From a virus, in IMG/VR virus record IMGVR_UViG_3300044612_001981, positions 16,900 to 80,899 of that record: DNA of 64,000 nucleotides, one strand, 5' to 3'. This document shows, piece by piece, positions 1 to 64,000 of this stretch; the stretch's first letter is position 1, and each line of letters starts with the position of its first letter. Made by a program: the position numbers and the translations under genes. The notes beneath the pieces are model-generated. The model saw nothing but the letters and a program-made list of their open reading frames with translations, was not told the origin of the DNA and made no database searches.

Positions 1-1642
1 TTCTTCCTGAAACTTTATCCTGTGCATCTTCTCTTGATTCAACGGGAGCAAACTTTCTAAGGTCATCTTTAGCTACAACAACTCCAGCTGCATGCACTCC
101 AACAGATCTGATTCTTCCACGCAATCTATCTGCAAGCCAAACAACTTCTGGGTACTTGGCTCTAAACTCTTTTGTGTTTGGTGAAGAAACAAAGTCTTCA
201 AAGGTGTCAATTGATTTCATTGCACGATTAACTTCTTGCAGTGGAACCATAAAAATTCGTGCTGCATCTCGGATTACACCTTTATCTTTAAAATAAGTGT
301 AAGTTGAAATAGAAGCAACGTGTTTAAATTTTTTCTTAAGGTATTCCTTTACCTCTTTACGACGACGATCTTCAAAGTCTGTATCGATATCTGGAAAGTC
401 GTTGCGCTCTGGGTTAATAAATCTAAAAAACAAAAGGTCGTATTTAATTGGATCTACATCAGTGATGCCTAATGCATAACAAACTAAAGAACCTGCGGCA
501 GAGCCACGACCTGGACCAACACGAATATTATTTGTTTTGGCCCAATCAATCATGTCTGCAATCACTAAAAAGTACGATGCAAAACTTTTAGAAGCAATAA
601 CCGAAAGCTCTTCTTCTACTCTGTCGATATAAGTCTGATTGTTTGAGAATCCAAGTCTATCTATTCCAGCATACGCCATCTCACGAAGCTTGTCATCCGC
701 ATCTGTTTTTGGAACTGGAAGCAGATCAAGTCCTTGATGGAAGTCGTAGTCTTCAATCTTATCTGCAATCTCCATTGTGTTTTCATATATGTCTGTGCGA
801 GAAATTCCAGCAGCATTAAAGTCTGCTTCAATCTCTTCTCTAGACTGAATGAAAAGGTTGTAGTCCTGAAAAGAAATTCTGCGGTCTGGATATAGATAAT
901 TAAATCTTTCCATCATGTCTTTAATGTTACGAGACATTTCAAAGTCTGATTCCTTATCAATCTTTGGAGATGTAGAAAGGATAAGTAGCGCTTCTTCTAA
1001 CACCCTATCTTCTTTTTTAGCAAAGTGGGCATCTCCTGTTGCCACCGCCTTAATTTTTAATTCATCTGCCAACTCTAAGAGCTTGGCGTTTATTTCTGAC
1101 GGGTTGTGAGATTGAACCTCAATATAAAAATCTTCATTAAAAGTTTGTTTAAAATCTTTGAGTACAAGTTTTGCTTCTGAGAATTCTCCACGCTCAATAG
1201 CTTTGCTAATAAGGCCGTTGAGGCATCCAGACAAAACGATAACACCTTCAGCATATTCTTTTAAAACCTCTCTGTCGATACGTGGCTTGTGATAAAATCC
1301 TTCATTCCAAGCAAGCTCCTGAAGAATATTAATATTCTCCAACCCCTTTTTATTTTTCGCTAGCAAAATAATATGGTTATAGGCTTGGATAGATTTATCT
1401 GTTTTTGAAGATCTATCAAACCTATCGGTTGGAGAAATGTACGCCTCAACACCAAGAATCGGCTTAATGCCAATTTCCTTTGCGGCAATCTGCATATCTC
1501 TGTGTGACGAGAGAGTACCATGGTCTGTGATTGCAATCGCAGTCTGCCCAGCATCTAACGCTGCTTGACATAATTCTTTAGGTGAATTTAGTCCATCCAT
1601 TAATGAATAATAGGAGTGAACATGTAGGTGTGTAAAACTCAT
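1..1642 (-). CDS. dnaE: DNA polymerase III alpha subunit (DnaE-type), 3' part cut by window edge
   Basis: Replicative DNA polymerase of the bacterial C family. The visible 547 residues begin MSFTHLHVHSYYSLMDG, the N-terminal PHP domain with its HLHVH metal motif. The polymerase palm follows, with GPGRGSAAGS and PDIDTDFEDRRR, which carries two of the catalytic aspartates, and later SVGVHAAGVVV. The frame stays open to base 2, so the fingers and C-terminal part lie outside. The ATG at 1640-1642 overlaps the stop of the upstream 68-residue gene (TAATG), which points to translational coupling. Using a DnaE-like rather than an A- or B-family polymerase is a minority strategy in phages. Identification is firm; whether the C-terminus has clamp- or tau-binding tails cannot be seen. 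Confidence 0.96.
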   Translation of the reverse strand, partial: MSFTHLHVHSYYSLMDGLNSPKELCQAALDAGQTAIAITDHGTLSSHRDMQIAAKEIGIKPILGVEAYISPTDRFDRSSKTDKSIQAYNHIILLAKNKKGLENINILQELAWNEGFYHKPRIDREVLKEYAEGVIVLSGCLNGLISKAIERGEFSEAKLVLKDFKQTFNEDFYIEVQSHNPSEINAKLLELADELKIKAVATGDAHFAKKEDRVLEEALLILSTSPKIDKESDFEMSRNIKDMMERFNYLYPDRRISFQDYNLFIQSREEIEADFNAAGISRTDIYENTMEIADKIEDYDFHQGLDLLPVPKTDADDKLREMAYAGIDRLGFSNNQTYIDRVEEELSVIASKSFASYFLVIADMIDWAKTNNIRVGPGRGSAAGSLVCYALGITDVDPIKYDLLFFRFINPERNDFPDIDTDFEDRRRKEVKEYLKKKFKHVASISTYTYFKDKGVIRDAARIFMVPLQEVNRAMKSIDTFEDFVSSPNTKEFRAKYPEVVWLADRLRGRIRSVGVHAAGVVVAKDDLRKFAPVESREDAQDKVSGR

Positions 1643-1848
1643 TAGTATCCGCCACAACATTCATTTCTAGTATGATAAAGTCTAATCTTTGTCAATGTTT
1701 TTTTATTTGGTGCGTAAAGATCTTCTTTGCAACAACCACATTTCATATGCCATTCTTTAGCAAAGAAATCGTAGACAGCGCCTACATAATTTTTGTACTT
1801 GTTATATACAAAAGTTTCAAACGGGTCTGGTATTTCGTAAGAAATCAT
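1642..1848 (-). CDS. Small cysteine-rich protein of unknown function
   Basis: 68 residues, family not recognised. The middle holds CGCC and the C-terminus ends NECCGGY, so two cysteine pairs could form a zinc site or disulfides; the rest is rich in Tyr, Phe and Lys. It lies directly ahead of the polymerase gene and its TAA overlaps the polymerase ATG. No ribosome binding site precedes its ATG. Instead TAAAAT at 1855-1860 lies exactly six bases upstream, so it may be the first gene of a leaderless transcript that also carries the polymerase. Confidence 0.75.
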   Translation of the reverse strand: MISYEIPDPFETFVYNKYKNYVGAVYDFFAKEWHMKCGCCKEDLYAPNKKTLTKIRLYHTRNECCGGY

Positions 1849-1854
1849 ATTGCT

Positions 1855-1860
1855 ATTTTA
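1855..1860 (-). promoter_or_regulatory. Candidate -10 box for leaderless transcription
   Basis: TAAAAT (minus strand) followed by six bases and the ATG at 1848. There is no Shine-Dalgarno sequence. It sits just downstream of a hairpin that could end the preceding transcript. Confidence 0.45.
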
Positions 1861-1870
1861 CTAAATAATG

Positions 1871-1896
1871 CAGGGGCAGTCAATAGACTACCCCTG
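1871..1896 (-). terminator. Hairpin after the ssDNA-binding protein gene
   Basis: Inverted repeat with 11-base arms, CAGGGGCAGTC against GACTACCCCTG on the plus strand, one mismatch and a 4-base loop. It lies 12 bases past the stop of the ssDNA-binding protein gene. There is no clear U-run, so it may be a weak terminator or RNA stabiliser. Confidence 0.5.
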
Positions 1897-1907
1897 ACAA
1901 TAAATAG

Positions 1908-2585
1908 TTACCAGACTAGGCTGCTGTCTGAATCTGAAGTAGACGAAGATTCTTGGCTTCCGCTTTCTCCGTTAAAAAACGCTTCTTGTTCAGTGTATGG
2001 CAGGTCGCGGATTGCAGTTGTTTCTAGATCATACAACTCAAGTGCTGACGAGTCAAATGGTGTTTCATCCTTAGCTAAAGGGATGATCGTGTAGCTTGTG
2101 TCTGTCTTAGTTCCAGTGCGCTTAATGCGCCACATAAGATTTGTAATTGAGCCCATTTCTCCAGCGTACTCAATTAGAGTTGGAGTAATAGTTTTTCCAC
2201 TTGAACCTTGAGAAAGAATAGCTACGTAAGGCTCTTCTTTTCCGTCATCGATTAAAACATTCATGTAAAGTCGTGAACGGCCCTTCCAGCCCGCCTTATA
2301 ATCTTTGCGGTGTTGTTCGCAACCGTAGCATTTGCCTTGATCTTCCATTGAGCAAAGTGCCTTGCGCTTGTAATCTTTAGGGTTAGTGTGCTCTACGGCA
2401 ATAAATCCCAAACCTTTTGACTCGTCATATGTAGGTGAGTCTGGGTCAAGCTCTTGCAAGAAACGAACCTTTACGCTCTCTGCATCTTCTAGCTTTGCCC
2501 AACGTGCTTTTGTTCCATCGCTTTCGCTATACGAAGGCTTATCCATTACTTGATTTAATCCTTTTAGTCCTTTTACAATACCCAC
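1908..2585 (-). CDS. Single-stranded DNA-binding protein, T4 gp32-like
   Basis: 225 residues. It likely coats ssDNA at the phage fork. His66, Cys78, Cys86 and Cys89 (H-x11-C-x7-C-x2-C) closely match the spacing of the zinc ligands of T4 gp32 (His64, Cys77, Cys87, Cys90). The C-terminus is a Ser/Asp/Glu-rich acidic tail ending SLVW, as in many SSBs that use the tail to recruit partners. The start is GTG with AGAGGA upstream. It lies between primase and polymerase genes. The assignment rests on the zinc motif, acidic tail and neighbours; overall similarity to gp32 could not be measured. Confidence 0.78.
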   Translation of the reverse strand: MGIVKGLKGLNQVMDKPSYSESDGTKARWAKLEDAESVKVRFLQELDPDSPTYDESKGLGFIAVEHTNPKDYKRKALCSMEDQGKCYGCEQHRKDYKAGWKGRSRLYMNVLIDDGKEEPYVAILSQGSSGKTITPTLIEYAGEMGSITNLMWRIKRTGTKTDTSYTIIPLAKDETPFDSSALELYDLETTAIRDLPYTEQEAFFNGESGSQESSSTSDSDSSLVW

Positions 2586-2640
2586 TTGTATCCTCTTTTC
2601 TTATAGTTGATGGTATAGATCCATCTGTCTGTTTAGTATA

Positions 2641-3636
2641 TCATATCCAAGAACGATATTCAATATCTGATACTGAATTTTTTACGCATGCTTTTATTTC
2701 TTCTTCAGTTAAATCGCCAGCATCTTTGGCTTTATTAGGATAAATTTCTTTATACCCAAATGAGGCCCAAGAAATATCTTTATTACGTAACTTGGATGAG
2801 ATAGAACTTCCTAGTTCTCTTCCAGCCTCATCTGCATCTGTCATTATAATTATCTTGTTAAAGTATCTATTTAACAAAGACTGCTGTTCATTTGAGAGAA
2901 ACCCTCCTAGCGTAGCAACAACGTTAGGAAATCCAGCCTGATGAATTCTTATTGCATCAAAATTAGATTCACATACTATTACCTGCTGGCCAATTTTTTT
3001 AGCCCTATGAATATTAAAAAGTGTTTTGCTCTTTGGCAAGTTAGTACTATTTTTAAAAGTCTTTCCCTCAATAGATCTTCCAACTATACCAATAGGGATT
3101 GCATCTGGGCTATGAACAGGAGTGACTACCATATTCATTGATGAAGAATATCCAAGATTAAAATGTTTCATAGAGTCTATGTTAATTCCTCTAGACTCAA
3201 GGTAGCTTCTAGCAATAGAACTGGATCCGAGATCTGAGTGAAGTCTATCTAGTGTCTCTTGAGAAAATTCTTGAAACACTGGCTTGTCAGAAAGTATATC
3301 TTCCATCATCTCGTCAAAATTATTAAGTGCTTCTGTTTCTTTATTTGCAATTAACCTTAGTGATTGAAAATCATTCTTGTGCATAGTTCTTTTAATTAAT
3401 TCAATTAGTGTTCCAGTTTCTCCGCATGCTGGATTAAAGCAAATAAAGGCGCCAGATGTTTGACTTACGCTAAAACTAGATGTATGCCTATTGGAATGAA
3501 ATGGGCAGTAGCATAGGAAGTCATTACCTGTCTCACCAACAATGTTCAATCCAATTTCTTTTAGGATTGATTTGATGTGACTTGGGGCATATTCCGTGGA
3601 ATCAACTTGCTTTGAGTTATACCCTCTGATTGCCAT
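2641..3636 (-). CDS. dnaG: DNA primase, DnaG type (CHC2 zinc finger plus TOPRIM)
   Basis: Makes RNA primers for replication. At about residues 40-68 lies a CHC2 zinc finger (CYCPFH, then CFNPACG). The TOPRIM fold follows with CESNFDAIR (~220) and the metal-binding MTDADEAGRE (~264). At 331 residues it is much shorter than bacterial DnaG and lacks room for the C-terminal helicase-binding domain, as in many phage primases. The ATG at 3636 is preferred because AGAGGAAGG precedes it; an in-frame ATG at 3687 would add 17 residues and has no such site. It overlaps the end of the 102-residue gene upstream. Confidence 0.93.
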   Translation of the reverse strand: MAIRGYNSKQVDSTEYAPSHIKSILKEIGLNIVGETGNDFLCYCPFHSNRHTSSFSVSQTSGAFICFNPACGETGTLIELIKRTMHKNDFQSLRLIANKETEALNNFDEMMEDILSDKPVFQEFSQETLDRLHSDLGSSSIARSYLESRGINIDSMKHFNLGYSSSMNMVVTPVHSPDAIPIGIVGRSIEGKTFKNSTNLPKSKTLFNIHRAKKIGQQVIVCESNFDAIRIHQAGFPNVVATLGGFLSNEQQSLLNRYFNKIIIMTDADEAGRELGSSISSKLRNKDISWASFGYKEIYPNKAKDAGDLTEEEIKACVKNSVSDIEYRSWI

Positions 3637-3869
3637 GCCTTCCTCTTTCCTACATATACACCATGAAGTGTCATTAAGAATCTCCATGTCTCGCCAGTGA
3701 ACTCAATTGAAAATGCTGTATCGATATCTAAAACTCTTACATATCCTTTGCCACGCATGTCCTGCACTAACAGGTTTTCATACTGCGGCTTCAAACTTAT
3801 AAGCTGTGCATTATCATAAAACTCTACTTCTATTTGAAATCTTTTAATTCTTTTGTGCGTCATTTTCAA
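3561..3869 (-). CDS. Small protein between helicase and primase, unknown function
   Basis: 102 residues, family not recognised. Predicted beta-rich, with alternating hydrophobic stretches such as VRVLDIDTAFSIEF and TWRFLMTLHGVYVG, followed by a polar tail. It overlaps the helicase end by 26 bases and the primase start by about 76 bases in another frame. The long overlap with the primase start lowers certainty. The composition looks like a genuine protein, and its position hints at a role with helicase or primase, which is inference only. Confidence 0.6.
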   Translation of the reverse strand: MKMTHKRIKRFQIEVEFYDNAQLISLKPQYENLLVQDMRGKGYVRVLDIDTAFSIEFTGETWRFLMTLHGVYVGKRKAWQSEGITQSKLIPRNMPQVTSNQS

Positions 3870-5091
3870 ATGGATTTTCGTAAATCTCTTTCACGATACC
3901 TCTGTTGATATCCCAATCTAAGAATACTCCGAAGTCATGACCATGTCTATTCTTTCTAGATACGATCTCAATCATATCTGTTCCCTTATACTTATGAATA
4001 GCCATAGCCATATCAGCATCATATTCAATTGCTTTTGACCATGCAACCTGACTCATCATTGGTGGGTTATCCTGATCTGTAATATCATCTGCAGTTGCAG
4101 CAGTAATATCAATAATAGGAATATTATTTCTGACCGCCAAGTTTTTAAACTCACGAGAGATATTCATATTACGCTCAGTAGGAGCTTTTGAATTATTATT
4201 GTCTGTAAACAACTGGTGATAATCTAAGATAACAATGTCTGGCTTATGCTGATCAATCTTTGCCTGAATAGCATTGGGAGTTACATTACCAGAGCCTTCA
4301 TTAGAAACTAGAATAAACTTGTTCTTGTCCGCAAACTTTTTGCCAGACCAACTTCTGAAATCATCAATGTTAATATCTCCCTTTGCAAAGTCACTGGCTT
4401 TAAATAAACCAGACCCAAGCATAGTATAAATTCTGTCACGCATATTTTCTGGTGTCATTTCAAGAGAGACAATCATGGGCTTAAATCCCTGCTCCCAGGC
4501 CTTACAGGCTAGGTAAGAGGTGAACCATGTCTTACCCTTTCCTGGCCAGCCAATAGCGACTATAAGGTGCCCTGGAGCCATTCCAGTGGGGTATGCAAGG
4601 TCGATTGACTGAAAGCCAGTCTTAATCCCTGGAGATCCCCCCATCTCGGCTGTACGGGCCTTCAGGGCCTCTAAATGCTTAATTGCGTTATCAGCATCTG
4701 TCACATCTAAGTCACGGACATTATTAGTATATTTATTTAAGCTAGCAAGCTGTGACTGCAATTCGTTAATAACTCTGGAAGCAACATCTTCTTTTAGCAT
4801 TGATCCACCACGAATTAAAATGCTCTTTAGCTTGCTAGATAAAAATTCATTCTTAAGATTATCTAAATAGTAGGCAGTTTCAGCTGTTACATTTAGGTCT
4901 GGCTCGAAGTCTTTGAACTTCTCTTGCAGTATTCCTACTTCTGGAATACCCTTAAATTTGCTGTAATATGACTTTAAGCCTTCCCAAACATCTCCGTGTG
5001 AAGTAAATAGCTCATCTACATTTTCAGCCATAACAACGCTGATGTCTTTATTCTTACAGATAGCAGAAATTAATGTTGCTTCGGTATTCAT
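3844..5091 (-). CDS. dnaB: Replicative DNA helicase, DnaB type
   Basis: Hexameric 5'-3' fork helicase. The 415-residue protein has an N-terminal helical region (1-110), then the RecA-like motor: Walker A GWPGKGKT near residue 180, a SLEMTPE segment, Walker B IVILDYHQL near 290, and a SQVAWSKAIEYDAD segment late in the motor as in DnaB/gp41-type helicases. Its ATG overlaps the stop of the 106-residue gene (ATGA, 5088-5091), indicating coupled translation. Length is close to other phage DnaB-like proteins. Function is confident; which loader it uses is unknown. Confidence 0.94.
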   Translation of the reverse strand: MNTEATLISAICKNKDISVVMAENVDELFTSHGDVWEGLKSYYSKFKGIPEVGILQEKFKDFEPDLNVTAETAYYLDNLKNEFLSSKLKSILIRGGSMLKEDVASRVINELQSQLASLNKYTNNVRDLDVTDADNAIKHLEALKARTAEMGGSPGIKTGFQSIDLAYPTGMAPGHLIVAIGWPGKGKTWFTSYLACKAWEQGFKPMIVSLEMTPENMRDRIYTMLGSGLFKASDFAKGDINIDDFRSWSGKKFADKNKFILVSNEGSGNVTPNAIQAKIDQHKPDIVILDYHQLFTDNNNSKAPTERNMNISREFKNLAVRNNIPIIDITAATADDITDQDNPPMMSQVAWSKAIEYDADMAMAIHKYKGTDMIEIVSRKNRHGHDFGVFLDWDINRGIVKEIYENPFENDAQKN

Positions 5092-5408
5092 AGTCCGCCT
5101 TCCTCCACCATTTTCTTGGTATTCTCTCTCAATAAACGACGTGTCTCGATATCTTTTTGCAATTCAATTCTGGTCTGTTCCATTTTGTCAAAGTTATAAT
5201 AGAAGAACTGCAATGGGTGACCAAACTTTTCTAAAGAAAAATAATAGTTCATTAGATCAATTGCCTTATCCATTCCAACGCTATCTATGACATCTTGCAT
5301 GGCCCACTTTTCTCTAAACTTATTTATGGTTGCAGGCTTCTTATACTTTTCAGTGTAAAGGTTTTGGTAAAGACTCATCAAAACATATGGCTCTTTATTA
5401 TTTGCCAT
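5088..5408 (-). CDS. Small helical protein upstream of helicase, possible loader
   Basis: 106 residues, mainly helical and charged, ending KKMVEEGGL. No family recognised. It contains AIDLMNYYFSLEKFGHPLQFFYYNF and a basic/acidic C-terminal helix. It is translationally coupled to the DnaB-type helicase. Small helical proteins directly ahead of the helicase gene are often loaders or accessory factors in phages; here that is inference from position alone. The ATG lies within the end of the 67-residue gene. Confidence 0.72.
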   Translation of the reverse strand: MANNKEPYVLMSLYQNLYTEKYKKPATINKFREKWAMQDVIDSVGMDKAIDLMNYYFSLEKFGHPLQFFYYNFDKMEQTRIELQKDIETRRLLRENTKKMVEEGGL

Positions 5409-5601
5409 TCTTAAGCTCTTCTTCTACCTCAGCAGTTTTTTGAATTAACTTTCCCTCAACAAATGCGTAAACTCTTTCTGTGGCAGCATCGACTGTCTCT
5501 CCCTGCCTAACATCATCTTCAACCCCTACGCCAATTTTAATGCTCTCGTAGTTACCTAGATTTCTGGTAAAAGAAAGATCCACCTTGACTCTTGTTGTCA
5601 T
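5398..5601 (-). CDS. Small conserved-looking replication-region protein
   Basis: 67 residues with a beta-strand-rich N-terminus (RVKVDLSFTRNLGNYES), a polar middle and an acidic helical tail (EVEEELKNGK). Family and function not known. It overlaps the genes on both sides: ATGA with the C2H2 microprotein upstream and 11 bases with the 106-residue gene downstream, so it is an integral operon member. Overlap structure and composition support it being real. Confidence 0.75.
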   Translation of the reverse strand: MTTRVKVDLSFTRNLGNYESIKIGVGVEDDVRQGETVDAATERVYAFVEGKLIQKTAEVEEELKNGK

Positions 5602-5708
5602 TTGTTGTGCTCCTTAATATGTCTATTCAATGTAAAGTGTGCAAAACCAGATCTTACCTCTATGTCTTTTTTACATATAGGACAAAAAATAGTTCTGTTG
5701 CTTGCCAT
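5598..5708 (-). CDS. 36-residue C2H2 zinc-finger microprotein
   Basis: A tiny gene with FCPICKK near the N-terminus and RHIKEHNK at the C-terminus, giving Cys9-x2-Cys12-x17-His30-x3-His34, a single C2H2 finger. Its ATG overlaps the TAA of the HTH gene (TAATG) and its TGA overlaps the ATG of the 67-residue gene (ATGA). These two coupling overlaps are the best evidence that it is translated. It probably binds nucleic acid or a protein partner; no closer function can be given. Confidence 0.72.
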   Translation of the reverse strand: MASNRTIFCPICKKDIEVRSGFAHFTLNRHIKEHNK

Positions 5709-6190
5709 TAATCCGCCTTCCAAACTGGTACGAACCCGCTACTTGTCTTAGTATACAATACAAAGCTGTGTTTGAGAAGAGCCAATAATTCTGCCTTTGA
5801 TGGCATATTATTAGAATGGCCAGAATCTAAAATATATTGATGTAAATCTAATATATCTTCTTCGCTAAACATATACTTAGACCAGCCTTCTTTAGAAAGT
5901 CTTCCTATTGGATATATCTTTTGAGGTGTCTTAATCTTTTCCTCTAGTATATAATCCTGTATTGTCACTCTGTGCTTATTCAACATCTCTGCAACTTGCA
6001 CAACGCTGTATGCGTTGCCCATATGTTTATTGACTTCTGAGTAAGGATACAGAACCCTTTTTGCATCTGGATAGCACCAAGCAATTACTTGGTCTTTGGC
6101 TCTTGATGAGCTAATGACCTTATGTATTTTCCCGTTTAAGAAGAAATACCGTATCGCTTTAATTGATCTTCCTCTATCTTTTCCAGCCAT
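5708..6190 (-). CDS. MerR/excisionase-like helix-turn-helix DNA-binding protein
   Basis: 160 residues. At about 60-125 lies a winged HTH of the MerR/excisionase superfamily: YSVVQVAEMLNKHRVTIQDY, then a wing with GRLSKEGWSKYMFSEEDIL. The N-terminal 60 residues are basic and beta-rich (IRYFFLNGKIHKVISSSRAK); the C-terminus is helical. It probably regulates early transcription or acts as a DNA-architectural factor. It lies in the promoter-proximal part of the replication operon. Its start overlaps the upstream zinc-ribbon gene by 55 bases and has only a poor ribosome binding site. Confidence 0.8.
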   Translation of the reverse strand: MAGKDRGRSIKAIRYFFLNGKIHKVISSSRAKDQVIAWCYPDAKRVLYPYSEVNKHMGNAYSVVQVAEMLNKHRVTIQDYILEEKIKTPQKIYPIGRLSKEGWSKYMFSEEDILDLHQYILDSGHSNNMPSKAELLALLKHSFVLYTKTSSGFVPVWKAD

Positions 6191-6324
6191 TTGCCCAACT
6201 TGTTTGTATTTTTATTCATCATCCAGCGCTTGCCGCACATGATGCAAAACAATTCCATATGTAGCTTCTGAGAAAACACTCTATCTACAAATACTCTTCC
6301 ATTACATTTATTACATGTTATCAT
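6136..6324 (-). CDS. Small zinc-ribbon protein
   Basis: 62 residues starting MITCNKCNGRV, with a second pair CIMCGKRW: a C-x2-C...C-x2-C zinc ribbon followed by a basic, amphipathic helix. The ATG at 6324 is chosen because it overlaps the TGA of the metallophosphatase gene (ATGA); an upstream in-frame ATG at 6354 would lie inside that gene. It probably binds nucleic acid or protein; function unknown. Confidence 0.75.
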   Translation of the reverse strand: MITCNKCNGRVFVDRVFSQKLHMELFCIMCGKRWMMNKNTNKLGKWLEKIEEDQLKRYGISS

Positions 6325-7121
6325 ACTTGGAAAAACTTTCCATCCACAACGCATGAGTAATCTGGTGAAACATGTATCATTTGAATATGGGGATAATCAT
6401 TTACGATGTGTGCTACCGCAAACCCCTTTTGCCAGTCGTGATGTTGAGTGTACTTCATTCCTGGACCTTTTTCATCACACATGTGACCAATCTCATATCC
6501 TCTAAGAGTTTCTCCTGCACCATTATTTCTCAATTCATATGTAACCATATGTGAAGCAATTCTGTGCGAGTGACCTCTAATCAAAGATACCTGCATATCT
6601 TCCATGTCTTTTCTTGCAGACCCAGTTGCTGCAATTGAAAGACCATGATGAACGTGAATATCTCCGAAGCGGCGTTTAGGAAGCTCGTCATAATAAATGT
6701 ATTCATATCCAAGTGAGTCTAGAGACCACAAAGCCTCTGGAGTTACTTCATTAATATAATCTGGAAGCTTGGCATCAACATAATTGAAGATACGTATATC
6801 GTGATTACCTAAAGCAGAAAATAGCTGTGCATTAGGAAGCATCTCTCTAGTCTTTGCATAGAAATCTCTTGCACCCTTTGCTTCATGTCGCATCATTGGA
6901 ACGATTAAGTCCCTGCTATCATTTTTGTGAAGCTGCATAAATTCTGCTGAGCGGCCTTCTGTATACTTGCTATAACATGCCTGATCATCTGTATCACCAA
7001 GGTAGTCAACGACATCTGGCTTAAACCATTTCATTACCTTAAACCAAAGCTCAATCATTTTGTCATCTTGATAAGGGAATTGCTGATCCGAAGATAGCAT
7101 CCACTTTAAATCATTTGTCAT
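6321..7121 (-). CDS. Calcineurin-like metallophosphoesterase
   Basis: 266 residues with the two-metal phosphoesterase motifs in order: SDQQ near 11 (Q replaces the usual His of D-x-H), YLGDTDD near 40, GNHDIR near the middle, VHHG, and RGHSHR toward the C-terminus. It may act on nucleic acids, nucleotides or phosphoproteins; phage relatives are often placed with replication genes. It is the first gene after the strong leftward promoter, so it heads the early operon. The variant first motif is worth noting but is tolerated in several branches of the superfamily. Confidence 0.88.
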   Translation of the reverse strand: MTNDLKWMLSSDQQFPYQDDKMIELWFKVMKWFKPDVVDYLGDTDDQACYSKYTEGRSAEFMQLHKNDSRDLIVPMMRHEAKGARDFYAKTREMLPNAQLFSALGNHDIRIFNYVDAKLPDYINEVTPEALWSLDSLGYEYIYYDELPKRRFGDIHVHHGLSIAATGSARKDMEDMQVSLIRGHSHRIASHMVTYELRNNGAGETLRGYEIGHMCDEKGPGMKYTQHHDWQKGFAVAHIVNDYPHIQMIHVSPDYSCVVDGKFFQV

Positions 7122-7139
7122 TGTTTACCCTAATGTTAG

Positions 7140-7163
7140 CAGGCCATGAATATTCATGGCCTG
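7140..7163. promoter_or_regulatory. 24-bp perfect palindrome between early promoter and first gene
   Basis: CAGGCCATGAAT followed by its exact reverse complement with no loop. It begins about 8 bases downstream of the predicted start site and ends before the metallophosphatase. An operator for a dimeric repressor or an RNA hairpin in the leader are both possible. No U-run follows, so simple termination is unlikely. Confidence 0.6.
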
Positions 7164-7177
7164 AAGCGCTACATCAA

Positions 7178-7205
7178 ATTGTAGCATTATGTGTTATATT
7201 GTCAA
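7178..7205 (-). promoter_or_regulatory. Strong sigma-70-like promoter of the replication operon
   Basis: On the minus strand TTGACA (7200-7205), a 16-base spacer and TACAAT (7178-7183), preceded by TGC as in extended -10 promoters. It reads leftward into the metallophosphatase and the replication genes, just past the end of the late gene block. Confidence 0.7.
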
Positions 7206-7208
7206 TAC

Positions 7209-7670
7209 TTATTGTATTAGTGATGTACCGCCGCCGCCGCCTTTATAGACTGCAGAGGATTGAGTTTCTGATGGGCTAACGGCAATCCACTGAACATACA
7301 CATTGCCATTTCTTGTTGCACCTATATTTTGCATTCTTACAGTAAACTCTGTTGCAGATGCGCTTGTTACAATTGGCAGATATTTTTGAGTTGTAAAATT
7401 TTCTCCACTTGTCTGCCATATTGTGCATACTATGTTAGGTCTTACGGCAAAAGTCTTGTTGAATTTAATAGTAGCTTTGCCACTATTATCCATCTTGCAT
7501 TCAACTGATGGTCTGCCAGAATCAATTACCTGAGTACTAGGAGTATTTGCATCTCCACTAGTAGTCTTTACCATGCTGTTAAGTAGGTTAATGTTTGTAA
7601 CTATGTTACCCAAAAGCTCGGATGTGATTGGATCACCTTCGTTAACCAGCATTTGTTTAAAATCTGCCAT
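7209..7670 (-). CDS. H-type lectin-like virion protein
   Basis: 153 residues and last gene of the leftward structural block. Residues ~50-130 (IKFNKTFAVRPNIVCTIW, later FTVRMQNIG and VYVQWIAVSP) follow the strand pattern and terminal W-x-A of H-type lectin folds found in phage receptor-binding proteins. The C-terminus has a poly-glycine stretch. Likely role is sugar binding at the tail tip or on a fibre; ligand unknown. Assignment is by visible pattern, not a search. Confidence 0.65.
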   Translation of the reverse strand: MADFKQMLVNEGDPITSELLGNIVTNINLLNSMVKTTSGDANTPSTQVIDSGRPSVECKMDNSGKATIKFNKTFAVRPNIVCTIWQTSGENFTTQKYLPIVTSASATEFTVRMQNIGATRNGNVYVQWIAVSPSETQSSAVYKGGGGGTSLIQ

Positions 7671-7671
7671 T

Positions 7672-7818
7672 TTACTTCTCCTCTGACTCCTCAGTCATTT
7701 GTTCTTTTTGAAGCTGTGTTATTTCTGCACGAAGAATTGCAATATGCGTCTCATATTGTGAGACTAGGTCTCCAATTCTTTGCTGTAGTGCTGCTATTAC
7801 TAATTCTGCTTTTTCCAT
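7672..7818 (-). CDS. 48-residue coiled-coil protein
   Basis: Starts MEKAELVIAALQQRIGDLV and continues as an unbroken charged helix to TEESEEK, with heptad-spaced hydrophobic residues typical of a short coiled coil. A good AAAAGGA ribosome binding site precedes the ATG, and the stop lies one base before the ATG of the lectin-like gene. It sits between the 936-residue fibre and the lectin-like protein. It may trimerise or chaperone one of them (inference). Confidence 0.72.
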   Translation of the reverse strand: MEKAELVIAALQQRIGDLVSQYETHIAILRAEITQLQKEQMTEESEEK

Positions 7819-7851
7819 TATATTCCTTTTCTACTCATAATAAGGATACCA

Positions 7852-10662
7852 TTATACTTCAAGTGCGTCAAGTCTTTGGATTAGAAGATCTATCTGACGA
7901 CTCTGTTTTTGTATCAGCGCCAACATACCTGGTACTATCATATTGGTATTCCATCTTTCTGGAAGACCATCATCGTTGTAGTCTACGGCTGATGGATAGA
8001 CTAATTCAACTTCTTCTGCTATAAATCCAGGTATTAAAGCACCAAATCTTTGGTCAGATTCTGAAAGATGATCGGAATTATATTTAAATGCTCTTACTGG
8101 AATATCTAATAAGTTTTCTGGTTTAAGCAAATCTACAGAATCTATATCAACAATGTCAGTCTTGTATCTTCTACTTGAAGATGTATTTACTCTTAAAAAT
8201 CCACTTGATTGAGTTATAAAGTTTGAAGTAGATGCTGTTCCTAATGCATTGGCATATATGTTTCCACCAGGCAATAACTTTATTTTTACAGTTGTTCCGT
8301 TATCATCATTATTTGATCCATCATGACCAACCATTAAGTTTCCACTAATTCTTACGTCATTCCATCTAAATGATCGTGTTCCCAAATCAATGTTTGGGGT
8401 TCCTGGCATGTAAGGATAGCAGTGTGTAGTCCATCCACCAACAGATGTGTTTTTAAATCCAATGGCTCCTACAGATATTCCTCCAGTAGACACACCACCT
8501 AGCGTTGATCCAGTCTCAAAAAAGTTAGAGGTATTGTCTGTTCCGAAAGTAACCTTACCAATTGTTCCAGTAGCTGCAGAAAGATTTCCAGAAAAAGAGG
8601 CACTACCAGATGAAGAAATTGCAAAAGTTGTTTTTGTGCCATCATATGCTGTAAGTCCTGCTGAATTTAATACAACATATGACCCACTGGATGGTATTGA
8701 TCCTTGAGACGTATTGATAGTAAAATTGCCTGGTGTTATTACTATACCATTAGATGTTATATTTGTGATTTGATTGTTAGCAGTTGCAATTGCAAAGCCG
8801 CCAGCCTCTAGCTTTGTATCTAAAGCTACTTTGGTGGCATAAGTTGTATCTGTTCTTTGTGTCCATGATGACCCAGTCCAAGTTTTAAGGGCATTCCCAG
8901 CATTAGTCTGTATCCATATATCTCCAACTTTTGTGGCAGTAGGCTGACCATCCTGAACAAAGATAGCATTCTTTGTACCAATAGCAGTATTTAGTGTTGT
9001 GTATCCACCTTCAACAGTTATAAGTCTGCTGTTGATTCCTGCTGTTACCGCTGTTGTAGTATATCCATCAATCGTTGATCCAGCGCCCAATCCAATCACT
9101 GCATTTGTTGCGTATAATGTACCGTCTGCTCCTACTCTAAATTTAGCATTAGCATCTGGAGTATTGTTTCCAGCCCACATAACGAAGCTTCCAGAAGACT
9201 TTAAATAAACACTTTGAGCTGCTGTTGATCCAACTTGAATTTGTCCAGCACTATCTAGGATTATATTGTTTTTAGATAAGGTTGTATTTGTTATATTCCA
9301 GCTACCTATGCTTCCTGCATTTGCTGTAATTGTTCCATTTGCTGCAGACAAAGTCACTGAGTTGCTGCCATTTGCAACTTTAAGACCAGTTGAGTTTAGT
9401 GCAAATCCGTTGCCAGTTAGATTACCAGTGGCCGCATCAATTGTTCCGCTATATATTGCTGAGCCTTTTCCTCCACTTGGATTAGACATAAATATGTTTC
9501 CGCTAAATGTTCCGCCTTTTGCATTAATATCTCCATCTATAGTTAGCTTAGCCCCGTCCCACAAAAGATAATTTGAAGTTGGTCCACCAACTTTAAATAA
9601 AGCAGATTGGTTAGAGTCTATGTGCCAGTAGTTACTTGCATTAAATAATAGTCCTCGTTTGCCAGTTTCTATTCCATATCCAAATTTAAAGGCAGTTGAA
9701 TCTGCATCGCCAGCATTTGCCTTTGCTCTAAAAAATCCACTGACATCTACTGTGCTTGCAATATAAGGGGTTCCACCAACAGTAACATTTGTTCCAGCAA
9801 CATAGCTAGACGATGTGTTGTTGTATTCATCATATGTTGCAACTGCTATTTCATAAACCAAACCTGCACCTAATCCCGCAAGCCTGTATGAAGTTCCAGT
9901 TCCAGGAGAGTCCGCATATGAGTAGCTTGACTCTGGAGTAGTTATTGGCCTAAATCTTATTCTATATCCACGGATTCCACCTCCAGTAACTGCTGGCCAT
10001 GATATGTTTGCGTATCCGTTAAACCCTACAATTCCTGTGGTGTCTAGTCCGCCAGATGTGTTTACAGAATCAACGTTTCCTGGACCAGTTACATCTACTA
10101 CAATTGGGTCAGTTGCCTTAAATGGACCAGATATTACACTTTTTTTATGAAAATCTTGATCTCTAGTATCTACACGTATCCATCTATTATTTGTATCAGA
10201 CACCAAGATTGTTGCAGAGTTTCCAGTACCATTCCAAACTAAATACTCTTCTCCCGCAAAAGCTCCAGTTAGGCTTTCATAAATTTGTGCATCTATAAAC
10301 CACTTGTTCTCTGGTAAATTTTTGTCTATCAGATCCCACTTAACTCCATATGAAAGCAATCCAGGAGTTACGACTAAATTTGTAACTGGCCTAGTTAAAT
10401 CTGGGGTGTCTAGCGTAAAAGTAAAGTTTGGAGAGCGAGGACCTACTAATGTTTCTGAAGGATTTTCTGGGTCTTCATATAGATAGGCAAAAGCAAATTG
10501 ATACTTACCTCCTTGTACAACATTGAGTCTCAATCTTTGTACAGTAAAAGATCCTGGAGTTTTTTTGCTTGCATTCGCAGCAGCCTCAGTTGCTGTTGGC
10601 TCTTGGTCTGGTGGGATAACTTCTCCTCCACCGTCTATAACCTGAATCCATCTGAATGACAT
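7852..10662 (-). CDS. Tail fibre with fibronectin-III-like and C-terminal S74-type chaperone domains
   Basis: 936 residues. The N-terminal third has fibronectin-III-like sandwiches (e.g. FTVQRLRLNVVQGGKYQFAF, GYRIRFRP, YEIAVATYDEYN). The middle is a repetitive beta fibre shaft (GNIFMSNPSGGKGSA, NGTITANAGSIGSWN). The last ~120 residues resemble the intramolecular chaperone of the peptidase S74 family: SSSRRYKTDI, then RAFKYN, FGALIPGFIAEEVE and a C-terminal coiled coil. It would trimerise through the C-terminus and act in receptor binding. Its ATG overlaps the preceding gene (TAATG). Confidence 0.85.
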   Translation of the reverse strand: MSFRWIQVIDGGGEVIPPDQEPTATEAAANASKKTPGSFTVQRLRLNVVQGGKYQFAFAYLYEDPENPSETLVGPRSPNFTFTLDTPDLTRPVTNLVVTPGLLSYGVKWDLIDKNLPENKWFIDAQIYESLTGAFAGEEYLVWNGTGNSATILVSDTNNRWIRVDTRDQDFHKKSVISGPFKATDPIVVDVTGPGNVDSVNTSGGLDTTGIVGFNGYANISWPAVTGGGIRGYRIRFRPITTPESSYSYADSPGTGTSYRLAGLGAGLVYEIAVATYDEYNNTSSSYVAGTNVTVGGTPYIASTVDVSGFFRAKANAGDADSTAFKFGYGIETGKRGLLFNASNYWHIDSNQSALFKVGGPTSNYLLWDGAKLTIDGDINAKGGTFSGNIFMSNPSGGKGSAIYSGTIDAATGNLTGNGFALNSTGLKVANGSNSVTLSAANGTITANAGSIGSWNITNTTLSKNNIILDSAGQIQVGSTAAQSVYLKSSGSFVMWAGNNTPDANAKFRVGADGTLYATNAVIGLGAGSTIDGYTTTAVTAGINSRLITVEGGYTTLNTAIGTKNAIFVQDGQPTATKVGDIWIQTNAGNALKTWTGSSWTQRTDTTYATKVALDTKLEAGGFAIATANNQITNITSNGIVITPGNFTINTSQGSIPSSGSYVVLNSAGLTAYDGTKTTFAISSSGSASFSGNLSAATGTIGKVTFGTDNTSNFFETGSTLGGVSTGGISVGAIGFKNTSVGGWTTHCYPYMPGTPNIDLGTRSFRWNDVRISGNLMVGHDGSNNDDNGTTVKIKLLPGGNIYANALGTASTSNFITQSSGFLRVNTSSSRRYKTDIVDIDSVDLLKPENLLDIPVRAFKYNSDHLSESDQRFGALIPGFIAEEVELVYPSAVDYNDDGLPERWNTNMIVPGMLALIQKQSRQIDLLIQRLDALEV

Positions 10663-11549
10663 TATAAGAATCCTAAATTAATTTTATATTCTATGTCCAT
10701 TTCTACGCCAAGTACTTTTACTATAGGTGTAGACAAAACAGATCTACTTATGAGACCATACTGTGGATTGTATCTGTCATCATCATTAAGTCTTAATCCA
10801 TCTAAAAGCACTGTTGTAGACAGAGATGGTTTAGCTTTTGCTCCGACCTCTATTTTTGTTATTTTGGAAAAGTCGGTATCTCCTGATGACGTAAATGATG
10901 AATTAAAAAGATTGGACAGCTTATTAGTTAACACTTTATGACCAATAGATGTACCTCCAAAAAATCTAACTTCTTTGTAGTTAGAGGCTGAACTATAAAA
11001 TCTTGCATAAACATAGTCTAAGTTTAAATCAGATTGATAAAATGCAAAGCTTATGCTGTCCTCTACACCATACCCAGAAATATCAAATATAGTTTCTAAG
11101 CTATATGATTTAGAGCCACCATTTACAGCAGATATAGAAAAAAATGAAGATCCTATTTTTGGAGATGGGGAAAAAGCTTTTTCTGGCTGATTACCATTAC
11201 TGTCTAGCCAAAATGAAGTGTCTTCAAATGAAGATACATATTTCGAAGAGTAGTCAGTATTTTGAGCAAAGGCTGTTGGGAAAATTCCAATCTCTGAAAT
11301 AATTCCTTCCACATCCGTTGGGAGTATAGCTTTATATACTACAGCATAAGTTGTTTGTCCAGTAGAAGTATTTGTCTGAATGTCTATGCTTCCTAAGCTT
11401 ACTCCAGATCTGTAAAATTCAAACTGTAAGTCTGTGTCATTGACGGTTGGCGCTAATGAGCCTATACCTACTGCAATATCTTTGCTATTGAAGTTAAGAC
11501 CATTTGCTAGATAAGAGGTAATAAACCTTTTACCAAATTTTGTTATCAT
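10662..11549 (-). CDS. Putative baseplate or minor tail protein
   Basis: 295 residues. The N-terminus (MITKFGKRFITSYL, then GIISEIGIF) matches the pattern of baseplate-to-fibre connector proteins in which a sequence like ISEIGIF recurs. The C-terminal part is a beta sandwich with SLETIFDISGYG. It is translationally coupled on both sides, after the 129-residue gene and before the 936-residue fibre. It probably links that fibre to the baseplate. Confidence 0.65.
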   Translation of the reverse strand: MITKFGKRFITSYLANGLNFNSKDIAVGIGSLAPTVNDTDLQFEFYRSGVSLGSIDIQTNTSTGQTTYAVVYKAILPTDVEGIISEIGIFPTAFAQNTDYSSKYVSSFEDTSFWLDSNGNQPEKAFSPSPKIGSSFFSISAVNGGSKSYSLETIFDISGYGVEDSISFAFYQSDLNLDYVYARFYSSASNYKEVRFFGGTSIGHKVLTNKLSNLFNSSFTSSGDTDFSKITKIEVGAKAKPSLSTTVLLDGLRLNDDDRYNPQYGLISRSVLSTPIVKVLGVEMDIEYKINLGFL

Positions 11550-11935
11550 ATTATTATAGCTCCTTTTACTATGTCGCCTACGCTGTTTTTTACTTCAAAG
11601 GTAACTTTTAATAACCTGTTATTATTTGAGTCGTAGTATATTTCTGGATCAGTAATTACTTCTCCAGAAGAATATCTTTTACCTGTTGCTCCTATCAAAA
11701 CTATATCTTCTAGGTTGGGTGCAATTGCTGGCTCTGGTGGAGGATTCGGTGGCTCAAACGGATCTTCTTCTCCATCTCCTGGGAGCATAGGAAGGGTTAC
11801 TCGATTAGTGTATAAATTAACAACATCATATTGATCTGTTTTTAATACACCAATTAAAGGAGAGTCTAAGGGAAGCTGAACCTTAATTCCACCCGCTATT
11901 TGAGATTTTCCTATTTTAGGATTTTTTCTAGCCAT
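11546..11935 (-). CDS. Putative minor tail protein with Pro/Glu-rich linker
   Basis: 129 residues: basic N-terminus (MARKNPKIGKSQIAGG), beta strands, a Pro/Glu linker (EEDPFEPPNPPPEPAIAP) and a C-terminal beta domain ending GAIII. Family not recognised. It overlaps the next gene by ATGA. No good ribosome binding site; TAGAAT at 11942-11947 lies six bases upstream of the ATG, a possible leaderless start. Confidence 0.65.
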   Translation of the reverse strand: MARKNPKIGKSQIAGGIKVQLPLDSPLIGVLKTDQYDVVNLYTNRVTLPMLPGDGEEDPFEPPNPPPEPAIAPNLEDIVLIGATGKRYSSGEVITDPEIYYDSNNNRLLKVTFEVKNSVGDIVKGAIII

Positions 11936-11941
11936 ATAAAG

Positions 11942-11947
11942 ATTCTA
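11942..11947 (-). promoter_or_regulatory. Possible -10 box six bases upstream of ATG
   Basis: TAGAAT on the minus strand, then CTTTAT and the ATG at 11935. Weaker match than the other sites of this layout, and the 20-bp gap leaves little room for other elements. Confidence 0.3.
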
Positions 11948-11955
11948 CCATTTCA

Positions 11956-14900
11956 TTAAACATAAATCGACCTGCAGGTTATTCTTGTGGCTGGATCAGA
12001 GCTATAAGACTGGTCTATATCTAATACTATATATTTGCCTGCCGTCTTACCTGCATCTTCTGTAGAATACACTAAATTGCCTGGATAAGATATCTCTACA
12101 ACATCTCCTATTTCGATAATGGGATTTGGGAAAATATCAAGGGTTAGAACAGTCTGTTGTTTTGACCATTGAGTTCTCATCCATTCAGATAATTTTTTTG
12201 CCTCTTCTTCTCTTTGTATCCAAGTTGATTCAAATGCTACTTGCTCTTCATTTTTTGTTGAAGACAGTGCTGGGTCTAAGTACTCAAAAGGGTCTAGAGT
12301 AGTTATTGTTTCGCCAACAACAATAAAACTTTTTTCTCCACCGTCTGCTATATCAACAAATGCACCAGTGTTGTTTAGTATATAGGCATCAATCCCAAAA
12401 GAATTCATATCGTAACCTAATAGTGATACGTTAGGGTTTAAAATTATTTGGGGATACTTAACAATGCCAGGTCTTGTTGAGTATTTAGTAGAGATTTTTT
12501 TTATTTCTCTTGCAACTGGACCAAACTCTTTTATCCATGGAGCTTTGGTATCTGAATTAGATCCAGTAAAAACAAAATCTCCAAATAGGTTTTGCAAAGA
12601 GTTTGAAGATGAAATATACGAGCCATAATTATCATATGATGTATTTGAGTCAAACTCATCTTTAGTTAAAGCAGAAGCATATGCATAATCAAAGGCGGAC
12701 TCTCCTTCAATTCCAATTAAAGAAATGTTATTGCTTATTGCTACAGGGTCGGTATCTGTTATTATGATAGTCTGATTGTTAAATTTAATTTTAAACTTTA
12801 AAGAGCCAGCTGTTTCTCTAGAAACTCTAACATCTATTCTATAAAATTTGCCTCCAGAAACTCCAGTAATCGAATTGTCTTCAGCTGTTTGTGAATCTTT
12901 AAGCGGTGTTTGTTTTCCATTGACTATTTTAAACATCTGAACATCTCTATGATTAATTCCCTTATTAGCTACATTTTGAGATGTTGACATTCTTAATACA
13001 TAGCCATTGAGGCTAGAAGAAGAAAGTCCTATTCCTAAGCCAGCTGAAACTGCTTGCTCTCCAGTCACTCTTCCAAATTTATCTTTAATAAATTTAAAAA
13101 ACAATGCTGTTCCAACAGAGAAATATTTTTCTGTAGAAAGATTTACAGTTGATGCAGTTGGAGTAATTGATGCAGCATAGTATTCTGGAGATTTTGGAGG
13201 TGGGACAATTGTAAGAAGTGATCTTGATACTTCTATATTTTCACCGTCTGGCATCTTTTCGGTCTGCTTTAATGAGAATACTGATTGATCTCCAACGTTA
13301 GTATTTGCACTAAAATTCATTCTGGATCCAGTCCATTCGTCCCTTAGATCGTTTATGTTTACTTCATGAAGTTCTCCAACCCCCACACCCTTGCCAGTGG
13401 CGTTGAATGAATTTCTTTCTTTAATTCTGTATTTTAATGTTGATTTAAAACTTCCTATTTTACTTTCTCCCAACCACTTTGCTATATCTGAATCAGAAGT
13501 TATCCATTTATAATCTATTGCAGGTGTTCCGCTTATTGGAGCATACATAAATTGAATTGCATCATATTTAATAATTTCGTTATTAAGTAAAAGATATCCA
13601 GACTTATTATAGAAAGATGTATCTGCTAGGCTGCTGTATGCACTAATTGGTGCAAGGGAAACGGTGCCTAGTGGTGCATCTTTTTCTGGTGGCTGGGTTG
13701 GCAGTAATTTTTTTTGTAGAGCTGCTGCTCCTATTGCGGACGGAGGAGAAACATAAAGATTATCAGACGAACCTGAATAGTTCGTGCTTATTATTGGGGA
13801 GTATATTACTTTAACTGCTTTAACAGAAGGAACAGTTTCTTTGCTAAAAGATATTATATTGGGAAGATTTAATAATTTCTTTTCGCTTCTAAATTTAAAA
13901 ATAGACGCTCTAGTTTTATCAAACAAGTAGTCTCTAGGGTAAAACTGAAGAACATCGTTATTGTCAAATGTTGCTATCATTTGGGTGTCTCTGCATAAAT
14001 CTTGTATATGCTGCCAAACTGTTTTTGTATCTTCTGTATACCAAAATAGGGGGACTATGGTAGCAGTATCTGCTAAGTCTGTGCTATCTTTGTTATAGGT
14101 ATTAAATTTGTATGAAGTAAACCCTATTCCATCTAACAGCCTTCTAATAATAGCTTGAGATGGAGCATTCTGAATAACAATATTTGGAGCTAATATTTCT
14201 TGTAAAAACTTTGCCCCATCTAAACCTTGTATATCAATTTCTCCAAATTCGGATATAGTAAATGAATCAATATAGAATACTCCCTGGTAAATTGTGTCCG
14301 CACCTATTTTATGAAATGGTAGCATCTTTACATTTTTATATAAGTTAATATTAGACTTATTAAACGCTATAGTTTTATCGTACTCTATTCCCTTTTTATC
14401 AAATCCTTCTAAAGATAAAGACATTGCGTTTGCTGTAACTGATCCAACTGGGACAATTCCAGATGAATCATCCGAAGACATTTTTGAAATTTGAAAAGAA
14501 GTTACTCTATCAGAAACATCTTGTATATACCTTGCTCCAACTTCAATAACTCCAAGGTAGGAGTTTGCTTTGTTAATTGTGCTTACAGACACAGTAATAT
14601 TTTTAATATCTATTGGGGCTGATGGTGTTGTAAACTTTGTAGTTGACCATGAGGATGCACTTGACCATAGCCCACCATTGTAATAAAGCTGAACTAATCC
14701 ATCCTGTGGAACAACTGCATTTGTAGATATTGTTGCTTCTACATCAGCATAATTTTTTATTTTAATAGACCATGTGACTGGTTTAGAATATGAGGTTTCA
14801 AATTTAACTACTATTGTATTTGTAACGGCTGTCTGTGATGCTGGATACTCTACGTTAATATTGCAATTGACTAAAGAAAGGTTCTCGGCTGGTCCAGCTA

Positions 14901-15282
14901 GGAAATACTTATATTGGTTTTTTGCGCTAGCAAAATAAAGTCTTGTAGAAAGCTCTTTTGAAACATTATATTTAGGTACAGGAACTGGAACCATTTTATT
15001 TAATAAGAAATAACTTATTCCTGCAGACGAAGGTCTTCTTGGATCTATTATATTAGTTAATGGGAATAGTTTTTTATATGGATAGTATTGCTTACCAGTG
15101 GAAGAAATAGTTTGTGTTATTTGAAGGTCGCCTTCTGGATTTGCATCTGTTCCATTTGGCCCTCTTACTTTAGCGCCATTAATTAAATCATTCATATTAT
15201 ATTCTAGCCAGCATCCGCCTAACATTGAATATGCTTCAGATGTATTTATTTTATCTTTAGTTGCTTGACTTACTTCTATCAT
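11956..15282 (-). CDS. Large baseplate hub / tail-tip protein with lectin-like insert
   Basis: 1108 residues, following the Dit-like gene where siphoviruses encode the tail-tip hub (Tal-like). The N-terminal half is beta-rich and contains VTSFQISKMSSDDSSG and FPRDY-type baseplate segments. Around 700-860 lies a concanavalin-A-like sandwich (FKFIKDKFGRVTGEQ, YRIDVRVSRETAGSLKFK). The C-terminus has the IGDVVEISYPG strand typical of hub proteins. Start at 15282 is chosen because its ATG overlaps the stop of the previous gene; an in-frame ATG at 15315 lies inside that gene. Confidence 0.75.
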   Translation of the reverse strand: MIEVSQATKDKINTSEAYSMLGGCWLEYNMNDLINGAKVRGPNGTDANPEGDLQITQTISSTGKQYYPYKKLFPLTNIIDPRRPSSAGISYFLLNKMVPVPVPKYNVSKELSTRLYFASAKNQYKYFLAGPAENLSLVNCNINVEYPASQTAVTNTIVVKFETSYSKPVTWSIKIKNYADVEATISTNAVVPQDGLVQLYYNGGLWSSASSWSTTKFTTPSAPIDIKNITVSVSTINKANSYLGVIEVGARYIQDVSDRVTSFQISKMSSDDSSGIVPVGSVTANAMSLSLEGFDKKGIEYDKTIAFNKSNINLYKNVKMLPFHKIGADTIYQGVFYIDSFTISEFGEIDIQGLDGAKFLQEILAPNIVIQNAPSQAIIRRLLDGIGFTSYKFNTYNKDSTDLADTATIVPLFWYTEDTKTVWQHIQDLCRDTQMIATFDNNDVLQFYPRDYLFDKTRASIFKFRSEKKLLNLPNIISFSKETVPSVKAVKVIYSPIISTNYSGSSDNLYVSPPSAIGAAALQKKLLPTQPPEKDAPLGTVSLAPISAYSSLADTSFYNKSGYLLLNNEIIKYDAIQFMYAPISGTPAIDYKWITSDSDIAKWLGESKIGSFKSTLKYRIKERNSFNATGKGVGVGELHEVNINDLRDEWTGSRMNFSANTNVGDQSVFSLKQTEKMPDGENIEVSRSLLTIVPPPKSPEYYAASITPTASTVNLSTEKYFSVGTALFFKFIKDKFGRVTGEQAVSAGLGIGLSSSSLNGYVLRMSTSQNVANKGINHRDVQMFKIVNGKQTPLKDSQTAEDNSITGVSGGKFYRIDVRVSRETAGSLKFKIKFNNQTIIITDTDPVAISNNISLIGIEGESAFDYAYASALTKDEFDSNTSYDNYGSYISSSNSLQNLFGDFVFTGSNSDTKAPWIKEFGPVAREIKKISTKYSTRPGIVKYPQIILNPNVSLLGYDMNSFGIDAYILNNTGAFVDIADGGEKSFIVVGETITTLDPFEYLDPALSSTKNEEQVAFESTWIQREEEAKKLSEWMRTQWSKQQTVLTLDIFPNPIIEIGDVVEISYPGNLVYSTEDAGKTAGKYIVLDIDQSYSSDPATRITCRSIYV

Positions 15283-15731
15283 TATACTTCTTCCAGTGCT
15301 ATAGATACATCCCAAAATACTTGTTTCCCGCTTGCTGGACCATCTGTTATATTTCTTCTAACCATGGTTGATGAAAATGATGTAAATGCGGCAAGGAATG
15401 TCTCTGATCTTGTATCATTGTATGCAATTTTTACATTAAATGTTCCCTGTCCTTTAGCGCTTAAATAAAAAGCCTTTAGGTTTTCCGCCCCCCAGTATCC
15501 ATCTACCGTCATGGTGGTGTATGAAGGAAGCATGCTCCAGGAGGTGGACACTATCTTCTTGTCGGCTATAAAGAGCTTTCTAAGGCTTCCATTGGCCATT
15601 CTAGCGGTCTTCTCAAACCTTTCGGTATCGACTGATATTGGAGACCTATTATGCTCACTTAGGGCATGGAAGACTCCAGCATCGTCTTGTAAAAACAGTG
15701 CTGCTCCTACTGGCAAAACTAAAGATGGCAT
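15282..15731 (-). CDS. Distal tail (Dit-like) or minor tail protein
   Basis: 149 residues immediately after the tape measure gene, where siphoviruses encode Dit. It is beta-rich, with RFEKTARMANGSLRKLF and KKIVSTSWSMLPS in the middle and a C-terminal strand DVSIALEEV. Length is short for a full Dit and fits only its N-terminal tube-like domain. It would cap the tube and join it to the hub. Overlaps the hub ATG (TAATG). Confidence 0.65.
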   Translation of the reverse strand: MPSLVLPVGAALFLQDDAGVFHALSEHNRSPISVDTERFEKTARMANGSLRKLFIADKKIVSTSWSMLPSYTTMTVDGYWGAENLKAFYLSAKGQGTFNVKIAYNDTRSETFLAAFTSFSSTMVRRNITDGPASGKQVFWDVSIALEEV

Positions 15732-18700
15732 TATATATTCTTCCCCTGTCCTACCATTTTAACATTAACCTTGGCCTTTTGTCCAATAACAACTTCAGCC
15801 TTTTTAACAATCATATTGGATAGGGCTTCTACATCCATTCCTTCAGATGCATATATGTTTTGGTTAACAGTATAAGATGCTCCAGATGAGCCTTCTCCTC
15901 TTATGCCAAATGAAGGTCTATCAAAATTATATCTAGGCATTGCCGCTTCTGGATTAAATGGATTCATTGAGGCAGGAATTATAGATTCATTCTTGTGTAT
16001 CATTGCCAACATATCTTGTGGTACTACATTTATTCCAGATTCAAATTTAGGAACATTTACAAGTCCGCCAAGTTTCATTTTTACTGCTCTTAATACATAT
16101 TCGTCTAAAGTTTCAGTAATAATTTTTCCTTGACCAGGAACAATATTCATCATATGAACACCAGCTTGATTTTCATATCTTGAAGATTGTGCGCCGCCTC
16201 TAATTATTTGTTCTAATATAAATCTTGTGTTTGGGCCTATTAATCCTTCGTGAGATAATCCCTGTGCTTCTCCTAATACACCAATATCTGATATTCCTTT
16301 AACGTTAGGACCAAATATAATTCTTGCTATGGCACCAGATCTTCCGCCACCTGTTCCTCCAAAAGCACCTATTGCTGCAGCGGCAATTTTATTATCAGTA
16401 ATTGATCTTACAGTAGGAGCAACAAATGATTCTCCTATACCAATTTTAGATAAGGCCTCCATGTCTATATCACTAAGACCTCGGTATGAAACAGTTCCTT
16501 CTGGTATGGTAAACCGTGATACTAGTTGCTCTATACCGCTCTTTCTGTAATCAAGGTGTCCTGTTAGAGGCATCTCCAGAAATTCTCTTAAAGCGAGTAC
16601 TTCACTAGGGGTAATATTATATTTTTCTGCTCTTGATATTCTATCTAACTCAATTTCATTTTTGTATTTTTGTTGGTGATATTTCCAGAAATCGTCGTTT
16701 TTACTATGTTTGTCAAAAAGCTGCTTGTCTGGTGAACCTGGGGTTTCATGTACAGATTTATATATTGGCCCTCTAGTCTCATTCCAGTATCTGCCACCAG
16801 CCATCTTAAGTGCGTGTGTTTCTTCATCAATTGCCACCAACAATTTATGAAGCTGTAAATAATCTGGATTAGCTTCCTCTATTGCTTTAAATTCATTTTC
16901 TCTAAACGTGTTCCATTTTTTAGCTTCGTCAATAGCATCCTGAACTTCTTTGGTTCTAGGGAATGGTGCAGTTTCTCGTGTAGGAGGAACTATTTCATCT
17001 GCAGACGCCGCTACTTTTGGCCTTACTGTAGATGCAATTCTGCTTTCAAGAATAGATTTAGATGAGGTAGCGGCTACGTTAGCTGCAACTCCAGTTAGAG
17101 CTTTTGTACCATATGTTAGGGACCCTGTTGGCAGAAGAGTTTCTAGTCCTACTACTCCTAATCTATTAATACCATACGCACCGACTGCGCCTCTTACTGC
17201 TGCACTGCCAACTGCGCCTCCAAGAAATAGTGAACCAACGTTTAATGAGCTTAATCCATGATTAATGAGCAGTGCTTTTTTAGCCTCTGCATCTAAGCCT
17301 GCATTTTTTAGATCTTGAATTTGTTGAAATTTAGCTCTATTGTTTTGACTTAAAAAGAAAGGGTTTCTGCTGCCCTGGCCGCTTTGGTACATTGCGTATA
17401 ACCAGTCAGCAGATCTTCCAGTTTCTTTAACTGCTTCTTTTAAGAAATCCCAAGTCTTTGAAAGATTGCTTCTTTTGTCGGTTGGGGGAGCATTTCTACC
17501 GTGTCTGTGCCCAACTGGCCCACCTGCGTGGAACATAAGTGGGCCAAACCCATAAGCACCATTTCCAATACCGCCCATAGAGGCTCCAGAGCCTGCTAAG
17601 CGCATTGGATCTTTATCGATACCCATTCCTGGACCACGTGATTTGCCTGGCTGCTCTTGCATTTGATGCCAGTAATCTGATTGTTGTGGTGTTTTTCCAG
17701 TAAACTTAAGACCTGGAATTTCTGTTCCGCCCCAAATGTCTCTACCACTTGAAGGGTTGTATCTTAGCTCTCCCCATCTTCCAGTGTATGGACTTCCAGT
17801 TGGCTTTCCATCACTCCAGTAATTTGGTAGATCTGGTCGCCATGGGAAAAATGGAAGTTGCTGACGAATGCCACGTCTTACTGGTCCGCCATCTGCAAAC
17901 TTTTCTGCATTTAATGCATCGAAGGTCTCTACGCCATATTTTCTTACAGCCTTTTCTTTAATTACATATTCGCCGTTTGAAAGGTAAGCTGGAATAGAAT
18001 CAGATGTTCCTGTTCCTGCTCCTCTTATATGTCCACCAGCTGCTAGGGCAGGTGTTTTTGGAGCTGGCCCCATCCAGATTGGAGTTCCGCCAGTAGTGTT
18101 CTGTTTATACCTTTGTCCATCTACTATAAATGTTTCTCCTGGCTGTAGATCAAGTCTCTTTCTAATAGCATCACGAGCTTCTGCGTTTAAAACCTGTACC
18201 TTTTTGCCGTCGTATTCTTTAGTCTCTTTACTATCAGAATAATCTCCAGTTACCTTAATGTTTTCTCTTAGTGCTGGCTTTCCGTTTATACCCTTTACTG
18301 CGTCCACCACGTCTTTAAGAGTTTTACCATTTTTACCGCCCTTGATACTATCTGCAAGGGCTTCGTTTACTCCTGCACCCGCACCAGCTTTTGCTAAAGC
18401 CTCTAAAGCATTTTCCCATGGGGCAACTGGAACCTTTTCAGTAACTAATTGACTTCCGTTGTAATATGTTCTTTCCTTATATCTTGGCATTGCTGCACCA
18501 GTTGCAGCTTCCATGGCAGCTACAAAACCTGCTGCTGCTTCTTTATTTTTCTTCATATAATCTTTAACTGATAGACCTGCTGCTGCTGCATTACCATAAA
18601 GAGCAGTCATTGAATCATTTACTTTTTTGATTGCCGCTTCTTGTTTAGAGTATTTATCTTTTAATTTATCTAAACTTTCAGCCGCAATGGCCGCAGCGTC

Positions 18701-21700
18701 GCCAAGCTTTTCTTGCTTATTAGCAATAGCGTCTGCTGCAGCCTTTAATGGCTTTGTTGCAGCCTCTGCTGCTTTATCAATTGCATTCATCTGAGCTTCT
18801 GTTTGCTGTTGCGAAGTTAATGACTCTAAATCAATTCTTAAGCTTTGTGCCTTTTCTGTATCGCCAACAGCCATAGCATTTTGCATTTCAAGTCTTGTTT
18901 TTTCAATTTGTCTTCCAATATCTGCGTCTGCTTGCTGTTGAGCCAGAGCCTTCTTTCTTGCTTCTGCAAGTTTATTAATTGCATCTATTTGTTTATTTAA
19001 AGCCTTTAATCTATCCCTATCAGATATTTGCTCCGCAACAGATTGACCCTTAAGAGATTTTGTATACTTTTTGATCTGCTCATCTAGCTTTCCTAAAGCG
19101 GTATATTGATCTTTTAATATTCCAACTTTATTTTTTGCAATTACGGCATCAGATATTGCTGCAAACGCGTCCGCAATAAGTTTTGTTTGAGCAGCATTTA
19201 ATTGAGAGAGATCTCCATTAAATCCTTGTGCCTGTAATCTAATCTTTTGCCATACGCTTACTACAGTATCAGATCCATTAATCATTTTTCTTACTTCAGG
19301 ATTTGTTTTAGCCATCTCATCAACTGTTGCTTGAGTAATTGCTGTGCCAGATTCTTTAGATCTATTAATCTTATCTAGCATTATCTTTTCAGCTTCTGCG
19401 TATGTAAGTGACTTTGTCTTTCCAGTTAAATCTTTTGCTACAAGACGTTCTCTCTTAGCTATTAAATCATTTATTCCAGTTTCAGTTGCCATTAAAGCTG
19501 TGTTTAATGATGCTGCTTTTTCTTTGCTTCCCTGGTCTCTTGTGTCCGCACCAAAGCTTGTTACTGCAGAAACTGCAGCACTTTGTGGATCTGTAATATT
19601 TTTAAACTTTGCATTACCAATTGTTGCAGTAATTGATTGATCTTTTTTATTTGAAAGCTGAAGCATTGTAAATACTTTTTTAGTTGCTTCGTCTGCAGAC
19701 ATGCCAGCAGCAATTAGCTGCTCTTTAATTCTACGAACAGCATCTGGAACTTTTTCTGAAGGCTGTCTATCTAGAACTGCTATTTGCTCTGCAAATGTTT
19801 CTTTGACTTCCTTCTTAAGCTTTTTATACTCTGCAATTGTCATCTGGAATGGGGTTCCGCCATCCTTCATGCTTTCATATACAAGCTTATTTGCAGCAGC
19901 TAGATCTTCTGAGTCCTGAATAGTATCTTTTATCTTTGATCCGAAATCAGTAAATCTAAGACCAGCTTTTTTAGCAGCCTCTGCGGTTAAACCAAAACTT
20001 TGTATGTTAAGTTCTTGTCCTCGTTTATAGTGTCCCCACATTTTGTATGCAGCATATCCTGCTGCAGCAACTGCAGCTAATGGCGCAACTATGCCTGCTA
20101 CTCCAGCGGCTGTTGCTGCAAGTCCTGCTTTTACAGCTCCTGCTGCAACTGCTTTCCCAGCCATTGATGTAACTATTTTTCCAGCGCCTTGCATAATAGC
20201 TGGACCAGCCATCGACCCAACCATTGAGCCCATCATCATTCCATTTTGTCCACCAACAGCATTTCCTATTGCTCCACCTGCTGCCATTCCGCCAATTGTT
20301 CCAACTAGCATTCCGCCAGCGCCACTACCAAAAGGTCTATCTGGATCTGCTCCCATTCCCTTGCTCTTTAGGAATTGCAATGGGTGCATCATTGCTGCAG
20401 TTGTATATTTTGCATTTGTTGAAAATGCTGTGCCTGCTCGTTTTGCTTTGCTTACACCTGAATCTTCTCCGAACGCAGCTGGTCCATATGATTGCCCAAC
20501 TCCAGCTGCGAGTGAGCCAGGAACACCATATGCTAATATTTGAGATCCGCCAGGGCTGTAAGTAGAAGTAAATCTTCTTACTGTCGAAGCAATTGAAGTT
20601 GAAGCTGCTGTAGATGTTGTTTTAATTGATGTTCCAAGCTTTTGAATACTTCCAGTTAATGCCATCATTGATGAATTAATTTCTGAGCCCATCATTCTGG
20701 CTCTAACAACTAATTTGTCGGATGAAATCTTTAGCCTACTAGCAATAGATCCTATTGCAGAATCTATAGCCTGGTTTGCTCTTTGAAGAGGCACTGATGG
20801 GACATAAGGCAATGATCCTTGAATAGTTGGAACGTTTGTTCTTACCCCTCCATTTCCAATTACTGTTGTTGTTCCAACAGATAGTGGGCCAGGCTTAGGT
20901 GGTGTTCCAACAACTGGCATTGGAGTTCTAGATGCAGCAAGGTTATTTAAATAAAGCTGTCCCATAGCTCTTTGGCTTGGGTCTCCTGATTTTAAAAGAC
21001 GCTTTGCATGCTCTTTAGATGTAATCTGACTAACATCAGTAATCTTTTCACCATAAAAATCTTTACTTCGCTTAATTAATCCACCAAGTGCAAACTGTGG
21101 GATTATGTTGCCGCTTTGTAGCGGACTAAATATTTCTGGACCCTTTTCTCCAACTAAATAACTTTGACCTGGAGATACTGGTCCGCCCATTTCTCTTTCT
21201 CCGTCAATGCCGAATATCTTTTTCTTAAGCTCAGCTGTGATTGGAGTATCTTTTTTAGAGTCCCAATTTAAATATCTTCTTTTAAGTATGTCTCTATCAA
21301 TTGGTGACAGCTGCTTAAAAGCAGATCTGTCTGAAATTAAGTCGCTTGCGGCTTTTCTAATAACAGCATCTAGTGAACTTGGCTCAAGCGCATTTCTTAA
21401 AGATCCGTCTGGACCCTTAACATATCCGTAAGGCTTTTCTTTAGCTAATGCTGCAGCGAATTTGTCATATAGAAGTTTTTGTGAATACGGTCTTAGTCCA
21501 GTACTTGCAAATAAAGTCTCTGCTGCTTTAATAGATAAAGAGCTAACTCCCCATGGAGCTGACTCATACATGCTAGGCTTTGGTGCACCTGTTGGCCCAA
21601 ACCCTGCACCAATTCTTCTCATTGCTAATGACTTTAGAACATTTATTATTCCTCCGCCATTAAATCCATTAAGCGGAGTTTTAAATGAATTGTCGCTAAG

Positions 21701-24700
21701 AGATATAGCATGACCTCTCTGGCGTATTCTTAGCTCTGCTTCGTCTTTTAATTTCTTTAATGCTGCTGGTGTTAGTGCTTTAGGAGGAGAAACTTTTACA
21801 GCAGAGTGAATTCCATGAAACTCTTCCCAATTTACTCTTCTTCCTTCCTCTAATCTTTTTATCATTGCAGCATAAACTGCTGCCTCTGTTGGATTTAGGT
21901 CGCCAAACTTAGCAATTGTTTCTTTTAGTTTTGGAAGTACTTCATCAATTTCATCAATCATTTTTTGATGATACTGTTGTGGCGTCATGCCTTTTGGAAT
22001 ATTAAGAGTTGCTTCTGCAAAGAATCTCTTAGCTCCGCCTTTTACTCCAAGTAAATTGATCCGTGCCATCTCTTGCATAGACGGCATCTTGTCGATCCAT
22101 TCTCCATCTTTCCATTCTCCATGGAATCTTCTCTTTCCAGAAGCTCTATCGTATACTCCATCTGTTCCTGTATCATTAACGTTTCTTCCAGATATGTTGT
22201 CTCTACTTAAATCTTTATCTCCTCTTAGGTTGGCAGCAACCAATTGTTTAAAGTAAGCTTTTTCATCAAACACCCCACTTTGAGTAGCAAAGGCTTTATC
22301 GTAAGGAGATTCAAGAACAATAAGTTTTCTTCTGCCAGCTGGATCTGTAGGGTCAATCATTGTTCTAATTTCTTGTGTAGGAGAGTGCATTTCATGCCCA
22401 CCCCTTACAATCATTGTCGCACGTTGTTGTGAAAGGGCTGCGTCTTCATCCATTACTGGCTTAACAAATACTTTTGATCCGTCTGGCTTTATATATACTC
22501 CACCAATTCCTTCTACTGGGAAACTATGTCCAGTTGTAGGAGTATCAAGCTTACCGAAATTAGTTGGTGGCATTGTTGAATATTTACCAGCTCTAACTCC
22601 AGCATCAATTTCTTCCATAGTAAGTCTAGCTTGTCTTTGTTTTTCTACCTGCTTAATACTTCTAGGCATTCCGAGGAATAATCTTCCGTAGTTAAACTTT
22701 CCAGGCTTTACTTTTCCTCCGACAATTCCGCCTGAATTTTTTCTCTCTACTACATTTCTTTGTAATTCTTTTAGTTTCGCAGCAGATCCTCCTGCTGAAA
22801 CTATACTTGAATCAATAAGCGGTATAAATGAATCAAAGGTTATGTCTCCCTTTTCATCTCCAATTTTCTTTGACTCTTTGCCCCTAAGAATAGCTTTAAT
22901 CTTTTGGTCAATTTCTTTTTCTGTATCTGCCCATTTTTCTTGAGGAACTCCAGATTTACGCATCAGCCTATCGTACTTGCCAGTTCGACCCATGTTTCTA
23001 TCTAAAAAGTCTTTAGCTAAAAGTGTGCCTTGGTTTGCCTGCAAGTTAGATTGAGCGTCATAGTCAACAGTGTATTTGCTAACATATCTCTTTCCATTTA
23101 TTACAACCGCTCTTGTTAAATGTGTTGCATGTATAATCTTGTTAAGGTCAAGAGGAGGTAATTCATTCTCAGCTAGTTTTTTAGCTAGTGCTCCTTTATT
23201 AGCCTCTAGGTGTCCTGCTTCTATTGCAAATGCGTCCCTTCCTCTTGGTGCACCTCTTTCAGCAGCTCTTTTTGTAGTTTCTATAGAAGCAGAAAATTCT
23301 TCTATAACTTTTGCTGCTTTTCTTCTTTCAGATGGAGGTAATGATCTCATGTAGTCATCTATAGCTGCATTTGTTGATGCGCCTCTAGTGACCCAAGTTC
23401 TTCCTCCATATGATCCTATGATTTGCGTATCTCTTCCACGTGGATCTATTCTTGTTTTATTTTTTTGCTCTGCAAGTTCAGCTACTCGTTTTCTATATTC
23501 AGATATCTTATTTTTAAAAAGTGATTTTATAGTAAGTGCAGGAAGTCCATAACTAGACCTAGACAGCTTAATTTTTCCTCCAGCTGCATGCTGTGGAAGA
23601 GGAACTCCATTATTTGCTGCATCTACTGCTCTGAAAAGTTCTGGGTTATCTTGAATGCCTGGACCAAATACTGTTTCTTTTGGTGTAAGTAAAGCAGTTA
23701 TATTGCTTCCAGAATTATCATATGTAGATGGTGCAGCTGCAACCAGTGGAGCATTTCTTGGATCCATTGATGCAGATTGGTTTAATACATATCCTCCTAG
23801 TGGAACATCTCCCATTCTGTCATCATATGTTATAGATGCTGGACCAGTAACCTGAGTTTTATTTGGGCCAAACGATTCTATTTTTCCGCCAGTATTAAAT
23901 CTAGGCTTTGTTGTATGAATACTATATCCAGCACCAGAAGTTCTAACTCCCAAACCTCTTGCAATTGCATCCACCATTTTTGCAGTTTCTGTTTTGTGGA
24001 AAAGCTCTTTCATATTAGACTTTCCAGTTGCGCTTACAACTGGCTGGCTAGTTAATGGTACTGTAGTTAAGCTAATAGTTCTTGCTTGAGCGGCGGCAAC
24101 ACCTTGTGCTGTTTGAACCATCATTGCTTCAACCTGAGCGTTTAATGCAAATATTTTAGCTCTTGCGGCTTCTACAGTAATCTTTCCAGCCTGCAGTTGT
24201 TGAACTATCAATGCTGTTTCATCTGCAGCAAGGGTAGTTATTCTTGTCATTTGTGGTAGAAGTGCCTGGTAAGAATCTGCAAGCGATGCTGTTATTGTTC
24301 CTGTTGCAGCAACTTCTGTCTTAAGTATTGCTAATTCTGCCTTTGATTGCATAGCAATTGCTGCAGTCATTGAGTGCCACTTGGCAGCTTCTGATGCAAC
24401 TATTCCATTAGAAACTCCATTGACTGCAGTAACTCCATGAATTCTTGGAAGATCCTCGTGCATATATGTTTGTGGTGAATTTGAAAGTCTTAGATTTACT
24501 GGCTTAGGACCAGGAACTGTAGAGAATATTGTTTCATCTGCTCTTTGTTGAGGAGTCTTAGATCCAGTTGGGATAACATGTGACATGTCTCTTGAGTATG
24601 GCCTACCTACAAGAGGATTGTCTTTGTCTACAATTCTTCCGCCGCCCGCAAGCACTGTGCTTCCTCCAACTGTAGAAATTCCATTAGATGTCGCAACTGT

Positions 24701-26605
24701 TGCGCTCATAGCACTTGCTTTTAATCTATCAAATGAAGCTGCTAAAGTAAGTACTGCATCTGAGAATGTAGCGGCCGCCTTAGTATCGCTATAGAATGAC
24801 TGCTCTACAGTTTTAGCAGCAGCAGATGCTGCCATTAATTCTGGTGTTAATAATTTAAATCCAGTTCCGCCCTTACCAATATTTTTAAGAGCTAATACTC
24901 CCTTAATTATGTATCCAAAGAAGTTTGCAAGCACACCAGTAAGCATGATGATAGGACCAGCAATTGCTGTAAGCCCGCCAATAAATCCTAGTACTGCTTT
25001 AATTGGTGCTGGTAGATTCCCAATAAACTTTAAAATGCCATCAATAGCATTTAATACAAATGCACCAATTTTTAAGAACTGATCTCCAACTACAGCCAGT
25101 TCTGCCTTAACAGATTCGAGTGCTCTTCTGTATTTACCAGATGCAGACTCTGTAAGCGCTGTTAATTCTCGTGCTGAAATTGCAGCTAAGTCTTGTGTAC
25201 TTGCTTTCATCAAGTCTAAGACTTGAAGAGTCTGGCTTCCTTCTTTACCTAAGTTTTCGAATAAAGCATTTATTCTAGCAAACTGGAACTTTCCAAATAG
25301 CTGCTCAATTGCTCTTGCTCTTTGTAATGGCTCAAGGGAATCTAATGAATCCTTTAATGCCATTATTGTGCCAGTTAAATTTCCAGCATTTTTATTTACA
25401 ATGCCAGATAAGTCTATACCAAACCCCATGAACATTTCTTTTGCAACCTTTGTGGGGTTGATAACAGATGCTAAAGCAGACTTTAATGCGTTAGCACCTT
25501 CTGATGCATTAATTCCACCTTCACGCATAGCAGTTAAATAAAGTGCAAGGTCTTGTACATCTCCGCCCAAAGCCTGAACAACTGGTCCTGCTTTTGGAAT
25601 AGCAGTTACTAAGTCATCTAGAGTAGTAGACGTCTGGTTTTCAACTGCGTTCAAGAAGTCAATAGACTCAGCAAGCTCCATCGTATTTTGACCGAAGGCT
25701 GTCTGAATTGCAAGTGTGGCCTTCATGGCTTCTTGTCTATCTACTTCACCAAGAATTGCAAGTCTAGTTGTTTGTCTTGTAGAGTCTATAAGATCTGCGC
25801 CTTGTTTTCCAGTTGCAGCAATATCTGCTGCTAAAGCGATAGTCTCTGTAAAGTTTGCTCCTAGTCCAGAAGCTAATTCTCTAGAAACTGCCATAACATC
25901 TTTGCGAACTTGAAGAAGATCAGCGCTTGATGTTGCAGTTAATCCTCCGTAAACTTTTGTTAAGCGAGTTAATTCTTGATCTGCTTCTTTAAATGCTTTT
26001 GCTGCAGCCATACCAAATGCTGCTAAAGGAACTGTAAGACCAACTGTTAGCTGTCTACCAGCCCACTGTGTATTCTTACCCCAGTTAATTAGCTGATTAG
26101 ATCCATCCATCATAACCTTATTCATGATGGCTAGCTCTTGTCTTAGAAGCGCTGACTTATTCTTTGTAACGTCTAGTCCAGATTGAACCATTACGTTGTA
26201 TTGCATTAATCCTTGTGCATTTTTACCAATAGGCTGAATTATTGCATTCTCAAGCATAACCTGCTGCTTGGCTAAATCTCTAACTAGTGAGCTAGTCTTT
26301 TGTGTATGACCTTGCCAAGTTCTAAAGTATTGGCCAAGCTTCATTCTTCCGCTATCTAGGTTTTGACCAAACTTAGATACGTCTGAAGTTAATGTTACAA
26401 AGTGTCTAGAGAACTGACCAGTGGAGCGCATGGTTTCGTCAAACTGACGATTCATGACTCCAACCTGGCTAGTCAGATTCTTATTTAAACCAATTGTTGT
26501 AGCTTGGAGCTTTAAGAGTTGCTGAGTAACCGCTTGTAACTGCGCTGTTAGGCTAGAAAAATTAGCCGTCGCAGTTATGTTGGTTACTATATTTTGATCT
26601 GCCAA
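15731..26605 (-). CDS. Giant tape measure protein with embedded enzyme-like domains
   Basis: 3624 residues. It sets tail length and is ejected at infection. Residues ~200-450 hold the TP901-type core (AIQTAFGQNTMELAESIDFL, MREGGINASEGANALKSAL). Hydrophobic segments lie near 530-580 and 2090-2190, the second rich in Gly/Ala zippers (GGMAAGGAIGNAVGGQNG). Motifs such as YLVGEKGPEIFSP and YLSNGEYVIKEKAV recur, as in other tape measures. Near 1355-1600 is a kinase-like segment and near 3370-3470 an ADP-ribosyltransferase-like segment (see findings). Start is TTG with GGAG upstream, just after the chaperone stop. At roughly 0.15 nm per residue the tail would be around 0.5 micrometre, if the whole chain counts. 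Confidence 0.95.
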   Translation of the reverse strand: MADQNIVTNITATANFSSLTAQLQAVTQQLLKLQATTIGLNKNLTSQVGVMNRQFDETMRSTGQFSRHFVTLTSDVSKFGQNLDSGRMKLGQYFRTWQGHTQKTSSLVRDLAKQQVMLENAIIQPIGKNAQGLMQYNVMVQSGLDVTKNKSALLRQELAIMNKVMMDGSNQLINWGKNTQWAGRQLTVGLTVPLAAFGMAAAKAFKEADQELTRLTKVYGGLTATSSADLLQVRKDVMAVSRELASGLGANFTETIALAADIAATGKQGADLIDSTRQTTRLAILGEVDRQEAMKATLAIQTAFGQNTMELAESIDFLNAVENQTSTTLDDLVTAIPKAGPVVQALGGDVQDLALYLTAMREGGINASEGANALKSALASVINPTKVAKEMFMGFGIDLSGIVNKNAGNLTGTIMALKDSLDSLEPLQRARAIEQLFGKFQFARINALFENLGKEGSQTLQVLDLMKASTQDLAAISARELTALTESASGKYRRALESVKAELAVVGDQFLKIGAFVLNAIDGILKFIGNLPAPIKAVLGFIGGLTAIAGPIIMLTGVLANFFGYIIKGVLALKNIGKGGTGFKLLTPELMAASAAAKTVEQSFYSDTKAAATFSDAVLTLAASFDRLKASAMSATVATSNGISTVGGSTVLAGGGRIVDKDNPLVGRPYSRDMSHVIPTGSKTPQQRADETIFSTVPGPKPVNLRLSNSPQTYMHEDLPRIHGVTAVNGVSNGIVASEAAKWHSMTAAIAMQSKAELAILKTEVAATGTITASLADSYQALLPQMTRITTLAADETALIVQQLQAGKITVEAARAKIFALNAQVEAMMVQTAQGVAAAQARTISLTTVPLTSQPVVSATGKSNMKELFHKTETAKMVDAIARGLGVRTSGAGYSIHTTKPRFNTGGKIESFGPNKTQVTGPASITYDDRMGDVPLGGYVLNQSASMDPRNAPLVAAAPSTYDNSGSNITALLTPKETVFGPGIQDNPELFRAVDAANNGVPLPQHAAGGKIKLSRSSYGLPALTIKSLFKNKISEYRKRVAELAEQKNKTRIDPRGRDTQIIGSYGGRTWVTRGASTNAAIDDYMRSLPPSERRKAAKVIEEFSASIETTKRAAERGAPRGRDAFAIEAGHLEANKGALAKKLAENELPPLDLNKIIHATHLTRAVVINGKRYVSKYTVDYDAQSNLQANQGTLLAKDFLDRNMGRTGKYDRLMRKSGVPQEKWADTEKEIDQKIKAILRGKESKKIGDEKGDITFDSFIPLIDSSIVSAGGSAAKLKELQRNVVERKNSGGIVGGKVKPGKFNYGRLFLGMPRSIKQVEKQRQARLTMEEIDAGVRAGKYSTMPPTNFGKLDTPTTGHSFPVEGIGGVYIKPDGSKVFVKPVMDEDAALSQQRATMIVRGGHEMHSPTQEIRTMIDPTDPAGRRKLIVLESPYDKAFATQSGVFDEKAYFKQLVAANLRGDKDLSRDNISGRNVNDTGTDGVYDRASGKRRFHGEWKDGEWIDKMPSMQEMARINLLGVKGGAKRFFAEATLNIPKGMTPQQYHQKMIDEIDEVLPKLKETIAKFGDLNPTEAAVYAAMIKRLEEGRRVNWEEFHGIHSAVKVSPPKALTPAALKKLKDEAELRIRQRGHAISLSDNSFKTPLNGFNGGGIINVLKSLAMRRIGAGFGPTGAPKPSMYESAPWGVSSLSIKAAETLFASTGLRPYSQKLLYDKFAAALAKEKPYGYVKGPDGSLRNALEPSSLDAVIRKAASDLISDRSAFKQLSPIDRDILKRRYLNWDSKKDTPITAELKKKIFGIDGEREMGGPVSPGQSYLVGEKGPEIFSPLQSGNIIPQFALGGLIKRSKDFYGEKITDVSQITSKEHAKRLLKSGDPSQRAMGQLYLNNLAASRTPMPVVGTPPKPGPLSVGTTTVIGNGGVRTNVPTIQGSLPYVPSVPLQRANQAIDSAIGSIASRLKISSDKLVVRARMMGSEINSSMMALTGSIQKLGTSIKTTSTAASTSIASTVRRFTSTYSPGGSQILAYGVPGSLAAGVGQSYGPAAFGEDSGVSKAKRAGTAFSTNAKYTTAAMMHPLQFLKSKGMGADPDRPFGSGAGGMLVGTIGGMAAGGAIGNAVGGQNGMMMGSMVGSMAGPAIMQGAGKIVTSMAGKAVAAGAVKAGLAATAAGVAGIVAPLAAVAAAGYAAYKMWGHYKRGQELNIQSFGLTAEAAKKAGLRFTDFGSKIKDTIQDSEDLAAANKLVYESMKDGGTPFQMTIAEYKKLKKEVKETFAEQIAVLDRQPSEKVPDAVRRIKEQLIAAGMSADEATKKVFTMLQLSNKKDQSITATIGNAKFKNITDPQSAAVSAVTSFGADTRDQGSKEKAASLNTALMATETGINDLIAKRERLVAKDLTGKTKSLTYAEAEKIMLDKINRSKESGTAITQATVDEMAKTNPEVRKMINGSDTVVSVWQKIRLQAQGFNGDLSQLNAAQTKLIADAFAAISDAVIAKNKVGILKDQYTALGKLDEQIKKYTKSLKGQSVAEQISDRDRLKALNKQIDAINKLAEARKKALAQQQADADIGRQIEKTRLEMQNAMAVGDTEKAQSLRIDLESLTSQQQTEAQMNAIDKAAEAATKPLKAAADAIANKQEKLGDAAAIAAESLDKLKDKYSKQEAAIKKVNDSMTALYGNAAAAGLSVKDYMKKNKEAAAGFVAAMEAATGAAMPRYKERTYYNGSQLVTEKVPVAPWENALEALAKAGAGAGVNEALADSIKGGKNGKTLKDVVDAVKGINGKPALRENIKVTGDYSDSKETKEYDGKKVQVLNAEARDAIRKRLDLQPGETFIVDGQRYKQNTTGGTPIWMGPAPKTPALAAGGHIRGAGTGTSDSIPAYLSNGEYVIKEKAVRKYGVETFDALNAEKFADGGPVRRGIRQQLPFFPWRPDLPNYWSDGKPTGSPYTGRWGELRYNPSSGRDIWGGTEIPGLKFTGKTPQQSDYWHQMQEQPGKSRGPGMGIDKDPMRLAGSGASMGGIGNGAYGFGPLMFHAGGPVGHRHGRNAPPTDKRSNLSKTWDFLKEAVKETGRSADWLYAMYQSGQGSRNPFFLSQNNRAKFQQIQDLKNAGLDAEAKKALLINHGLSSLNVGSLFLGGAVGSAAVRGAVGAYGINRLGVVGLETLLPTGSLTYGTKALTGVAANVAATSSKSILESRIASTVRPKVAASADEIVPPTRETAPFPRTKEVQDAIDEAKKWNTFRENEFKAIEEANPDYLQLHKLLVAIDEETHALKMAGGRYWNETRGPIYKSVHETPGSPDKQLFDKHSKNDDFWKYHQQKYKNEIELDRISRAEKYNITPSEVLALREFLEMPLTGHLDYRKSGIEQLVSRFTIPEGTVSYRGLSDIDMEALSKIGIGESFVAPTVRSITDNKIAAAAIGAFGGTGGGRSGAIARIIFGPNVKGISDIGVLGEAQGLSHEGLIGPNTRFILEQIIRGGAQSSRYENQAGVHMMNIVPGQGKIITETLDEYVLRAVKMKLGGLVNVPKFESGINVVPQDMLAMIHKNESIIPASMNPFNPEAAMPRYNFDRPSFGIRGEGSSGASYTVNQNIYASEGMDVEALSNMIVKKAEVVIGQKAKVNVKMVGQGKNI

Positions 26606-26608
26606 CTC

Positions 26609-27270
26609 TTACTCCTTTTTGTATCCGAGGCCAGCTCCGATACCAAATCCTGCGTCTGATGCAAACTGACCTTGTAGCGAAACAACATCTGATGCATCTG
26701 CAGTAATTCCAAGTGCTTTTCTTTTTACATCTTCAAAGCTCTTGGGTCTTTCTTCTTCTTCGCCGCCATCAAGGTCTACACCTTGTATTGCAGCTAAGAA
26801 CTTTCTTTTTTCTGACTCAGACTTTTGCATAGATGTAAAAGTCTGGATCAGTTCTGGCATTGAAAGATTATCTTCCAATTCCTCGTAATTCTTATAGTTT
26901 CCTATTAGAAATACTTCTCCTTCTAAGGCAGCTAGATCTAGTTCTGACCAGCTAGAACCGCTGCTGCTAGCAAATTTGGATCGTCCATCTTAATGCCGCC
27001 GCATACTTCAAGGATACGATTAATTGTTGGTACATCTAATACGTCCTCGAATGCGTCTCTATCTGCAACTAATTCTGGAAGCTGCTTTTCTAGTGCTACT
27101 GCACAAGCATCAATAAGAATTGTTAAAGTTTCATCTTCTGTAGTTACTTCTGCTGTCTTACTAATAGCAGCCATAAACTTTCTAAGCTCTTTAATTGTTA
27201 AAGGCTTTAGCTTTACGGTTGCCCCGTTTTGTAGCTGAATTTCTTCTACATCATATACTGTTGTTGCCAA
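26609..27270 (-). CDS. Tail assembly chaperone GT, made by -1 frameshift
   Basis: Fusion product that helps load the tail tube around the tape measure. The first 100 codons are those of chaperone G. At A-AAT-TTG the ribosome can slip back one base and read 120 further codons to the stop at 26609, giving about 220 residues. The -1 frame has no stop across the junction (ASSSGSSWSELDLAALEGEVF). The T part is acidic and helical (GGEEEERPKSFEDVKRKAL) and has no good start of its own, only a TTG at 26878. This is the standard G/GT layout directly ahead of tape measure genes. Confidence 0.85.
26938..27270 (-). CDS. Tail assembly chaperone G
   Basis: 110 residues, the unshifted product. It begins MATTVYDVEEIQLQNGATVKL and contains LKPLTIKELRKFMAAI and NRILEVCGGIKM, matching the look of TAC family proteins of Gram-positive siphoviruses. 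Start codon TTG with AGGAGG seven bases upstream. It precedes the tape measure gene and follows the tail tube gene, with a terminator between tube and chaperone that would lower chaperone expression. Confidence 0.88.
   Translation of the reverse strand: MATTVYDVEEIQLQNGATVKLKPLTIKELRKFMAAISKTAEVTTEDETLTILIDACAVALEKQLPELVADRDAFEDVLDVPTINRILEVCGGIKMDDPNLLAAAVLAGQN
26971..26977 (-). promoter_or_regulatory. Slippery heptamer for programmed -1 frameshift
   Basis: On the minus strand A-AAT-TTG in the G frame, an X-XXY-YYZ heptamer with X=A, Y=T, Z=G. Codons 99-100 of G. Slippage re-pairs to AAA-TTT and enters the open T frame; the G frame ends at 26938 a few codons later. Confidence 0.8.
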
Positions 27271-27333
27271 TTTAAATCCTCCTAGGATCTCGTCTTAATT
27301 ATTGTATCATATCAGAAATACCAATACAATAGC

Positions 27334-27361
27334 AAAACCCCCTAATTTCTTAGGGGGTTTT
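27334..27361 (-). terminator. Rho-independent terminator after the major tail gene
   Basis: AAAACCCCCTAA paired with TTAGGGGGTTTT around a 4-base loop, ending in a T-run on either strand. It separates the highly expressed tail tube gene from the chaperone and tape measure genes. Confidence 0.85.
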
Positions 27362-27379
27362 GTAATTAATTATTATTAA

Positions 27380-28144
27380 TTATACTGCTAGAACGCGGTC
27401 TACGATGAAGCCGTATTCTTGACCGACCTTTGAACCGTCTGGAAGCAAACGGAATGTAACTGGGAATGTTGATGCTGCGTTACGAGCCAAAGAGAACTGT
27501 GACTGTTGTACAGAAAGAACACGACGTGCATAGTATACACGCTCAGTTAGAGTTGCTTCAGATGTTGGTGCCTGACCTACTGCAATAAGCTGACGCTCTG
27601 TTGGCTGCTCACCAAGAGCTCCACCTGCAAGTCCAAGCTTATCTTCTGCTGCTAAACCAGTAGCAACAGTCTGTCCTGTCATCTTAGGTGCTAATGTGCT
27701 TGAGCGCTGACCGAATACTGCTAGAACGTTCTCAAGAGTACCTTCAGCCATTTCTGTAGCGATCATAACTTCCATTGACTCCTTGAAAAGCTTTGCTGTA
27801 TCAAGAAGCTGATCCACTGTTACTGAACCGTATGATGGGTTGTATGTAACCTGAAGACCGTTATTTGTGTAACCTACGTTACGATAAAATGCACCCTTGT
27901 CATCAAGAGCTGGTGCTGTAGCTGCAGTTGTTCCTGTTGCTACGTCTACTGCATTCAAAGAATCAGTGTATGATGTTGCTGACTTAAATGCTGGTACTGT
28001 CTTATTCTTTCCTGATGCAAATGCATTAAGAACTCCTGCTTCAGCATTTGGAACGTAATCTGAATCGGTAACATCTGTCACTGAAAGAAACAGTGGTGAT
28101 GCACCAACAAGTATGTTTTTTGCATTACCTGTAATTTGTGCCAT
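27380..28144 (-). CDS. Major tail (tube) protein
   Basis: 254 residues. N-terminus MAQITGNAKNILVGASPLFL and the segment GLQVTYNPSYGSVTVDQLLD resemble major tail proteins of actinobacteriophages; the C-terminus FPVTFRLLPDGSKVGQEYG supplies tube strands. Position between the closure/terminator genes and the chaperones fits. Strong GGAGG site upstream and a strong terminator downstream fit high expression. It would polymerise into hexameric rings forming the tail tube. Confidence 0.85.
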   Translation of the reverse strand: MAQITGNAKNILVGASPLFLSVTDVTDSDYVPNAEAGVLNAFASGKNKTVPAFKSATSYTDSLNAVDVATGTTAATAPALDDKGAFYRNVGYTNNGLQVTYNPSYGSVTVDQLLDTAKLFKESMEVMIATEMAEGTLENVLAVFGQRSSTLAPKMTGQTVATGLAAEDKLGLAGGALGEQPTERQLIAVGQAPTSEATLTERVYYARRVLSVQQSQFSLARNAASTFPVTFRLLPDGSKVGQEYGFIVDRVLAV

Positions 28145-28262
28145 GTTGTAAAACCTCCATTAAATAAATATATATATTGACTTACTGTAAAACTTTAAAT
28201 TAAGCTGGCTAGGCTCTTTTCCTCTTGGTATAATTTTATCTTACAATCAACTAAAAGGCAAA

Positions 28263-28769
28263 CTAGTCAAATCTGCCCTTTGGGCCAACTGTCCTAGAGT
28301 ATTTAACTTCTATTATTACATCTGCCGCCAAGAATCCTGCTAGCTCTGTAGATGGCTCTGTTGGGGACATCTCTAGTATAAGGGTGTTGTGGAATATGAT
28401 CTTGTCTGTTGATCTTGATTTATTTAGGTCTCTGGCTGAATCGTCCATTCTTCTAAACACATCCATCATCATGTTTCTGATTATATTGATTTCGGCAAAG
28501 TCCACTGAGTATATTGTAAAGGATATCTTCTCACAGCATATAAGCCAATTTTCTTCATAGGTGCTTCCAATCTTGTCATAAACAATATGGGTCTTGCCGC
28601 TTAAGAATTGATTCATTTCTGGAGCCTGCTGAACTGGAATAATTGGAATTATAGATTCGCCAAGATTATCGCTATAGTAAGCATTTTGATCAATTATGTT
28701 ATTTGACAAAAGCTCCTGCCAAAGATGTTTTCTTATCTCGTACATGGCGTCTATTCCATAATTAGTCAT
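28263..28769 (-). CDS. Putative tail terminator protein
   Basis: 168 residues. Begins MTNYGIDAMYEIRKHLWQEL and has ENWLICCEKISFTIYSVDF, then a helix with RNMMMDVFRRMDD and a strand DVIIEVKYSRTVGPKGRFD. The alpha-beta order and placement just ahead of the tube gene fit tail terminators that cap the tube at the neck. Assigned by position and fold pattern. A 118-bp gap follows before the tube gene. Confidence 0.65.
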   Translation of the reverse strand: MTNYGIDAMYEIRKHLWQELLSNNIIDQNAYYSDNLGESIIPIIPVQQAPEMNQFLSGKTHIVYDKIGSTYEENWLICCEKISFTIYSVDFAEINIIRNMMMDVFRRMDDSARDLNKSRSTDKIIFHNTLILEMSPTEPSTELAGFLAADVIIEVKYSRTVGPKGRFD

Positions 28770-29563
28770 TAAAATACTCCTCCGAATTTTTCTGTTAGTG
28801 CCGCCTCAGCCTGTAGTCTAATTGTACCTGGACTAAAGGAATAACGCACCTTGGCAATAGATGAAGGAACTTTCATCGCTCTTTCAAATTTAGCTCCGAA
28901 TAGGTTCTGAAATCCAGACATCTTTATTGAGTTGCTAACCATTGGTCCGCTAAAATATCTACTATATGTTAAATCGAATTGATTTGTTGATGCTCTGCCT
29001 CCAGGGCTCTTTACTGTAACTGACTTACCCTTTGGCATAAAAACCTTTTCTCCATCAATTTCAAAAACTAATCTCTCAGCAGATTTTGGTCTAATTACAA
29101 CTGGCATTCCTTTTTCCATAACAGCTGCTTTTCTTTCAAAAACATATCTACTTGTCTGCTCTCTATTTTTAGATGGGACCGAAGACTTTGAAATCTTAAA
29201 CTCATAGTTAATTCTAAATGATAGCCCAACTCCGTCTAGCTGGTTTAATTTAAAAAGACGAGCAGTTGCTTGCCCTGTCTTATTCCACTCATATACATGA
29301 TGTAATGACTTTGGCTTTGTTCTGGCTTGCGAATCAATAAACAAACCAAAATCTTTTTCTATCTGATTAAATATTGTTGTCTTAAATAGTCTTTGAAATG
29401 CCTTATTAGATTCTAGTCTGGCTGCAACATTAGCCTGATAGTAAAGAAATGCAGATATCTGTGCCACATTGCTATCTTTTAAAACTCCTGCTTGAGATGC
29501 ACCTACCATCAATCTCTCTAGACCAGAAGAAGCTTGAAGTAATGCTACTCCACTAGTCTCCAA
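28769..29563 (-). CDS. Putative neck protein
   Basis: 264 residues. Helical N-terminus (GLERLMVGASQAGVLKD), middle SLHHVYEWNKTGQATARLF and a basic C-terminal part (FERAMKVPSSIAKVRYSFS). Lies between head-closure and tail-terminator candidates, the slot of the HK97 gp10/Ne1-type neck protein. Start is TTG, overlapping the end of the previous gene; its stop overlaps the next ATG (TAATG). No firm family match seen. Confidence 0.6.
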   Translation of the reverse strand: METSGVALLQASSGLERLMVGASQAGVLKDSNVAQISAFLYYQANVAARLESNKAFQRLFKTTIFNQIEKDFGLFIDSQARTKPKSLHHVYEWNKTGQATARLFKLNQLDGVGLSFRINYEFKISKSSVPSKNREQTSRYVFERKAAVMEKGMPVVIRPKSAERLVFEIDGEKVFMPKGKSVTVKSPGGRASTNQFDLTYSRYFSGPMVSNSIKMSGFQNLFGAKFERAMKVPSSIAKVRYSFSPGTIRLQAEAALTEKFGGVF

Positions 29564-29981
29564 TTAACTGGCTCTCTGATCTTTTAGCAATTGAGTTGTA
29601 AGCCATTAAATTACCAAATGGGTCTGTTATTGGTGTTGAGCTTGTTATTTCAAATACTGTTGGAGTGTCGTTTGGATAGTTTAGCTCTATCCAAATTGGA
29701 TTATTTGAATTGTCTCTAATATTGGTTACCTTTTCTCTGTATGTCAATCTTGTTTCTGTTCTAATCTCAATAGTTTGATTGTCTACATATTTAACAGAGA
29801 TTGCTCTATTGTCCCCGCCTCTGCTTGTAGCAGAGTTTGTTATTATTCCTTTTGCAAAACAAGGTATAGTTCTTTGATATATCCAAGACTTTTTAATTGC
29901 ACCAGTGTTTGGATCCTGATAATCATCTTGAGCATAAACATCTATTTTCATGCTAAGAATAGAGTCTACGAGTCTGTTCAT
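29553..29981 (-). CDS. Head closure / stopper-like protein
   Basis: 142 residues, beta-barrel-like. KIDVYAQDDYQDPNTGAIKK resembles the start of head-closure (Hc1, SPP1 gp16-like) proteins, where a D-x-x-T-G-x-x-x-K turn is common. The rest alternates strands to FGNLMAYNS. It would seal the filled head beneath the adaptor. Coupled to the adaptor gene (TAATG). Confidence 0.68.
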   Translation of the reverse strand: MNRLVDSILSMKIDVYAQDDYQDPNTGAIKKSWIYQRTIPCFAKGIITNSATSRGGDNRAISVKYVDNQTIEIRTETRLTYREKVTNIRDNSNNPIWIELNYPNDTPTVFEITSSTPITDPFGNLMAYNSIAKRSESQLIGD

Positions 29982-30961
29982 TATATCAAAACCATAGTGC
30001 TTAAGACATACTCAGACAGAAGCTGATCAGCGTAATTGTTTCCAGTTCCGCTAAATGTTGCAGTGTCATATTCAAACTGCCAGTCAAATGTCTGTATACT
30101 CTTTAAGTACTTGTTTCTCCAGTCTTTATCTTTAGAAAAGAAATCTTTCATTAACTCTATGGTAGCTAACTCAACTTCGTGTGGTACTTGATCCCAACCA
30201 TATCTTCCTTCAACTCTATAAGCTCCGCCATTTACAAAAGACCCATTATTGTAGTCATTAATACTTGGAGGTACCATTCCGTTTGCTGTGTAAACTACAT
30301 TATCTAATAAGCCAGACTTATTTACTTTTATTCCAAATCCACTAGAAGATATTTCAACTGGGACATTCCAATTATCAATATTGTTTATTCTATCAATAAG
30401 AAGTATGTCGTTTAGATGTATGGAATGTATCTCATTTATTTTGTGGGGCAATGGGAGAATTTCTGATCCAGTTGCGTATATCACATTTACATCATCATAT
30501 AGATAAAACTCTTGTCCCGTGTAGCTTTCAATAAGTTTTCTTGCATATCTTTCTGCTGCTGCTAAATCTACAAATGTTTTGTAGTTAGGATCAGATTGAT
30601 CAAAGCCAAACCCTAAAGCATCTGCAGCATTTGTTAAATCAACATATGGTTTTACAACATCAAGAAGGTGCTCTTTAACTACACTTTCTTCATCTACTTC
30701 ATATTCCCAAACTAGCCTCAATGTCCTTGGTCTATTCGTTAAGGATATTGGAGGGTATACCAAATATACGCCTCTATCTGTTTCTGCCTCTTCGGCAGTT
30801 TGGGTTAGAAGTAAAGTGTTTGGATTTATAGGAGGCTCTATTGATGGATCATTTGTTACATCATAAAATTTAACAGTAGGCAAAGAGTCTGCTTGGGCTA
30901 TCCCGCCCTTCCAAAATACTCTTTGCTTTACTGGTGAGTTTGTTCCTACTATAATTTCCAT
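29981..30961 (-). CDS. Head-tail adaptor/connector protein
   Basis: 326 residues. An N-terminal beta domain (VGTNSPVKQRVFWKG, RTLRLVWEYEVDEES) is followed at ~120-300 by a helical adaptor region with AAERYARKLIESYTGQEF, the pattern of phage gp6/gp15-type connectors. YGWDQVPHEVELATIELMKDF is also typical. It would dock on the portal. The extra N-terminal beta domain makes it longer than simple adaptors. Confidence 0.72.
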   Translation of the reverse strand: MEIIVGTNSPVKQRVFWKGGIAQADSLPTVKFYDVTNDPSIEPPINPNTLLLTQTAEEAETDRGVYLVYPPISLTNRPRTLRLVWEYEVDEESVVKEHLLDVVKPYVDLTNAADALGFGFDQSDPNYKTFVDLAAAERYARKLIESYTGQEFYLYDDVNVIYATGSEILPLPHKINEIHSIHLNDILLIDRINNIDNWNVPVEISSSGFGIKVNKSGLLDNVVYTANGMVPPSINDYNNGSFVNGGAYRVEGRYGWDQVPHEVELATIELMKDFFSKDKDWRNKYLKSIQTFDWQFEYDTATFSGTGNNYADQLLSEYVLSTMVLI

Positions 30962-30976
30962 TTGTTGTGTTTAAGC

Positions 30977-31372
30977 TTAGCCGTAATATTCCTGAACTTC
31001 CTTTGGTGTGGCTAAACGAAAACCCTCCTCTTTATCAAAAATTTGTTGAGCTGAATCTTTGTGCATTGCTACAAACGGATGGGTCTGAGTAAATGTATGT
31101 CCCATAATATCATATCTATGGTTTGCTCTTGTCATCATAACTAATACTGTATCCTCTGTGCGCTCTGCCTTTGGATCAAATACTGGTAGGACCTCAACCT
31201 CTTCTTTTGCATCTTCTACATCCTTAAGTGTTTTTTCATATACTGCATATGTAACACCTTCTTCTGCTAGTGCTGCAATTATATCCTGCTTGTTCTTAAG
31301 CCCGTCTGTTTCAACTGCAAACTCTTCTGCAATTGCCTTTAGATCCGCGACCTTTAATGTGTCAAAAGACAT
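30977..31372 (-). CDS. SAP/HeH-domain protein of the capsid cluster
   Basis: 131 residues. The first ~40 residues (LKVADLKAIAEEFAVETDGL, then NKQDIIAALAEEGV) match the helix-extended-helix SAP/LEM-like fold seen in proteins next to phage capsid genes. An acidic linker leads to a C-terminal part with MMTRANHRYDIMGHTF. Could be a capsid-associated or head-tail joining protein. AGGAG precedes the ATG; a terminator separates it from the capsid gene. Confidence 0.65.
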   Translation of the reverse strand: MSFDTLKVADLKAIAEEFAVETDGLKNKQDIIAALAEEGVTYAVYEKTLKDVEDAKEEVEVLPVFDPKAERTEDTVLVMMTRANHRYDIMGHTFTQTHPFVAMHKDSAQQIFDKEEGFRLATPKEVQEYYG

Positions 31373-31424
31373 TTAATACTCCTTTTTCTAGGTAAAACCA
31401 TTATAGCATTGTATAATTAAAATG

Positions 31425-31454
31425 AAAAGCCCCCAAATTTAATTGGGGGCTTTT
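31425..31454 (-). terminator. Rho-independent terminator after the major capsid gene
   Basis: AAAAGCCCCC paired with GGGGGCTTTT around an A/T loop, ending in a T-run on the minus strand. It lies 18 bases past the capsid stop. Confidence 0.85.
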
Positions 31455-31471
31455 CTGTGATTAATTCCTAA

Positions 31472-32521
31472 TTAGGAAGCAACCTTAACGTTCTTTACAA
31501 CGACCCAAGCGTCTGCCTGCTCGATTTGAACGCCAACACGAGTATACATTGTGTACTCGATTGAGTCCTTACGTGGCCAGAAGAATCGGTAAACAGTTAC
31601 GTCACGCTTAACACCAACAACAACGTTGTTAGGGAATGTTAAGTGAACATCTCCGTGTGATCCTGCAGCCTGTGCGTAATCGCCAGCTTGTGTCTCTGGA
31701 AGAAGTGGAACTTCAACGATTGGAATACCAAATGCGTATGGAGCTACATATCCTGCTGGACCTCCAAGAACTGGAACATCACCACGGATGATGCCTGAAG
31801 CAATGTCCTGTGGAGTAGTGTTCTGAATGTTCTGTGAGTTTGAGTATAGGTAATCCTGGATCAAGTTTGATCCTGCAAGGAAGCGTAGGTCTGTACGACG
31901 TTGCTTGTACTTGCGTGGGAGTGCCTTAAGTGCTGAGTTAAATACAGCACGGGAAAGTCCTGCACCTGCTGCGTCTACGACGTGTGCATTTGCCTTGGCC
32001 TTCTTTACAACACCGTCAAATGCCTTGTAAAGAGCATCTGATGAAAGTGCTGTGTTACCGTTAAGTAGAACGTCTTCAATATCGTTACCAGCCTGAGTTG
32101 CCATCATACGTGCGATGTGGTCTTCTAGATCTGGACCTTCGATATTGTCTTCTAGTGACTCTGTTGAGAGCTCCCAGTCAAGACGTAGCTTCTTTGTTGT
32201 GAGAGAGATCTTTGAGAATGTGACTGCTGCGTTTGTACCAGTGTTGTCACCTTCTGAAGCGAGCTTCATAAGCTTCTCGCCTACTCCGATTCTGTCAATT
32301 TCTGTTGTGTCAGACTTCATTCTGACTGTACGTGCGACTTTTCCAATTACGGTTGCGTCGAACATATAGTCTAGGAAACGAGCTGACTGCTCTGGGTTGA
32401 GAAGACCACCATTGCCATTTTCAGACGCAGTGTGAATTCCATCTCCACCAGTTGTTGATGCGAAAGTACCTGTAGCTGTTGTACCAGCTGCGATTGCTTT
32501 CTCTAATGTTTCATTACTCAT
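31472..32521 (-). CDS. Major capsid protein, HK97 fold
   Basis: 349 residues. The N-terminal arm is Gly/Thr-rich (ATGTFASTTGGDG). Then LLNPEQSARFLDYMFDATV, ARTVRMKSDTTEIDRIG, KLRLDWELSTESLEDNIEG and a C-terminal VVGVKRDVTVYRFFWPRKDS, the order of E-loop, spine helix and P-domain strands seen in HK97-fold capsids of siphoviruses. Downstream of the protease/scaffold gene as expected, with an AGGTGA site and a strong terminator. No separate decoration protein is evident. Confidence 0.92.
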   Translation of the reverse strand: MSNETLEKAIAAGTTATGTFASTTGGDGIHTASENGNGGLLNPEQSARFLDYMFDATVIGKVARTVRMKSDTTEIDRIGVGEKLMKLASEGDNTGTNAAVTFSKISLTTKKLRLDWELSTESLEDNIEGPDLEDHIARMMATQAGNDIEDVLLNGNTALSSDALYKAFDGVVKKAKANAHVVDAAGAGLSRAVFNSALKALPRKYKQRRTDLRFLAGSNLIQDYLYSNSQNIQNTTPQDIASGIIRGDVPVLGGPAGYVAPYAFGIPIVEVPLLPETQAGDYAQAAGSHGDVHLTFPNNVVVGVKRDVTVYRFFWPRKDSIEYTMYTRVGVQIEQADAWVVVKNVKVAS

Positions 32522-32536
32522 ATTATTTCACCTACC

Positions 32537-33901
32537 CTAGTTAAATATTTCGTTTACGGAACCGAGGAAAGAACCGTTCCATTTTGATTTGTTTGTTGCT
32601 ACTACCGCAGACCCGCCGAGGTCTGAGGACTTCTTGATTGCTGTATCGCCTTCTACGGCATCTACACGCTTTTGAACACCATCAATGGTGCCCTTTATTT
32701 CTGTTACAGCTGCACTAAGTGCGCTGTGCTTTTCTGCTAATTCTGTAATTTGAGCATTTAAACCCTTGCTAAAAGTCTCTACAGTTTCTTTGATTTCAGA
32801 AACCTGTAATGCATTTGCCTCTGTAGCCTTGCTAAGAGTATCTGCAAAGAATCCCTTTAGGTCTACTAACATTTTTGCAAAATCAGGCTCTTGTACTTCA
32901 ACTGCAGCTGACGCATCTGCGTCTACTGACTTAAAGACATCTACAGAAGCAGAGTCTGCATCTTCTGCTTTAGCAGCTGGTGCATCTTCGACGGCCTCGA
33001 CGTTAGTCTCAACCATGGTCTCTTCAACGATTGCTTCGACAGCTGGTGCTTCTGCAACTGGTGTTGCTTCTACAACTGCTGAATTTTCAGCTTTTACGTT
33101 TAGTTTTTCCACTTCATTACCTCCTTGTACGTTTGCCTGTTTTGCGATTGTTTGTGTTGCAGGCAACGGAACTCTTGACTTCTTAAATGAAGCAAGAACT
33201 TTATCTATCTCTTTTGATTTGTTTATGTCTGAGCTTTCAACCCATCCAATTAGCGTAGCCTCTTTACCAGTAACTGGAGATGAGTATGTCTTGTCTGTAG
33301 AGATGAAAACAGAGTCGCTATCTTCGCAATAAAAAATATTTTCTGTGACAACATCTGCTGCCATTCCTTTAAAAATAAGTTGACCATTCATTTTTTCTAT
33401 TGAAATAATGTTACACATTTCATTTGCTGGTGAGTCTACAATTGAAAGTTCTACTAAGTCGTAATCTTTAATAAATCGTACAGACTCTCCTGTTGCTTTA
33501 TTTATTTCGTTGTCTGAGTCTTTAATTTTCCCGCCAATTGAAAATCCAGAAAGTGTTCCGTCAAGAACTTTTTCCCATGTATCTTGTGCGCCTTTTGAGA
33601 TGTATGAAGTTACATAAACTCCGTTGTAAAATTCTTTTGATTTTTGATCGTAGTAAGTCTCTGGCTTAAATGAAACTACTTTGCCAACTGCAAGTGGCTG
33701 ATGCATCTCTCTAAGATTTCCTCTAAATGCTTCAAATGCCTTTAGGCTTGCTTCTGCTGTTACGACGTCACCAGTTTGATCTACATTATCTAGAGTTGCA
33801 AATCCAGACACGGTTCTATTCTCCCTGTTTACTTTTGTAAAAGGAACAGATAAATGAAGGTTTTGGCCGTCAGAAGACCACTGACTTTTTTCTATGTTCA
33901 T
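32537..33901 (-). CDS. Prohead protease fused to scaffold
   Basis: 454 residues. Residues 1-165 are a prohead protease: VSGFATLDNVDQTGDVV, His67 in REMHQPLAVGKV, Ser121 in SGFSIGGKI and LVELSIVDSPAN at 149-160. Residues ~270-330 are an Ala/Val/Glu-rich linker; ~330-430 are a coiled coil (FADTLSKATEANALQVSEI), as in scaffolding proteins. Cleavage would mature the capsid and remove the scaffold. Such fusions are common in phages lacking a separate scaffold gene. Confidence 0.88.
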   Translation of the reverse strand: MNIEKSQWSSDGQNLHLSVPFTKVNRENRTVSGFATLDNVDQTGDVVTAEASLKAFEAFRGNLREMHQPLAVGKVVSFKPETYYDQKSKEFYNGVYVTSYISKGAQDTWEKVLDGTLSGFSIGGKIKDSDNEINKATGESVRFIKDYDLVELSIVDSPANEMCNIISIEKMNGQLIFKGMAADVVTENIFYCEDSDSVFISTDKTYSSPVTGKEATLIGWVESSDINKSKEIDKVLASFKKSRVPLPATQTIAKQANVQGGNEVEKLNVKAENSAVVEATPVAEAPAVEAIVEETMVETNVEAVEDAPAAKAEDADSASVDVFKSVDADASAAVEVQEPDFAKMLVDLKGFFADTLSKATEANALQVSEIKETVETFSKGLNAQITELAEKHSALSAAVTEIKGTIDGVQKRVDAVEGDTAIKKSSDLGGSAVVATNKSKWNGSFLGSVNEIFN

Positions 33902-33954
33902 ATGCTTAATTTTATACTTATCTATCTAAAAAGGCAAATCGTAGTTGATTGGAT

Positions 33955-35538
33955 TTAGTCAACTCTGCTTCCGTCGCCTTTTGCATTTCTTCCTTCTCCG
34001 ACTTTATCGGAAGAGGCGGCGGATCTTTCTGAATCCCTGGCTCTAGTTTTCCCAGCGGTTGCTTTTTGATCGGCTGCCTGTTGTGGCTTTAATTCAACCA
34101 TCTCGTCTCCGCCTTCGACTGGAATCATACCTTTTCTAATTCTAACTTCATTAGGGGTAATTACCTGCATTCTAAGATATCTTTCATCTATTTGAGATTG
34201 TGTGTCTTCATCAGTTAATGTGAGCTCTTCGAATTTAATTTTTAGGGCGTCAGTCTTTTCTTCAATTATTGCATTAATTCTTTTTTCTAGTCTCATTTGT
34301 GCTGGACGGCAAACCTGCTCTTTAAATGTTTTGTCTGCGTCTCTTGCAACCGCTAAATTAACTCCTTCTGGAGTTCCAATTTTATTAATTGGCACACGGT
34401 GAGCCAATAGTATTTCATCTCTATTAGATTGTCGATAAATATTAAATGATGATTCTTGAGCTCCAGCCTCAACTGGCTCCATTTTAAATTCAACCTTGTT
34501 GTCTGGAGTATCCGCTGGAAGTGGTATATAAAGTGATCTATGGTTTTTGCCCTTTAGTCCAACCTGGAAAAATTCTAGCAACTTTCTTTCTGACTCTGGG
34601 GAAAGCTTTGCTCCCTTTACAGTGATTATATATCTTGGTACCGCTTTGTTTTCAAAGTAATCAAGGTTATATCTTCCAGCAAACTCGTTACCAGCTAATG
34701 ACATTTGTGCTGCAACTATGTCTGGGATTCCATAATAGTTATTCATTGGGGTATATTTTTTTAAGTGAATAATTTCATTTGGTCTGTCTTCAACATCACC
34801 AATTGGATTAGGAGTTTCTAGATCACCAAAGTTTCTAAAGAATACAGCCTTGCCGTAAAGCAACTGCATGAAACCATCACGAAGTCTTCTTACTCTCATT
34901 GTCTTTGCTGGGATATGTCCTATATAACCTATATCTCCTGCTGTTGTTCTACCAATTTCAATATAGCCGTTTCCTGTAGCTTCTAAATCAGTATAAACTT
35001 TTATTAATGTTTCAGTAAATGTATCTTCATCGTTAGTGGTATCAAGCCACTCTTGAAGGTCCTGCTTTAGTTTATTGAGCTTTCTTCTGGCTCTATCTAA
35101 TTGCTTAGTGTCCGTTATCGCATCTATAGCGTCATTAGTTTTTCTTGTCTCAGTGAATGAATAGCCTAGACCAACAATGTTTGCAACCTTTGCATTTATT
35201 GCAGCGTAGTTGTATGTTGAAACTTCATAGATTTGAGATAGATATTCTAGATTGTATACTGGCTGAACAAGGTCAAACATTGCATAGCCAGTTACTGCCT
35301 GCTGTAATAAATTCTGCTGTGTTGCCGCCCCATCTTTTCCAGTAAATGATTTTGCAAAATCTCTGTTTACTTTTCTTTTAAAATTGGTGCCGAGCCCTCT
35401 TACTTTTTTAAGTTCATCTATTCCAATTGCAAACGGGTCAACATGCTCTTTTTCTTTTTTAAAGGAAAAAAGATCTGAGCTGTTTTTTACAGAAACTTCG
35501 TATGTGTCTTCTGGACCGTCTTCTAAGAATTGTGTCAT
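33955..35538 (-). CDS. Portal protein
   Basis: 527 residues. GYAMFDLVQPVYNLEYLSQIYEVS leads to AINAKVANIVGLGYSF, then DLEATGNGYIEIGR and NEIIHLKKYTPMNNYYGIPD, a succession typical of portal proteins of the SPP1/HK97 type; the C-terminus is Ser/Arg-rich and disordered. Forms the dodecameric DNA entry ring. ATG overlaps the previous stop (ATGA). The terminase that normally lies just upstream is absent here. Confidence 0.9.
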   Translation of the reverse strand: MTQFLEDGPEDTYEVSVKNSSDLFSFKKEKEHVDPFAIGIDELKKVRGLGTNFKRKVNRDFAKSFTGKDGAATQQNLLQQAVTGYAMFDLVQPVYNLEYLSQIYEVSTYNYAAINAKVANIVGLGYSFTETRKTNDAIDAITDTKQLDRARRKLNKLKQDLQEWLDTTNDEDTFTETLIKVYTDLEATGNGYIEIGRTTAGDIGYIGHIPAKTMRVRRLRDGFMQLLYGKAVFFRNFGDLETPNPIGDVEDRPNEIIHLKKYTPMNNYYGIPDIVAAQMSLAGNEFAGRYNLDYFENKAVPRYIITVKGAKLSPESERKLLEFFQVGLKGKNHRSLYIPLPADTPDNKVEFKMEPVEAGAQESSFNIYRQSNRDEILLAHRVPINKIGTPEGVNLAVARDADKTFKEQVCRPAQMRLEKRINAIIEEKTDALKIKFEELTLTDEDTQSQIDERYLRMQVITPNEVRIRKGMIPVEGGDEMVELKPQQAADQKATAGKTRARDSERSAASSDKVGEGRNAKGDGSRVD

Positions 35539-35873
35539 GTTACTGATCCTCCTCGCAATACTGAATCTTTGTATTCGCCTATGTCAAGCGGGTCTGGTGT
35601 AAGTCCCCACTTAAGTCTTTGGTTTTGATATTCAAACTCTTCATCATCAATTTTTCTTCTTCCAGACAAAAACTTAGGCTGTCCCTCATAAATTCCATAG
35701 TGTCTTACTGCATCCGCCAGCAAAGCCATGCGGGCACGATTTCCTTTTTTAGAAGTTATTGAAAGAAAGTTTCCATCGTCGTCACCAATCCAGCGTCCGT
35801 CTGGCATTTCCCATACGTATATTCCGAGAGTGGTTTCCTCGATTACTTGGCTTTTTTGGTTTAAGATGTCCAT
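35535..35873 (-). CDS. Small protein coupled to the portal, unknown function
   Basis: 112 residues with a Trp/Gly/Asp-rich start (TLGIYVWEMPDGRWIGDDDG), then a helix (RARMALLADAVRHYGIYEG) and a polar end. Family not recognised. Tightly coupled to the portal by a 4-base overlap, so likely needed for head assembly. The 82 bases upstream show no obvious promoter. Confidence 0.72.
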   Translation of the reverse strand: MDILNQKSQVIEETTLGIYVWEMPDGRWIGDDDGNFLSITSKKGNRARMALLADAVRHYGIYEGQPKFLSGRRKIDDEEFEYQNQRLKWGLTPDPLDIGEYKDSVLRGGSVT

Positions 35874-35955
35874 ATGTTAAACAGTTTATCATTATTCCTA
35901 GCAAAAGTCCAGCCTGTGTGCCATGGCAATGCACTTTTTTTAATAATTATGCAGG

Positions 35956-37761
35956 CTATTCGCCAAATGACCTTACGAAATAGGAGGTTCCGTCAAGACC
36001 CTGACTGCTTTCAGATACAGTTAGCCCTGGATCAACCACAATCTTTGAGTTATCCGAGCAATACAGTCTATAATTATTGGCTGCCTCTGTAGGGGTAAAT
36101 GCCTTTTCATAAAAAGCTATATTATTGTATAAGTTTGAAGTTCCATACTCTGTGTCTAATTGATTTTGATTAAACTTAATATTTAAAGCAGGCTGGCTCA
36201 ACACTATTAGTATGTGGTGTGATACGTCGTTTAGAAAAAATGTAGATGTGTTTGCCTCAGATGTCCTATCTATACCATTTACATATATGGCAGAAATTCC
36301 AGCTTTTGTTATTGCTCCATTTGCCCCCCACTTAATTGATGAAGACGCTGAAGAGAATAATACATTCTGCCCCGCCCGTGGTGTAAAGAACATCTCTATT
36401 GTACGTGGCTCAATAGAAAGGTCTACCGAGAATCCATGTCCAGAATACATAGATATACCATTATATTTATTTTGCATTCTTACTGGATAATTATATTGAC
36501 CTAGAGCGTAGTCGTATTCCGAATATATCTTTGAGCCAGAGTTATCTGAATAGAAATCTTTATTGGAATACATATCAATTTCTAGCTTATTAAAATACGG
36601 AAGATCAAAGGATGCGTCATCTGTGGTCATAGTCACTCTTATATCAAATATCGGGCTCTCTGAGTTTTGGTTTTTGTTATAATAAGGCATAGGTGAATTA
36701 TTCTTGCATATTTCCCATGGCTGATCTGGTATCTTTATTTCAACTAAAACATTGTCTACGTCTTGACCATAGGAAAGTCTAGAAGAAACAATATCTTCAG
36801 GGTTTGAAATATATAGCCTATCTTCAAATACAAAAGACTTTGGTTCTGCGATATCTGTTTTTTCAAACTCAATCCTATTGTAAACAGAATTATAATATCC
36901 GTCTCCAGAAGCAATTTCTTCTAAGCTTTTTATTCCAGGATATGTGTATGAAATGTCTGGTCTTATTGATGTTGAATTTAATGAGAAAAATATTCCATTG
37001 TTTGAATAAACAATTTGTGAATACTTAGTTTCTTTATACCCAGACACATAGTGATTTAATATTTTTTGTTCAGTTAGCTCGTAAGCATAAATTGCTGCTG
37101 AATCAACAATAAACTTTTTTCCTACATTAGCTGGGCCTAAAGATAAATTTAAACTTGTATTAGTAAATTTAAAGCCACTGTTAACTGGGCTTTCAGAAGC
37201 TATTTTGCCATTTACATACAAAGATATTTTATCCTTGGAAAATATTCCAACGACATGCATGGCCTCATTTTTTTTGACTTTGTGCCAAACAAATTGTGTA
37301 GCGCTGCATTTAAAAATAATGTTTTCATTTTTATAGAATAGGCCAATTGAGTTCTCTGAATCTCCCATAATAAGATATTCTTCGTTGTCATCTTTGTCTG
37401 GACTAAACCATATTTCGAATGCAAATGCGCCGTCTGGATTTCTATTCATTCCAAGACCCAGTGCTTTTAGGCTTATTTGAGCATTTTCATTTATCTCAGT
37501 TCCTCTAATTCCCGCCCCAATAATAGGAAGTACTTCCATGCTTGAAGTATTAATTGCATACCCTTCCATGGAGTTTCCAGTGTAATCAATTATTGGCAAC
37601 CCGCTAACGGCAGCATATGAAACTCCGTTATCTCTTAGGTCTGCGTATGTTGAATATAGTGTAGTTAGATTGCTGTATACTCCAGCCTCACCAGAACGAA
37701 CTTCATCCAATAAGAAAAATGCAACTGGATTATCTTTTAAGACAGTGTATTTATATGACAT
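35956..37761 (-). CDS. Structural protein with two LamG/concanavalin-like domains
   Basis: 601 residues. The N-terminal ~240 residues form a concanavalin-A-like sandwich (AFAFEIWFSPDKDDNEEYL, ISLYVNGKIASESP, LSLGPANVGKKFIVDSAAIY). A second, shorter copy occupies ~440-590 (RTIEMFFTPRAGQNVLFSS, AISAIYVNGIDRTSEA, NNIAFYEKAFTPTEAANNY). A beta-rich linker sits between them. Probably a carbohydrate-binding fibre or capsid appendage. It follows the collagen-like fibre in the same transcription direction, 3 bases apart. Confidence 0.72.
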   Translation of the reverse strand: MSYKYTVLKDNPVAFFLLDEVRSGEAGVYSNLTTLYSTYADLRDNGVSYAAVSGLPIIDYTGNSMEGYAINTSSMEVLPIIGAGIRGTEINENAQISLKALGLGMNRNPDGAFAFEIWFSPDKDDNEEYLIMGDSENSIGLFYKNENIIFKCSATQFVWHKVKKNEAMHVVGIFSKDKISLYVNGKIASESPVNSGFKFTNTSLNLSLGPANVGKKFIVDSAAIYAYELTEQKILNHYVSGYKETKYSQIVYSNNGIFFSLNSTSIRPDISYTYPGIKSLEEIASGDGYYNSVYNRIEFEKTDIAEPKSFVFEDRLYISNPEDIVSSRLSYGQDVDNVLVEIKIPDQPWEICKNNSPMPYYNKNQNSESPIFDIRVTMTTDDASFDLPYFNKLEIDMYSNKDFYSDNSGSKIYSEYDYALGQYNYPVRMQNKYNGISMYSGHGFSVDLSIEPRTIEMFFTPRAGQNVLFSSASSSIKWGANGAITKAGISAIYVNGIDRTSEANTSTFFLNDVSHHILIVLSQPALNIKFNQNQLDTEYGTSNLYNNIAFYEKAFTPTEAANNYRLYCSDNSKIVVDPGLTVSESSQGLDGTSYFVRSFGE

Positions 37762-37764
37762 GTC

Positions 37765-38877
37765 TTAATTCTCTTCTAAGGCTTTAACTCTCGCTGTAAG
37801 CTCTTGAACTGCTTTTATTAAGGGTGAAATAAATTGATCGTATCTTAATCCCTGCATTGAGTCTTCTTGAGACATGTCTATTTTTACCCATCCCGCAAAG
37901 TCTTCTACTCCAGACTGATCTAAAACCTCTTTAACTTCTTGTGCTATTAATCCGTAATGAGTTCTTGTTCCAGGAACTGAAACTATGTCTCCGTCAACTA
38001 CTTCTTTACTGCCTTCAATAAACTTATAGCTTACTGGACGTAAAGAATTAACAAAATCTAAACCAAGAAGTGAGTCGGCAACTCCTGTTTTTAATCTTTC
38101 ATCAGAAGTATTTATTGTTCCAGTGTTAGAGTATATAGTTTTCCAAAATCTATTTGATGCTACACCAGCACCCGCATCTATTGGCTGTCCTATTGAGTAC
38201 AAGTTATTTGCAAGTGGGTACCAGTTTGAGTTTACTCCATATCCAGACGTTGTTGGAATATTTAATGAAATAGTTGTAGGTACTGGATCAATAGTTGCAC
38301 TAGATCCAGGGATTCCTTGTGGGCCTTGTGCTCCAGTTAATCCAGTTGCGCCTCTAGGTATTGTAAAAGCAAATACAGCATTCGTAGCGGTTCCAGTATT
38401 TGTGACAGAAGCATTTGTTCCAGCTGCACCAGTTGTTGTTGTTCCAATTGCTAGTGTAGTTGGCCCTGGTATTCCTTGTGGTCCTGCTGGGCCAACAGGC
38501 CCTTGTGGTAAAACAAGATTTAAAGTTTGTGAGGGACTTGTGCCAGATATAGTTGCAGCTGCATTTACACCAGACTCAACAGTTCCTATTGAAAGAACAT
38601 TAGATGGTCCTGGGCCTCCAATTATTCCATCCACACCTCTAGGTAATGTTAAATTTAATATTGCTGCTTCTGGTGTTCCTACATTTACTACTGACGCTGG
38701 AGTTGATGCGCTAACAGTTGTTACAGAGCCTATCGTTAAAGTACCTGAAGGCCCTTGTGGGCCAGGATGGTCGTCAAGATAGGCATCTACGTCGGCAGCA
38801 AGGTAACCAAGGTCTCTAGGGACGTCTGGCGTGTCTGTATACTGCGGGTATCTAAACCCTTTTCCTGTTGTGCTCAT
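37765..38877 (-). CDS. Collagen-like fibre with S74 chaperone
   Basis: 370 residues. Short Gly-x-Pro tracts (GPQGPSG, GPVGPAGPQGIPGP, GAQGPQGIPG) alternate with beta segments. The last ~110 residues are a peptidase S74-type intramolecular chaperone: TSDERLKTGVADSLLG with the SDERLK cleavage-site motif, then YGLIAQEVKEVL and a C-terminal coiled coil. Probably a trimeric fibre that cuts off its own chaperone. The ATG has TATAAT exactly six bases upstream and only a distant AGGTGG, suggesting a leaderless start. Confidence 0.85.
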   Translation of the reverse strand: MSTTGKGFRYPQYTDTPDVPRDLGYLAADVDAYLDDHPGPQGPSGTLTIGSVTTVSASTPASVVNVGTPEAAILNLTLPRGVDGIIGGPGPSNVLSIGTVESGVNAAATISGTSPSQTLNLVLPQGPVGPAGPQGIPGPTTLAIGTTTTGAAGTNASVTNTGTATNAVFAFTIPRGATGLTGAQGPQGIPGSSATIDPVPTTISLNIPTTSGYGVNSNWYPLANNLYSIGQPIDAGAGVASNRFWKTIYSNTGTINTSDERLKTGVADSLLGLDFVNSLRPVSYKFIEGSKEVVDGDIVSVPGTRTHYGLIAQEVKEVLDQSGVEDFAGWVKIDMSQEDSMQGLRYDQFISPLIKAVQELTARVKALEEN

Positions 38878-38883
38878 TTTTTT

Positions 38884-38889
38884 ATTATA
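38884..38889 (-). promoter_or_regulatory. Perfect -10 box six bases upstream of ATG
   Basis: TATAAT on the minus strand, then AAAAAA and the ATG at 38877. Fits transcription starting at the start codon. Confidence 0.5.
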
Positions 38890-38897
38890 CCACCTAT

Positions 38898-39548
38898 TTA
38901 CTTAATATATACATGTGAAGGACTCATGTATCTTGTGCCAGAAATAATTGGCTTTACCTCATGGAGATATGGAAGTTGTGAAGGAAACATTATTAGGCTT
39001 CCAGATTTTGGCTTTATTGTAATATTTTGATTAGGAAAATGTATTTCTCCGCCTTCATAATCATCGTTTATATAGGCAACAAGAGAGAATGCAAGCGAGG
39101 AGTCACCATCTTGACCATCAAAATGTGGTCCCATAGATTGTCCTTGGTTCCATTTTTTAATTGGCACACGACTTAACTCTAAATTATATTTGTCTTTGTC
39201 TAATCCATGTCCAGATAAATATTTATCTGTACACATTTCAAAGGCCATTAAAAAGCTATTAGCAATATAAAGAGTTTTTTTATCTGTTGAGTCTGAACCA
39301 GTAGCTTCTTTTAATTTATTTGGGAATATGTTTTTTGTAGCCCCGTAAATCAATGACTCATCATTACTGGCATTCCAATTTTCCCACTTAGAAATCCTAT
39401 TGTATGAAAGAGGGTCTGAGTCTATCTCTTCAATAAATTCCTTTAGGTGCTCTGGAAAGCTAAGAGCATTTTCCCAGTACCATATTTGAGGATCTAATAC
39501 CTTCAGATCAAACATTATAAACTGCTTAAAGATTGGCTCTGATTGCAT
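38898..39548 (-). CDS. 2OG-Fe(II) oxygenase-like protein 1
   Basis: 216 residues with the double-stranded beta-helix fold of prolyl-4-hydroxylase-type enzymes. Iron ligands His142 and Asp144 (PHFDGQDGD) and His196 (YLHEVKP); Arg206 (SGTRYMSP) would bind 2-oxoglutarate. AYINDDYEGGEIHFP and IKPKSGSLIMFPS are the typical strands between them. Substrate unknown. Downstream end of an oxygenase operon that starts at 43216. AGGGA site upstream. A second ATG 11 codons in could also serve. Confidence 0.87.
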   Translation of the reverse strand: MQSEPIFKQFIMFDLKVLDPQIWYWENALSFPEHLKEFIEEIDSDPLSYNRISKWENWNASNDESLIYGATKNIFPNKLKEATGSDSTDKKTLYIANSFLMAFEMCTDKYLSGHGLDKDKYNLELSRVPIKKWNQGQSMGPHFDGQDGDSSLAFSLVAYINDDYEGGEIHFPNQNITIKPKSGSLIMFPSQLPYLHEVKPIISGTRYMSPSHVYIK

Positions 39549-39549
39549 T

Positions 39550-40302
39550 TTATCCCTCTACTTCTGATGCTGGATACACTTCTCCACGTGGAGTTATTCT
39601 TAATCCCTTATTTCGATAATCTTCCCACTCAATAGCTTCATCTGCTTGTATGGCTCTAACCTGCCTAAGCTCTTCAGCCCATGCATCTCTTACTTCTTGT
39701 GGGTAATCTTCTTCTTCTCTATCATCCCAAAATGATCCAAGAGTGTAGCGTATTGATTTTTTAACTGTGGTGACTTCGTGCATATTATGGAAGCCTCCAG
39801 CAAATGTAACAAGTGTGCCAGTTTTGGGAACAATAGTTAATCCATGCTTGAAGTTTAACACTCCATCTTCAAAGTCATCATTCAGATAAAGAAATGTTGC
39901 GTATCTACTTCTGGTAAATGCACCAGCTACACCATCATTTGAAGTGTTATCTGAGTGCATATTGGCAAAAGCTCCTGGGGCCCATCTTTGTGAATGCCAG
40001 CTTATTTGAGACATTTGTTCTGGGTTTTTACCAGCCATATCTGCTGTTGCATCAATAACTCTTTGTCTTAATACTTGAAAAAAATCTCCTGGAAGTCCAC
40101 AATCAATTGTGTCTGGATCATTTACTTCTGGCATTCCAGACGAATATGATTCATAGAAAGAAATAGGCATCCACTTTAATTGCTCTTTTTCCATTTTAAT
40201 AGCAAGCACTTTAATTACTGATTGACATTCTTCTGGTGTCAAAAAGTTTTCATAAGTTACAATATCTGGCTGGTGCTTAGTTATAATCATGCTTCTTTCC
40301 AT
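39550..40302 (-). CDS. 2OG-Fe(II) oxygenase-like protein 2
   Basis: 250 residues. His116 and Asp118 (ANMHSDNTSNDG), His175 (FHNMHEV) and Arg185 (KKSIRYTLG) provide iron and 2-oxoglutarate sites; LYLNDDFEDGVLNF and TGTLVTFAGG are core strands. The longer region ahead of the HxD motif (~110 residues) and the tail after it (ending GEVYPASEVEG) differ from its neighbours and may set substrate choice. Substrate unknown. An ATG four codons in is an equally possible start. Confidence 0.88.
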   Translation of the reverse strand: MERSMIITKHQPDIVTYENFLTPEECQSVIKVLAIKMEKEQLKWMPISFYESYSSGMPEVNDPDTIDCGLPGDFFQVLRQRVIDATADMAGKNPEQMSQISWHSQRWAPGAFANMHSDNTSNDGVAGAFTRSRYATFLYLNDDFEDGVLNFKHGLTIVPKTGTLVTFAGGFHNMHEVTTVKKSIRYTLGSFWDDREEEDYPQEVRDAWAEELRQVRAIQADEAIEWEDYRNKGLRITPRGEVYPASEVEG

Positions 40303-40305
40303 GTT

Positions 40306-41121
40306 TTATTTTACTCCTGTGTCTTCTGGGGCGTACTCTTCATATGGAACTATTAATCCATCTTTAAAGTAGATCATGTTTCTCTTATCTTCATAATCTA
40401 TTCTTTCTGATTCCATTTTAGCCCATCGATATGCTCCAAATTTTCTTTGATTTGCAAGCCACTCTTCTGTGCCATTATGTGGTGTCATTATAAAGTTTCT
40501 AACAAAAAACTTTTCGTTAGTATTAATTGTTTTTACACCATGAAAATAAGGCTCTGTTGATGGGAAAACTAGAATGTCTCCAGCTTTTGGCTTATGATTA
40601 ATAAGATCACCATTAATATAAAATTCAATATCGCCGCCATCATAGTCATCATTAATATACATTGTACATGTAAGGAAAAATTTATCTCCAGGCATATCTC
40701 TTTGTGAGGTTATATGGTCTGTATGATATTGCATTGTCATGTTATTTTGCAATGAATCTATCTTTGCGTTGTATTTAGAATAGGAACATCCGCTAAATCT
40801 CCAGCCTTCTGGAAGCACTATTCCGTGTCTTTCAACATAATCTAATAAAACCTTATTATATGCCTCTTCAACTTCTTCTACAAATTTTTTTTCTTTCAAA
40901 AACATTTCTTCCTTTTGAATATCTAAAGAAACTTGGCTCATATCCTTTTTTTGTGAATAAGTTCCAAAATGAGCCCAAGGGTCCCAATTAGTTAAAAAAT
41001 ATTTGCCCTCTGAAGTTTTTTCTGATTCATTCATTATTGAATACATCTCAGATGGATTTTTTAAAACATTTCTATATACATCAACTTTTGGGTAAAGCTC
41101 TACATACTCTAAGTTATTCAT
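40306..41121 (-). CDS. 2OG-Fe(II) oxygenase-like protein 3
   Basis: 271 residues. H-x-D in QYHTDHITSQ, distal His in PYFHGVKTI, and core strands MYINDDYDGGDIEFY and HKPKAGDILVFPS. After the distal His the expected Arg/Lys lies in NEKFFVRNFIM, less canonical than in relatives. Start at 41121 chosen because the ATG overlaps the stop of the preceding oxygenase (ATGA) and AGGAG is upstream; an ATG at 41157 lies within that gene. Substrate unknown. Confidence 0.86.
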   Translation of the reverse strand: MNNLEYVELYPKVDVYRNVLKNPSEMYSIMNESEKTSEGKYFLTNWDPWAHFGTYSQKKDMSQVSLDIQKEEMFLKEKKFVEEVEEAYNKVLLDYVERHGIVLPEGWRFSGCSYSKYNAKIDSLQNNMTMQYHTDHITSQRDMPGDKFFLTCTMYINDDYDGGDIEFYINGDLINHKPKAGDILVFPSTEPYFHGVKTINTNEKFFVRNFIMTPHNGTEEWLANQRKFGAYRWAKMESERIDYEDKRNMIYFKDGLIVPYEEYAPEDTGVK

Positions 41122-41792
41122 GGCTGTCTCTCTCCTGTGTGTTTGTTTATTGTCCAAAAAAATGGTGAAGTAAATCTATTGCCAGATTTAACTGGTCTAA
41201 CTCCATGCGTATAGTTCATGTCGCCTGGGAAAAAATATGCTGCTCCAGCAACTGGCTGGAATTCAATTCCATGTTGTGGGAAGTATAACTCGCCGCCTTC
41301 ATAGTCGTCGTTAAAATAAAAAAGACCAGCTAGATCATACCAAGGAAAGTCATTTGGCCTTCCTTTTTCTGGTCCAGAATGAAATTCTTTATCGGCATGA
41401 GGCTCTTGTCTTGCTCCTACTGGCCACCTAACAATTGCTGGTCCTGTTTCTTTTGCATCTACCTCAAAAAATTTATCTACTTCTATTTTTAATCTAGCTA
41501 TCATGCTATAAATTAACTCAAGTATCGAAGGGTCTGATGCCATTAAAGAATTATATGTGCAAACTCTGTCTTCCCAGACTTTGTGGTCATACAAAACTAG
41601 CCCATCTTCATCTACATGAGTTTCTGTTATGTCCCAAATTTTATTATTTAATGCAAAGTCCATAAGCCTAGTACGTTCTTCTATAGATAAAAAGTCTTTA
41701 ATTTCTACAATATTGCTTGATGAGTTACCAAAAAATCCAGATGGTGTTATGGACTTAGGTGCATTTCCGTTCCAGCTATTTGCCATTTTCAT
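41118..41792 (-). CDS. 2OG-Fe(II) oxygenase-like protein 4
   Basis: 224 residues. HAD motif in QEPHADKEFHSG, distal His in NYTHGVRPV and Arg in SGNRFTSP; strands FYFNDDYEGGELYFP and FQPVAGAAYFFPG. All key residues present. The ATG at 41792 has GGAG six bases upstream; another in-frame ATG lies at 41804 and a third at 41786. It overlaps the end of the DUF6065-like gene. Substrate unknown. Confidence 0.87.
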   Translation of the reverse strand: MKMANSWNGNAPKSITPSGFFGNSSSNIVEIKDFLSIEERTRLMDFALNNKIWDITETHVDEDGLVLYDHKVWEDRVCTYNSLMASDPSILELIYSMIARLKIEVDKFFEVDAKETGPAIVRWPVGARQEPHADKEFHSGPEKGRPNDFPWYDLAGLFYFNDDYEGGELYFPQHGIEFQPVAGAAYFFPGDMNYTHGVRPVKSGNRFTSPFFWTINKHTGERQP

Positions 41793-42510
41793 TTTTATCT
41801 CCATGATTCATTATATCATTATTTACCTTAAGCCTTATTGCTTTTACTTGATGAGAGCCAATTTTTCTCTTTAAATGATCTACGGCGTCCCTATAAAAAT
41901 TAGACCATATCGCTTGTCTATTTAATTCGTATATTACATTAGAATACTCGTTTGGGTCAAATGATGGACTTTGCAAAGAGCCTACCGACTCAAAGTTTAT
42001 TTCAGAGTTTTGTAAGTCTTCTAGGTTAATTGGTAATATTGCAATTACTGGTGTTCCTGCTTTTATTGTTATTACTTCATTTGGTTTAGTTACCATCCAT
42101 GCACATGGTAATTCTCCTCTAAAAAAAGATGTACTAATTAAAGTTGTAAATGGAACAGCACCATCAATAAATAAATTAGGAACTGGCATGGACAATAAGC
42201 TAGAGTTTTTTTCTGTAGAAAACATTAGTCCTGTATTAAAACTAACAGTACCATTGGCTCTTCCAGAATATGCGTACTTTTCACCAGATAATATTTTTAC
42301 GTGATCTGGTGAGCTATCTGATACTCCATCCCATATAAAAGAAATGTCTTCTGGAAAAGATATACCCCAGCCCATTTGGTTTGTTAGACCAACTGGGAAA
42401 CACTTATATGCATGAGCTTCCCAAGTATTGTCCATCCAATCTCTTTTAATCGAAAGTGGATTAACTTCACCAAAACCCTCTCTTATAACATAAGCCTTAA
42501 TTTTATGCAT
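41776..42510 (-). CDS. DUF6065-like protein
   Basis: 244 residues. The pattern KRDWMDNTWEAHAYKCFPVGL, NQMGWGISFPEDISFIWDG, SFNTGLMFST and GTPVIAILPINL matches what is known of DUF6065 proteins, which have no assigned function. It is the only non-oxygenase in this five-oxygenase operon and overlaps both neighbours, so it probably works on the same substrate. The fold appears beta-rich, with no obvious H-x-D motif. Confidence 0.72.
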   Translation of the reverse strand: MHKIKAYVIREGFGEVNPLSIKRDWMDNTWEAHAYKCFPVGLTNQMGWGISFPEDISFIWDGVSDSSPDHVKILSGEKYAYSGRANGTVSFNTGLMFSTEKNSSLLSMPVPNLFIDGAVPFTTLISTSFFRGELPCAWMVTKPNEVITIKAGTPVIAILPINLEDLQNSEINFESVGSLQSPSFDPNEYSNVIYELNRQAIWSNFYRDAVDHLKRKIGSHQVKAIRLKVNNDIMNHGDKNENGK

Positions 42511-43216
42511 TTTGATTTTTACCAGTTTTGGCGTCTTCTTCTACCCATTTGGCTCTCATTTGCATAAACTCTTGTCTATGAGCATGATCATTGTAGTCTA
42601 ACATTGTTACTATAGAAAATTTCATTCCAGATTCAACTGGCATTGCTCTATGTGAAAATAAATATGTAGATGGGAATATATATAGGTCACCAGCTTTTGG
42701 CTTAATATCTAGGTTTAACTTAGGAAAATAAAGATTTCCACCTTCATAGTCATCATTGACATATGCTACAAGAGATACAGTAGCACTATAAGAAAATCCA
42801 TGGTCAGCATGCTCTTGAAAATGTTGTCCCTTACCGTATCTAATGCAATTCATAACTTCCCAGTAATTCATTTTTACATTATACATTCCGCAATAATCAT
42901 CTACAGCTGGAGACTGATATTGCTTTAAGTCTGACCATAATTCTGAAACAAGCTTCTCTGTATTGGAATGAGGGTAAAGAATTTCACCTACCTTAATATC
43001 TTCACAATCTCTATAGGAGGGCCTTTTTTCACTATACCCTACAAATCCAAAAGTCCAAGCATATCTTGAATCTCCATCATTAACTGCAGACTGACCAATT
43101 GCATCTAAACGGTTAATAACGTCAATTTCTTTTTTAATTACATCTCTATAAACCCAGACTCCTGGTGCAAGCTGCTCTTTTGAAGAAAAAGAATAATTGT
43201 TGTTTAAATTTGTCAT
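42503..43216 (-). CDS. 2OG-Fe(II) oxygenase-like protein 5, first of operon
   Basis: 237 residues. HAD motif in QEHADHGFSYS, distal His in YLFSHRAMPV, core strands AYVNDDYEGGNLYFP and IKPKAGDLYIFPS. The position of the 2-oxoglutarate-binding Arg is taken by Lys in SGMKFSIV, a known variation in the family. No ribosome binding site; TACAAT lies six bases upstream of the ATG, so the oxygenase operon probably begins with a leaderless transcript. Substrate unknown. Confidence 0.87.
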   Translation of the reverse strand: MTNLNNNYSFSSKEQLAPGVWVYRDVIKKEIDVINRLDAIGQSAVNDGDSRYAWTFGFVGYSEKRPSYRDCEDIKVGEILYPHSNTEKLVSELWSDLKQYQSPAVDDYCGMYNVKMNYWEVMNCIRYGKGQHFQEHADHGFSYSATVSLVAYVNDDYEGGNLYFPKLNLDIKPKAGDLYIFPSTYLFSHRAMPVESGMKFSIVTMLDYNDHAHRQEFMQMRAKWVEEDAKTGKNQNA

Positions 43217-43222
43217 AAATAC

Positions 43223-43228
43223 ATTGTA
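43223..43228 (-). promoter_or_regulatory. -10 box six bases upstream of the oxygenase operon
   Basis: TACAAT on the minus strand, then GTATTT and the ATG at 43216. A hairpin at 43249-43276 precedes it. Confidence 0.5.
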
Positions 43229-43248
43229 TCATTTCTATTTATACAGCA

Positions 43249-43276
43249 CAATAGCAGGGGTTTCCCCCTGCTATTG
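43249..43276. terminator. Strong hairpin between fibre and oxygenase operon
   Basis: CAATAGCAGGGG with a matching 3' arm CCCCTGCTATTG and a short loop. A T7 run follows on the plus strand, while on the minus (gene) strand an A-run precedes the stem. It would stop rightward transcripts best; leftward efficiency is uncertain. Confidence 0.65.
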
Positions 43277-43287
43277 TTTTTTTATTA

Positions 43288-44178
43288 TTAGTAGAACCTG
43301 AGTCCGAAAGCGCCACCAAATGCTGGTGGGGAAAAGAACCCTGGTGGGGCAAAGAATCCTGGTGGTGAGAAGAATCCTGGTGGTGCGAAGAATCCTGGTG
43401 GTGAGAAGAATCCTGGTGGGAAAAACGGCGGTGCGAAGAAGCTTGGTGGGAAGAACGGTGGGAAGAACGGTGGTGCGAAGAACACTGGTGGGAAGAACGG
43501 TGGGAAAAACGGTGGTGCGAAGAAGCTTGGTGGGAAGAACGGTGGGAAGAACGGTGGCGAAAAGAAGCTTGGTGCAAGAGTAGTAACTGTGTTAGAGTTA
43601 CTAGATGCAACTGATCTTCCATTAGCATTATCTGCATATACGTTGTAATACTGAGATGTTCCAGCAGTATCTGCAATTGATACAGATAGTCCAGTTGAAT
43701 TTCCAGTTGTTCCGTCATTACCAGCAATATAATAGTTGGTAATTGCAGTTCCACCATTTGATGGAGCTGCCCAGCTTACTGTGTTAGCATTTACTCCAGC
43801 TGTTGCAGAAACGCTTGTTGGAGCGGCTGGAACAGTTGTTGCAGTTGCTGAGGCTGAGTTTGAATCTGCAGAAGTATTAAAAGAGTCTACTGCTTTTACG
43901 GTATATGAATAAGATGTTCCACCAGCTAATCCAGTATCAGAATATGTAACAGTTGGAGCATTTACTGTTGCTATCTCTGTTCCATTTCTGAATACCTTAT
44001 ACTGAGTTGGAGTGTTACCTGCAGCGGGAGCTGTCCATGCAAGGTTAATCATACCATTGTTAAATGGTCTTTGATTATTAACACCATTTAAATGATTTGT
44101 TGCTGTAAGGCCTGTTGGTGCATTTGGGCCAATGAAGTTGTCTTGAGCTGATGCTCTTCTACCTATATTTTTTGACAT
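43288..44178 (-). CDS. Fibre with fibronectin-III domains and Phe/Pro tandem repeats
   Basis: 296 residues. Two fibronectin-III-like domains occupy ~20-115 (NLAWTAPAAGNTPTQYKVF, YSDTGLAGGTSYSYTVKA) and ~118-200 (SVSWAAPSNGG-type strand, YYNVYADNANGRSVASS). The last ~90 residues are tandem units of FFPP and FFAPP, then GFFSPPGFFAPP units, ending GAFGLRFY. Such an aromatic, proline-rich tail is unusual and is shared with the 823-residue fibre. GGAG site upstream. Other open frames here are by-products of the repeat. Confidence 0.82.
   Translation of the reverse strand: MSKNIGRRASAQDNFIGPNAPTGLTATNHLNGVNNQRPFNNGMINLAWTAPAAGNTPTQYKVFRNGTEIATVNAPTVTYSDTGLAGGTSYSYTVKAVDSFNTSADSNSASATATTVPAAPTSVSATAGVNANTVSWAAPSNGGTAITNYYIAGNDGTTGNSTGLSVSIADTAGTSQYYNVYADNANGRSVASSNSNTVTTLAPSFFSPPFFPPFFPPSFFAPPFFPPFFPPVFFAPPFFPPFFPPSFFAPPFFPPGFFSPPGFFAPPGFFSPPGFFAPPGFFSPPAFGGAFGLRFY
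43300..43577 (-). repeat. Tandem repeat encoding FFPP/FFAPP/GFFSPP units
   Basis: Units of 12 and 15-18 bases based on TTCTTCCCACC and TTCTTCGCACCACC (minus strand). Near-identical at DNA level, so prone to expansion or contraction. Confidence 0.85.
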
Positions 44179-44198
44179 TTTATTCTCCTATTTCCCAA

Positions 44199-47189
44199 TT
44201 ATGCTTTCAAGTCTCCAGCAAGTAACCATGTATCTGTTGCTACCTTGGTTATTGTTGCTGATGAATGTAAGGCTCTTAGCTTTAGTCCTGGAGTTCTTAA
44301 TATTGTAACTCCAGCTGCTTCTGCAAATACTGCGTCTGCTCCAGCTGATTGGTAGAAGCTTATTGAAGTTCCTACTGGATAAGCTGTAGTTGCATTTGCA
44401 GGAACTGTAATTGTGTGTGCTCCAGAAACTGGAATTAACTGATCTCTTAGACCTAACCCACCTGTTGATAGATTGTATGCTCCAGCAATTGCTGTTCCAA
44501 TTACAGTCCGTGAAGGAACTCCTTCTCTTGTCTGTGTTCCGTCTGTAAATGCTATTCCAGATGCTGCAACCGTTACTGTTCCAGTAAATGTTGGTGCGTT
44601 AAGTGGAGCAAATCCTGAAATGCTTGCGCCTGCTGGTATTGTGACTGTTCCTGTAAATGTTGGTGAATCTGTTGGTGCTATTACAGAATAATTTGTTCCA
44701 TCATTTGTAAATTCCCACTTATCAGTAGATTCGTTCCAACGTAGTTGAACAGCGTTAGAATCTCCACGAACAATTCTTATTCCTGAGTTCTCTGTTGGAG
44801 ATCCAGTAGTAAAATTGCTGTTTAGGTCAATAATGTTATCGGCCAAAGAAATTGTTTCTGTGTTAACGCTTGTAGTTGTTCCGCTTACTGTTAGGTTTCC
44901 ACCAACAACAAGGTTTCCATTTACTTCTGCATTATCATTAAGATAAACTTTTCCTGTACCGTTTCCAGATAGTGATAGGTCTGTGTTTAATGTTTTGCTT
45001 GCTATTAAGTCAGACTTGATGCCGTTGCTAAATGCAATTCCATTTCCGTCTGCGCTTGAGAAGTTTGCTCCCGCTTCAACAACTAGAGGTCCCTTGATAT
45101 TAACAGAACCAGTTCCTGTTGGATCTAGTTCTATGTTACCGCTTCCGCTTGTTCTTAGTCCAAGATTTTCATCAACATCAGCAGAAACAACGATTGCTCC
45201 TGATTCATCTTGAAGAACCTTCTGGCCATTAACATAAAGTGATCCTGGACCTACGTAGATATCTTTCCACATCTTTGTAGGAGAACCTAGGTCGTATGTG
45301 TTGTCTGTAGAAGGAATAACACTTCCACCTGCAGTAACTGCTGGAAGAACTACTGTTCCTGTAAATGTTGGATCTGCAAGAGGTGCCTTTAGAGCAAGAG
45401 CATCTGTTGCAGTTGTTCCAATTGCATCTGCATAAGACTTTGTTGCAAGAAGTGATGTGTCTGCAATTCCATGAACATCTGTAGTATCTGCACTGTGTGT
45501 TGAAAGAGCGGTAGCTGCTGACCCAAACTGTGTTTGAATGCTAGATGTAACACCATTCAAATAAGATATTTCTGTAGCATCAACATCTCCTATTGTTGTT
45601 GAAGAAGGCAAAACTACTAATCCTGTAAATGTTGGGCCTTCTTTAGTAGCAAGTAAATCTAGATCTTCTGCAAGTCCTGCTATCTTAGATTGTGCAATTT
45701 CAGCTGTAGGACTAATTTTTGCATTAGTAATAGAATCATCTGAAATTTTATCGACTGTTATTGCTTGGCTTGATACCTTGGCTGTAACTATAGATCCGTC
45801 TTCAATTTTATCTGAATTTACAGATCCGTCTGCAATCTTAGCTGTAGTAACAGCTTCATCTGCAATCTTATTAGTGCTTACAGAAAGATTTGCAATTTTA
45901 TTTTCTGTTACGGCAGAATCTTCAATTTTGGCTGTAGTTACAGAGTTATTTGCAATCTTAGCTGTATTTACAGCATTAGCTGCAATTTTGTTGTTAGTTA
46001 CAGCGGAGTCTGCAATCTTATTTTCACTTACAGCAGAATCTGCGATTTTGTTTGTTGATACAGAATCATTAGCGATTTTAGCAGATGTAACTGCATCTGG
46101 TGCAATCTTTGCTGTTGTTATAGATTCAGCAATTATTTTATCAGTTGATACTGATGAGTCTGCAAGTTTAACTGTAGTAACAGATGCATCTGGGACTACA
46201 TTAAGCTTTGTATCGATTTGAGCTTGAATGTTTGATGTAACATCAGAAAGCATCTGAATTTGCTGTGGGCTAACTGCTCCTATTTGAGCTCCGCTAGCAA
46301 ATATTTGACCAACTTCAAGTGGTGCTCTGGTGTATGTAGTAAAGTCTACTGTTGTGGTAGGCTCAGCAACTACTCCTGAGAAAAGCTTCCAAATTCCGTC
46401 TGAAGCATCACGGACAAGACCAGTATGCTGATATGTTCCATTATTAAATGCTCCTACAACACCAACATCAAGTACGTTTGATTGATTGCCATCACCAATA
46501 TAAATCATTGGGTCATCATATGAAACATTTGTTGAGTTAACAGTAGTTGATGTTCCACTAACAGTTAAATTACCGTTAATATTTACATCGTTTGCTGTTA
46601 AAAGATTTTCTGCAACTAAATTTACTCCTGTTATAGTGTCTCCAGAAATATTTGCAGTTGTGTGAATAGCAGAAGTAAAGTTATTTAATGCAATTTGTGC
46701 TACTGGAATTTTAGTATTTGCATCAAGTGAGGCAACTCCATTTTGAGCTCCTCTATCTGAAACTGGAATATAATCTTCCAAGGAGTTATTTACTCCACTA
46801 ATTGCTGCATCTGTATAATCTTCTGCTGCTGCAATTGCTGCTGCCTGTGCCGCTGCAGACTTTGTATTTGCCTCTGATGTAGCAAATGTTTTTGTTGAAA
46901 TAACATCTGTATCTACAGTTATTGTAATTGTATTGGTGCCATCGTTGTATGTCTTTGTAAGACCTGCACCCATTGAAAGAGCTTGATCTATGGCATCTTG
47001 TGATATTTCGCCAATTGCTGCTGTATCAGCAGCGGCGTATGAAAGGGCTGTCCATGTAGAAGAGCCATTTCCAAATTTAAATTTATTAGTGTTTGTTTCA
47101 ACACCCATTTCACCTGCAGCCAATACTGGATTTGCTGCGGTCCATTCTGAAGCTAAACCTCTACGTACTTGAATTCTTACTGTTGACAT
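44199..47189 (-). CDS. Long tail fibre with Mtd-like N-terminus and KI-repeat shaft
   Basis: 996 residues. N-terminus IQVRRGLASEWTAANPVLA then GEMGVETNTNKFKFG matches the N-terminal domain shared by phage fibres and tropism proteins. Residues ~340-500 are about fifteen 10-residue repeats of the type SVTTAKIADS, an expected beta-helical trimeric shaft. Further on are SPTFTGTVTIPAG repeats and a GNLVVGGNLTVSG module also present in the 323-residue fibre. C-terminal ~100 residues form a globular tip. GGGGTGG site upstream. Likely receptor-binding fibre. Confidence 0.82.
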   Translation of the reverse strand: MSTVRIQVRRGLASEWTAANPVLAAGEMGVETNTNKFKFGNGSSTWTALSYAAADTAAIGEISQDAIDQALSMGAGLTKTYNDGTNTITITVDTDVISTKTFATSEANTKSAAAQAAAIAAAEDYTDAAISGVNNSLEDYIPVSDRGAQNGVASLDANTKIPVAQIALNNFTSAIHTTANISGDTITGVNLVAENLLTANDVNINGNLTVSGTSTTVNSTNVSYDDPMIYIGDGNQSNVLDVGVVGAFNNGTYQHTGLVRDASDGIWKLFSGVVAEPTTTVDFTTYTRAPLEVGQIFASGAQIGAVSPQQIQMLSDVTSNIQAQIDTKLNVVPDASVTTVKLADSSVSTDKIIAESITTAKIAPDAVTSAKIANDSVSTNKIADSAVSENKIADSAVTNNKIAANAVNTAKIANNSVTTAKIEDSAVTENKIANLSVSTNKIADEAVTTAKIADGSVNSDKIEDGSIVTAKVSSQAITVDKISDDSITNAKISPTAEIAQSKIAGLAEDLDLLATKEGPTFTGLVVLPSSTTIGDVDATEISYLNGVTSSIQTQFGSAATALSTHSADTTDVHGIADTSLLATKSYADAIGTTATDALALKAPLADPTFTGTVVLPAVTAGGSVIPSTDNTYDLGSPTKMWKDIYVGPGSLYVNGQKVLQDESGAIVVSADVDENLGLRTSGSGNIELDPTGTGSVNIKGPLVVEAGANFSSADGNGIAFSNGIKSDLIASKTLNTDLSLSGNGTGKVYLNDNAEVNGNLVVGGNLTVSGTTTSVNTETISLADNIIDLNSNFTTGSPTENSGIRIVRGDSNAVQLRWNESTDKWEFTNDGTNYSVIAPTDSPTFTGTVTIPAGASISGFAPLNAPTFTGTVTVAASGIAFTDGTQTREGVPSRTVIGTAIAGAYNLSTGGLGLRDQLIPVSGAHTITVPANATTAYPVGTSISFYQSAGADAVFAEAAGVTILRTPGLKLRALHSSATITKVATDTWLLAGDLKA
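45700..46190 (-). repeat. KI-repeat shaft coding region
   Basis: About fifteen 30-base degenerate repeats encoding S-V/A-x-T/E-x-K-I-A-D/N units. Protein-level repeat with silent drift between copies. Confidence 0.75.
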
Positions 47190-47250
47190 TATGCCACCCC
47201 TTTAATTTGATATATTGAAATTATAGCATTAAAACGATTATACTTGAGCG

Positions 47251-47613
47251 TCATGCTACTAACGCTCCTGAATCAAAAGTCATTCCAAATTCAGTTGTTG
47301 AAGGATCTCCACCAGATACGAACTTGTTTGTTCCTGTTGGAGTAACTCCATTAGCCTGAATGATATATGTTGGCTGACCATTGTAATCAATAGCCAATCC
47401 TACATCCATAAATGAAAGCATTTCTGCTTCATTTGGAATTTCTGAGTATAAAGCAATAGGCTGCCAAGTTCCGTCTACCTGAACCTTGAGCCTATTTGTT
47501 TGTGTATCAAACGATATTGGGGCTGTCCCTAAAACTATATCTGTATCAAATGTCGCAGTACCTGCTACATTTAACCCATTCTTTACTCTAAAATTTTTAT
47601 TTACTGTTGCCAT
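47251..47613 (-). CDS. Small fibre-associated protein sharing an N-terminal module
   Basis: 120 residues. Begins MATVNKNFRVKNGLNVAGTA, close to the start of the 468-residue fibre (MATVVKNFRIKSGLIVEG), so both likely attach to the same virion site. A central RLKVQVDGTWQPIALYSEIP resembles fibre segments with a W. Ends FDSGALVA. Could be a short fibre or tip. Confidence 0.68.
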   Translation of the reverse strand: MATVNKNFRVKNGLNVAGTATFDTDIVLGTAPISFDTQTNRLKVQVDGTWQPIALYSEIPNEAEMLSFMDVGLAIDYNGQPTYIIQANGVTPTGTNKFVSGGDPSTTEFGMTFDSGALVA

Positions 47614-47644
47614 TTAAGTTCACATATCCCCTAATTGTTGTTGT

Positions 47645-47667
47645 GGGGGATTTTTAAGGAATCCCCC
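47645..47667. terminator. Hairpin between two fibre genes
   Basis: GGGGGATT paired with AATCCCCC around a T-rich loop, 16 bases past the end of the 468-residue fibre gene. On the minus strand TTTT precedes the stem and no U-run follows, so it is a possible partial terminator. Confidence 0.5.
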
Positions 47668-47682
47668 AAAACCTTTATTTAA

Positions 47683-49089
47683 TTATTTAAGAAGTGTTCC
47701 AGTTACTTTGATTGTTGAATCGTTTACTGGATCTACTCTTAGCTGAACATTTGCACCAGATACTGATGCTGTAATTGTGCCTCTTGCCCCATTAGTTCCA
47801 ACGATTGCATACTCTGTAATTGCTACGTTGTCTGATGAATCTAGAGTTACTAGAATTTCTGATATTTCATTGTGTGTTCCGTTGTCAATCTTAACAACAA
47901 ACTTTCCTGAGCGGTAAGCCGCCTTTGGCCACTCGTATGCAGTTACAACAACTGATCCAAGTGATGTTGATGATGCTGCAATTTGCTTAGCCTCATCATT
48001 AATGTTTAATGCTGTGAATGCTGTAGTTCCATCTTGCTGTGCTGTGTTAGCTGCTGCTGCTGTTGCCTCTGCTGCTGCTTGAGCGGCGTTAGCCTTAGAT
48101 GTAGCATCTGCTGCTGCTGTGGCTTCTGCTGCAGACTGTGCTGCGTTAGCCTTAGATGTAGCATCTGCTGCTGCTGTTGCCTCTGCTGCTGCTTGAGCGG
48201 CGTTAGCCTTAGATGTAGCATCTGCTGCTGCTGTGGCTTCTGCTGCAGACTGTGCTGCGTTAGCCTTAGATGTAGCATCTGCTGATGCATTTGAAGCGGC
48301 AGTTGCAAGACTTGCAGTTACATCTGCTGAATTAGCCTTTGTTGCTAATGCTGATGTAAGAGTTGTTGTGTAATTAGCGTCGTCATTTATTGCTGCTGCC
48401 AATTCATTTAATGTGTTAAGAAGAGCTGGTGCTCCATCTACTAATGAATCTACTGCATTTGAAATTGCTGTATTACGGTTTGAAACCTCTGTTGATATTG
48501 CAGATGAAAGAGCTGATGCTGCAGTTGCTTCTGCTGCTGCTTGGGCTGCGTTAGCCTTTGTACTAGCATCGGTTGCTGCTGCAGAGATTGCTGCAGACTG
48601 TGCTGCGTTTGCCTTGCTTGTTGCATCTGCTGATGCAGTAGCTTCTGCTGCTGCTTGGGCTGCGTTAGCCTTTGAAGTTGCATCTGCTGCGGCAGTTGAA
48701 ACTGAAGCTGCATCTCCTGATACTCTAAGTGCTGCTTCTGCGGCTACCTTAGTTGTTGCATCAGTTGCTGCTGCTGTAATTGCAGCTGATTGTGCATTTG
48801 AAGCTTTTGTGCTTGCATCAGTTGCTGCTGCAGAGATTGCTGCTGCTTCAGCTGCTGAAGCGGAACCGTATGAGTCAAATGTATTAGCATTTACTGTAAG
48901 GTTACCTGAACCATCTACAGAAAATACTCCTGTATCTACTGACTTTACAAGTGTAGCTCCACCAACGAGGTTGAGAATATAGGAATCTCCACCTGTTTCT
49001 GTAAGTATATTTTGGCCACCGATTGTACCTGTGTTACCTTCTACAATGAGGCCTGATTTAATTCTAAAGTTTTTTACTACTGTTGCCAT
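47683..49089 (-). CDS. Alanine-rich coiled-coil tail fibre
   Basis: 468 residues. Short N-terminal attachment module (MATVVKNFRIKSGLIVEG), then ~290 residues of Ala/Asp/Ser/Thr/Lys repeats built on ADATSKANAAQAAAEAT (19-residue period), predicted as a long trimeric helix bundle. A non-repeat insert (LVDGAPALLNTLNELAAAI) and a C-terminal beta domain (SGKFVVKIDNGTHNEISEI to VKVTGTLLK-type end) follow. AGGAG site upstream. Function likely shaft of a side fibre. Confidence 0.8.
   Translation of the reverse strand: MATVVKNFRIKSGLIVEGNTGTIGGQNILTETGGDSYILNLVGGATLVKSVDTGVFSVDGSGNLTVNANTFDSYGSASAAEAAAISAAATDASTKASNAQSAAITAAATDATTKVAAEAALRVSGDAASVSTAAADATSKANAAQAAAEATASADATSKANAAQSAAISAAATDASTKANAAQAAAEATAASALSSAISTEVSNRNTAISNAVDSLVDGAPALLNTLNELAAAINDDANYTTTLTSALATKANSADVTASLATAASNASADATSKANAAQSAAEATAAADATSKANAAQAAAEATAAADATSKANAAQSAAEATAAADATSKANAAQAAAEATAAAANTAQQDGTTAFTALNINDEAKQIAASSTSLGSVVVTAYEWPKAAYRSGKFVVKIDNGTHNEISEILVTLDSSDNVAITEYAIVGTNGARGTITASVSGANVQLRVDPVNDSTIKVTGTLLK
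48045..48290 (-). repeat. Tandem 114-bp repeat in the coiled-coil fibre
   Basis: Two nearly identical adjacent 114-base copies, each two 57-base subunits coding for 19 residues (ADATSKANAAQ(A/S)AAEATAA). Related but diverged copies continue to about 48850. Confidence 0.8.
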
Positions 49090-49117
49090 TTATATGACTC
49101 CTCTTACTGCTTTTTTG

Positions 49118-49675
49118 TTATGCCTTTAATGCTGTTCTTACAAATCTTACTGCAATTTCACCAGAAACAGGGGTGATTCTTAAACTAATTATACCTGAAT
49201 TTTCTTCAAAGGTATAGGTAAATAGGCTATTGTTTGTGTTTGATATGATGTTAGACTCTGATACTAGCATGTCTGATCCAGATTGTGTTGCCGTGATCTC
49301 AGATGCATAAACATCTGCTCCTCTTGTAACCTGAAGATTATATCTTACTGTTTTCCATGTATTTTTTGCAAATGAATCTACATTAGTTGCATTTTCAATT
49401 CCATAAACTGCAAGGTCATTATTGCCTTCTAGGCCAAGTAGCTCTATTACATTGTCTGTGCTGTTATCTAGGTCTCCTAGAATAGAGACTATATCGTTAA
49501 CTTTATAGGTTAAAGAATCTGGATCTTGTGACCCATCTATTCCTACCTTTATTTGAAGAGCTTCAATTGCATCATTTGCATTTGCATGTTGCTCTGAATG
49601 TGATGGCGCTGATAATTGATCAGTACCATTTGGATTAATTAATTCGTCTAGATTATTTGGAAAATTGGTGGCCAT
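49118..49675 (-). CDS. Putative fibre-region protein
   Basis: 185 residues. The start NFPNNLDELINPNGTDQL and SHSEQHANANDAIEALQIKVG is a motif common near the N-termini of phage fibre and baseplate-attachment proteins (HANANDAIEALQ type). The rest is a beta sandwich (WKTVRYNLQVTRGADVYAS, IISLRITPVSGEIAVRFV). GGGGGG site directly upstream. Probably a small receptor-binding or connecting protein. Confidence 0.7.
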   Translation of the reverse strand: MATNFPNNLDELINPNGTDQLSAPSHSEQHANANDAIEALQIKVGIDGSQDPDSLTYKVNDIVSILGDLDNSTDNVIELLGLEGNNDLAVYGIENATNVDSFAKNTWKTVRYNLQVTRGADVYASEITATQSGSDMLVSESNIISNTNNSLFTYTFEENSGIISLRITPVSGEIAVRFVRTALKA

Positions 49676-49747
49676 GGGCTACCCCCCTTGTGTAAGTCTT
49701 GTTACTTAGTCAATTATATCCTAGAAATATTTATAATTCGTTAAAAT

Positions 49748-49978
49748 TTACCATTTGCCTATTGGGCACTTTGCCGCCTGTAGTTTTGTTTTTAGATTCA
49801 TTATACATCCGCATTTTTTGCATTGGGATGTCAGGCTTATTAGTTCTGGGCATGATCTGCATATTGACATTCTTGAATTTGATACTTCTTCTTCAGCATG
49901 CATTGTCATTGGATTTAACAAGTCTAAGGGGGTAACTCCGTTTTTATCTTTGTACTCTTGCCACCTTGATTTAGCCAC
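49748..49978 (-). CDS. Small zinc-binding protein (CxxC...CxxCGC)
   Basis: 76 residues. C-terminal half has CRSCPELISLTSQCKKCGC, then MNLKTKLQAAKCPIGKW, a zinc-binding arrangement with a conserved-looking CP-x-GKW end that recurs in small phage proteins. N-terminal half is helical. Start GTG with GGAGA five bases upstream. Role unknown; in fibre clusters such proteins may assist folding or host interaction. Confidence 0.78.
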   Translation of the reverse strand: MAKSRWQEYKDKNGVTPLDLLNPMTMHAEEEVSNSRMSICRSCPELISLTSQCKKCGCIMNLKTKLQAAKCPIGKW

Positions 49979-50014
49979 AATATCTCCTTAAAATAAGTAA
50001 GATAACATTATACA

Positions 50015-50437
50015 TTAATTATGGTCTGTTTTTCTATTCTGAATAGGGTGCCATTCTAAAAGAGAGGACATATCTGCATTTAAAATAGTAAACTTTTCTC
50101 CATCAAATGTTGCATGAGGAGAAACTACGTACATCCCATATGGATAGTCTAATAAATTTAATACCTGTGGGTTACTTAATAAAATGCTGCCAAAATACTC
50201 TGAAGTTTGAAAGTCATCAATTGTAATTCCGTCTTTTATAAATCTAACAGTAATTCCATTATGATCTGGATGCTCTTCGGAAACATCAATAACTTCATCA
50301 TGGCTTACAAACATATTGGCATAGTTTTGCCATGTTGGTATATCATATAAACATTCTCCATCTATAACCCAAACTAAAGGTACTCCATTTACGCCGTCTT
50401 CGGCTCTAACGTATAAAATACTTGAATCTGTTAACAT
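50015..50437 (-). CDS. Unknown protein in fibre cluster
   Basis: 140 residues, acidic, beta-rich (SILYVRAEDGVNGVPLVWVI, GITVRFIKDGITIDDF, YGMYVVSPHATFDGEKFTI). No family recognised. AAAGGAA site upstream. Located right after the 823-residue fibre, possibly a chaperone or capping protein for it (inference from position). Confidence 0.65.
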   Translation of the reverse strand: MLTDSSILYVRAEDGVNGVPLVWVIDGECLYDIPTWQNYANMFVSHDEVIDVSEEHPDHNGITVRFIKDGITIDDFQTSEYFGSILLSNPQVLNLLDYPYGMYVVSPHATFDGEKFTILNADMSSLLEWHPIQNRKTDHN

Positions 50438-50455
50438 AGTATTCCTTTCATATTA

Positions 50456-52927
50456 TTAACATCCTGATCCTGCAAAGTTTTGTGCACCGCTACATGTTGC
50501 TCCAGAACCACATCCACTATTATCGCAACCACCACTGCTACAAATAGCCATTGATATATTTGCAGATGTACAAAGTCTACCAGAAGATGGTGCTGGAACA
50601 AAAGCTGGTGGTGCAAAGAAGCTGGGTGGCGCAAAGAAGTTAGGTGGCGCAAAGAAGCTAGGTGGGAAGAACGGTGGCGCAAAGAAGTTAGGTGGCGCAA
50701 AGAAGCTAGGTGGCGCAAAGAAGCTAGGTGGGAAGAACGGTGGCGCAAATGTGACGTTGCAGCCTTGTGGTGTTGTATACACTCCACCGCTTAGTGTAAC
50801 AAATGCTTCGTTTGCAGAACATTTTGCACTTAGTCCAGTAACTGCCTCTGATGAAGAAGTATAGCTTCCACTTACTCCTCCTCCATCACTACAACATCCA
50901 TAATAAGTTATTGCTTGCGCTGGCGGAGTACAAGATTGAGTTTGTGTTTCTGTGTATGCTGTACAAGATGACCCTTGATAGTTTGTTCTTGTTCTAGTTT
51001 GAGAACCCTGAGCAGAGCATGTGCTCCATGCACTCCATGCACCTGGTGCAGGACATGAAATTAAATCACCGCAGCATTGCTGTCCAACACTTATTGCATA
51101 AGTTGTAGAGTTGCCAAGAAGTGTTCTTCCTAGTTCAGCACAAGTATATGCTGCTGCATTTGTTATGGTTCCTGGGCATGCTGGTTTTTCTGTTACTGGT
51201 GGGAAAGCTGGCGGAGCTTGATAAGTAAACTTATAGACAGTGATTGTAGGTATAGGAGAAGCATTTACAACTGTTCCAGCGGCTGGAGATTGTGAAGACA
51301 CTTGCCCCTCTTTAGTATAGTCAGTTGTACTGACTGATGTTCCTACGGAAATATTGTAACTTGATGTGCTAGAAGGATTATATGTTCCAACTAAGTTTGG
51401 AATTGTATAATTTGTAGGAACACATACTGGGGTTCTAGATACTCCTCCTTGAACCTGATTATTAATTCCTGGCTCTGCTTCAGCACATGCTGCATTTAAT
51501 CCTGTAAGAGCTGCAGAGCTATTTGCATATGTTCCAGATACTCCGTCTCCATTGTTGCAGCATGCCCAATATTGAACTGGTGAAGTAGGCTCTTCTGCTT
51601 CCTTTGTTGTAGATGCAACTGAGTTACTGCTATATGTTTTTGAGGTAGTATTTAAATCGGTGGTCAATACATAAACAGAAGATGTTATTGACTTGTTGTC
51701 ATATTGTGTTGTATCGCCTAGATTTAAGCTGCTTCCAATTCCAAACGGTATATTGGAGCCATCCGCATACCATTCATGTATATATGAATATATTGAATCT
51801 GAGTTACTCCATGTTCCGTTTGTTGATGTAAATGATCTTCCAGTTCCAGAAACTGTTGGTGCAACTTGATTTACTGGTAAAGGAACTGATGGATAAGTAA
51901 TAGAAAGTGGAGGGAAAGAACTCCATGAAGTATCTGTAAATCTTGGAGCTGTTCCAGTAACTGTAATTGTAAATGAACCAAATGTAGTTCCGCCTACACC
52001 AATTCTATCAATTTCATAAGATGTTGCTGATGCACCAAGACCTGATAGATAAGAGCTTGTATAAAGCTCTCCGTTATTATAAATAATCCACTCTGTAGGC
52101 TGAATTAAATTTAATGACCAACTAAATGTTCCGCCACTTGATTTTGAAACAAGGCTTGATGTTACTGCAGGCTTATTTGGCTTTACATCAGAGACTGATG
52201 CATTAGCACCAATACCTTGAACTGTAGTTCCGCTAATATTAGATGTATTTAGTGGTCTTACTAATAACAAAAGTCCGCCGCTTCCATTTCCAGTATCTAT
52301 CTCATATGTATTTACATCTCCAGCAAGCTGTATTTCTCCAGAAGCGGCACCTGAATATTGTATATAAAAATCATTTGCTCCAATTGGCTTTGTCCAATCT
52401 ACTTTTATTACTCCATTTGATACTACAGATGCAGATACAACAGAAAGTTTTTGTGGACCTATTAACGGGCTCGGTAAAGTATAAACATCTGGATCATTAT
52501 CTCCAGCAGCATTTGTAGCTGTTACCTTGCACCTTACAACATACCCAACATACTTTAAAGTTCTAGTAGAATTCCATTCGTCTTCATCTAATTGAAGTGT
52601 ATTTGATGTCTTGCCTGTAATGTTTGACCAATTATATGAAGACCCAGTCCATGCTGCTTTTTGCCATTGATATTTAAATGAAGTTGGAGAATTTTCCCAG
52701 ACACCGTTTGAAACAGAAACAGTTTCTTGTGCTGCATACCAGAAAGCTCCTCCTTGTAATGAAAGTATAGGAAGCTCTGTGTTTTTTGGCTTTAAGTCAA
52801 GTAGGGATTTCCATTCAGACCCATCCCATATATATGCCGCTTTAGATTCATTCCATGTGCTTCCATCATGAATCTGTACTTTTTTTAAAGGATTCCAACT
52901 GGAACCGTCAAAAATATTTAGCGGCAT
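50456..52927 (-). CDS. Multidomain adhesin-like fibre (PASTA, TSP1-like, Cys modules, Phe/Pro repeat)
   Basis: 823 residues. Residues 1-45 repeat W-DGS-W motifs seen at fibre N-termini. Fibronectin/Ig-like sandwiches fill ~50-440. A Cys module (~452-504) is followed by a PASTA-like domain (~506-564, YTIPNLVGTYNPSSTSSYNI, later SSQSPAAGTVV), a thrombospondin-1-like repeat (~626-667, GAWSAWSTCSAQGSQTRTR), a second Cys module (~674-722), an FFPP/FFAPP repeat (~726-780) and a Cys-rich end. It is a strong candidate for host cell-wall binding. GGAG site upstream. Confidence 0.85.
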   Translation of the reverse strand: MPLNIFDGSSWNPLKKVQIHDGSTWNESKAAYIWDGSEWKSLLDLKPKNTELPILSLQGGAFWYAAQETVSVSNGVWENSPTSFKYQWQKAAWTGSSYNWSNITGKTSNTLQLDEDEWNSTRTLKYVGYVVRCKVTATNAAGDNDPDVYTLPSPLIGPQKLSVVSASVVSNGVIKVDWTKPIGANDFYIQYSGAASGEIQLAGDVNTYEIDTGNGSGGLLLLVRPLNTSNISGTTVQGIGANASVSDVKPNKPAVTSSLVSKSSGGTFSWSLNLIQPTEWIIYNNGELYTSSYLSGLGASATSYEIDRIGVGGTTFGSFTITVTGTAPRFTDTSWSSFPPLSITYPSVPLPVNQVAPTVSGTGRSFTSTNGTWSNSDSIYSYIHEWYADGSNIPFGIGSSLNLGDTTQYDNKSITSSVYVLTTDLNTTSKTYSSNSVASTTKEAEEPTSPVQYWACCNNGDGVSGTYANSSAALTGLNAACAEAEPGINNQVQGGVSRTPVCVPTNYTIPNLVGTYNPSSTSSYNISVGTSVSTTDYTKEGQVSSQSPAAGTVVNASPIPTITVYKFTYQAPPAFPPVTEKPACPGTITNAAAYTCAELGRTLLGNSTTYAISVGQQCCGDLISCPAPGAWSAWSTCSAQGSQTRTRTNYQGSSCTAYTETQTQSCTPPAQAITYYGCCSDGGGVSGSYTSSSEAVTGLSAKCSANEAFVTLSGGVYTTPQGCNVTFAPPFFPPSFFAPPSFFAPPNFFAPPFFPPSFFAPPNFFAPPSFFAPPAFVPAPSSGRLCTSANISMAICSSGGCDNSGCGSGATCSGAQNFAGSGC
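50590..50752 (-). repeat. Tandem repeat encoding FFAPP/FFPP units in second fibre
   Basis: Units of 12-18 bases encoding SFFAPP, NFFAPP and FFPP. Nearly identical copies in DNA and related to the repeat at 43300-43577. Confidence 0.85.
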
Positions 52928-52936
52928 TTGGTCTCC

Positions 52937-54583
52937 TTAGTATTGAATGTAGATGTCTCCAGCAGAGTTTCCGCTTGAAGGTGGTGTTATATCTGTTCCA
53001 TAAGTAATTTTATTAATATTTGATCCTGATATACCATTTGTGTATCCAGTAACAACAGTTCCGCCAAGTGCTATCGCTGTTCCATTTATGGTAATTGAGT
53101 TATTTTCAAGCATTGTATTTGATATTGCTGGCACAGCAGATGTTAATATCTTACCTTCTGAATCTAGACCAGCATACCCATTGCTTTGGTTTCTTTCATT
53201 TTCTGGCTGATACCCACCAAGTGAGTTTTCTATTCCTTCTATTGCCAAGTCAGTGTAATCATTAGCAGAGGTTAAAGTAGAAGCCAAACCTGAAGTTAGG
53301 TTGATGGCTGTTGCATATCCAGATATTAATGACCCTGCTGGTATTGTAACTGTACCAGTAAATGTAGGAGAAGCAATTGGTGCAAACCCTGCAATACTTG
53401 CTCCTGCTGGTATTGTAACTGTACCAGTAAATGTAGGAGAAGCAATTGGTGCTTTTGTTGCAAGCGATGTTGCTACTGCTGATGCAGCAGTTTGATCTTG
53501 TGCAATATAGTCTGAAATTTCTTTAAGTGTATCAAACGCAGTCGGTGCAGAATTAATAACTCCTTCAATTGCAGACACTATATCTGAAGACCTTGCTATT
53601 GTTAATGGTATAGTAGATTCTAATATTTTACTATTTGAGTCTAAACCAGCAACACCTCCTGAAGAATTTCTATCTGAAACTGGAATGTAGTTTGTTAATT
53701 CTGAAATTGGAGCATAGTTAGTTAAGTTAGTATTAATTTCTGTTCTTAAATCATCGACTGCTGTTAATGCAGATACAAGCACAGATGTTCTAGCATTGTT
53801 TGTGGCTGAAATTGCTCTAGCATTAGTAAAATATAAATTGCTGCCTTCTGGAACGTCTGAAGTAGAAGATATGTTTGATATAGGGGGGATAAAACCTGAA
53901 AGTGCTTCGTCTGTATATTCCTTGGCCCCAGCGACTTCTTGATCTACATAGCCTCTTGTTTGTGTAATAAGTGGATTTACTATGTTATCAACTCTAGACT
54001 CTGTAAAATAAAGCCTTGTGCCTTCTTCTATATCAGAGGTTGTTAAAGAGTTTATTGATGATGTTGTAAATTCTTCAGCATCTGCTTTAGCAGTAATAAG
54101 TGCTGCTGCAACTTTATCTGTTGCGTCTATTGCTGCAGCGAGTTTAGCAGCATTAACTTTTGCGGTAGAGTCTGATTTTGCTTCTAATAAAGCGGAAGCT
54201 GCAGATCCTTCTAAATCAAATAATCCTTCTACTGCATTTACTGCTCTTCCTGGTGTAAAATAAAGTCTTGTTCCTTCTGATATATCAGAGCTAGTTATTG
54301 AAGACAAAGCATTTTGTATTGCAAGCAGAGCTTCGGAATCTAATGAAACTTGATCTGGAAGCTGGGATAAAGGAATTTTGCCATCTGAATTTAATGTAGC
54401 AACTCCGTTAGCCATTCCAGGCTTAAGGGCATAAGAAGTTATTGAATTCCATCTTTGAGTTCCATTGCCTATTTTAAACTTAAGTGTATCTGTCTCAATA
54501 CCAATTTCACCATTTAAAAGTAATGGATTGTTTGCTGTCCAGTTTGCTGCTATGTCTCTTCTTAATTGAATTTTATATGCCAT
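52937..54583 (-). CDS. Tail fibre with Mtd-like N-terminus
   Basis: 548 residues. N-terminus IQLRRDIAANWTANNPLLLN then GEIGIETDTLKFKIG parallels that of the 996-residue fibre. The middle repeats a segment of the form TSSDISEGTRLYFTPGRAVN about three times, then two SPTFTGTVTIPAGASI copies. The C-terminus ends GDIYIQY. The ATG overlaps the stop of the 151-residue gene (TAATG). Expected to be a trimeric beta fibre. Confidence 0.8.
   Translation of the reverse strand: MAYKIQLRRDIAANWTANNPLLLNGEIGIETDTLKFKIGNGTQRWNSITSYALKPGMANGVATLNSDGKIPLSQLPDQVSLDSEALLAIQNALSSITSSDISEGTRLYFTPGRAVNAVEGLFDLEGSAASALLEAKSDSTAKVNAAKLAAAIDATDKVAAALITAKADAEEFTTSSINSLTTSDIEEGTRLYFTESRVDNIVNPLITQTRGYVDQEVAGAKEYTDEALSGFIPPISNISSTSDVPEGSNLYFTNARAISATNNARTSVLVSALTAVDDLRTEINTNLTNYAPISELTNYIPVSDRNSSGGVAGLDSNSKILESTIPLTIARSSDIVSAIEGVINSAPTAFDTLKEISDYIAQDQTAASAVATSLATKAPIASPTFTGTVTIPAGASIAGFAPIASPTFTGTVTIPAGSLISGYATAINLTSGLASTLTSANDYTDLAIEGIENSLGGYQPENERNQSNGYAGLDSEGKILTSAVPAISNTMLENNSITINGTAIALGGTVVTGYTNGISGSNINKITYGTDITPPSSGNSAGDIYIQY
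53334..53452 (-). repeat. Direct repeat, 50-bp identical copies at 69-bp period
   Basis: 53334-53383 and 53403-53452 are identical. They encode the duplicated SPTFTGTVTIPAG unit, a recent internal duplication. Confidence 0.85.
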
Positions 54584-55038
54584 TATGAATTACCTCCATC
54601 GAGTGATGGTGCATCAAAGTCTTCAGACCCTCCGCCTCCCAAAACCTCTTCTTCTATTACTGTTGTACCATCAAACAAACCTGCATCAAACAAGTTTTCT
54701 TGAACAAATGACGGGTTGGATAAATTACTATTTGGTAAGCCACCATCATAGCCTATTATTTCAGGCAAAACTAATCCTGGTGTGTCAGGGTTATTTAAAT
54801 TCTTAAAGTCAATTTGATTCTGTATATCTATTGTATGTACATCTCCATCAAATGTGTGAGTGTGCATATAGAATGGAGTTGGATCTGTGCTTGGAGGAGT
54901 AAGCTCTATCCAAGTAGTTCCATTGTGAACACGCAAGTTTTTTGTAGTAGTATTTATGTATACTTCTCCAACTTGCCCAAATGCTGGGTCTGTTGACAAG
55001 GCTAATAGCCTTAAAGGTACCAGCATCTGTCTAGACAT
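54583..55038 (-). CDS. Fibre-cluster protein with W-x-E-L attachment motif
   Basis: 151 residues. FGQVGEVYINTTTKNLRVHN then GTTWIELTPPS is the strand-turn pattern found at the attachment end of several fibres here. The C-terminal half is acidic, Gly/Ser-rich and probably disordered (EEEVLGGGGSEDFDAPSLDG). It may be a linker between fibres. Coupled to the 548-residue fibre. Confidence 0.7.
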   Translation of the reverse strand: MSRQMLVPLRLLALSTDPAFGQVGEVYINTTTKNLRVHNGTTWIELTPPSTDPTPFYMHTHTFDGDVHTIDIQNQIDFKNLNNPDTPGLVLPEIIGYDGGLPNSNLSNPSFVQENLFDAGLFDGTTVIEEEVLGGGGSEDFDAPSLDGGNS

Positions 55039-55040
55039 GA

Positions 55041-56012
55041 TTAGCCTACTACAACTACTCTGTATTCTCCAGCTGATGGAGCGGATGCAAAGTTGATTGT
55101 TACTGAATTAGCATTTGGTCTAAGAACATCTGCCTCAACTTGTGCATATGGTACGGCAGCTTCAAATATTTGAACTGTCACATCTGTTGTTCCTAAATTG
55201 TGTGTAATTGTATAAGATGTTGCAGATGCGCCTAAAGTCTGTGCGAACTTTCTTGCAATATCATGATAGTTTGATCCATTATTTGTTAATGTCCATTTAT
55301 CGGATGTTTCGTTCCATAGTATTTCTACATCTGATTCTGTTCCACGCTCTACTGTTAATCCAGCATCTGTTGTTGGAGCTCCAGTAAAATTGCTATTAAG
55401 CTTTACTTTATTATCTTCTATGTTTATCTGTGTTGTATTTACAGAATTAACTGTTCCAATAACATTTAAGTTTCCGCCAACTTGCAAGTTTCCAGTTATT
55501 TCAACATTGTCTGGCAAGCCAATTGTTACAGCAGCATTGTGTCCACTGTTTGGAGAAACAGTAACTTCATTTGCTGTTCCAACAATTGTTGCTACATAAT
55601 CACCAGTTGTTTGTTCGTCAAGCGGGATTATTAAATCTACTTCTGAAGCATTAGTTAATCTACCTTGTGCATCTACTGTAAATGTAGGAACCTTGGTATC
55701 AGAACCATAAGTACCAGCAGTAACTGCTGTATTATCTAAATCTATTGTTGTTGTGCCAGTTGAATCATTATAAGATTTTGTTAGACCAACTCCGCCATTT
55801 ATATATGAACCAATAGCATCTTGAATGACTTCTAGTGAACCAGATGTAGAGATCCACTCTGTACCATTCCAGAAGTACATAATGTTGTCTTGAGAATTGT
55901 AATAAATTTGACCTGATACTGGACTCGATGGAGCAGAACCTAAGTTTTGAATTCTAGCATTGAGTAACTCATTCTTGTTTAGATCAACGCTAACTAAAAA
56001 TTTTCTTGCCAT
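55041..56012 (-). CDS. Tail fibre protein
   Basis: 323 residues. N-terminus [19 protein letters not shown], then [18 protein letters not shown], is the common attachment part. A middle module ([16 protein letters not shown] and [18 protein letters not shown]) is shared with the 996-residue fibre. The C-terminal ~70 residues form a beta sandwich ([19 protein letters not shown] to GEYRVVVVG), as in knob domains. AGGAGA site upstream. Confidence 0.8.
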
Positions 56013-56026
56013 TTTTTATCTCCTTT

Positions 56027-56464
56027 TTAGGACAGGTATGCTGTCCCCGAAAATGGCTGAGCCATTGTCAATGTTATTTGGTTAATACTATTATAGTCTA
56101 TTCCAGTTTCTAACAAGTCACCTGAACTTGACTTAACAGAAACATTAGGGTGAAATTGTAAATTATGGGTAATTGATACAGAATATACTCCATTTACTGG
56201 GCCAGATATTTGGCTCATTTCCCAAGAGTACATATAGGAAACTTGCTTGTCTAAAATAAAGCTGCTGTCCACATCCCAAGAATCTGAGTCCAATGATTTT
56301 GGCCCCCAAAACCTTGTAGTTAATGTATCAAAATAAAAATCTCCTGGGGATCCTAATGAATTTGCTGGATTTCCTTCGCCACTTATTATTGTTCTTCCAG
56401 GAGAGCCAGAAGCTCTTACTACTACTAGTGGATTATTTTCGGTTACTATTAGGCGGGTTGCCAT
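56027..56464 (-). CDS. Putative baseplate-fibre connector protein
   Basis: 145 residues. The first half (RLIVTENNPLVVVRASGSPG, then LGSPGDFYFDTLTTRFWGPK) has the G-D-x-Y-x-D-x-x-T-x-x-x-x-G-P-K pattern seen at fibre N-termini. The C-terminal domain is a sandwich with VYSVSITHNLQFHPNVSVK, like the knob of the 323-residue fibre. It is coupled to the 114-residue gene. Function inferred. Confidence 0.68.
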   Translation of the reverse strand: MATRLIVTENNPLVVVRASGSPGRTIISGEGNPANSLGSPGDFYFDTLTTRFWGPKSLDSDSWDVDSSFILDKQVSYMYSWEMSQISGPVNGVYSVSITHNLQFHPNVSVKSSSGDLLETGIDYNSINQITLTMAQPFSGTAYLS

Positions 56465-56808
56465 TATAAGGTTACCGCCCTATTCAAGGTTAGATATCCT
56501 TCTAGAAGTCTTGTTATATTAACGCTTGGGTCAATTAATACTAAATCATACGCCGATTTTGGATAAAAAAGTTTTTTAGTTCTTTCTGATGAAACCGAAA
56601 TAGAAAGCTTTCCTAATGATGGAGTTATTGTAATGCCATCTTGATCCGTCAAAGTAAATGCTAATTTTTTTCCACCTTGAGTATCTCTTACTTGCATTTT
56701 AGCGGTGTGGTGATTTAATTGTATAGGGACATTATCTTCGTCTAAGTATTGAACTTCAAACGTAAATGTGGTGTTTTCGTCTACTTGAAAATTTTTTTGC
56801 GCTGCCAT
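56464..56808 (-). CDS. BppU-like N-domain / Ig-like tail protein
   Basis: 114 residues. The order FTFEVQYLDEDNVPIQLNHH, AKMQVRDTQGGKKLAFTL, ISVSSERTKKL and YDLVLIDPSVNITRLLEGYL matches the single-domain proteins related to the N-terminus of baseplate upper protein BppU, which attach receptor-binding proteins. It is the first structural gene after the holin in this transcript. GGGG site upstream. Confidence 0.72.
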   Translation of the reverse strand: MAAQKNFQVDENTTFTFEVQYLDEDNVPIQLNHHTAKMQVRDTQGGKKLAFTLTDQDGITITPSLGKLSISVSSERTKKLFYPKSAYDLVLIDPSVNITRLLEGYLTLNRAVTL

Positions 56809-56826
56809 TTTATACCCCTAAAGAGA

Positions 56827-56859
56827 AATGCCCTTACACTATTTTAGCATAAGGGCATT
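56827..56859 (-). terminator. Hairpin terminator between holin and fibre genes
   Basis: AATGCCCTTA paired with TAAGGGCATT around a 13-base loop, 17 bases after the holin stop. Followed on the minus strand by TTTCTCTTT. Confidence 0.6.
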
Positions 56860-56875
56860 CCTAATTGACTAATAA

Positions 56876-57118
56876 TTACTTAGACTTAAATCCGAAGCTG
56901 TGGTCGCTAGGCGACAAAGCCTTCAAAATAACTGGGGCAATTGCTGCAAATCCAGCAGCTACTAAATCTTTTGGATCTGTATTTCCAGTCATGTAAAGAG
57001 CCATTGCTGCGGCTAAAAATGCTCTTCCGTAAGAGCCTAGTGCAGATAAAATTTGTTCTTGCATAGTTACTTTCCCGTCTTTATTTAAATCAGCTTTATC
57101 AAAATTTTTGATAGCCAT
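56876..57118 (-). CDS. Putative holin with EF-hand-like calcium loop
   Basis: 80 residues. N-terminus carries DLNKDGKVTMQE, a complete EF-hand loop (D1, N3, D5, G6, V8, E12). Two hydrophobic segments follow (YGRAFLAAAMALYMTG and DLVAAGFAAIAPVILKAL) and a short polar tail ending FGFKSK. Size and topology suit a holin that permeabilises the membrane for lysis; the calcium loop is unusual. Start 57118 has GGAG upstream at good spacing; an ATG at 57169 would add 17 polar residues. Confidence 0.65.
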   Translation of the reverse strand: MAIKNFDKADLNKDGKVTMQEQILSALGSYGRAFLAAAMALYMTGNTDPKDLVAAGFAAIAPVILKALSPSDHSFGFKSK

Positions 57119-57184
57119 ATTATCATCTCCATTTGGGCGGTGTTGCCCATGAATTTTGGTTTTACCCAATACTTAATTCTACCA

Positions 57185-59119
57185 CTAGGCAGATATATCT
57201 ACAAGTTCGCAATTTCCGTCTGAACTGCAAGCCAAGGTAGCGTTTGTTGAAGTTCCATCTTCTGTTTCATAAAAAGAGAGATCTTCCCACCTAATATTCT
57301 TTGGCATTTTAGATAAAAGCTCTTCATATTCTTCTTTTGAAATTTCTTGATAAGGTGCTTGCTTATATGTATGCTCTGAGTGTGGCAGGAAAGAAATTCC
57401 AGATACTTCATCAAAATTCTTGTATACCCAAGCTCCTACTTCCATCCACTCTTCTTCTTTTACTGAAACAGTAATAGAAGGTTTATGCTCACACCAAGCT
57501 CTTTGATAAACAAGCCAAATATTTAAGTGGTCAATTGCAGTTAAATCATTTCTAACAATTGCACCTTCTGGTGCTCTTACTGGGAACGAAAATACATATG
57601 TTTCATTAGGCTTCATTACATCATCTTCTACTGGTATGCCAACTTCTTTTAGGAAAACAGAAATTGGATCTCCTTTTGAACCACGAACTGTGCGAACATA
57701 ATATGGTGAATGCCATGGATGCATTCCTGAAGATACCCCGACTAATTGAGACACTGTTCCAGAAGGCTTTACGCAAGTAATAGCTGCCGACTCAGGAATC
57801 CCAATTTTCCCAGCCTCTTCTTTATTTGTTTCACGAGCATATTCTCTTAAAGACATTAGGTAATCTTCTAAAGCAACGATGTCTTGCTTTCCAGACATGA
57901 ACTTGTGTCCAAATTGTCCAGTTAATGAAACTCCAAGAAGTCTTTCTTCTTCTGTGTTATCTTTCCATATTTTTCTTAGGTACTTAAAATCTGTAAGAGT
58001 TGACTGCCAGGTTCCAAGTATTGTTGCAAGCCTTACTTTATTTGCAATATCTTCTTTGGTGTCTTTCTCACGCAATACTACTTCTGAAAGATTGCAAAAC
58101 TGATACGGACGAAGGATAATTTCAGAGCAAGGGTTTGTTCCATAATGAATATCTGGATCTCTACGACCAAACTTCGCTGCTTGTGCTTGAGCTGCGGCTA
58201 CGTTGTAAATACCACGTTCACCAGACTTTGAATCATAAAGAGATTTCCACTCTGCAATAAACTGTTCCATTTCTGGCTTTCTTGAATATGCAACTGAGTT
58301 ATTAGATAATGCTCGTTGTGTATTACCTTCCCACCAATTACCAGCCTTTGCTTGAGCCATTTCAATATCATTAATGTTTGACAGGGAAATCATTGCAGAT
58401 CTTCTTACTCCACCAACAACTACTACTTCACCAATCTTACACATAATGTCATGACATTCAATTGGTTTAAGATTTCTACCTGCTGCATTTTTAAACTTAG
58501 CAATAGTAAAGTCAAAAAGATTTACTAGGGGCTGAGGACCAGAAGATCTACCACCCATTGTTTTTAATCTTGCACCAGCAGGTCTAACTTTAGTTACATC
58601 AATTGCTGGAATATGTCCTGTCCAAAGAAGTGCTAATAGTTCACGATATGCTTTTGCCCATCCTTGCTTTGAATCTTCGACAACAATAATAGTATCCGAC
58701 TTCTCTAGTTTTTCTGGGACGGCAGGAAGCTTATTAATATACTTGTACTCAACTGAGAATCCTACACCAGTTCCGCACATAAGTACATACATTGTTTCAT
58801 CAAATGATCTAGGTGAATCAACTGGCAAGAAAGCACAATTGTATCCTGCTACATTATCTCTTTCAAGTGCTACGCCAGAAGTCATTACAGATCTCATTGA
58901 TGGCATAACATTTCGTTCAAATACAAACTCTTTTAATTCCGCAACAAGCTTCTCATTTGGAATGTAATTATGGTTTTCTTTTAAGTGATTGGTCATGAAA
59001 GAAAAATATCTATCTACTGTTTCTCCCCATGTCTCTCTTCTTCCTTCTGTTTCTACCCATTTAGCATATCTTGATAGTGCAATAAAGTTTTCATAAGGAT
59101 TTTCAATAGTATTTTTCAT
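57185..59119 (-). CDS. nrdJ: Adenosylcobalamin-dependent (class II) ribonucleotide reductase
   Basis: 644 residues. Reduces ribonucleotides to deoxyribonucleotides using vitamin B12. NVMPSMRSVMTSG, NCAFLPVDSPRSFDETMYVL, GTGVGFSVEYK and GGVRRSAMISLSN are typical of the monomeric RTPR type; NPCSEI holds an active-site cysteine, PSGTVSQLVGVSSGMH lines the active site, and CSSDGNC is the C-terminal redox pair. Slightly shorter than the bacterial ~740-residue form. First gene from the leftward promoter at 59322-59349. It gives the phage oxygen-independent dNTP supply if the host supplies B12. Confidence 0.95.
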   Translation of the reverse strand: MKNTIENPYENFIALSRYAKWVETEGRRETWGETVDRYFSFMTNHLKENHNYIPNEKLVAELKEFVFERNVMPSMRSVMTSGVALERDNVAGYNCAFLPVDSPRSFDETMYVLMCGTGVGFSVEYKYINKLPAVPEKLEKSDTIIVVEDSKQGWAKAYRELLALLWTGHIPAIDVTKVRPAGARLKTMGGRSSGPQPLVNLFDFTIAKFKNAAGRNLKPIECHDIMCKIGEVVVVGGVRRSAMISLSNINDIEMAQAKAGNWWEGNTQRALSNNSVAYSRKPEMEQFIAEWKSLYDSKSGERGIYNVAAAQAQAAKFGRRDPDIHYGTNPCSEIILRPYQFCNLSEVVLREKDTKEDIANKVRLATILGTWQSTLTDFKYLRKIWKDNTEEERLLGVSLTGQFGHKFMSGKQDIVALEDYLMSLREYARETNKEEAGKIGIPESAAITCVKPSGTVSQLVGVSSGMHPWHSPYYVRTVRGSKGDPISVFLKEVGIPVEDDVMKPNETYVFSFPVRAPEGAIVRNDLTAIDHLNIWLVYQRAWCEHKPSITVSVKEEEWMEVGAWVYKNFDEVSGISFLPHSEHTYKQAPYQEISKEEYEELLSKMPKNIRWEDLSFYETEDGTSTNATLACSSDGNCELVDISA

Positions 59120-59321
59120 TTGTCGCCTTTTCTTCCGCCATACGGATTGATTAATTTTTAAGTGAAGTCTAAGTGTACCAAAGTTTTTTATAAAAGAAAA
59201 GAAAAATTATTTTTGTTGTTGTTTTTTAGTTAACTATAATATATAATACTCTATATATACATATATATATAATATATGTTAATTTTTGTTGATTTGCTGA
59301 CCCCCCGACCCCCCTATTGGA

Positions 59322-59349
59322 ATTATACTATTTACATATTCTTTGTCAA
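59322..59349 (-). promoter_or_regulatory. Consensus promoter for reductase and late leftward genes
   Basis: On the minus strand TTGACA (59344-59349), 16-base spacer, TATAAT (59322-59327): both boxes perfect. Drives the reductase and possibly the fibre genes. Confidence 0.8.
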
Positions 59350-59361
59350 TAGTAAAACCAT

Positions 59362-59391
59362 TTGACATGTTCTTTATTACAATGGTATGAT
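59362..59391 (+). promoter_or_regulatory. Rightward promoter for the lysozyme-like gene
   Basis: TTGACA (59362-59367), 18-base spacer, TATGAT (59386-59391). The -35 boxes of this and the leftward promoter are 12 bases apart, so binding is probably competitive or co-regulated. Confidence 0.7.
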
Positions 59392-59424
59392 TATACTTCG
59401 CTATCTCTAAAGGAGGAAATGCCA

Positions 59425-59973
59425 ATGGAGAATATAAAAGAAAGTTTGAGTAGTGTTGTTCATCACTGGACAGCAATTGCAGTAGCAACAATGTTTTTGT
59501 TTTCAAACAGCAATACTGTTGCACTAGCTCAAGCAGAAATAGTAAAACCAAAGACAGAAGTACAACTTAAGAAAGAAACCTTAGAAAAGTACAGCAATAC
59601 TGTTTATAAGCCTTCAGAAATGCTTACAGACGCAGAACTAATAGAACTGTTGTCTACAGTAGGATTTGAAGGAAAAGCCCTTAAAACGGCTTGGGCTATT
59701 GCAAAGCGGGAGTCTAACGGACGACCATTAGCTTACAATGGTAACAGAGCAACTGGAGACAGTTCTTACGGAATTTTTCAGATCAACATGTTGGGTAACC
59801 TCGGAGTAGATCGTAAAGAAAAATTTAACTTGAAGTCAAACGAGTCGTTGTTTGACCCAACTAAAAATGCAGAGATAGCGTATTACATGACCAATGGCGG
59901 TACTGATTGGTCTGCTTGGAAGGGTTTAACCCCAAGAGCAATGGAATTTTATTTAAAATTTCCTGATAACTAG
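59425..59973 (+). CDS. Secreted lysozyme-like/transglycosylase muralytic enzyme
   Basis: 182 residues. A signal peptide (basic MENIKES, hydrophobic AIAVATMFLFSNSNTVALAQA) is followed by a helical linker and a lysozyme-fold domain: AWAIAKRESNGRP with the probable catalytic Glu, then GDSSYGIFQINM, as in transglycosylases; an AEIAYYMTNGGTDWSAW region closes the fold. Would cleave peptidoglycan after export through the host Sec system. The second ATG (59425) lies 8 bases after GGAGG; an ATG two codons earlier is too close. Endolysin or host-wall remodelling enzyme. Confidence 0.85.
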   Translation: MENIKESLSSVVHHWTAIAVATMFLFSNSNTVALAQAEIVKPKTEVQLKKETLEKYSNTVYKPSEMLTDAELIELLSTVGFEGKALKTAWAIAKRESNGRPLAYNGNRATGDSSYGIFQINMLGNLGVDRKEKFNLKSNESLFDPTKNAEIAYYMTNGGTDWSAWKGLTPRAMEFYLKFPDN

Positions 59974-59985
59974 AAAGGGTATATA

Positions 59986-60198
59986 GTGAAGATACAATAT
60001 GTGTCTACGTATATAAACCTTTCTCTAGAAGGCCTTGTTCCTAAGCTTTTATGCCCACAGGATCAAGGTCTTCTATTTTGTAATGGGGACGGGGAGTCTG
60101 AAGTATATCTTTACTGCTTAGAGTGTAAGTATAAGAATACTTTGGGTTTACAAAAGTATGACAATATAGTAAGATTAGTAGATGAACAAACAAAGTGA
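59986..60198 (+). CDS. Small zinc-ribbon protein
   Basis: 70 residues. Cysteines in LLCPQDQGLLFCNGD and LYCLECKYKNT suggest a zinc ribbon (C..C, C-x2-C). Start is GTG with AAAGGG upstream. It lies 12 bases after the lysozyme-like gene in the same transcript. Function unknown. Confidence 0.7.
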   Translation: MKIQYVSTYINLSLEGLVPKLLCPQDQGLLFCNGDGESEVYLYCLECKYKNTLGLQKYDNIVRLVDEQTK

Positions 60199-60289
60199 TT
60201 TTGAGTCATCCATACTTTCTGAAACAGATGCTATGGGAAGAGAAATTTGGTGGACAGATGCAGGAAGACCCTCAGATACAGCAAAATAA
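60182..60289 (+). CDS. 35-residue microprotein
   Basis: Starts MNKQSDFESSILSETDAMG and ends RPSDTAK, acidic-to-neutral with a central EIWW. Overlaps the end of the 70-residue gene by 17 bases and the 5' side of the next gene in another frame. No clear ribosome binding site, so translation would rely on coupling. Composition is protein-like, more than the alternative frame over the same bases. Confidence 0.45.
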   Translation: MNKQSDFESSILSETDAMGREIWWTDAGRPSDTAK

Positions 60290-60470
60290 TCTGGAAGACA
60301 ACCTTCCAATGGTTACCTACATAATGTTGCATAGGATTTATGACTTACTAAGCATTATAGCTAGTAAAGTTGCAGACTCCAAAGAAATAGAAAAGATGAT
60401 ACAATATCATGAGGCGGGATATTTATTAGGCCCAGTTCCGTCATTTAACCCAGGAGAAGAAAATGAATAA
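60258..60470 (+). CDS. Small helical protein
   Basis: 70 residues if started at 60258 (GGTGG upstream). It is mostly one helix region (YIMLHRIYDLLSIIASKVAD, KEIEKMIQYHEAGYLLGP) with an acidic end GEENE. An ATG at 60309 (GGAAG ten bases upstream) would give 53 residues and avoid the overlap with the 35-residue gene. A GTG at 60195 is also in frame. Function unknown. Confidence 0.6.
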   Translation: MQEDPQIQQNNLEDNLPMVTYIMLHRIYDLLSIIASKVADSKEIEKMIQYHEAGYLLGPVPSFNPGEENE

Positions 60471-60645
60471 AGAAGACATCTTATCGTTTATGATAGAAGA
60501 ATTTGAGGCATCAAATAAAATAGGAATGCTTAATGGCGGAATGTCAAATCAAGAAATAGAAGAAAAAACACTTGAATATCGACCATCAATATCTATTTTA
60601 TTATCTCAAGTTTTAGACAAAATGTTTGAAAAAAATATATTGTAG
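60463..60645 (+). CDS. Small acidic helical protein
   Basis: 60 residues (MNKEDILSFMIEEFEASNKI, EIEEKTLEYRPSISILLSQV). Its start overlaps the preceding stop by 8 bases, so it is translated from the same message. GGAGAAG lies upstream. Family unknown. Confidence 0.68.
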   Translation: MNKEDILSFMIEEFEASNKIGMLNGGMSNQEIEEKTLEYRPSISILLSQVLDKMFEKNIL

Positions 60646-60724
60646 ATATTGCTTTTTAAAAATATTTTTTGTATTATAGAATTACGCTAGTTGAGTAAAT
60701 CCTGGCGTATGCATGAAAATGCAA

Positions 60725-60756
60725 GTAAACCCCTGGATCCGCCTCCAGGGGTTTAC
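60725..60756 (+). terminator. Strong terminator hairpin
   Basis: GTAAACCCCTGG and CCAGGGGTTTAC, 12-base perfect arms around an 8-base loop. It closes the lysozyme-like operon; no T-run but an A/T stretch follows, which is also a promoter. Confidence 0.75.
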
Positions 60757-60760
60757 ACAT

Positions 60761-60768
60761 GCTATAAT
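60761..60768 (+). promoter_or_regulatory. Extended -10 promoter directly after terminator
   Basis: TGC-TATAAT (TATAAT at 60763-60768), nine bases from the ATG at 60778. With no ribosome binding site the message would be leaderless or nearly so. Confidence 0.5.
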
Positions 60769-60777
60769 ATATATATA

Positions 60778-60927
60778 ATGACCAGAGATTATTTTGCAAA
60801 ATATATGATGAGTCCTAAATTTCAAGAGGATGAAAAGCTAAAAGCTGATCATAAGAGAGTTTGCCAAAGATGCCGTGATGGAATAGTAAAATTTTATTTT
60901 AAGAAAATTATCAATAGGGGGAAATAA
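60778..60927 (+). CDS. Small basic zinc-binding-like protein
   Basis: 49 residues: MTRDYFAKYMMSPKFQEDE, then VCQRCRD and a basic tail (FYFKKIINRGK). One C-x2-C pair, possibly with His25 as ligand. It is followed by the oxygenase gene whose ATG overlaps its stop (TAATG). The chosen ATG follows an extended -10 box; an upstream TTG at 60691 would run through the terminator hairpin and is unlikely. Confidence 0.62.
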   Translation: MTRDYFAKYMMSPKFQEDEKLKADHKRVCQRCRDGIVKFYFKKIINRGK

Positions 60928-61775
60928 TGTTCTACGATAGAGAAGATTGCACTAAAGTTTCATTTTTTCCAGATGATTACGGAACGCCAAGCGGAGTTTT
61001 TGTCTTTAAAGGGTTTTACACTGACGAAGAGTGTAAGATAGTTGAGGATGCCTTAAAAGACTACCAATATGATCAAAAATATGAAGATACATTAATAAGC
61101 TGGTATGCAGATAAGCTGAGCCCACCTATTTTAGGATTACATAAGTTATGGGAAAAGGCAAGCGAAATGCTTTACCCAGAATATGTTATACACCCACAAA
61201 ACAATGTGCTTGTTATAAGCGAACACATGAATCAGGGTATGTTTACTCATTCTGATTCTCCAGGCAAAGGCGAGTGCCACAGACTTTCTCAGGTTGACGT
61301 ATGGAAGACATGTTGTGAGCTAGATTTTGGCCTAGTTGCTTACTTTGGAGACTTTGAAGGCGGAGAAATATTCTACGTAAACATTGATAAAGATGGTAAT
61401 AAAAATCCAGCAGTAGGAGAAGAAAATAGGTTAACTATTAAGCCAGAAAGAGGAGACCTAATTGTGCATGGTGCATTTGATCCTCATACACATGGTGTTG
61501 AAAAAGTTACCAAGGGAGTACGTTATGCATTTTCAAACTTTGTTCTTAAAGCAGAAGATAATCCAGGAACTTTTCACAACTATAAGAGCCCAGAATATAA
61601 TGTTCAGATAAAAGAAGCATACAACGGAGACTTTGAGCATTTTCAAAATGTATGGATGATGCCACTTAAACAGAATCCTCAGTTCACCCCAGAGCTAATT
61701 AAAAAATATCAAGCTTCTGGACTAGAGGGAGAAGCTTTGTCAGATATGTTTATGGGAGAATTTAAAGAGCATTAA
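60927..61775 (+). CDS. 2OG-Fe(II) oxygenase-like protein 6
   Basis: 282 residues. His108 and Asp110 (FTHSDSPGKG), His189 (DPHTHGVEKV) and Arg199 (KGVRYAFSN) complete the metal and 2-oxoglutarate sites; strands AYFGDFEGGEIFY and IKPERGDLIVHG. Longer than its relatives, with ~70 residues after the catalytic domain (FQNVWMMPLKQNPQFTPELI). The only rightward oxygenase. GGGGGA upstream of the ATG. Substrate unknown. Confidence 0.88.
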   Translation: MFYDREDCTKVSFFPDDYGTPSGVFVFKGFYTDEECKIVEDALKDYQYDQKYEDTLISWYADKLSPPILGLHKLWEKASEMLYPEYVIHPQNNVLVISEHMNQGMFTHSDSPGKGECHRLSQVDVWKTCCELDFGLVAYFGDFEGGEIFYVNIDKDGNKNPAVGEENRLTIKPERGDLIVHGAFDPHTHGVEKVTKGVRYAFSNFVLKAEDNPGTFHNYKSPEYNVQIKEAYNGDFEHFQNVWMMPLKQNPQFTPELIKKYQASGLEGEALSDMFMGEFKEH

Positions 61776-61839
61776 ACGCCATATAGTGCGAAAAAAGTGC
61801 GCCGCGAGAAGAAGCATATTCTAGTCAACTGTAACATAT

Positions 61840-61855
61840 TGTTTCACATGAAACA
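61840..61855. promoter_or_regulatory. parS-like site
   Basis: TGTTTCACATGAAACA differs at one central base from the bacterial chromosomal parS consensus TGTTTCACGTGAAACA bound by ParB. No ParB or ParA gene is in the window. Confidence 0.55.
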
Positions 61856-61897
61856 TTTTATCTGAAATACCCCTTATAAAGCCTCTAGAGGCTCTCT

Positions 61898-61917
61898 AAG
61901 CCTTTACTAGGCTTTTT
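61898..61917 (+). terminator. Rho-independent terminator after oxygenase 6
   Basis: AAGCC paired with GGCTT around a 7-base loop, followed by TTT. Preceded by a second small palindrome. Confidence 0.6.
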
Positions 61918-62013
61918 GCCTACCCAAGGGCGGGAGAGGGCCAAAAAGTCCTTTTACGACGATATCCTTTATTGTCCCAAGTATAATCAATAAGACGTAT
62001 ATAGATCAAGGTA

Positions 62014-62151
62014 TTATATAGACTCATCTTCGTCATCGACATCAAAGATATCTCTAATCCCGCCCATTTTTTTAATTTCGTATAGAAATATAAATACTGG
62101 AGCTAGTATTGCAGATATAATTAATACTGCAGAGTAATATTTTTTTCTCAT
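62014..62151 (-). CDS. 45-residue membrane protein
   Basis: Basic start MRKKYY, one hydrophobic helix (SAVLIISAILAPVFIFLY) and an acidic tail (DVDDEDESI), so a single-span protein with its tail probably outside. The ATG overlaps the stop of the cupin-like gene (ATGA), good evidence of translation. Small membrane proteins in this context could modulate lysis or exclusion; function unknown. Confidence 0.68.
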   Translation of the reverse strand: MRKKYYSAVLIISAILAPVFIFLYEIKKMGGIRDIFDVDDEDESI

Positions 62152-62771
62152 ACATCCCGTCTCTTTTCTAGTATATCTTTGTCTAAATCACTGATTACCT
62201 TTTCTCTTTGTGTTTCTTTATTTAAATCTTTTGGAATTGGTACATAAGGCAAATTCATAAAAATTAATGATCCCCTAGGAGTTAAAGGTGTTGTTTCATG
62301 CAAAGTCCACCCTCTCATATACAAAACATCTCCTGACTCTAATATAACTCTATGCTCTGTCTTGCTTTCATCATAAGGGTCTATTAGTAGCCATTCTACT
62401 TTACCAAAACAATTAATGTGAACTACGTCAGACTGGTCGTTGTGAAGAACAGCATGAACACTTTTATTATGTACGTCTCCTGTTTGCATAAGACTTAAGT
62501 AGTATGTATCGGTATTCCCATAAAGCTTAGATAATTCTTTTACCGTCATTGACCAATCAGGAAAGTATCTTAAATCATCATTTGATATATCCTCTCTTGT
62601 ATTTCTTCTACAAGATTTATCAAAAGTTTCAAGAATTTCTTTATGGTAGTAGTTAGAGTAATTTAAAAAATCTTTTTCAGTAACCTGCCAATCTATGCCA
62701 TTTTTTAAAACGTAAAATGGTAGATCTTGCAGCTTAGCTTCTAATATAGCTTGAACTATTTTATTCTTCAT
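62148..62771 (-). CDS. Cupin/JmjC-like Fe(II) oxygenase
   Basis: 207 residues. LHNDQSDVVHINCFGKVEW has an H-x-D pair, followed by LESGDVLYMRGWTLHETTPL with a distal His, as in cupin-8/JmjC-type Fe(II)/2OG hydroxylases; a final strand RGSLIFMNLPY follows. Different subfamily from the prolyl-hydroxylase-like set. Start 62771 has AGGA seven bases upstream. Substrate unknown. Coupled to oxygenase 7 upstream. Confidence 0.75.
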   Translation of the reverse strand: MKNKIVQAILEAKLQDLPFYVLKNGIDWQVTEKDFLNYSNYYHKEILETFDKSCRRNTREDISNDDLRYFPDWSMTVKELSKLYGNTDTYYLSLMQTGDVHNKSVHAVLHNDQSDVVHINCFGKVEWLLIDPYDESKTEHRVILESGDVLYMRGWTLHETTPLTPRGSLIFMNLPYVPIPKDLNKETQREKVISDLDKDILEKRRDV

Positions 62772-62778
62772 ATATATC

Positions 62779-63501
62779 CTAGTCAACTGCTTTATTCTTA
62801 GACTCTATGTATTTCTTTAATCTAGGATGCTTTATTACAGGGTCACCTTCTTGGAAAAAATATCTAGGGTCATCTTTTAAATTTTTACGTGGTTGATCAT
62901 CTCTTCTCCATATTTCCTGAGAACTCGATGATTCTAAATCAAACATTTTATTTGCATCAAGATAGTACTTTTTATTTATTTGTCCAGTAAAAGTTATTCT
63001 ATTTCCACTAGTTATCTTACTAACTCCATGCACTATATTTACATCATGGATTACTAGGTCCCCCGCTTTTGGTTTGTATGCAAAGCTGTACTCTGGATAA
63101 AATATTTCTCCCCCTTCGTAATTGTCGTTTATGTATACTATGTAGGATAAATACGCCATATCTTTGTCAACCTTTTTTACATCTGAAGATTCATCAACCT
63201 CAATATCTCTTATAGCACATTCTACGTTGACCACATCTGTGTGTACTGCAACATCTTGACCAACTGATCTATAAACTAGATTTTTTATTTGAACTGGAAA
63301 AACATTCTTGGATTTTGTTATTTGAGAAAGTATATCGCCATATTCTTCAATAACGTCTGTTTCATAGAAACCAGGTTGAGTAAATTCATCAATGCATTTT
63401 TTTATAATAAACTCTATATCATTAATAAAATTATTGTATATCCAAACACCAGGTATTACTTGCTCGTGCAAGTCAATGTGCTGTGGTGTTTTATATGTCA
63501 T
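62779..63501 (-). CDS. 2OG-Fe(II) oxygenase-like protein 7
   Basis: 240 residues. H-x-D in DVAVHTDVVNVE, distal His in VNIVHGVSKI and Arg in SGNRITFTG; strands VYINDNYEGGEIFYP and YKPKAGDLVIHD. A ~20-residue insert rich in Asp/Lys separates the H-x-D motif from the next strand. First gene of a leftward unit; TATAAT lies exactly six bases ahead of the ATG and there is no ribosome binding site. Substrate unknown. Confidence 0.87.
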   Translation of the reverse strand: MTYKTPQHIDLHEQVIPGVWIYNNFINDIEFIIKKCIDEFTQPGFYETDVIEEYGDILSQITKSKNVFPVQIKNLVYRSVGQDVAVHTDVVNVECAIRDIEVDESSDVKKVDKDMAYLSYIVYINDNYEGGEIFYPEYSFAYKPKAGDLVIHDVNIVHGVSKITSGNRITFTGQINKKYYLDANKMFDLESSSSQEIWRRDDQPRKNLKDDPRYFFQEGDPVIKHPRLKKYIESKNKAVD

Positions 63502-63507
63502 CTATAT

Positions 63508-63513
63508 ATTATA
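63508..63513 (-). promoter_or_regulatory. Perfect -10 box six bases upstream of ATG
   Basis: TATAAT on the minus strand, then ATATAG and the ATG at 63501. It lies 15 bases past the tRNA 3' end. Confidence 0.55.
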
Positions 63514-63527
63514 CTACTTCTATATTG

Positions 63528-63600
63528 TAGGGATACTGGGACTTGAACCCAGACTCTATTGTATATAAGACAAGTGCTTTCACCGTTAAGCTATATCCCC
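63528..63600 (-). tRNA. tRNA-Ile (anticodon UAU)
   Basis: 73 bases that fold as a cloverleaf. Acceptor GGGGATA with TATCCCT; D arm GCTT/AAGC with GG in the loop; anticodon loop CTTATAT with U33 and anticodon UAU; T arm CTGGG-TTCAAGT-CCCAG. The first anticodon-stem pair is a C-U mismatch. CCA is not encoded. It would read AUA, a codon frequent in this AT-rich genome. Confidence 0.85.
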
Positions 63601-63680
63601 TAGTTTGTATTAAATTGCAGAATTATTCCGCATATACAAACTAGGATCGATATAACACCTACCCAAAGAAAAGTTTTCAT
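63600..63680 (-). CDS. 26-residue single-span membrane peptide
   Basis: MKTF, then a hydrophobic helix LWVGVISILVCICGIILQF and NTN. ATG overlaps the stop of the 37-residue zinc-finger gene (ATGA); the stop abuts the tRNA. Coupling and composition suggest it is translated. Function unknown. Confidence 0.5.
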   Translation of the reverse strand: MKTFLWVGVISILVCICGIILQFNTN

Positions 63681-63790
63681 TTCCCGCTCTTTATTAGCTT
63701 ATTGATGCAACTAACGCAAAAGTTTTCTAGTACGCCTTTTGAGTTTAATCTCTCAACATATTTTGGTCTATCACAGAAGTTGCATTTCAT
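63677..63790 (-). CDS. 37-residue zinc-finger microprotein
   Basis: MKCNFCDRPKYVERLN and ENFCVSCINKLIKSGK give two C-x2-C pairs, a zinc ribbon. The ATG follows TATACT by exactly six bases with no ribosome binding site, so it is probably the first gene of a leaderless message including the membrane peptide and tRNA. Function unknown. Confidence 0.6.
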   Translation of the reverse strand: MKCNFCDRPKYVERLNSKGVLENFCVSCINKLIKSGK

Positions 63791-63796
63791 GATCTT

Positions 63797-63802
63797 AGTA
63801 TA
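63797..63802 (-). promoter_or_regulatory. Extended -10 box for leaderless transcription
   Basis: TGC-TATACT on the minus strand, then AAGATC and the ATG at 63790. Confidence 0.5.
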
Positions 63803-63854
63803 GCATAATTCTAGTCAACTAGCATTTCAGATTCTACAAAATGTTAATATTTTT

Positions 63855-64000
63855 TTAATTTGTATGATACACATATTTGAAATGTCCGTTTTGTCTACAT
63901 AGTCCGCACATAGGTTTAAGGGCTTGAGCGTGAGTGTGATGGACCTCACAAAAGTTTTTTGACGACACGCCCGAGAAACGGGCATAAATGTCAGTCCCCC
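63855..64000 (-). CDS. 3' end of a zinc-binding-like gene cut by window edge
   Basis: The last 47 residues of a leftward frame: FCEVHHTHAQALKP, then CGLCRQNGHFKYVYHTN. Cys and His are arranged as in small zinc-binding or HNH-like proteins. Only the tail is visible, so neither family nor true start can be decided. Confidence 0.45.
   Translation of the reverse strand, partial: GTDIYARFSGVSSKNFCEVHHTHAQALKPMCGLCRQNGHFKYVYHTN

What the first reader, a model, noticed from the sequence alone, without database searches (positions are those of the whole stretch)
43300..43577. FFPP/FFAPP tandem repeats in a fibre C-terminus
About 90 residues of almost only Phe, Pro, Ala, Ser and Gly at the end of a virion protein. 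I know of no named domain like it. Such an aromatic, proline-rich tail could self-assemble or bind hydrophobic or glycan surfaces, and the repeated DNA could change length quickly.
Basis: partly seen in the sequence, partly recalled or inferred. Interest (0 to 1): 0.72.

Follow-up and report, generated by a model that had tools for sequence, protein, structure and literature searches.

The report
Phage fibre array beside prolyl hydroxylase
A phage protein ends in a long run of paired phenylalanines and prolines; the same run occurs in hundreds of aquatic phage contigs, almost always just ahead of a gene for a proline-hydroxylating type of enzyme, which suggests these phages chemically modify their own fibre protein.

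Summary
ORF 43288-44178(-) is 296 aa: two fibronectin-III domains, an 81-residue array (32 Phe, 32 Pro; window 43324-43566), then AFGGAFGLRFY. A second protein, 50456-52927(-), carries a 44-residue FFAPP array. Over 200 viral contigs encode relatives. The frame is under strong purifying selection, and array length changes between near-identical phages. Real arrays are almost absent from cellular genomes.

42503-43216(-) encodes a 2-oxoglutarate/Fe(II) oxygenase whose predicted fold matches prolyl hydroxylases and which keeps their HxD...H...Lys residues. Of 62 relatives of this enzyme, 61 follow an aromatic-proline array; the last has too little upstream sequence. PF13640 enzymes occur in 50/50 chosen array-bearing virus records, against 0/50 and 2/27 random ones. 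The pairing recurs in a diverged lineage with a different N-terminus.

Best explanation: the array is an extended, proline-rich stalk of a fibre-slot protein, hydroxylated by the neighbouring enzyme, presenting variable C-terminal modules (short, Cys-rich or intein-like). Array and linkage are shown; hydroxylation, virion location and function are inferred. Six array-bearing contigs show no such enzyme, so it is not obligatory.

The parts
43288..44178 (-). 296-aa protein: two fibronectin-III domains followed by the aromatic-proline array
   Evidence: PF00041 E=1.4e-8 on residues 44-104; PHROG tail families; AlphaFold pLDDT above 90 for the fn3 part, about 50-60 and no regular secondary structure in the array
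43324..43566 (-). FFPP/GFFAPP array, residues 205-285, 32 F and 32 P
43288..43323 (-). short C-terminal end AFGGAFGLRFY and stop codon
   Evidence: similar ends (FGGGGLRFY, FGSRFIRAY) in relatives
42503..43216 (-). prolyl-4-hydroxylase-like 2OG-Fe(II) oxygenase, next gene downstream of the array gene
   Evidence: PF13640 E=7e-14; best PDB sequence hits are Bacillus anthracis P4H; HxD 136-138, H189, K199 invariant in 52 sequences; the listed best fold matches are almost all prolyl hydroxylases
41776..42510 (-). DUF6065 protein (PF19541), constant neighbour of the hydroxylase
   Evidence: E=4.5e-28; PF19541 present in 39 of 42 array-bearing records or genomes
41118..41804 (-). second 2OG-Fe(II) oxygenase of the cluster (Arg at the 2OG position)
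   Evidence: PF13640; motif
40306..41157 (-). third 2OG-Fe(II) oxygenase
   Evidence: PF13640
39550..40302 (-). fourth 2OG-Fe(II) oxygenase
   Evidence: PF13640
38898..39548 (-). fifth 2OG-Fe(II) oxygenase
   Evidence: PF13640
44199..47189 (-). fibre-like protein with an Mtd_N N-terminal domain, gene just upstream of the array gene; the upstream neighbour in many relatives has the same kind of C-terminus
   Evidence: PF18454 E=5e-14; tail-fibre PHROGs; an ending of this type just upstream of 103 of 154 array genes by a rough pattern
50456..52927 (-). second array protein, 823 aa, with a Cys-rich end
   Evidence: weak PASTA match
50606..50737 (-). second array, FFAPP type, 44 residues (16 F, 16 P)
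   Evidence: Tandem Repeats Finder 50602-50749

Best explanation
The array is the repetitive stalk of a small fibre-associated phage protein: two fn3 domains, then a proline-rich, aromatic, extended (probably polyproline-II-like) array, then a variable end module. The prolyl-hydroxylase-like enzyme made from the next gene hydroxylates prolines in the PP pairs. This would stiffen and partly hydrate an otherwise very hydrophobic chain and, in some relatives, give a handle for glycosylation. The modified stalk then displays the end module and helps the particle stick to or find its host. Shown here: the array, its selection, its length turnover, the end modules, and the linkage with the enzyme and its predicted fold. 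Inferred: hydroxylation of the array, its conformation, its presence in the virion and its role in adsorption.
For: Linkage: 56 of 62 distinct fn3-array genes have a same-strand 2OG oxygenase within 1 kb downstream and 60 of 62 within 2 kb. In reverse, 54 of 62 enzyme relatives have an array gene within 1.5 kb upstream by an automatic rule; reading the other eight shows an array in seven (YFPP-rich, contracted, or 1.8 kb away), and the eighth has too little upstream DNA. PF13640 is in 50/50 chosen array-bearing records (337 matches in 2.87 Mb) against 0/50 random virus records and 2/27 random larger ones with one borderline hit each. A diverged lineage with PASTA-like instead of fn3 N-termini (L089, L142, L176) also has 2OG oxygenases on the same contig, the nearest relatives 36-39% identical to the window enzyme, with DUF6065 in those records. 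The enzyme is P4H-like: closest PDB sequences are B. anthracis P4H; fold matches include algal P4H with a (Ser-Pro)5 peptide, PHD2, P. putida P4H and the PBCV-1 viral P4H; catalytic HxD...H...K is invariant. The two array proteins are the most PP-rich ORFs in the window, 16 and 13 PP against 7 or fewer. In three relatives (L291, L302, L284) a glycosyltransferase of PF11397 lies next to the hydroxylase; by my own knowledge the family's namesake acts on hydroxyproline of Skp1. In cyanophage S-CAM7 a more distant relative of the enzyme lies near collagen-like GPP genes and a glycosyltransferase.
Against: No hydroxylation was measured. Array-bearing contigs without a PF13640 match exist: six of 13 virus records I picked as exceptions, including two of 37-38 kb; some are fragments. 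PF11397 is in only 3 of 50 array records, there not shown to be adjacent, and absent from this phage. The genome has eight PF13640 matches, so any of them, or none, could act on the array. Known bacterial P4Hs can act on EF-Tu (PDB titles 4iw3, 5v7y). Many cyanophages carry distant relatives of the enzyme, one of them beside a fibre gene that is not proline-rich. Linkage partly reflects shared ancestry; the controls are not matched for habitat; the within-locus control rate was already 35% (248 of 705). AlphaFold gives no structure for the array.
Confidence: 0.47

Rival explanations
1. The array is an unmodified hydrophobic or aromatic adhesive or self-assembling stalk; the neighbouring oxygenases belong to the same late operon but act elsewhere.
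For: Some array-bearing contigs lack PF13640 altogether; array grammar is loose, with units of 3, 4, 5 and 6 residues, as expected of a sticker-and-spacer chain; length turnover is fast.
Against: Does not explain why 61 of 62 relatives of one P4H-like subfamily follow such an array, nor the same pairing on contigs with PASTA-like arrays.
Confidence: 0.25
2. The prolyl-hydroxylase-like enzyme modifies a host or other phage protein (for example EF-Tu, the reported target of some bacterial P4Hs), and its position beside the array gene is operon history.
For: P4H structures with EF-Tu are among the fold matches (4iw3, 5v7y); the phage carries several 2OG oxygenases; 406 phage records have distant relatives of the enzyme and no close array-protein relative was found in that collection.
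Against: Near-constant position directly after the array gene over large divergence; array proteins are by far the most PP-rich in the window.
Confidence: 0.2
3. The array is a neutral product of repeat expansion with no specific role.
For: DNA repeats are clear and length varies; one relative has contracted to about 14 residues (L262).
Against: Strong purifying selection on the amino acids (1041 synonymous to 225 nonsynonymous codon changes, neutral N/S about 3.5), the same F/P pattern across fn3 and PASTA-like proteins, and near-absence from cellular genomes.
Confidence: 0.03
4. The array is mainly a linker that positions a self-cleaving Hint domain or Cys-rich end and has no surface role of its own.
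For: Roughly 40 of 200 array proteins end in an intein-like domain, best matching the bacterial intein-like domain 2lwy (E=8e-9); 48 end Cys-rich.
Against: 93 of 200, including this one, have only a short end after the array.
Confidence: 0.05

Closest known systems
Paramecium bursaria chlorella virus 1 prolyl 4-hydroxylase and its proline-rich peptide substrates (Eriksson et al. 1999, cited in PMC9301287)
   Same: A virus-encoded P4H together with virus-encoded proline-rich repeats; the PBCV-1 enzyme structure (5c5t) is among the top fold matches
   Different: There the repeats lack the Phe pairs and the host is a eukaryotic alga; here the enzyme gene sits next to a phage fibre-slot gene. Detail on that system is from the citing paper and my own knowledge.
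Phage 2OG-Fe(II) oxygenases (PHROG 61) of aquatic phages, reported as similar to human EGLN3 (PMC12774648)
   Same: Same broad enzyme superfamily, abundant in aquatic phages; other enzymes of this cluster match PHROG 61
   Different: No substrate or proline-rich partner is named in the passages read; a Baltic Sea virus study calls viral use of P4H cryptic (PMC9301287)
Algal P4H acting on proline-rich cell-wall type repeats (PDB 3gze, with (Ser-Pro)5)
   Same: Fold; binds an extended proline-repeat peptide
   Different: Substrate lacks aromatic pairs; cellular enzyme
Collagen-like GXY stalks in phage tails
   Same: Proline-rich repeated stalks in phage structural proteins; near a distant relative of the enzyme in cyanophage S-CAM7
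   Different: FFPP arrays have no glycine every third residue and cannot form a collagen triple helix (inference)
Bacterial intein-like (BIL)/Hint domains
   Same: C-terminal module of many relatives matches by profile
   Different: Absent from the window protein

Membership tests
Prolyl 4-hydroxylase (2OG-Fe(II) oxygenase), for 42503-43216 | PF13640 domain above curated cut-off | tested here: met
   53 bits against a cut-off of 27
Prolyl 4-hydroxylase (2OG-Fe(II) oxygenase), for 42503-43216 | HxD...H iron triad and Lys 10 residues after the distal His | tested here: met
   H136, D138, H189, K199, invariant in 52 sequences
Prolyl 4-hydroxylase (2OG-Fe(II) oxygenase), for 42503-43216 | Fold closest to prolyl hydroxylases | tested here: met
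   Foldseek hits 2jig, 6yw3, 4iw3, 5c5t and others, TM about 0.5-0.6; nearly all of the 50 listed are prolyl hydroxylases
Prolyl 4-hydroxylase (2OG-Fe(II) oxygenase), for 42503-43216 | Hydroxylates peptidyl proline | not testable with these tools
   needs biochemistry
Collagen-like repeat protein | Gly at every third residue | tested here: not met
   no (G..)x4 run in the array ORFs; F and P make up 89% of array residues
Fibronectin type III, N-terminal half | PF00041 above cut-off and fn3-like beta sandwiches | tested here: met
   35 bits against 25; AlphaFold strands with pLDDT above 90
Any named domain, for the array itself | match in Pfam, PHROGs or PDB | tested here: not met
   no match over the array
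Phage tail fibre or virion protein | present in virions | not testable with these tools
   only gene order and PHROG tail matches of the fn3 part
Hint/intein-like domain, in relatives | Cys1 and terminal His-Asn | tested here: inconclusive
   Cys1 in nearly all of 21 aligned; HN ending in about half; profile hits intein-like structures; Pfam hits below cut-off

The most novel reading that the evidence does not exclude
A large group of aquatic phages makes a post-translationally modified fibre: an aromatic-proline array hydroxylated, and in some phages perhaps glycosylated, by enzymes encoded in the same cassette (P4H, DUF6065, further 2OG oxygenases), giving a tunable adhesive stalk and a substrate for the long-puzzling phage 2OG oxygenases.
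Probability: 0.35. Interest if true: 0.88.

Novelty: new variant of a known kind. Interest (0 to 1): 0.74.

Why it matters
2OG-Fe(II) oxygenases are among the commonest auxiliary genes of aquatic phages, and their substrate is an open question (PMC9301287 calls viral use of P4H cryptic). A conserved, highly proline-rich partner gene directly upstream gives a concrete, testable substrate. If true, phages prolyl-hydroxylate their own surface proteins, linking infection to oxygen, iron and 2-oxoglutarate. The array itself, nearly half Phe and nearly half Pro over up to 179 residues and under strong purifying selection, is an unnamed repeat type with possible use as a biomaterial.

Tried and rejected
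(1) Chance or wrong-frame repeat: rejected by the selection test. An earlier unit-to-unit codon count was circular, because units were picked by protein pattern, and is not used. (2) Cellular origin: the FFPPFFPPFF DNA pattern hits 28 genome stretches, mostly in spurious frames; real arrays occur only in L089, L095 and L104 (marine MAG contigs with phage-like genes), L106 (phage-like) and L102 (a Marinithermofilum protein end). (3) Collagen-like repeat: no glycine periodicity. (4) A conserved Hyp-glycosyltransferase partner: PF11397 lies beside the enzyme in three relatives but in only 3 of 50 array records and not in this phage, so kept only as a side observation; the random-record zero for this family is uninformative because no control genome rang. 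(5) A named relative among isolated phages: only fn3 similarity to Listeria phages. (6) Literature for FFPP repeats: nothing relevant in the open-access library. (8) A first enzyme alignment failed because one stretch held a stop codon and was redone from ORF coordinates.

Full report
The window is bases 16900-80899 of an 80,899-base virus record. It encodes a tailed phage, with a tape-measure protein, portal, head protease and major head proteins. The host is not known. WhiB, which I take from my own knowledge to be an actinobacterial marker, occurs in 18 of 42 array-bearing records but not in this one, so many of these phages probably infect Actinobacteria.

ORF 43288-44178(-) encodes 296 residues: two fn3 domains, then residues 205-285 made of FFPP, FFAPP and GFFSPP units (32 F, 32 P), then AFGGAFGLRFY. 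Shuffling the protein gives at most 6 FF..P motifs in 2000 trials, against 16 observed. A second array of 44 residues lies in ORF 50456-52927(-), before a Cys-rich end.

Relatives are many. In 200 collected arrays, F is 46% and P 42% of residues, Tyr often replaces Phe, the median length is 66 and the maximum 179 residues, and units are mostly FFPP and FFP, with FFAPPx in the window's own branch. The same pattern in 257 billion bases of cellular genomes gave 28 stretches, only five of them real arrays, most on phage-like contigs.

The frame is under selection. Comparing 50 pairs of equal-length arrays that are 75-98.5% identical in DNA, 1041 codon differences are synonymous and 225 not, whereas random single-base changes in these codons would give about 3.5 nonsynonymous per synonymous. 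The pairs are not independent, so the exact ratio is rough, but the direction is clear. Length changes fast: sequences identical over the 450 nt before the array carry 143 or 98 residues (L112, L037), and 99.8% identical ones 85 or 67 (L005, L006). Some other length differences in that list may come from contig ends, and short-read assembly can collapse repeats.

What follows the array varies. Of 200 array proteins, 93 have a short end, 48 a Cys-rich end, and 50 a tail of 120 residues or more, most of these intein-like. A profile of 21 such tails finds the bacterial intein-like domain 2lwy (E=8e-9) and several inteins; some keep Cys1 and a terminal His-Asn, others have lost the latter. The window protein has a short end.

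The main new finding is the neighbour. Gene 42503-43216(-) starts about 75 bases downstream and encodes a PF13640 oxygenase. By sequence its best PDB matches are Bacillus anthracis P4H. Its AlphaFold model (mean pLDDT 89) matches algal P4H, PHD2, Pseudomonas putida P4H and the PBCV-1 viral P4H. H136, D138, H189 and K199 are invariant in 52 sequences; the Lys 10 residues after the distal His is the P4H arrangement by my own knowledge.

Linkage was tested in both directions. Of 62 distinct fn3-array genes with at least 2 kb downstream, 56 have a same-strand 2OG oxygenase within 1 kb and 60 within 2 kb; in a set found by DNA pattern alone, 51 of 76 do within 1 kb. Other long ORFs in the same loci score 248 of 705, a control inflated because those loci are centred on the cassette. 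In reverse, 54 of 62 enzyme relatives have an array gene within 1.5 kb upstream by rule; reading the rest shows arrays in seven more, missed because of Tyr-rich arrays, a contracted array, or a distance of 1.8 kb, and one with too little DNA. At record level, PF13640 is in 50 of 50 array-bearing records, median 7 copies, against 0 of 50 random records and 2 of 27 random records above 22 kb. The controls are not habitat-matched.

The pairing is not limited to one protein architecture. PASTA-like array proteins (L089 from a marine MAG, L142, L176) have 2OG oxygenases further downstream on the same contig, the closest of them 36-39% identical to the window enzyme. DUF6065 is present in 39 of 42 records or genomes tested and in the window follows the hydroxylase directly. 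Exceptions are real: six of 13 virus records picked as exceptions have no PF13640 match, including two of 37-38 kb.

In three relatives a PF11397 glycosyltransferase lies beside the hydroxylase. I named this family as the expectation in a note sent in the same batch as the scan, before seeing its result. But it is present in only 3 of 50 array records and absent here, so it is suggestive only. In some relatives sulfotransferase-like and Asp/Asn-hydroxylase-like genes also lie between array and enzyme. In cyanophage S-CAM7 a distant relative of the enzyme lies near collagen-like genes and a glycosyltransferase, while in Sf-FS3 it follows a large S74 fibre gene that is not proline-rich.

My reading is that the array is a proline-rich stalk of a fibre-slot protein, modified on proline by the neighbouring enzyme. 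The array, its selection, its turnover and its linkage to a P4H-like gene are shown. Hydroxylation, conformation, virion location and role are inferred. The main rivals are an unmodified adhesive stalk, and an enzyme that targets something else, such as EF-Tu.

Known work places this near two things: the PBCV-1 virus, with its P4H and proline-rich repeats, and the abundant but unexplained phage 2OG oxygenases (PMC9301287, PMC12774648). No description of FFPP arrays was found in the open-access library, which does not cover subscription journals.

Noticed in passing
window 41776-42510(-): DUF6065 (PF19541) protein follows the hydroxylase directly; the family was found in 39 of 42 array-bearing records or genomes searched. 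Its function is unknown and it may belong to the same pathway.
   Followed up: partly
L026, L018, L043, L067 and other relatives, C-termini: Intein-like (Hint) domains follow the array in many relatives; some end in His-Asn-Lys, which might allow self-cleavage, others have lost that ending.
   Followed up: partly
L291:2943-3947, L302:20-1030, L284:2773-3687: PF11397 GlcNAc-transferase-like gene between or beside the array gene and the hydroxylase.
   Followed up: partly
window 48051-48288: Almost perfect 114-base tandem repeat (99% matches) inside ORF 47683-49089(-), a tail-fibre-like protein.
   Followed up: no
window 45799-46109: Degenerate 30/60/120-base repeats in the Mtd_N fibre-like ORF 44199-47189(-).
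   Followed up: no
window 15731-26605(-): Very large tape-measure protein of 3624 residues, implying a long tail.
   Followed up: no
L102 894-1208(-): A Marinithermofilum abyssi protein ends in FFPPFFPPFFPIFPFFGPPFFGPFWW, a rare non-phage case on a bacterial contig.
   Followed up: no
L297:1938-3186: Sulfotransferase-like and Asp/Asn-hydroxylase-like genes lie between array gene and hydroxylases in some relatives, hinting at a wider protein-modification cassette.
   Followed up: partly
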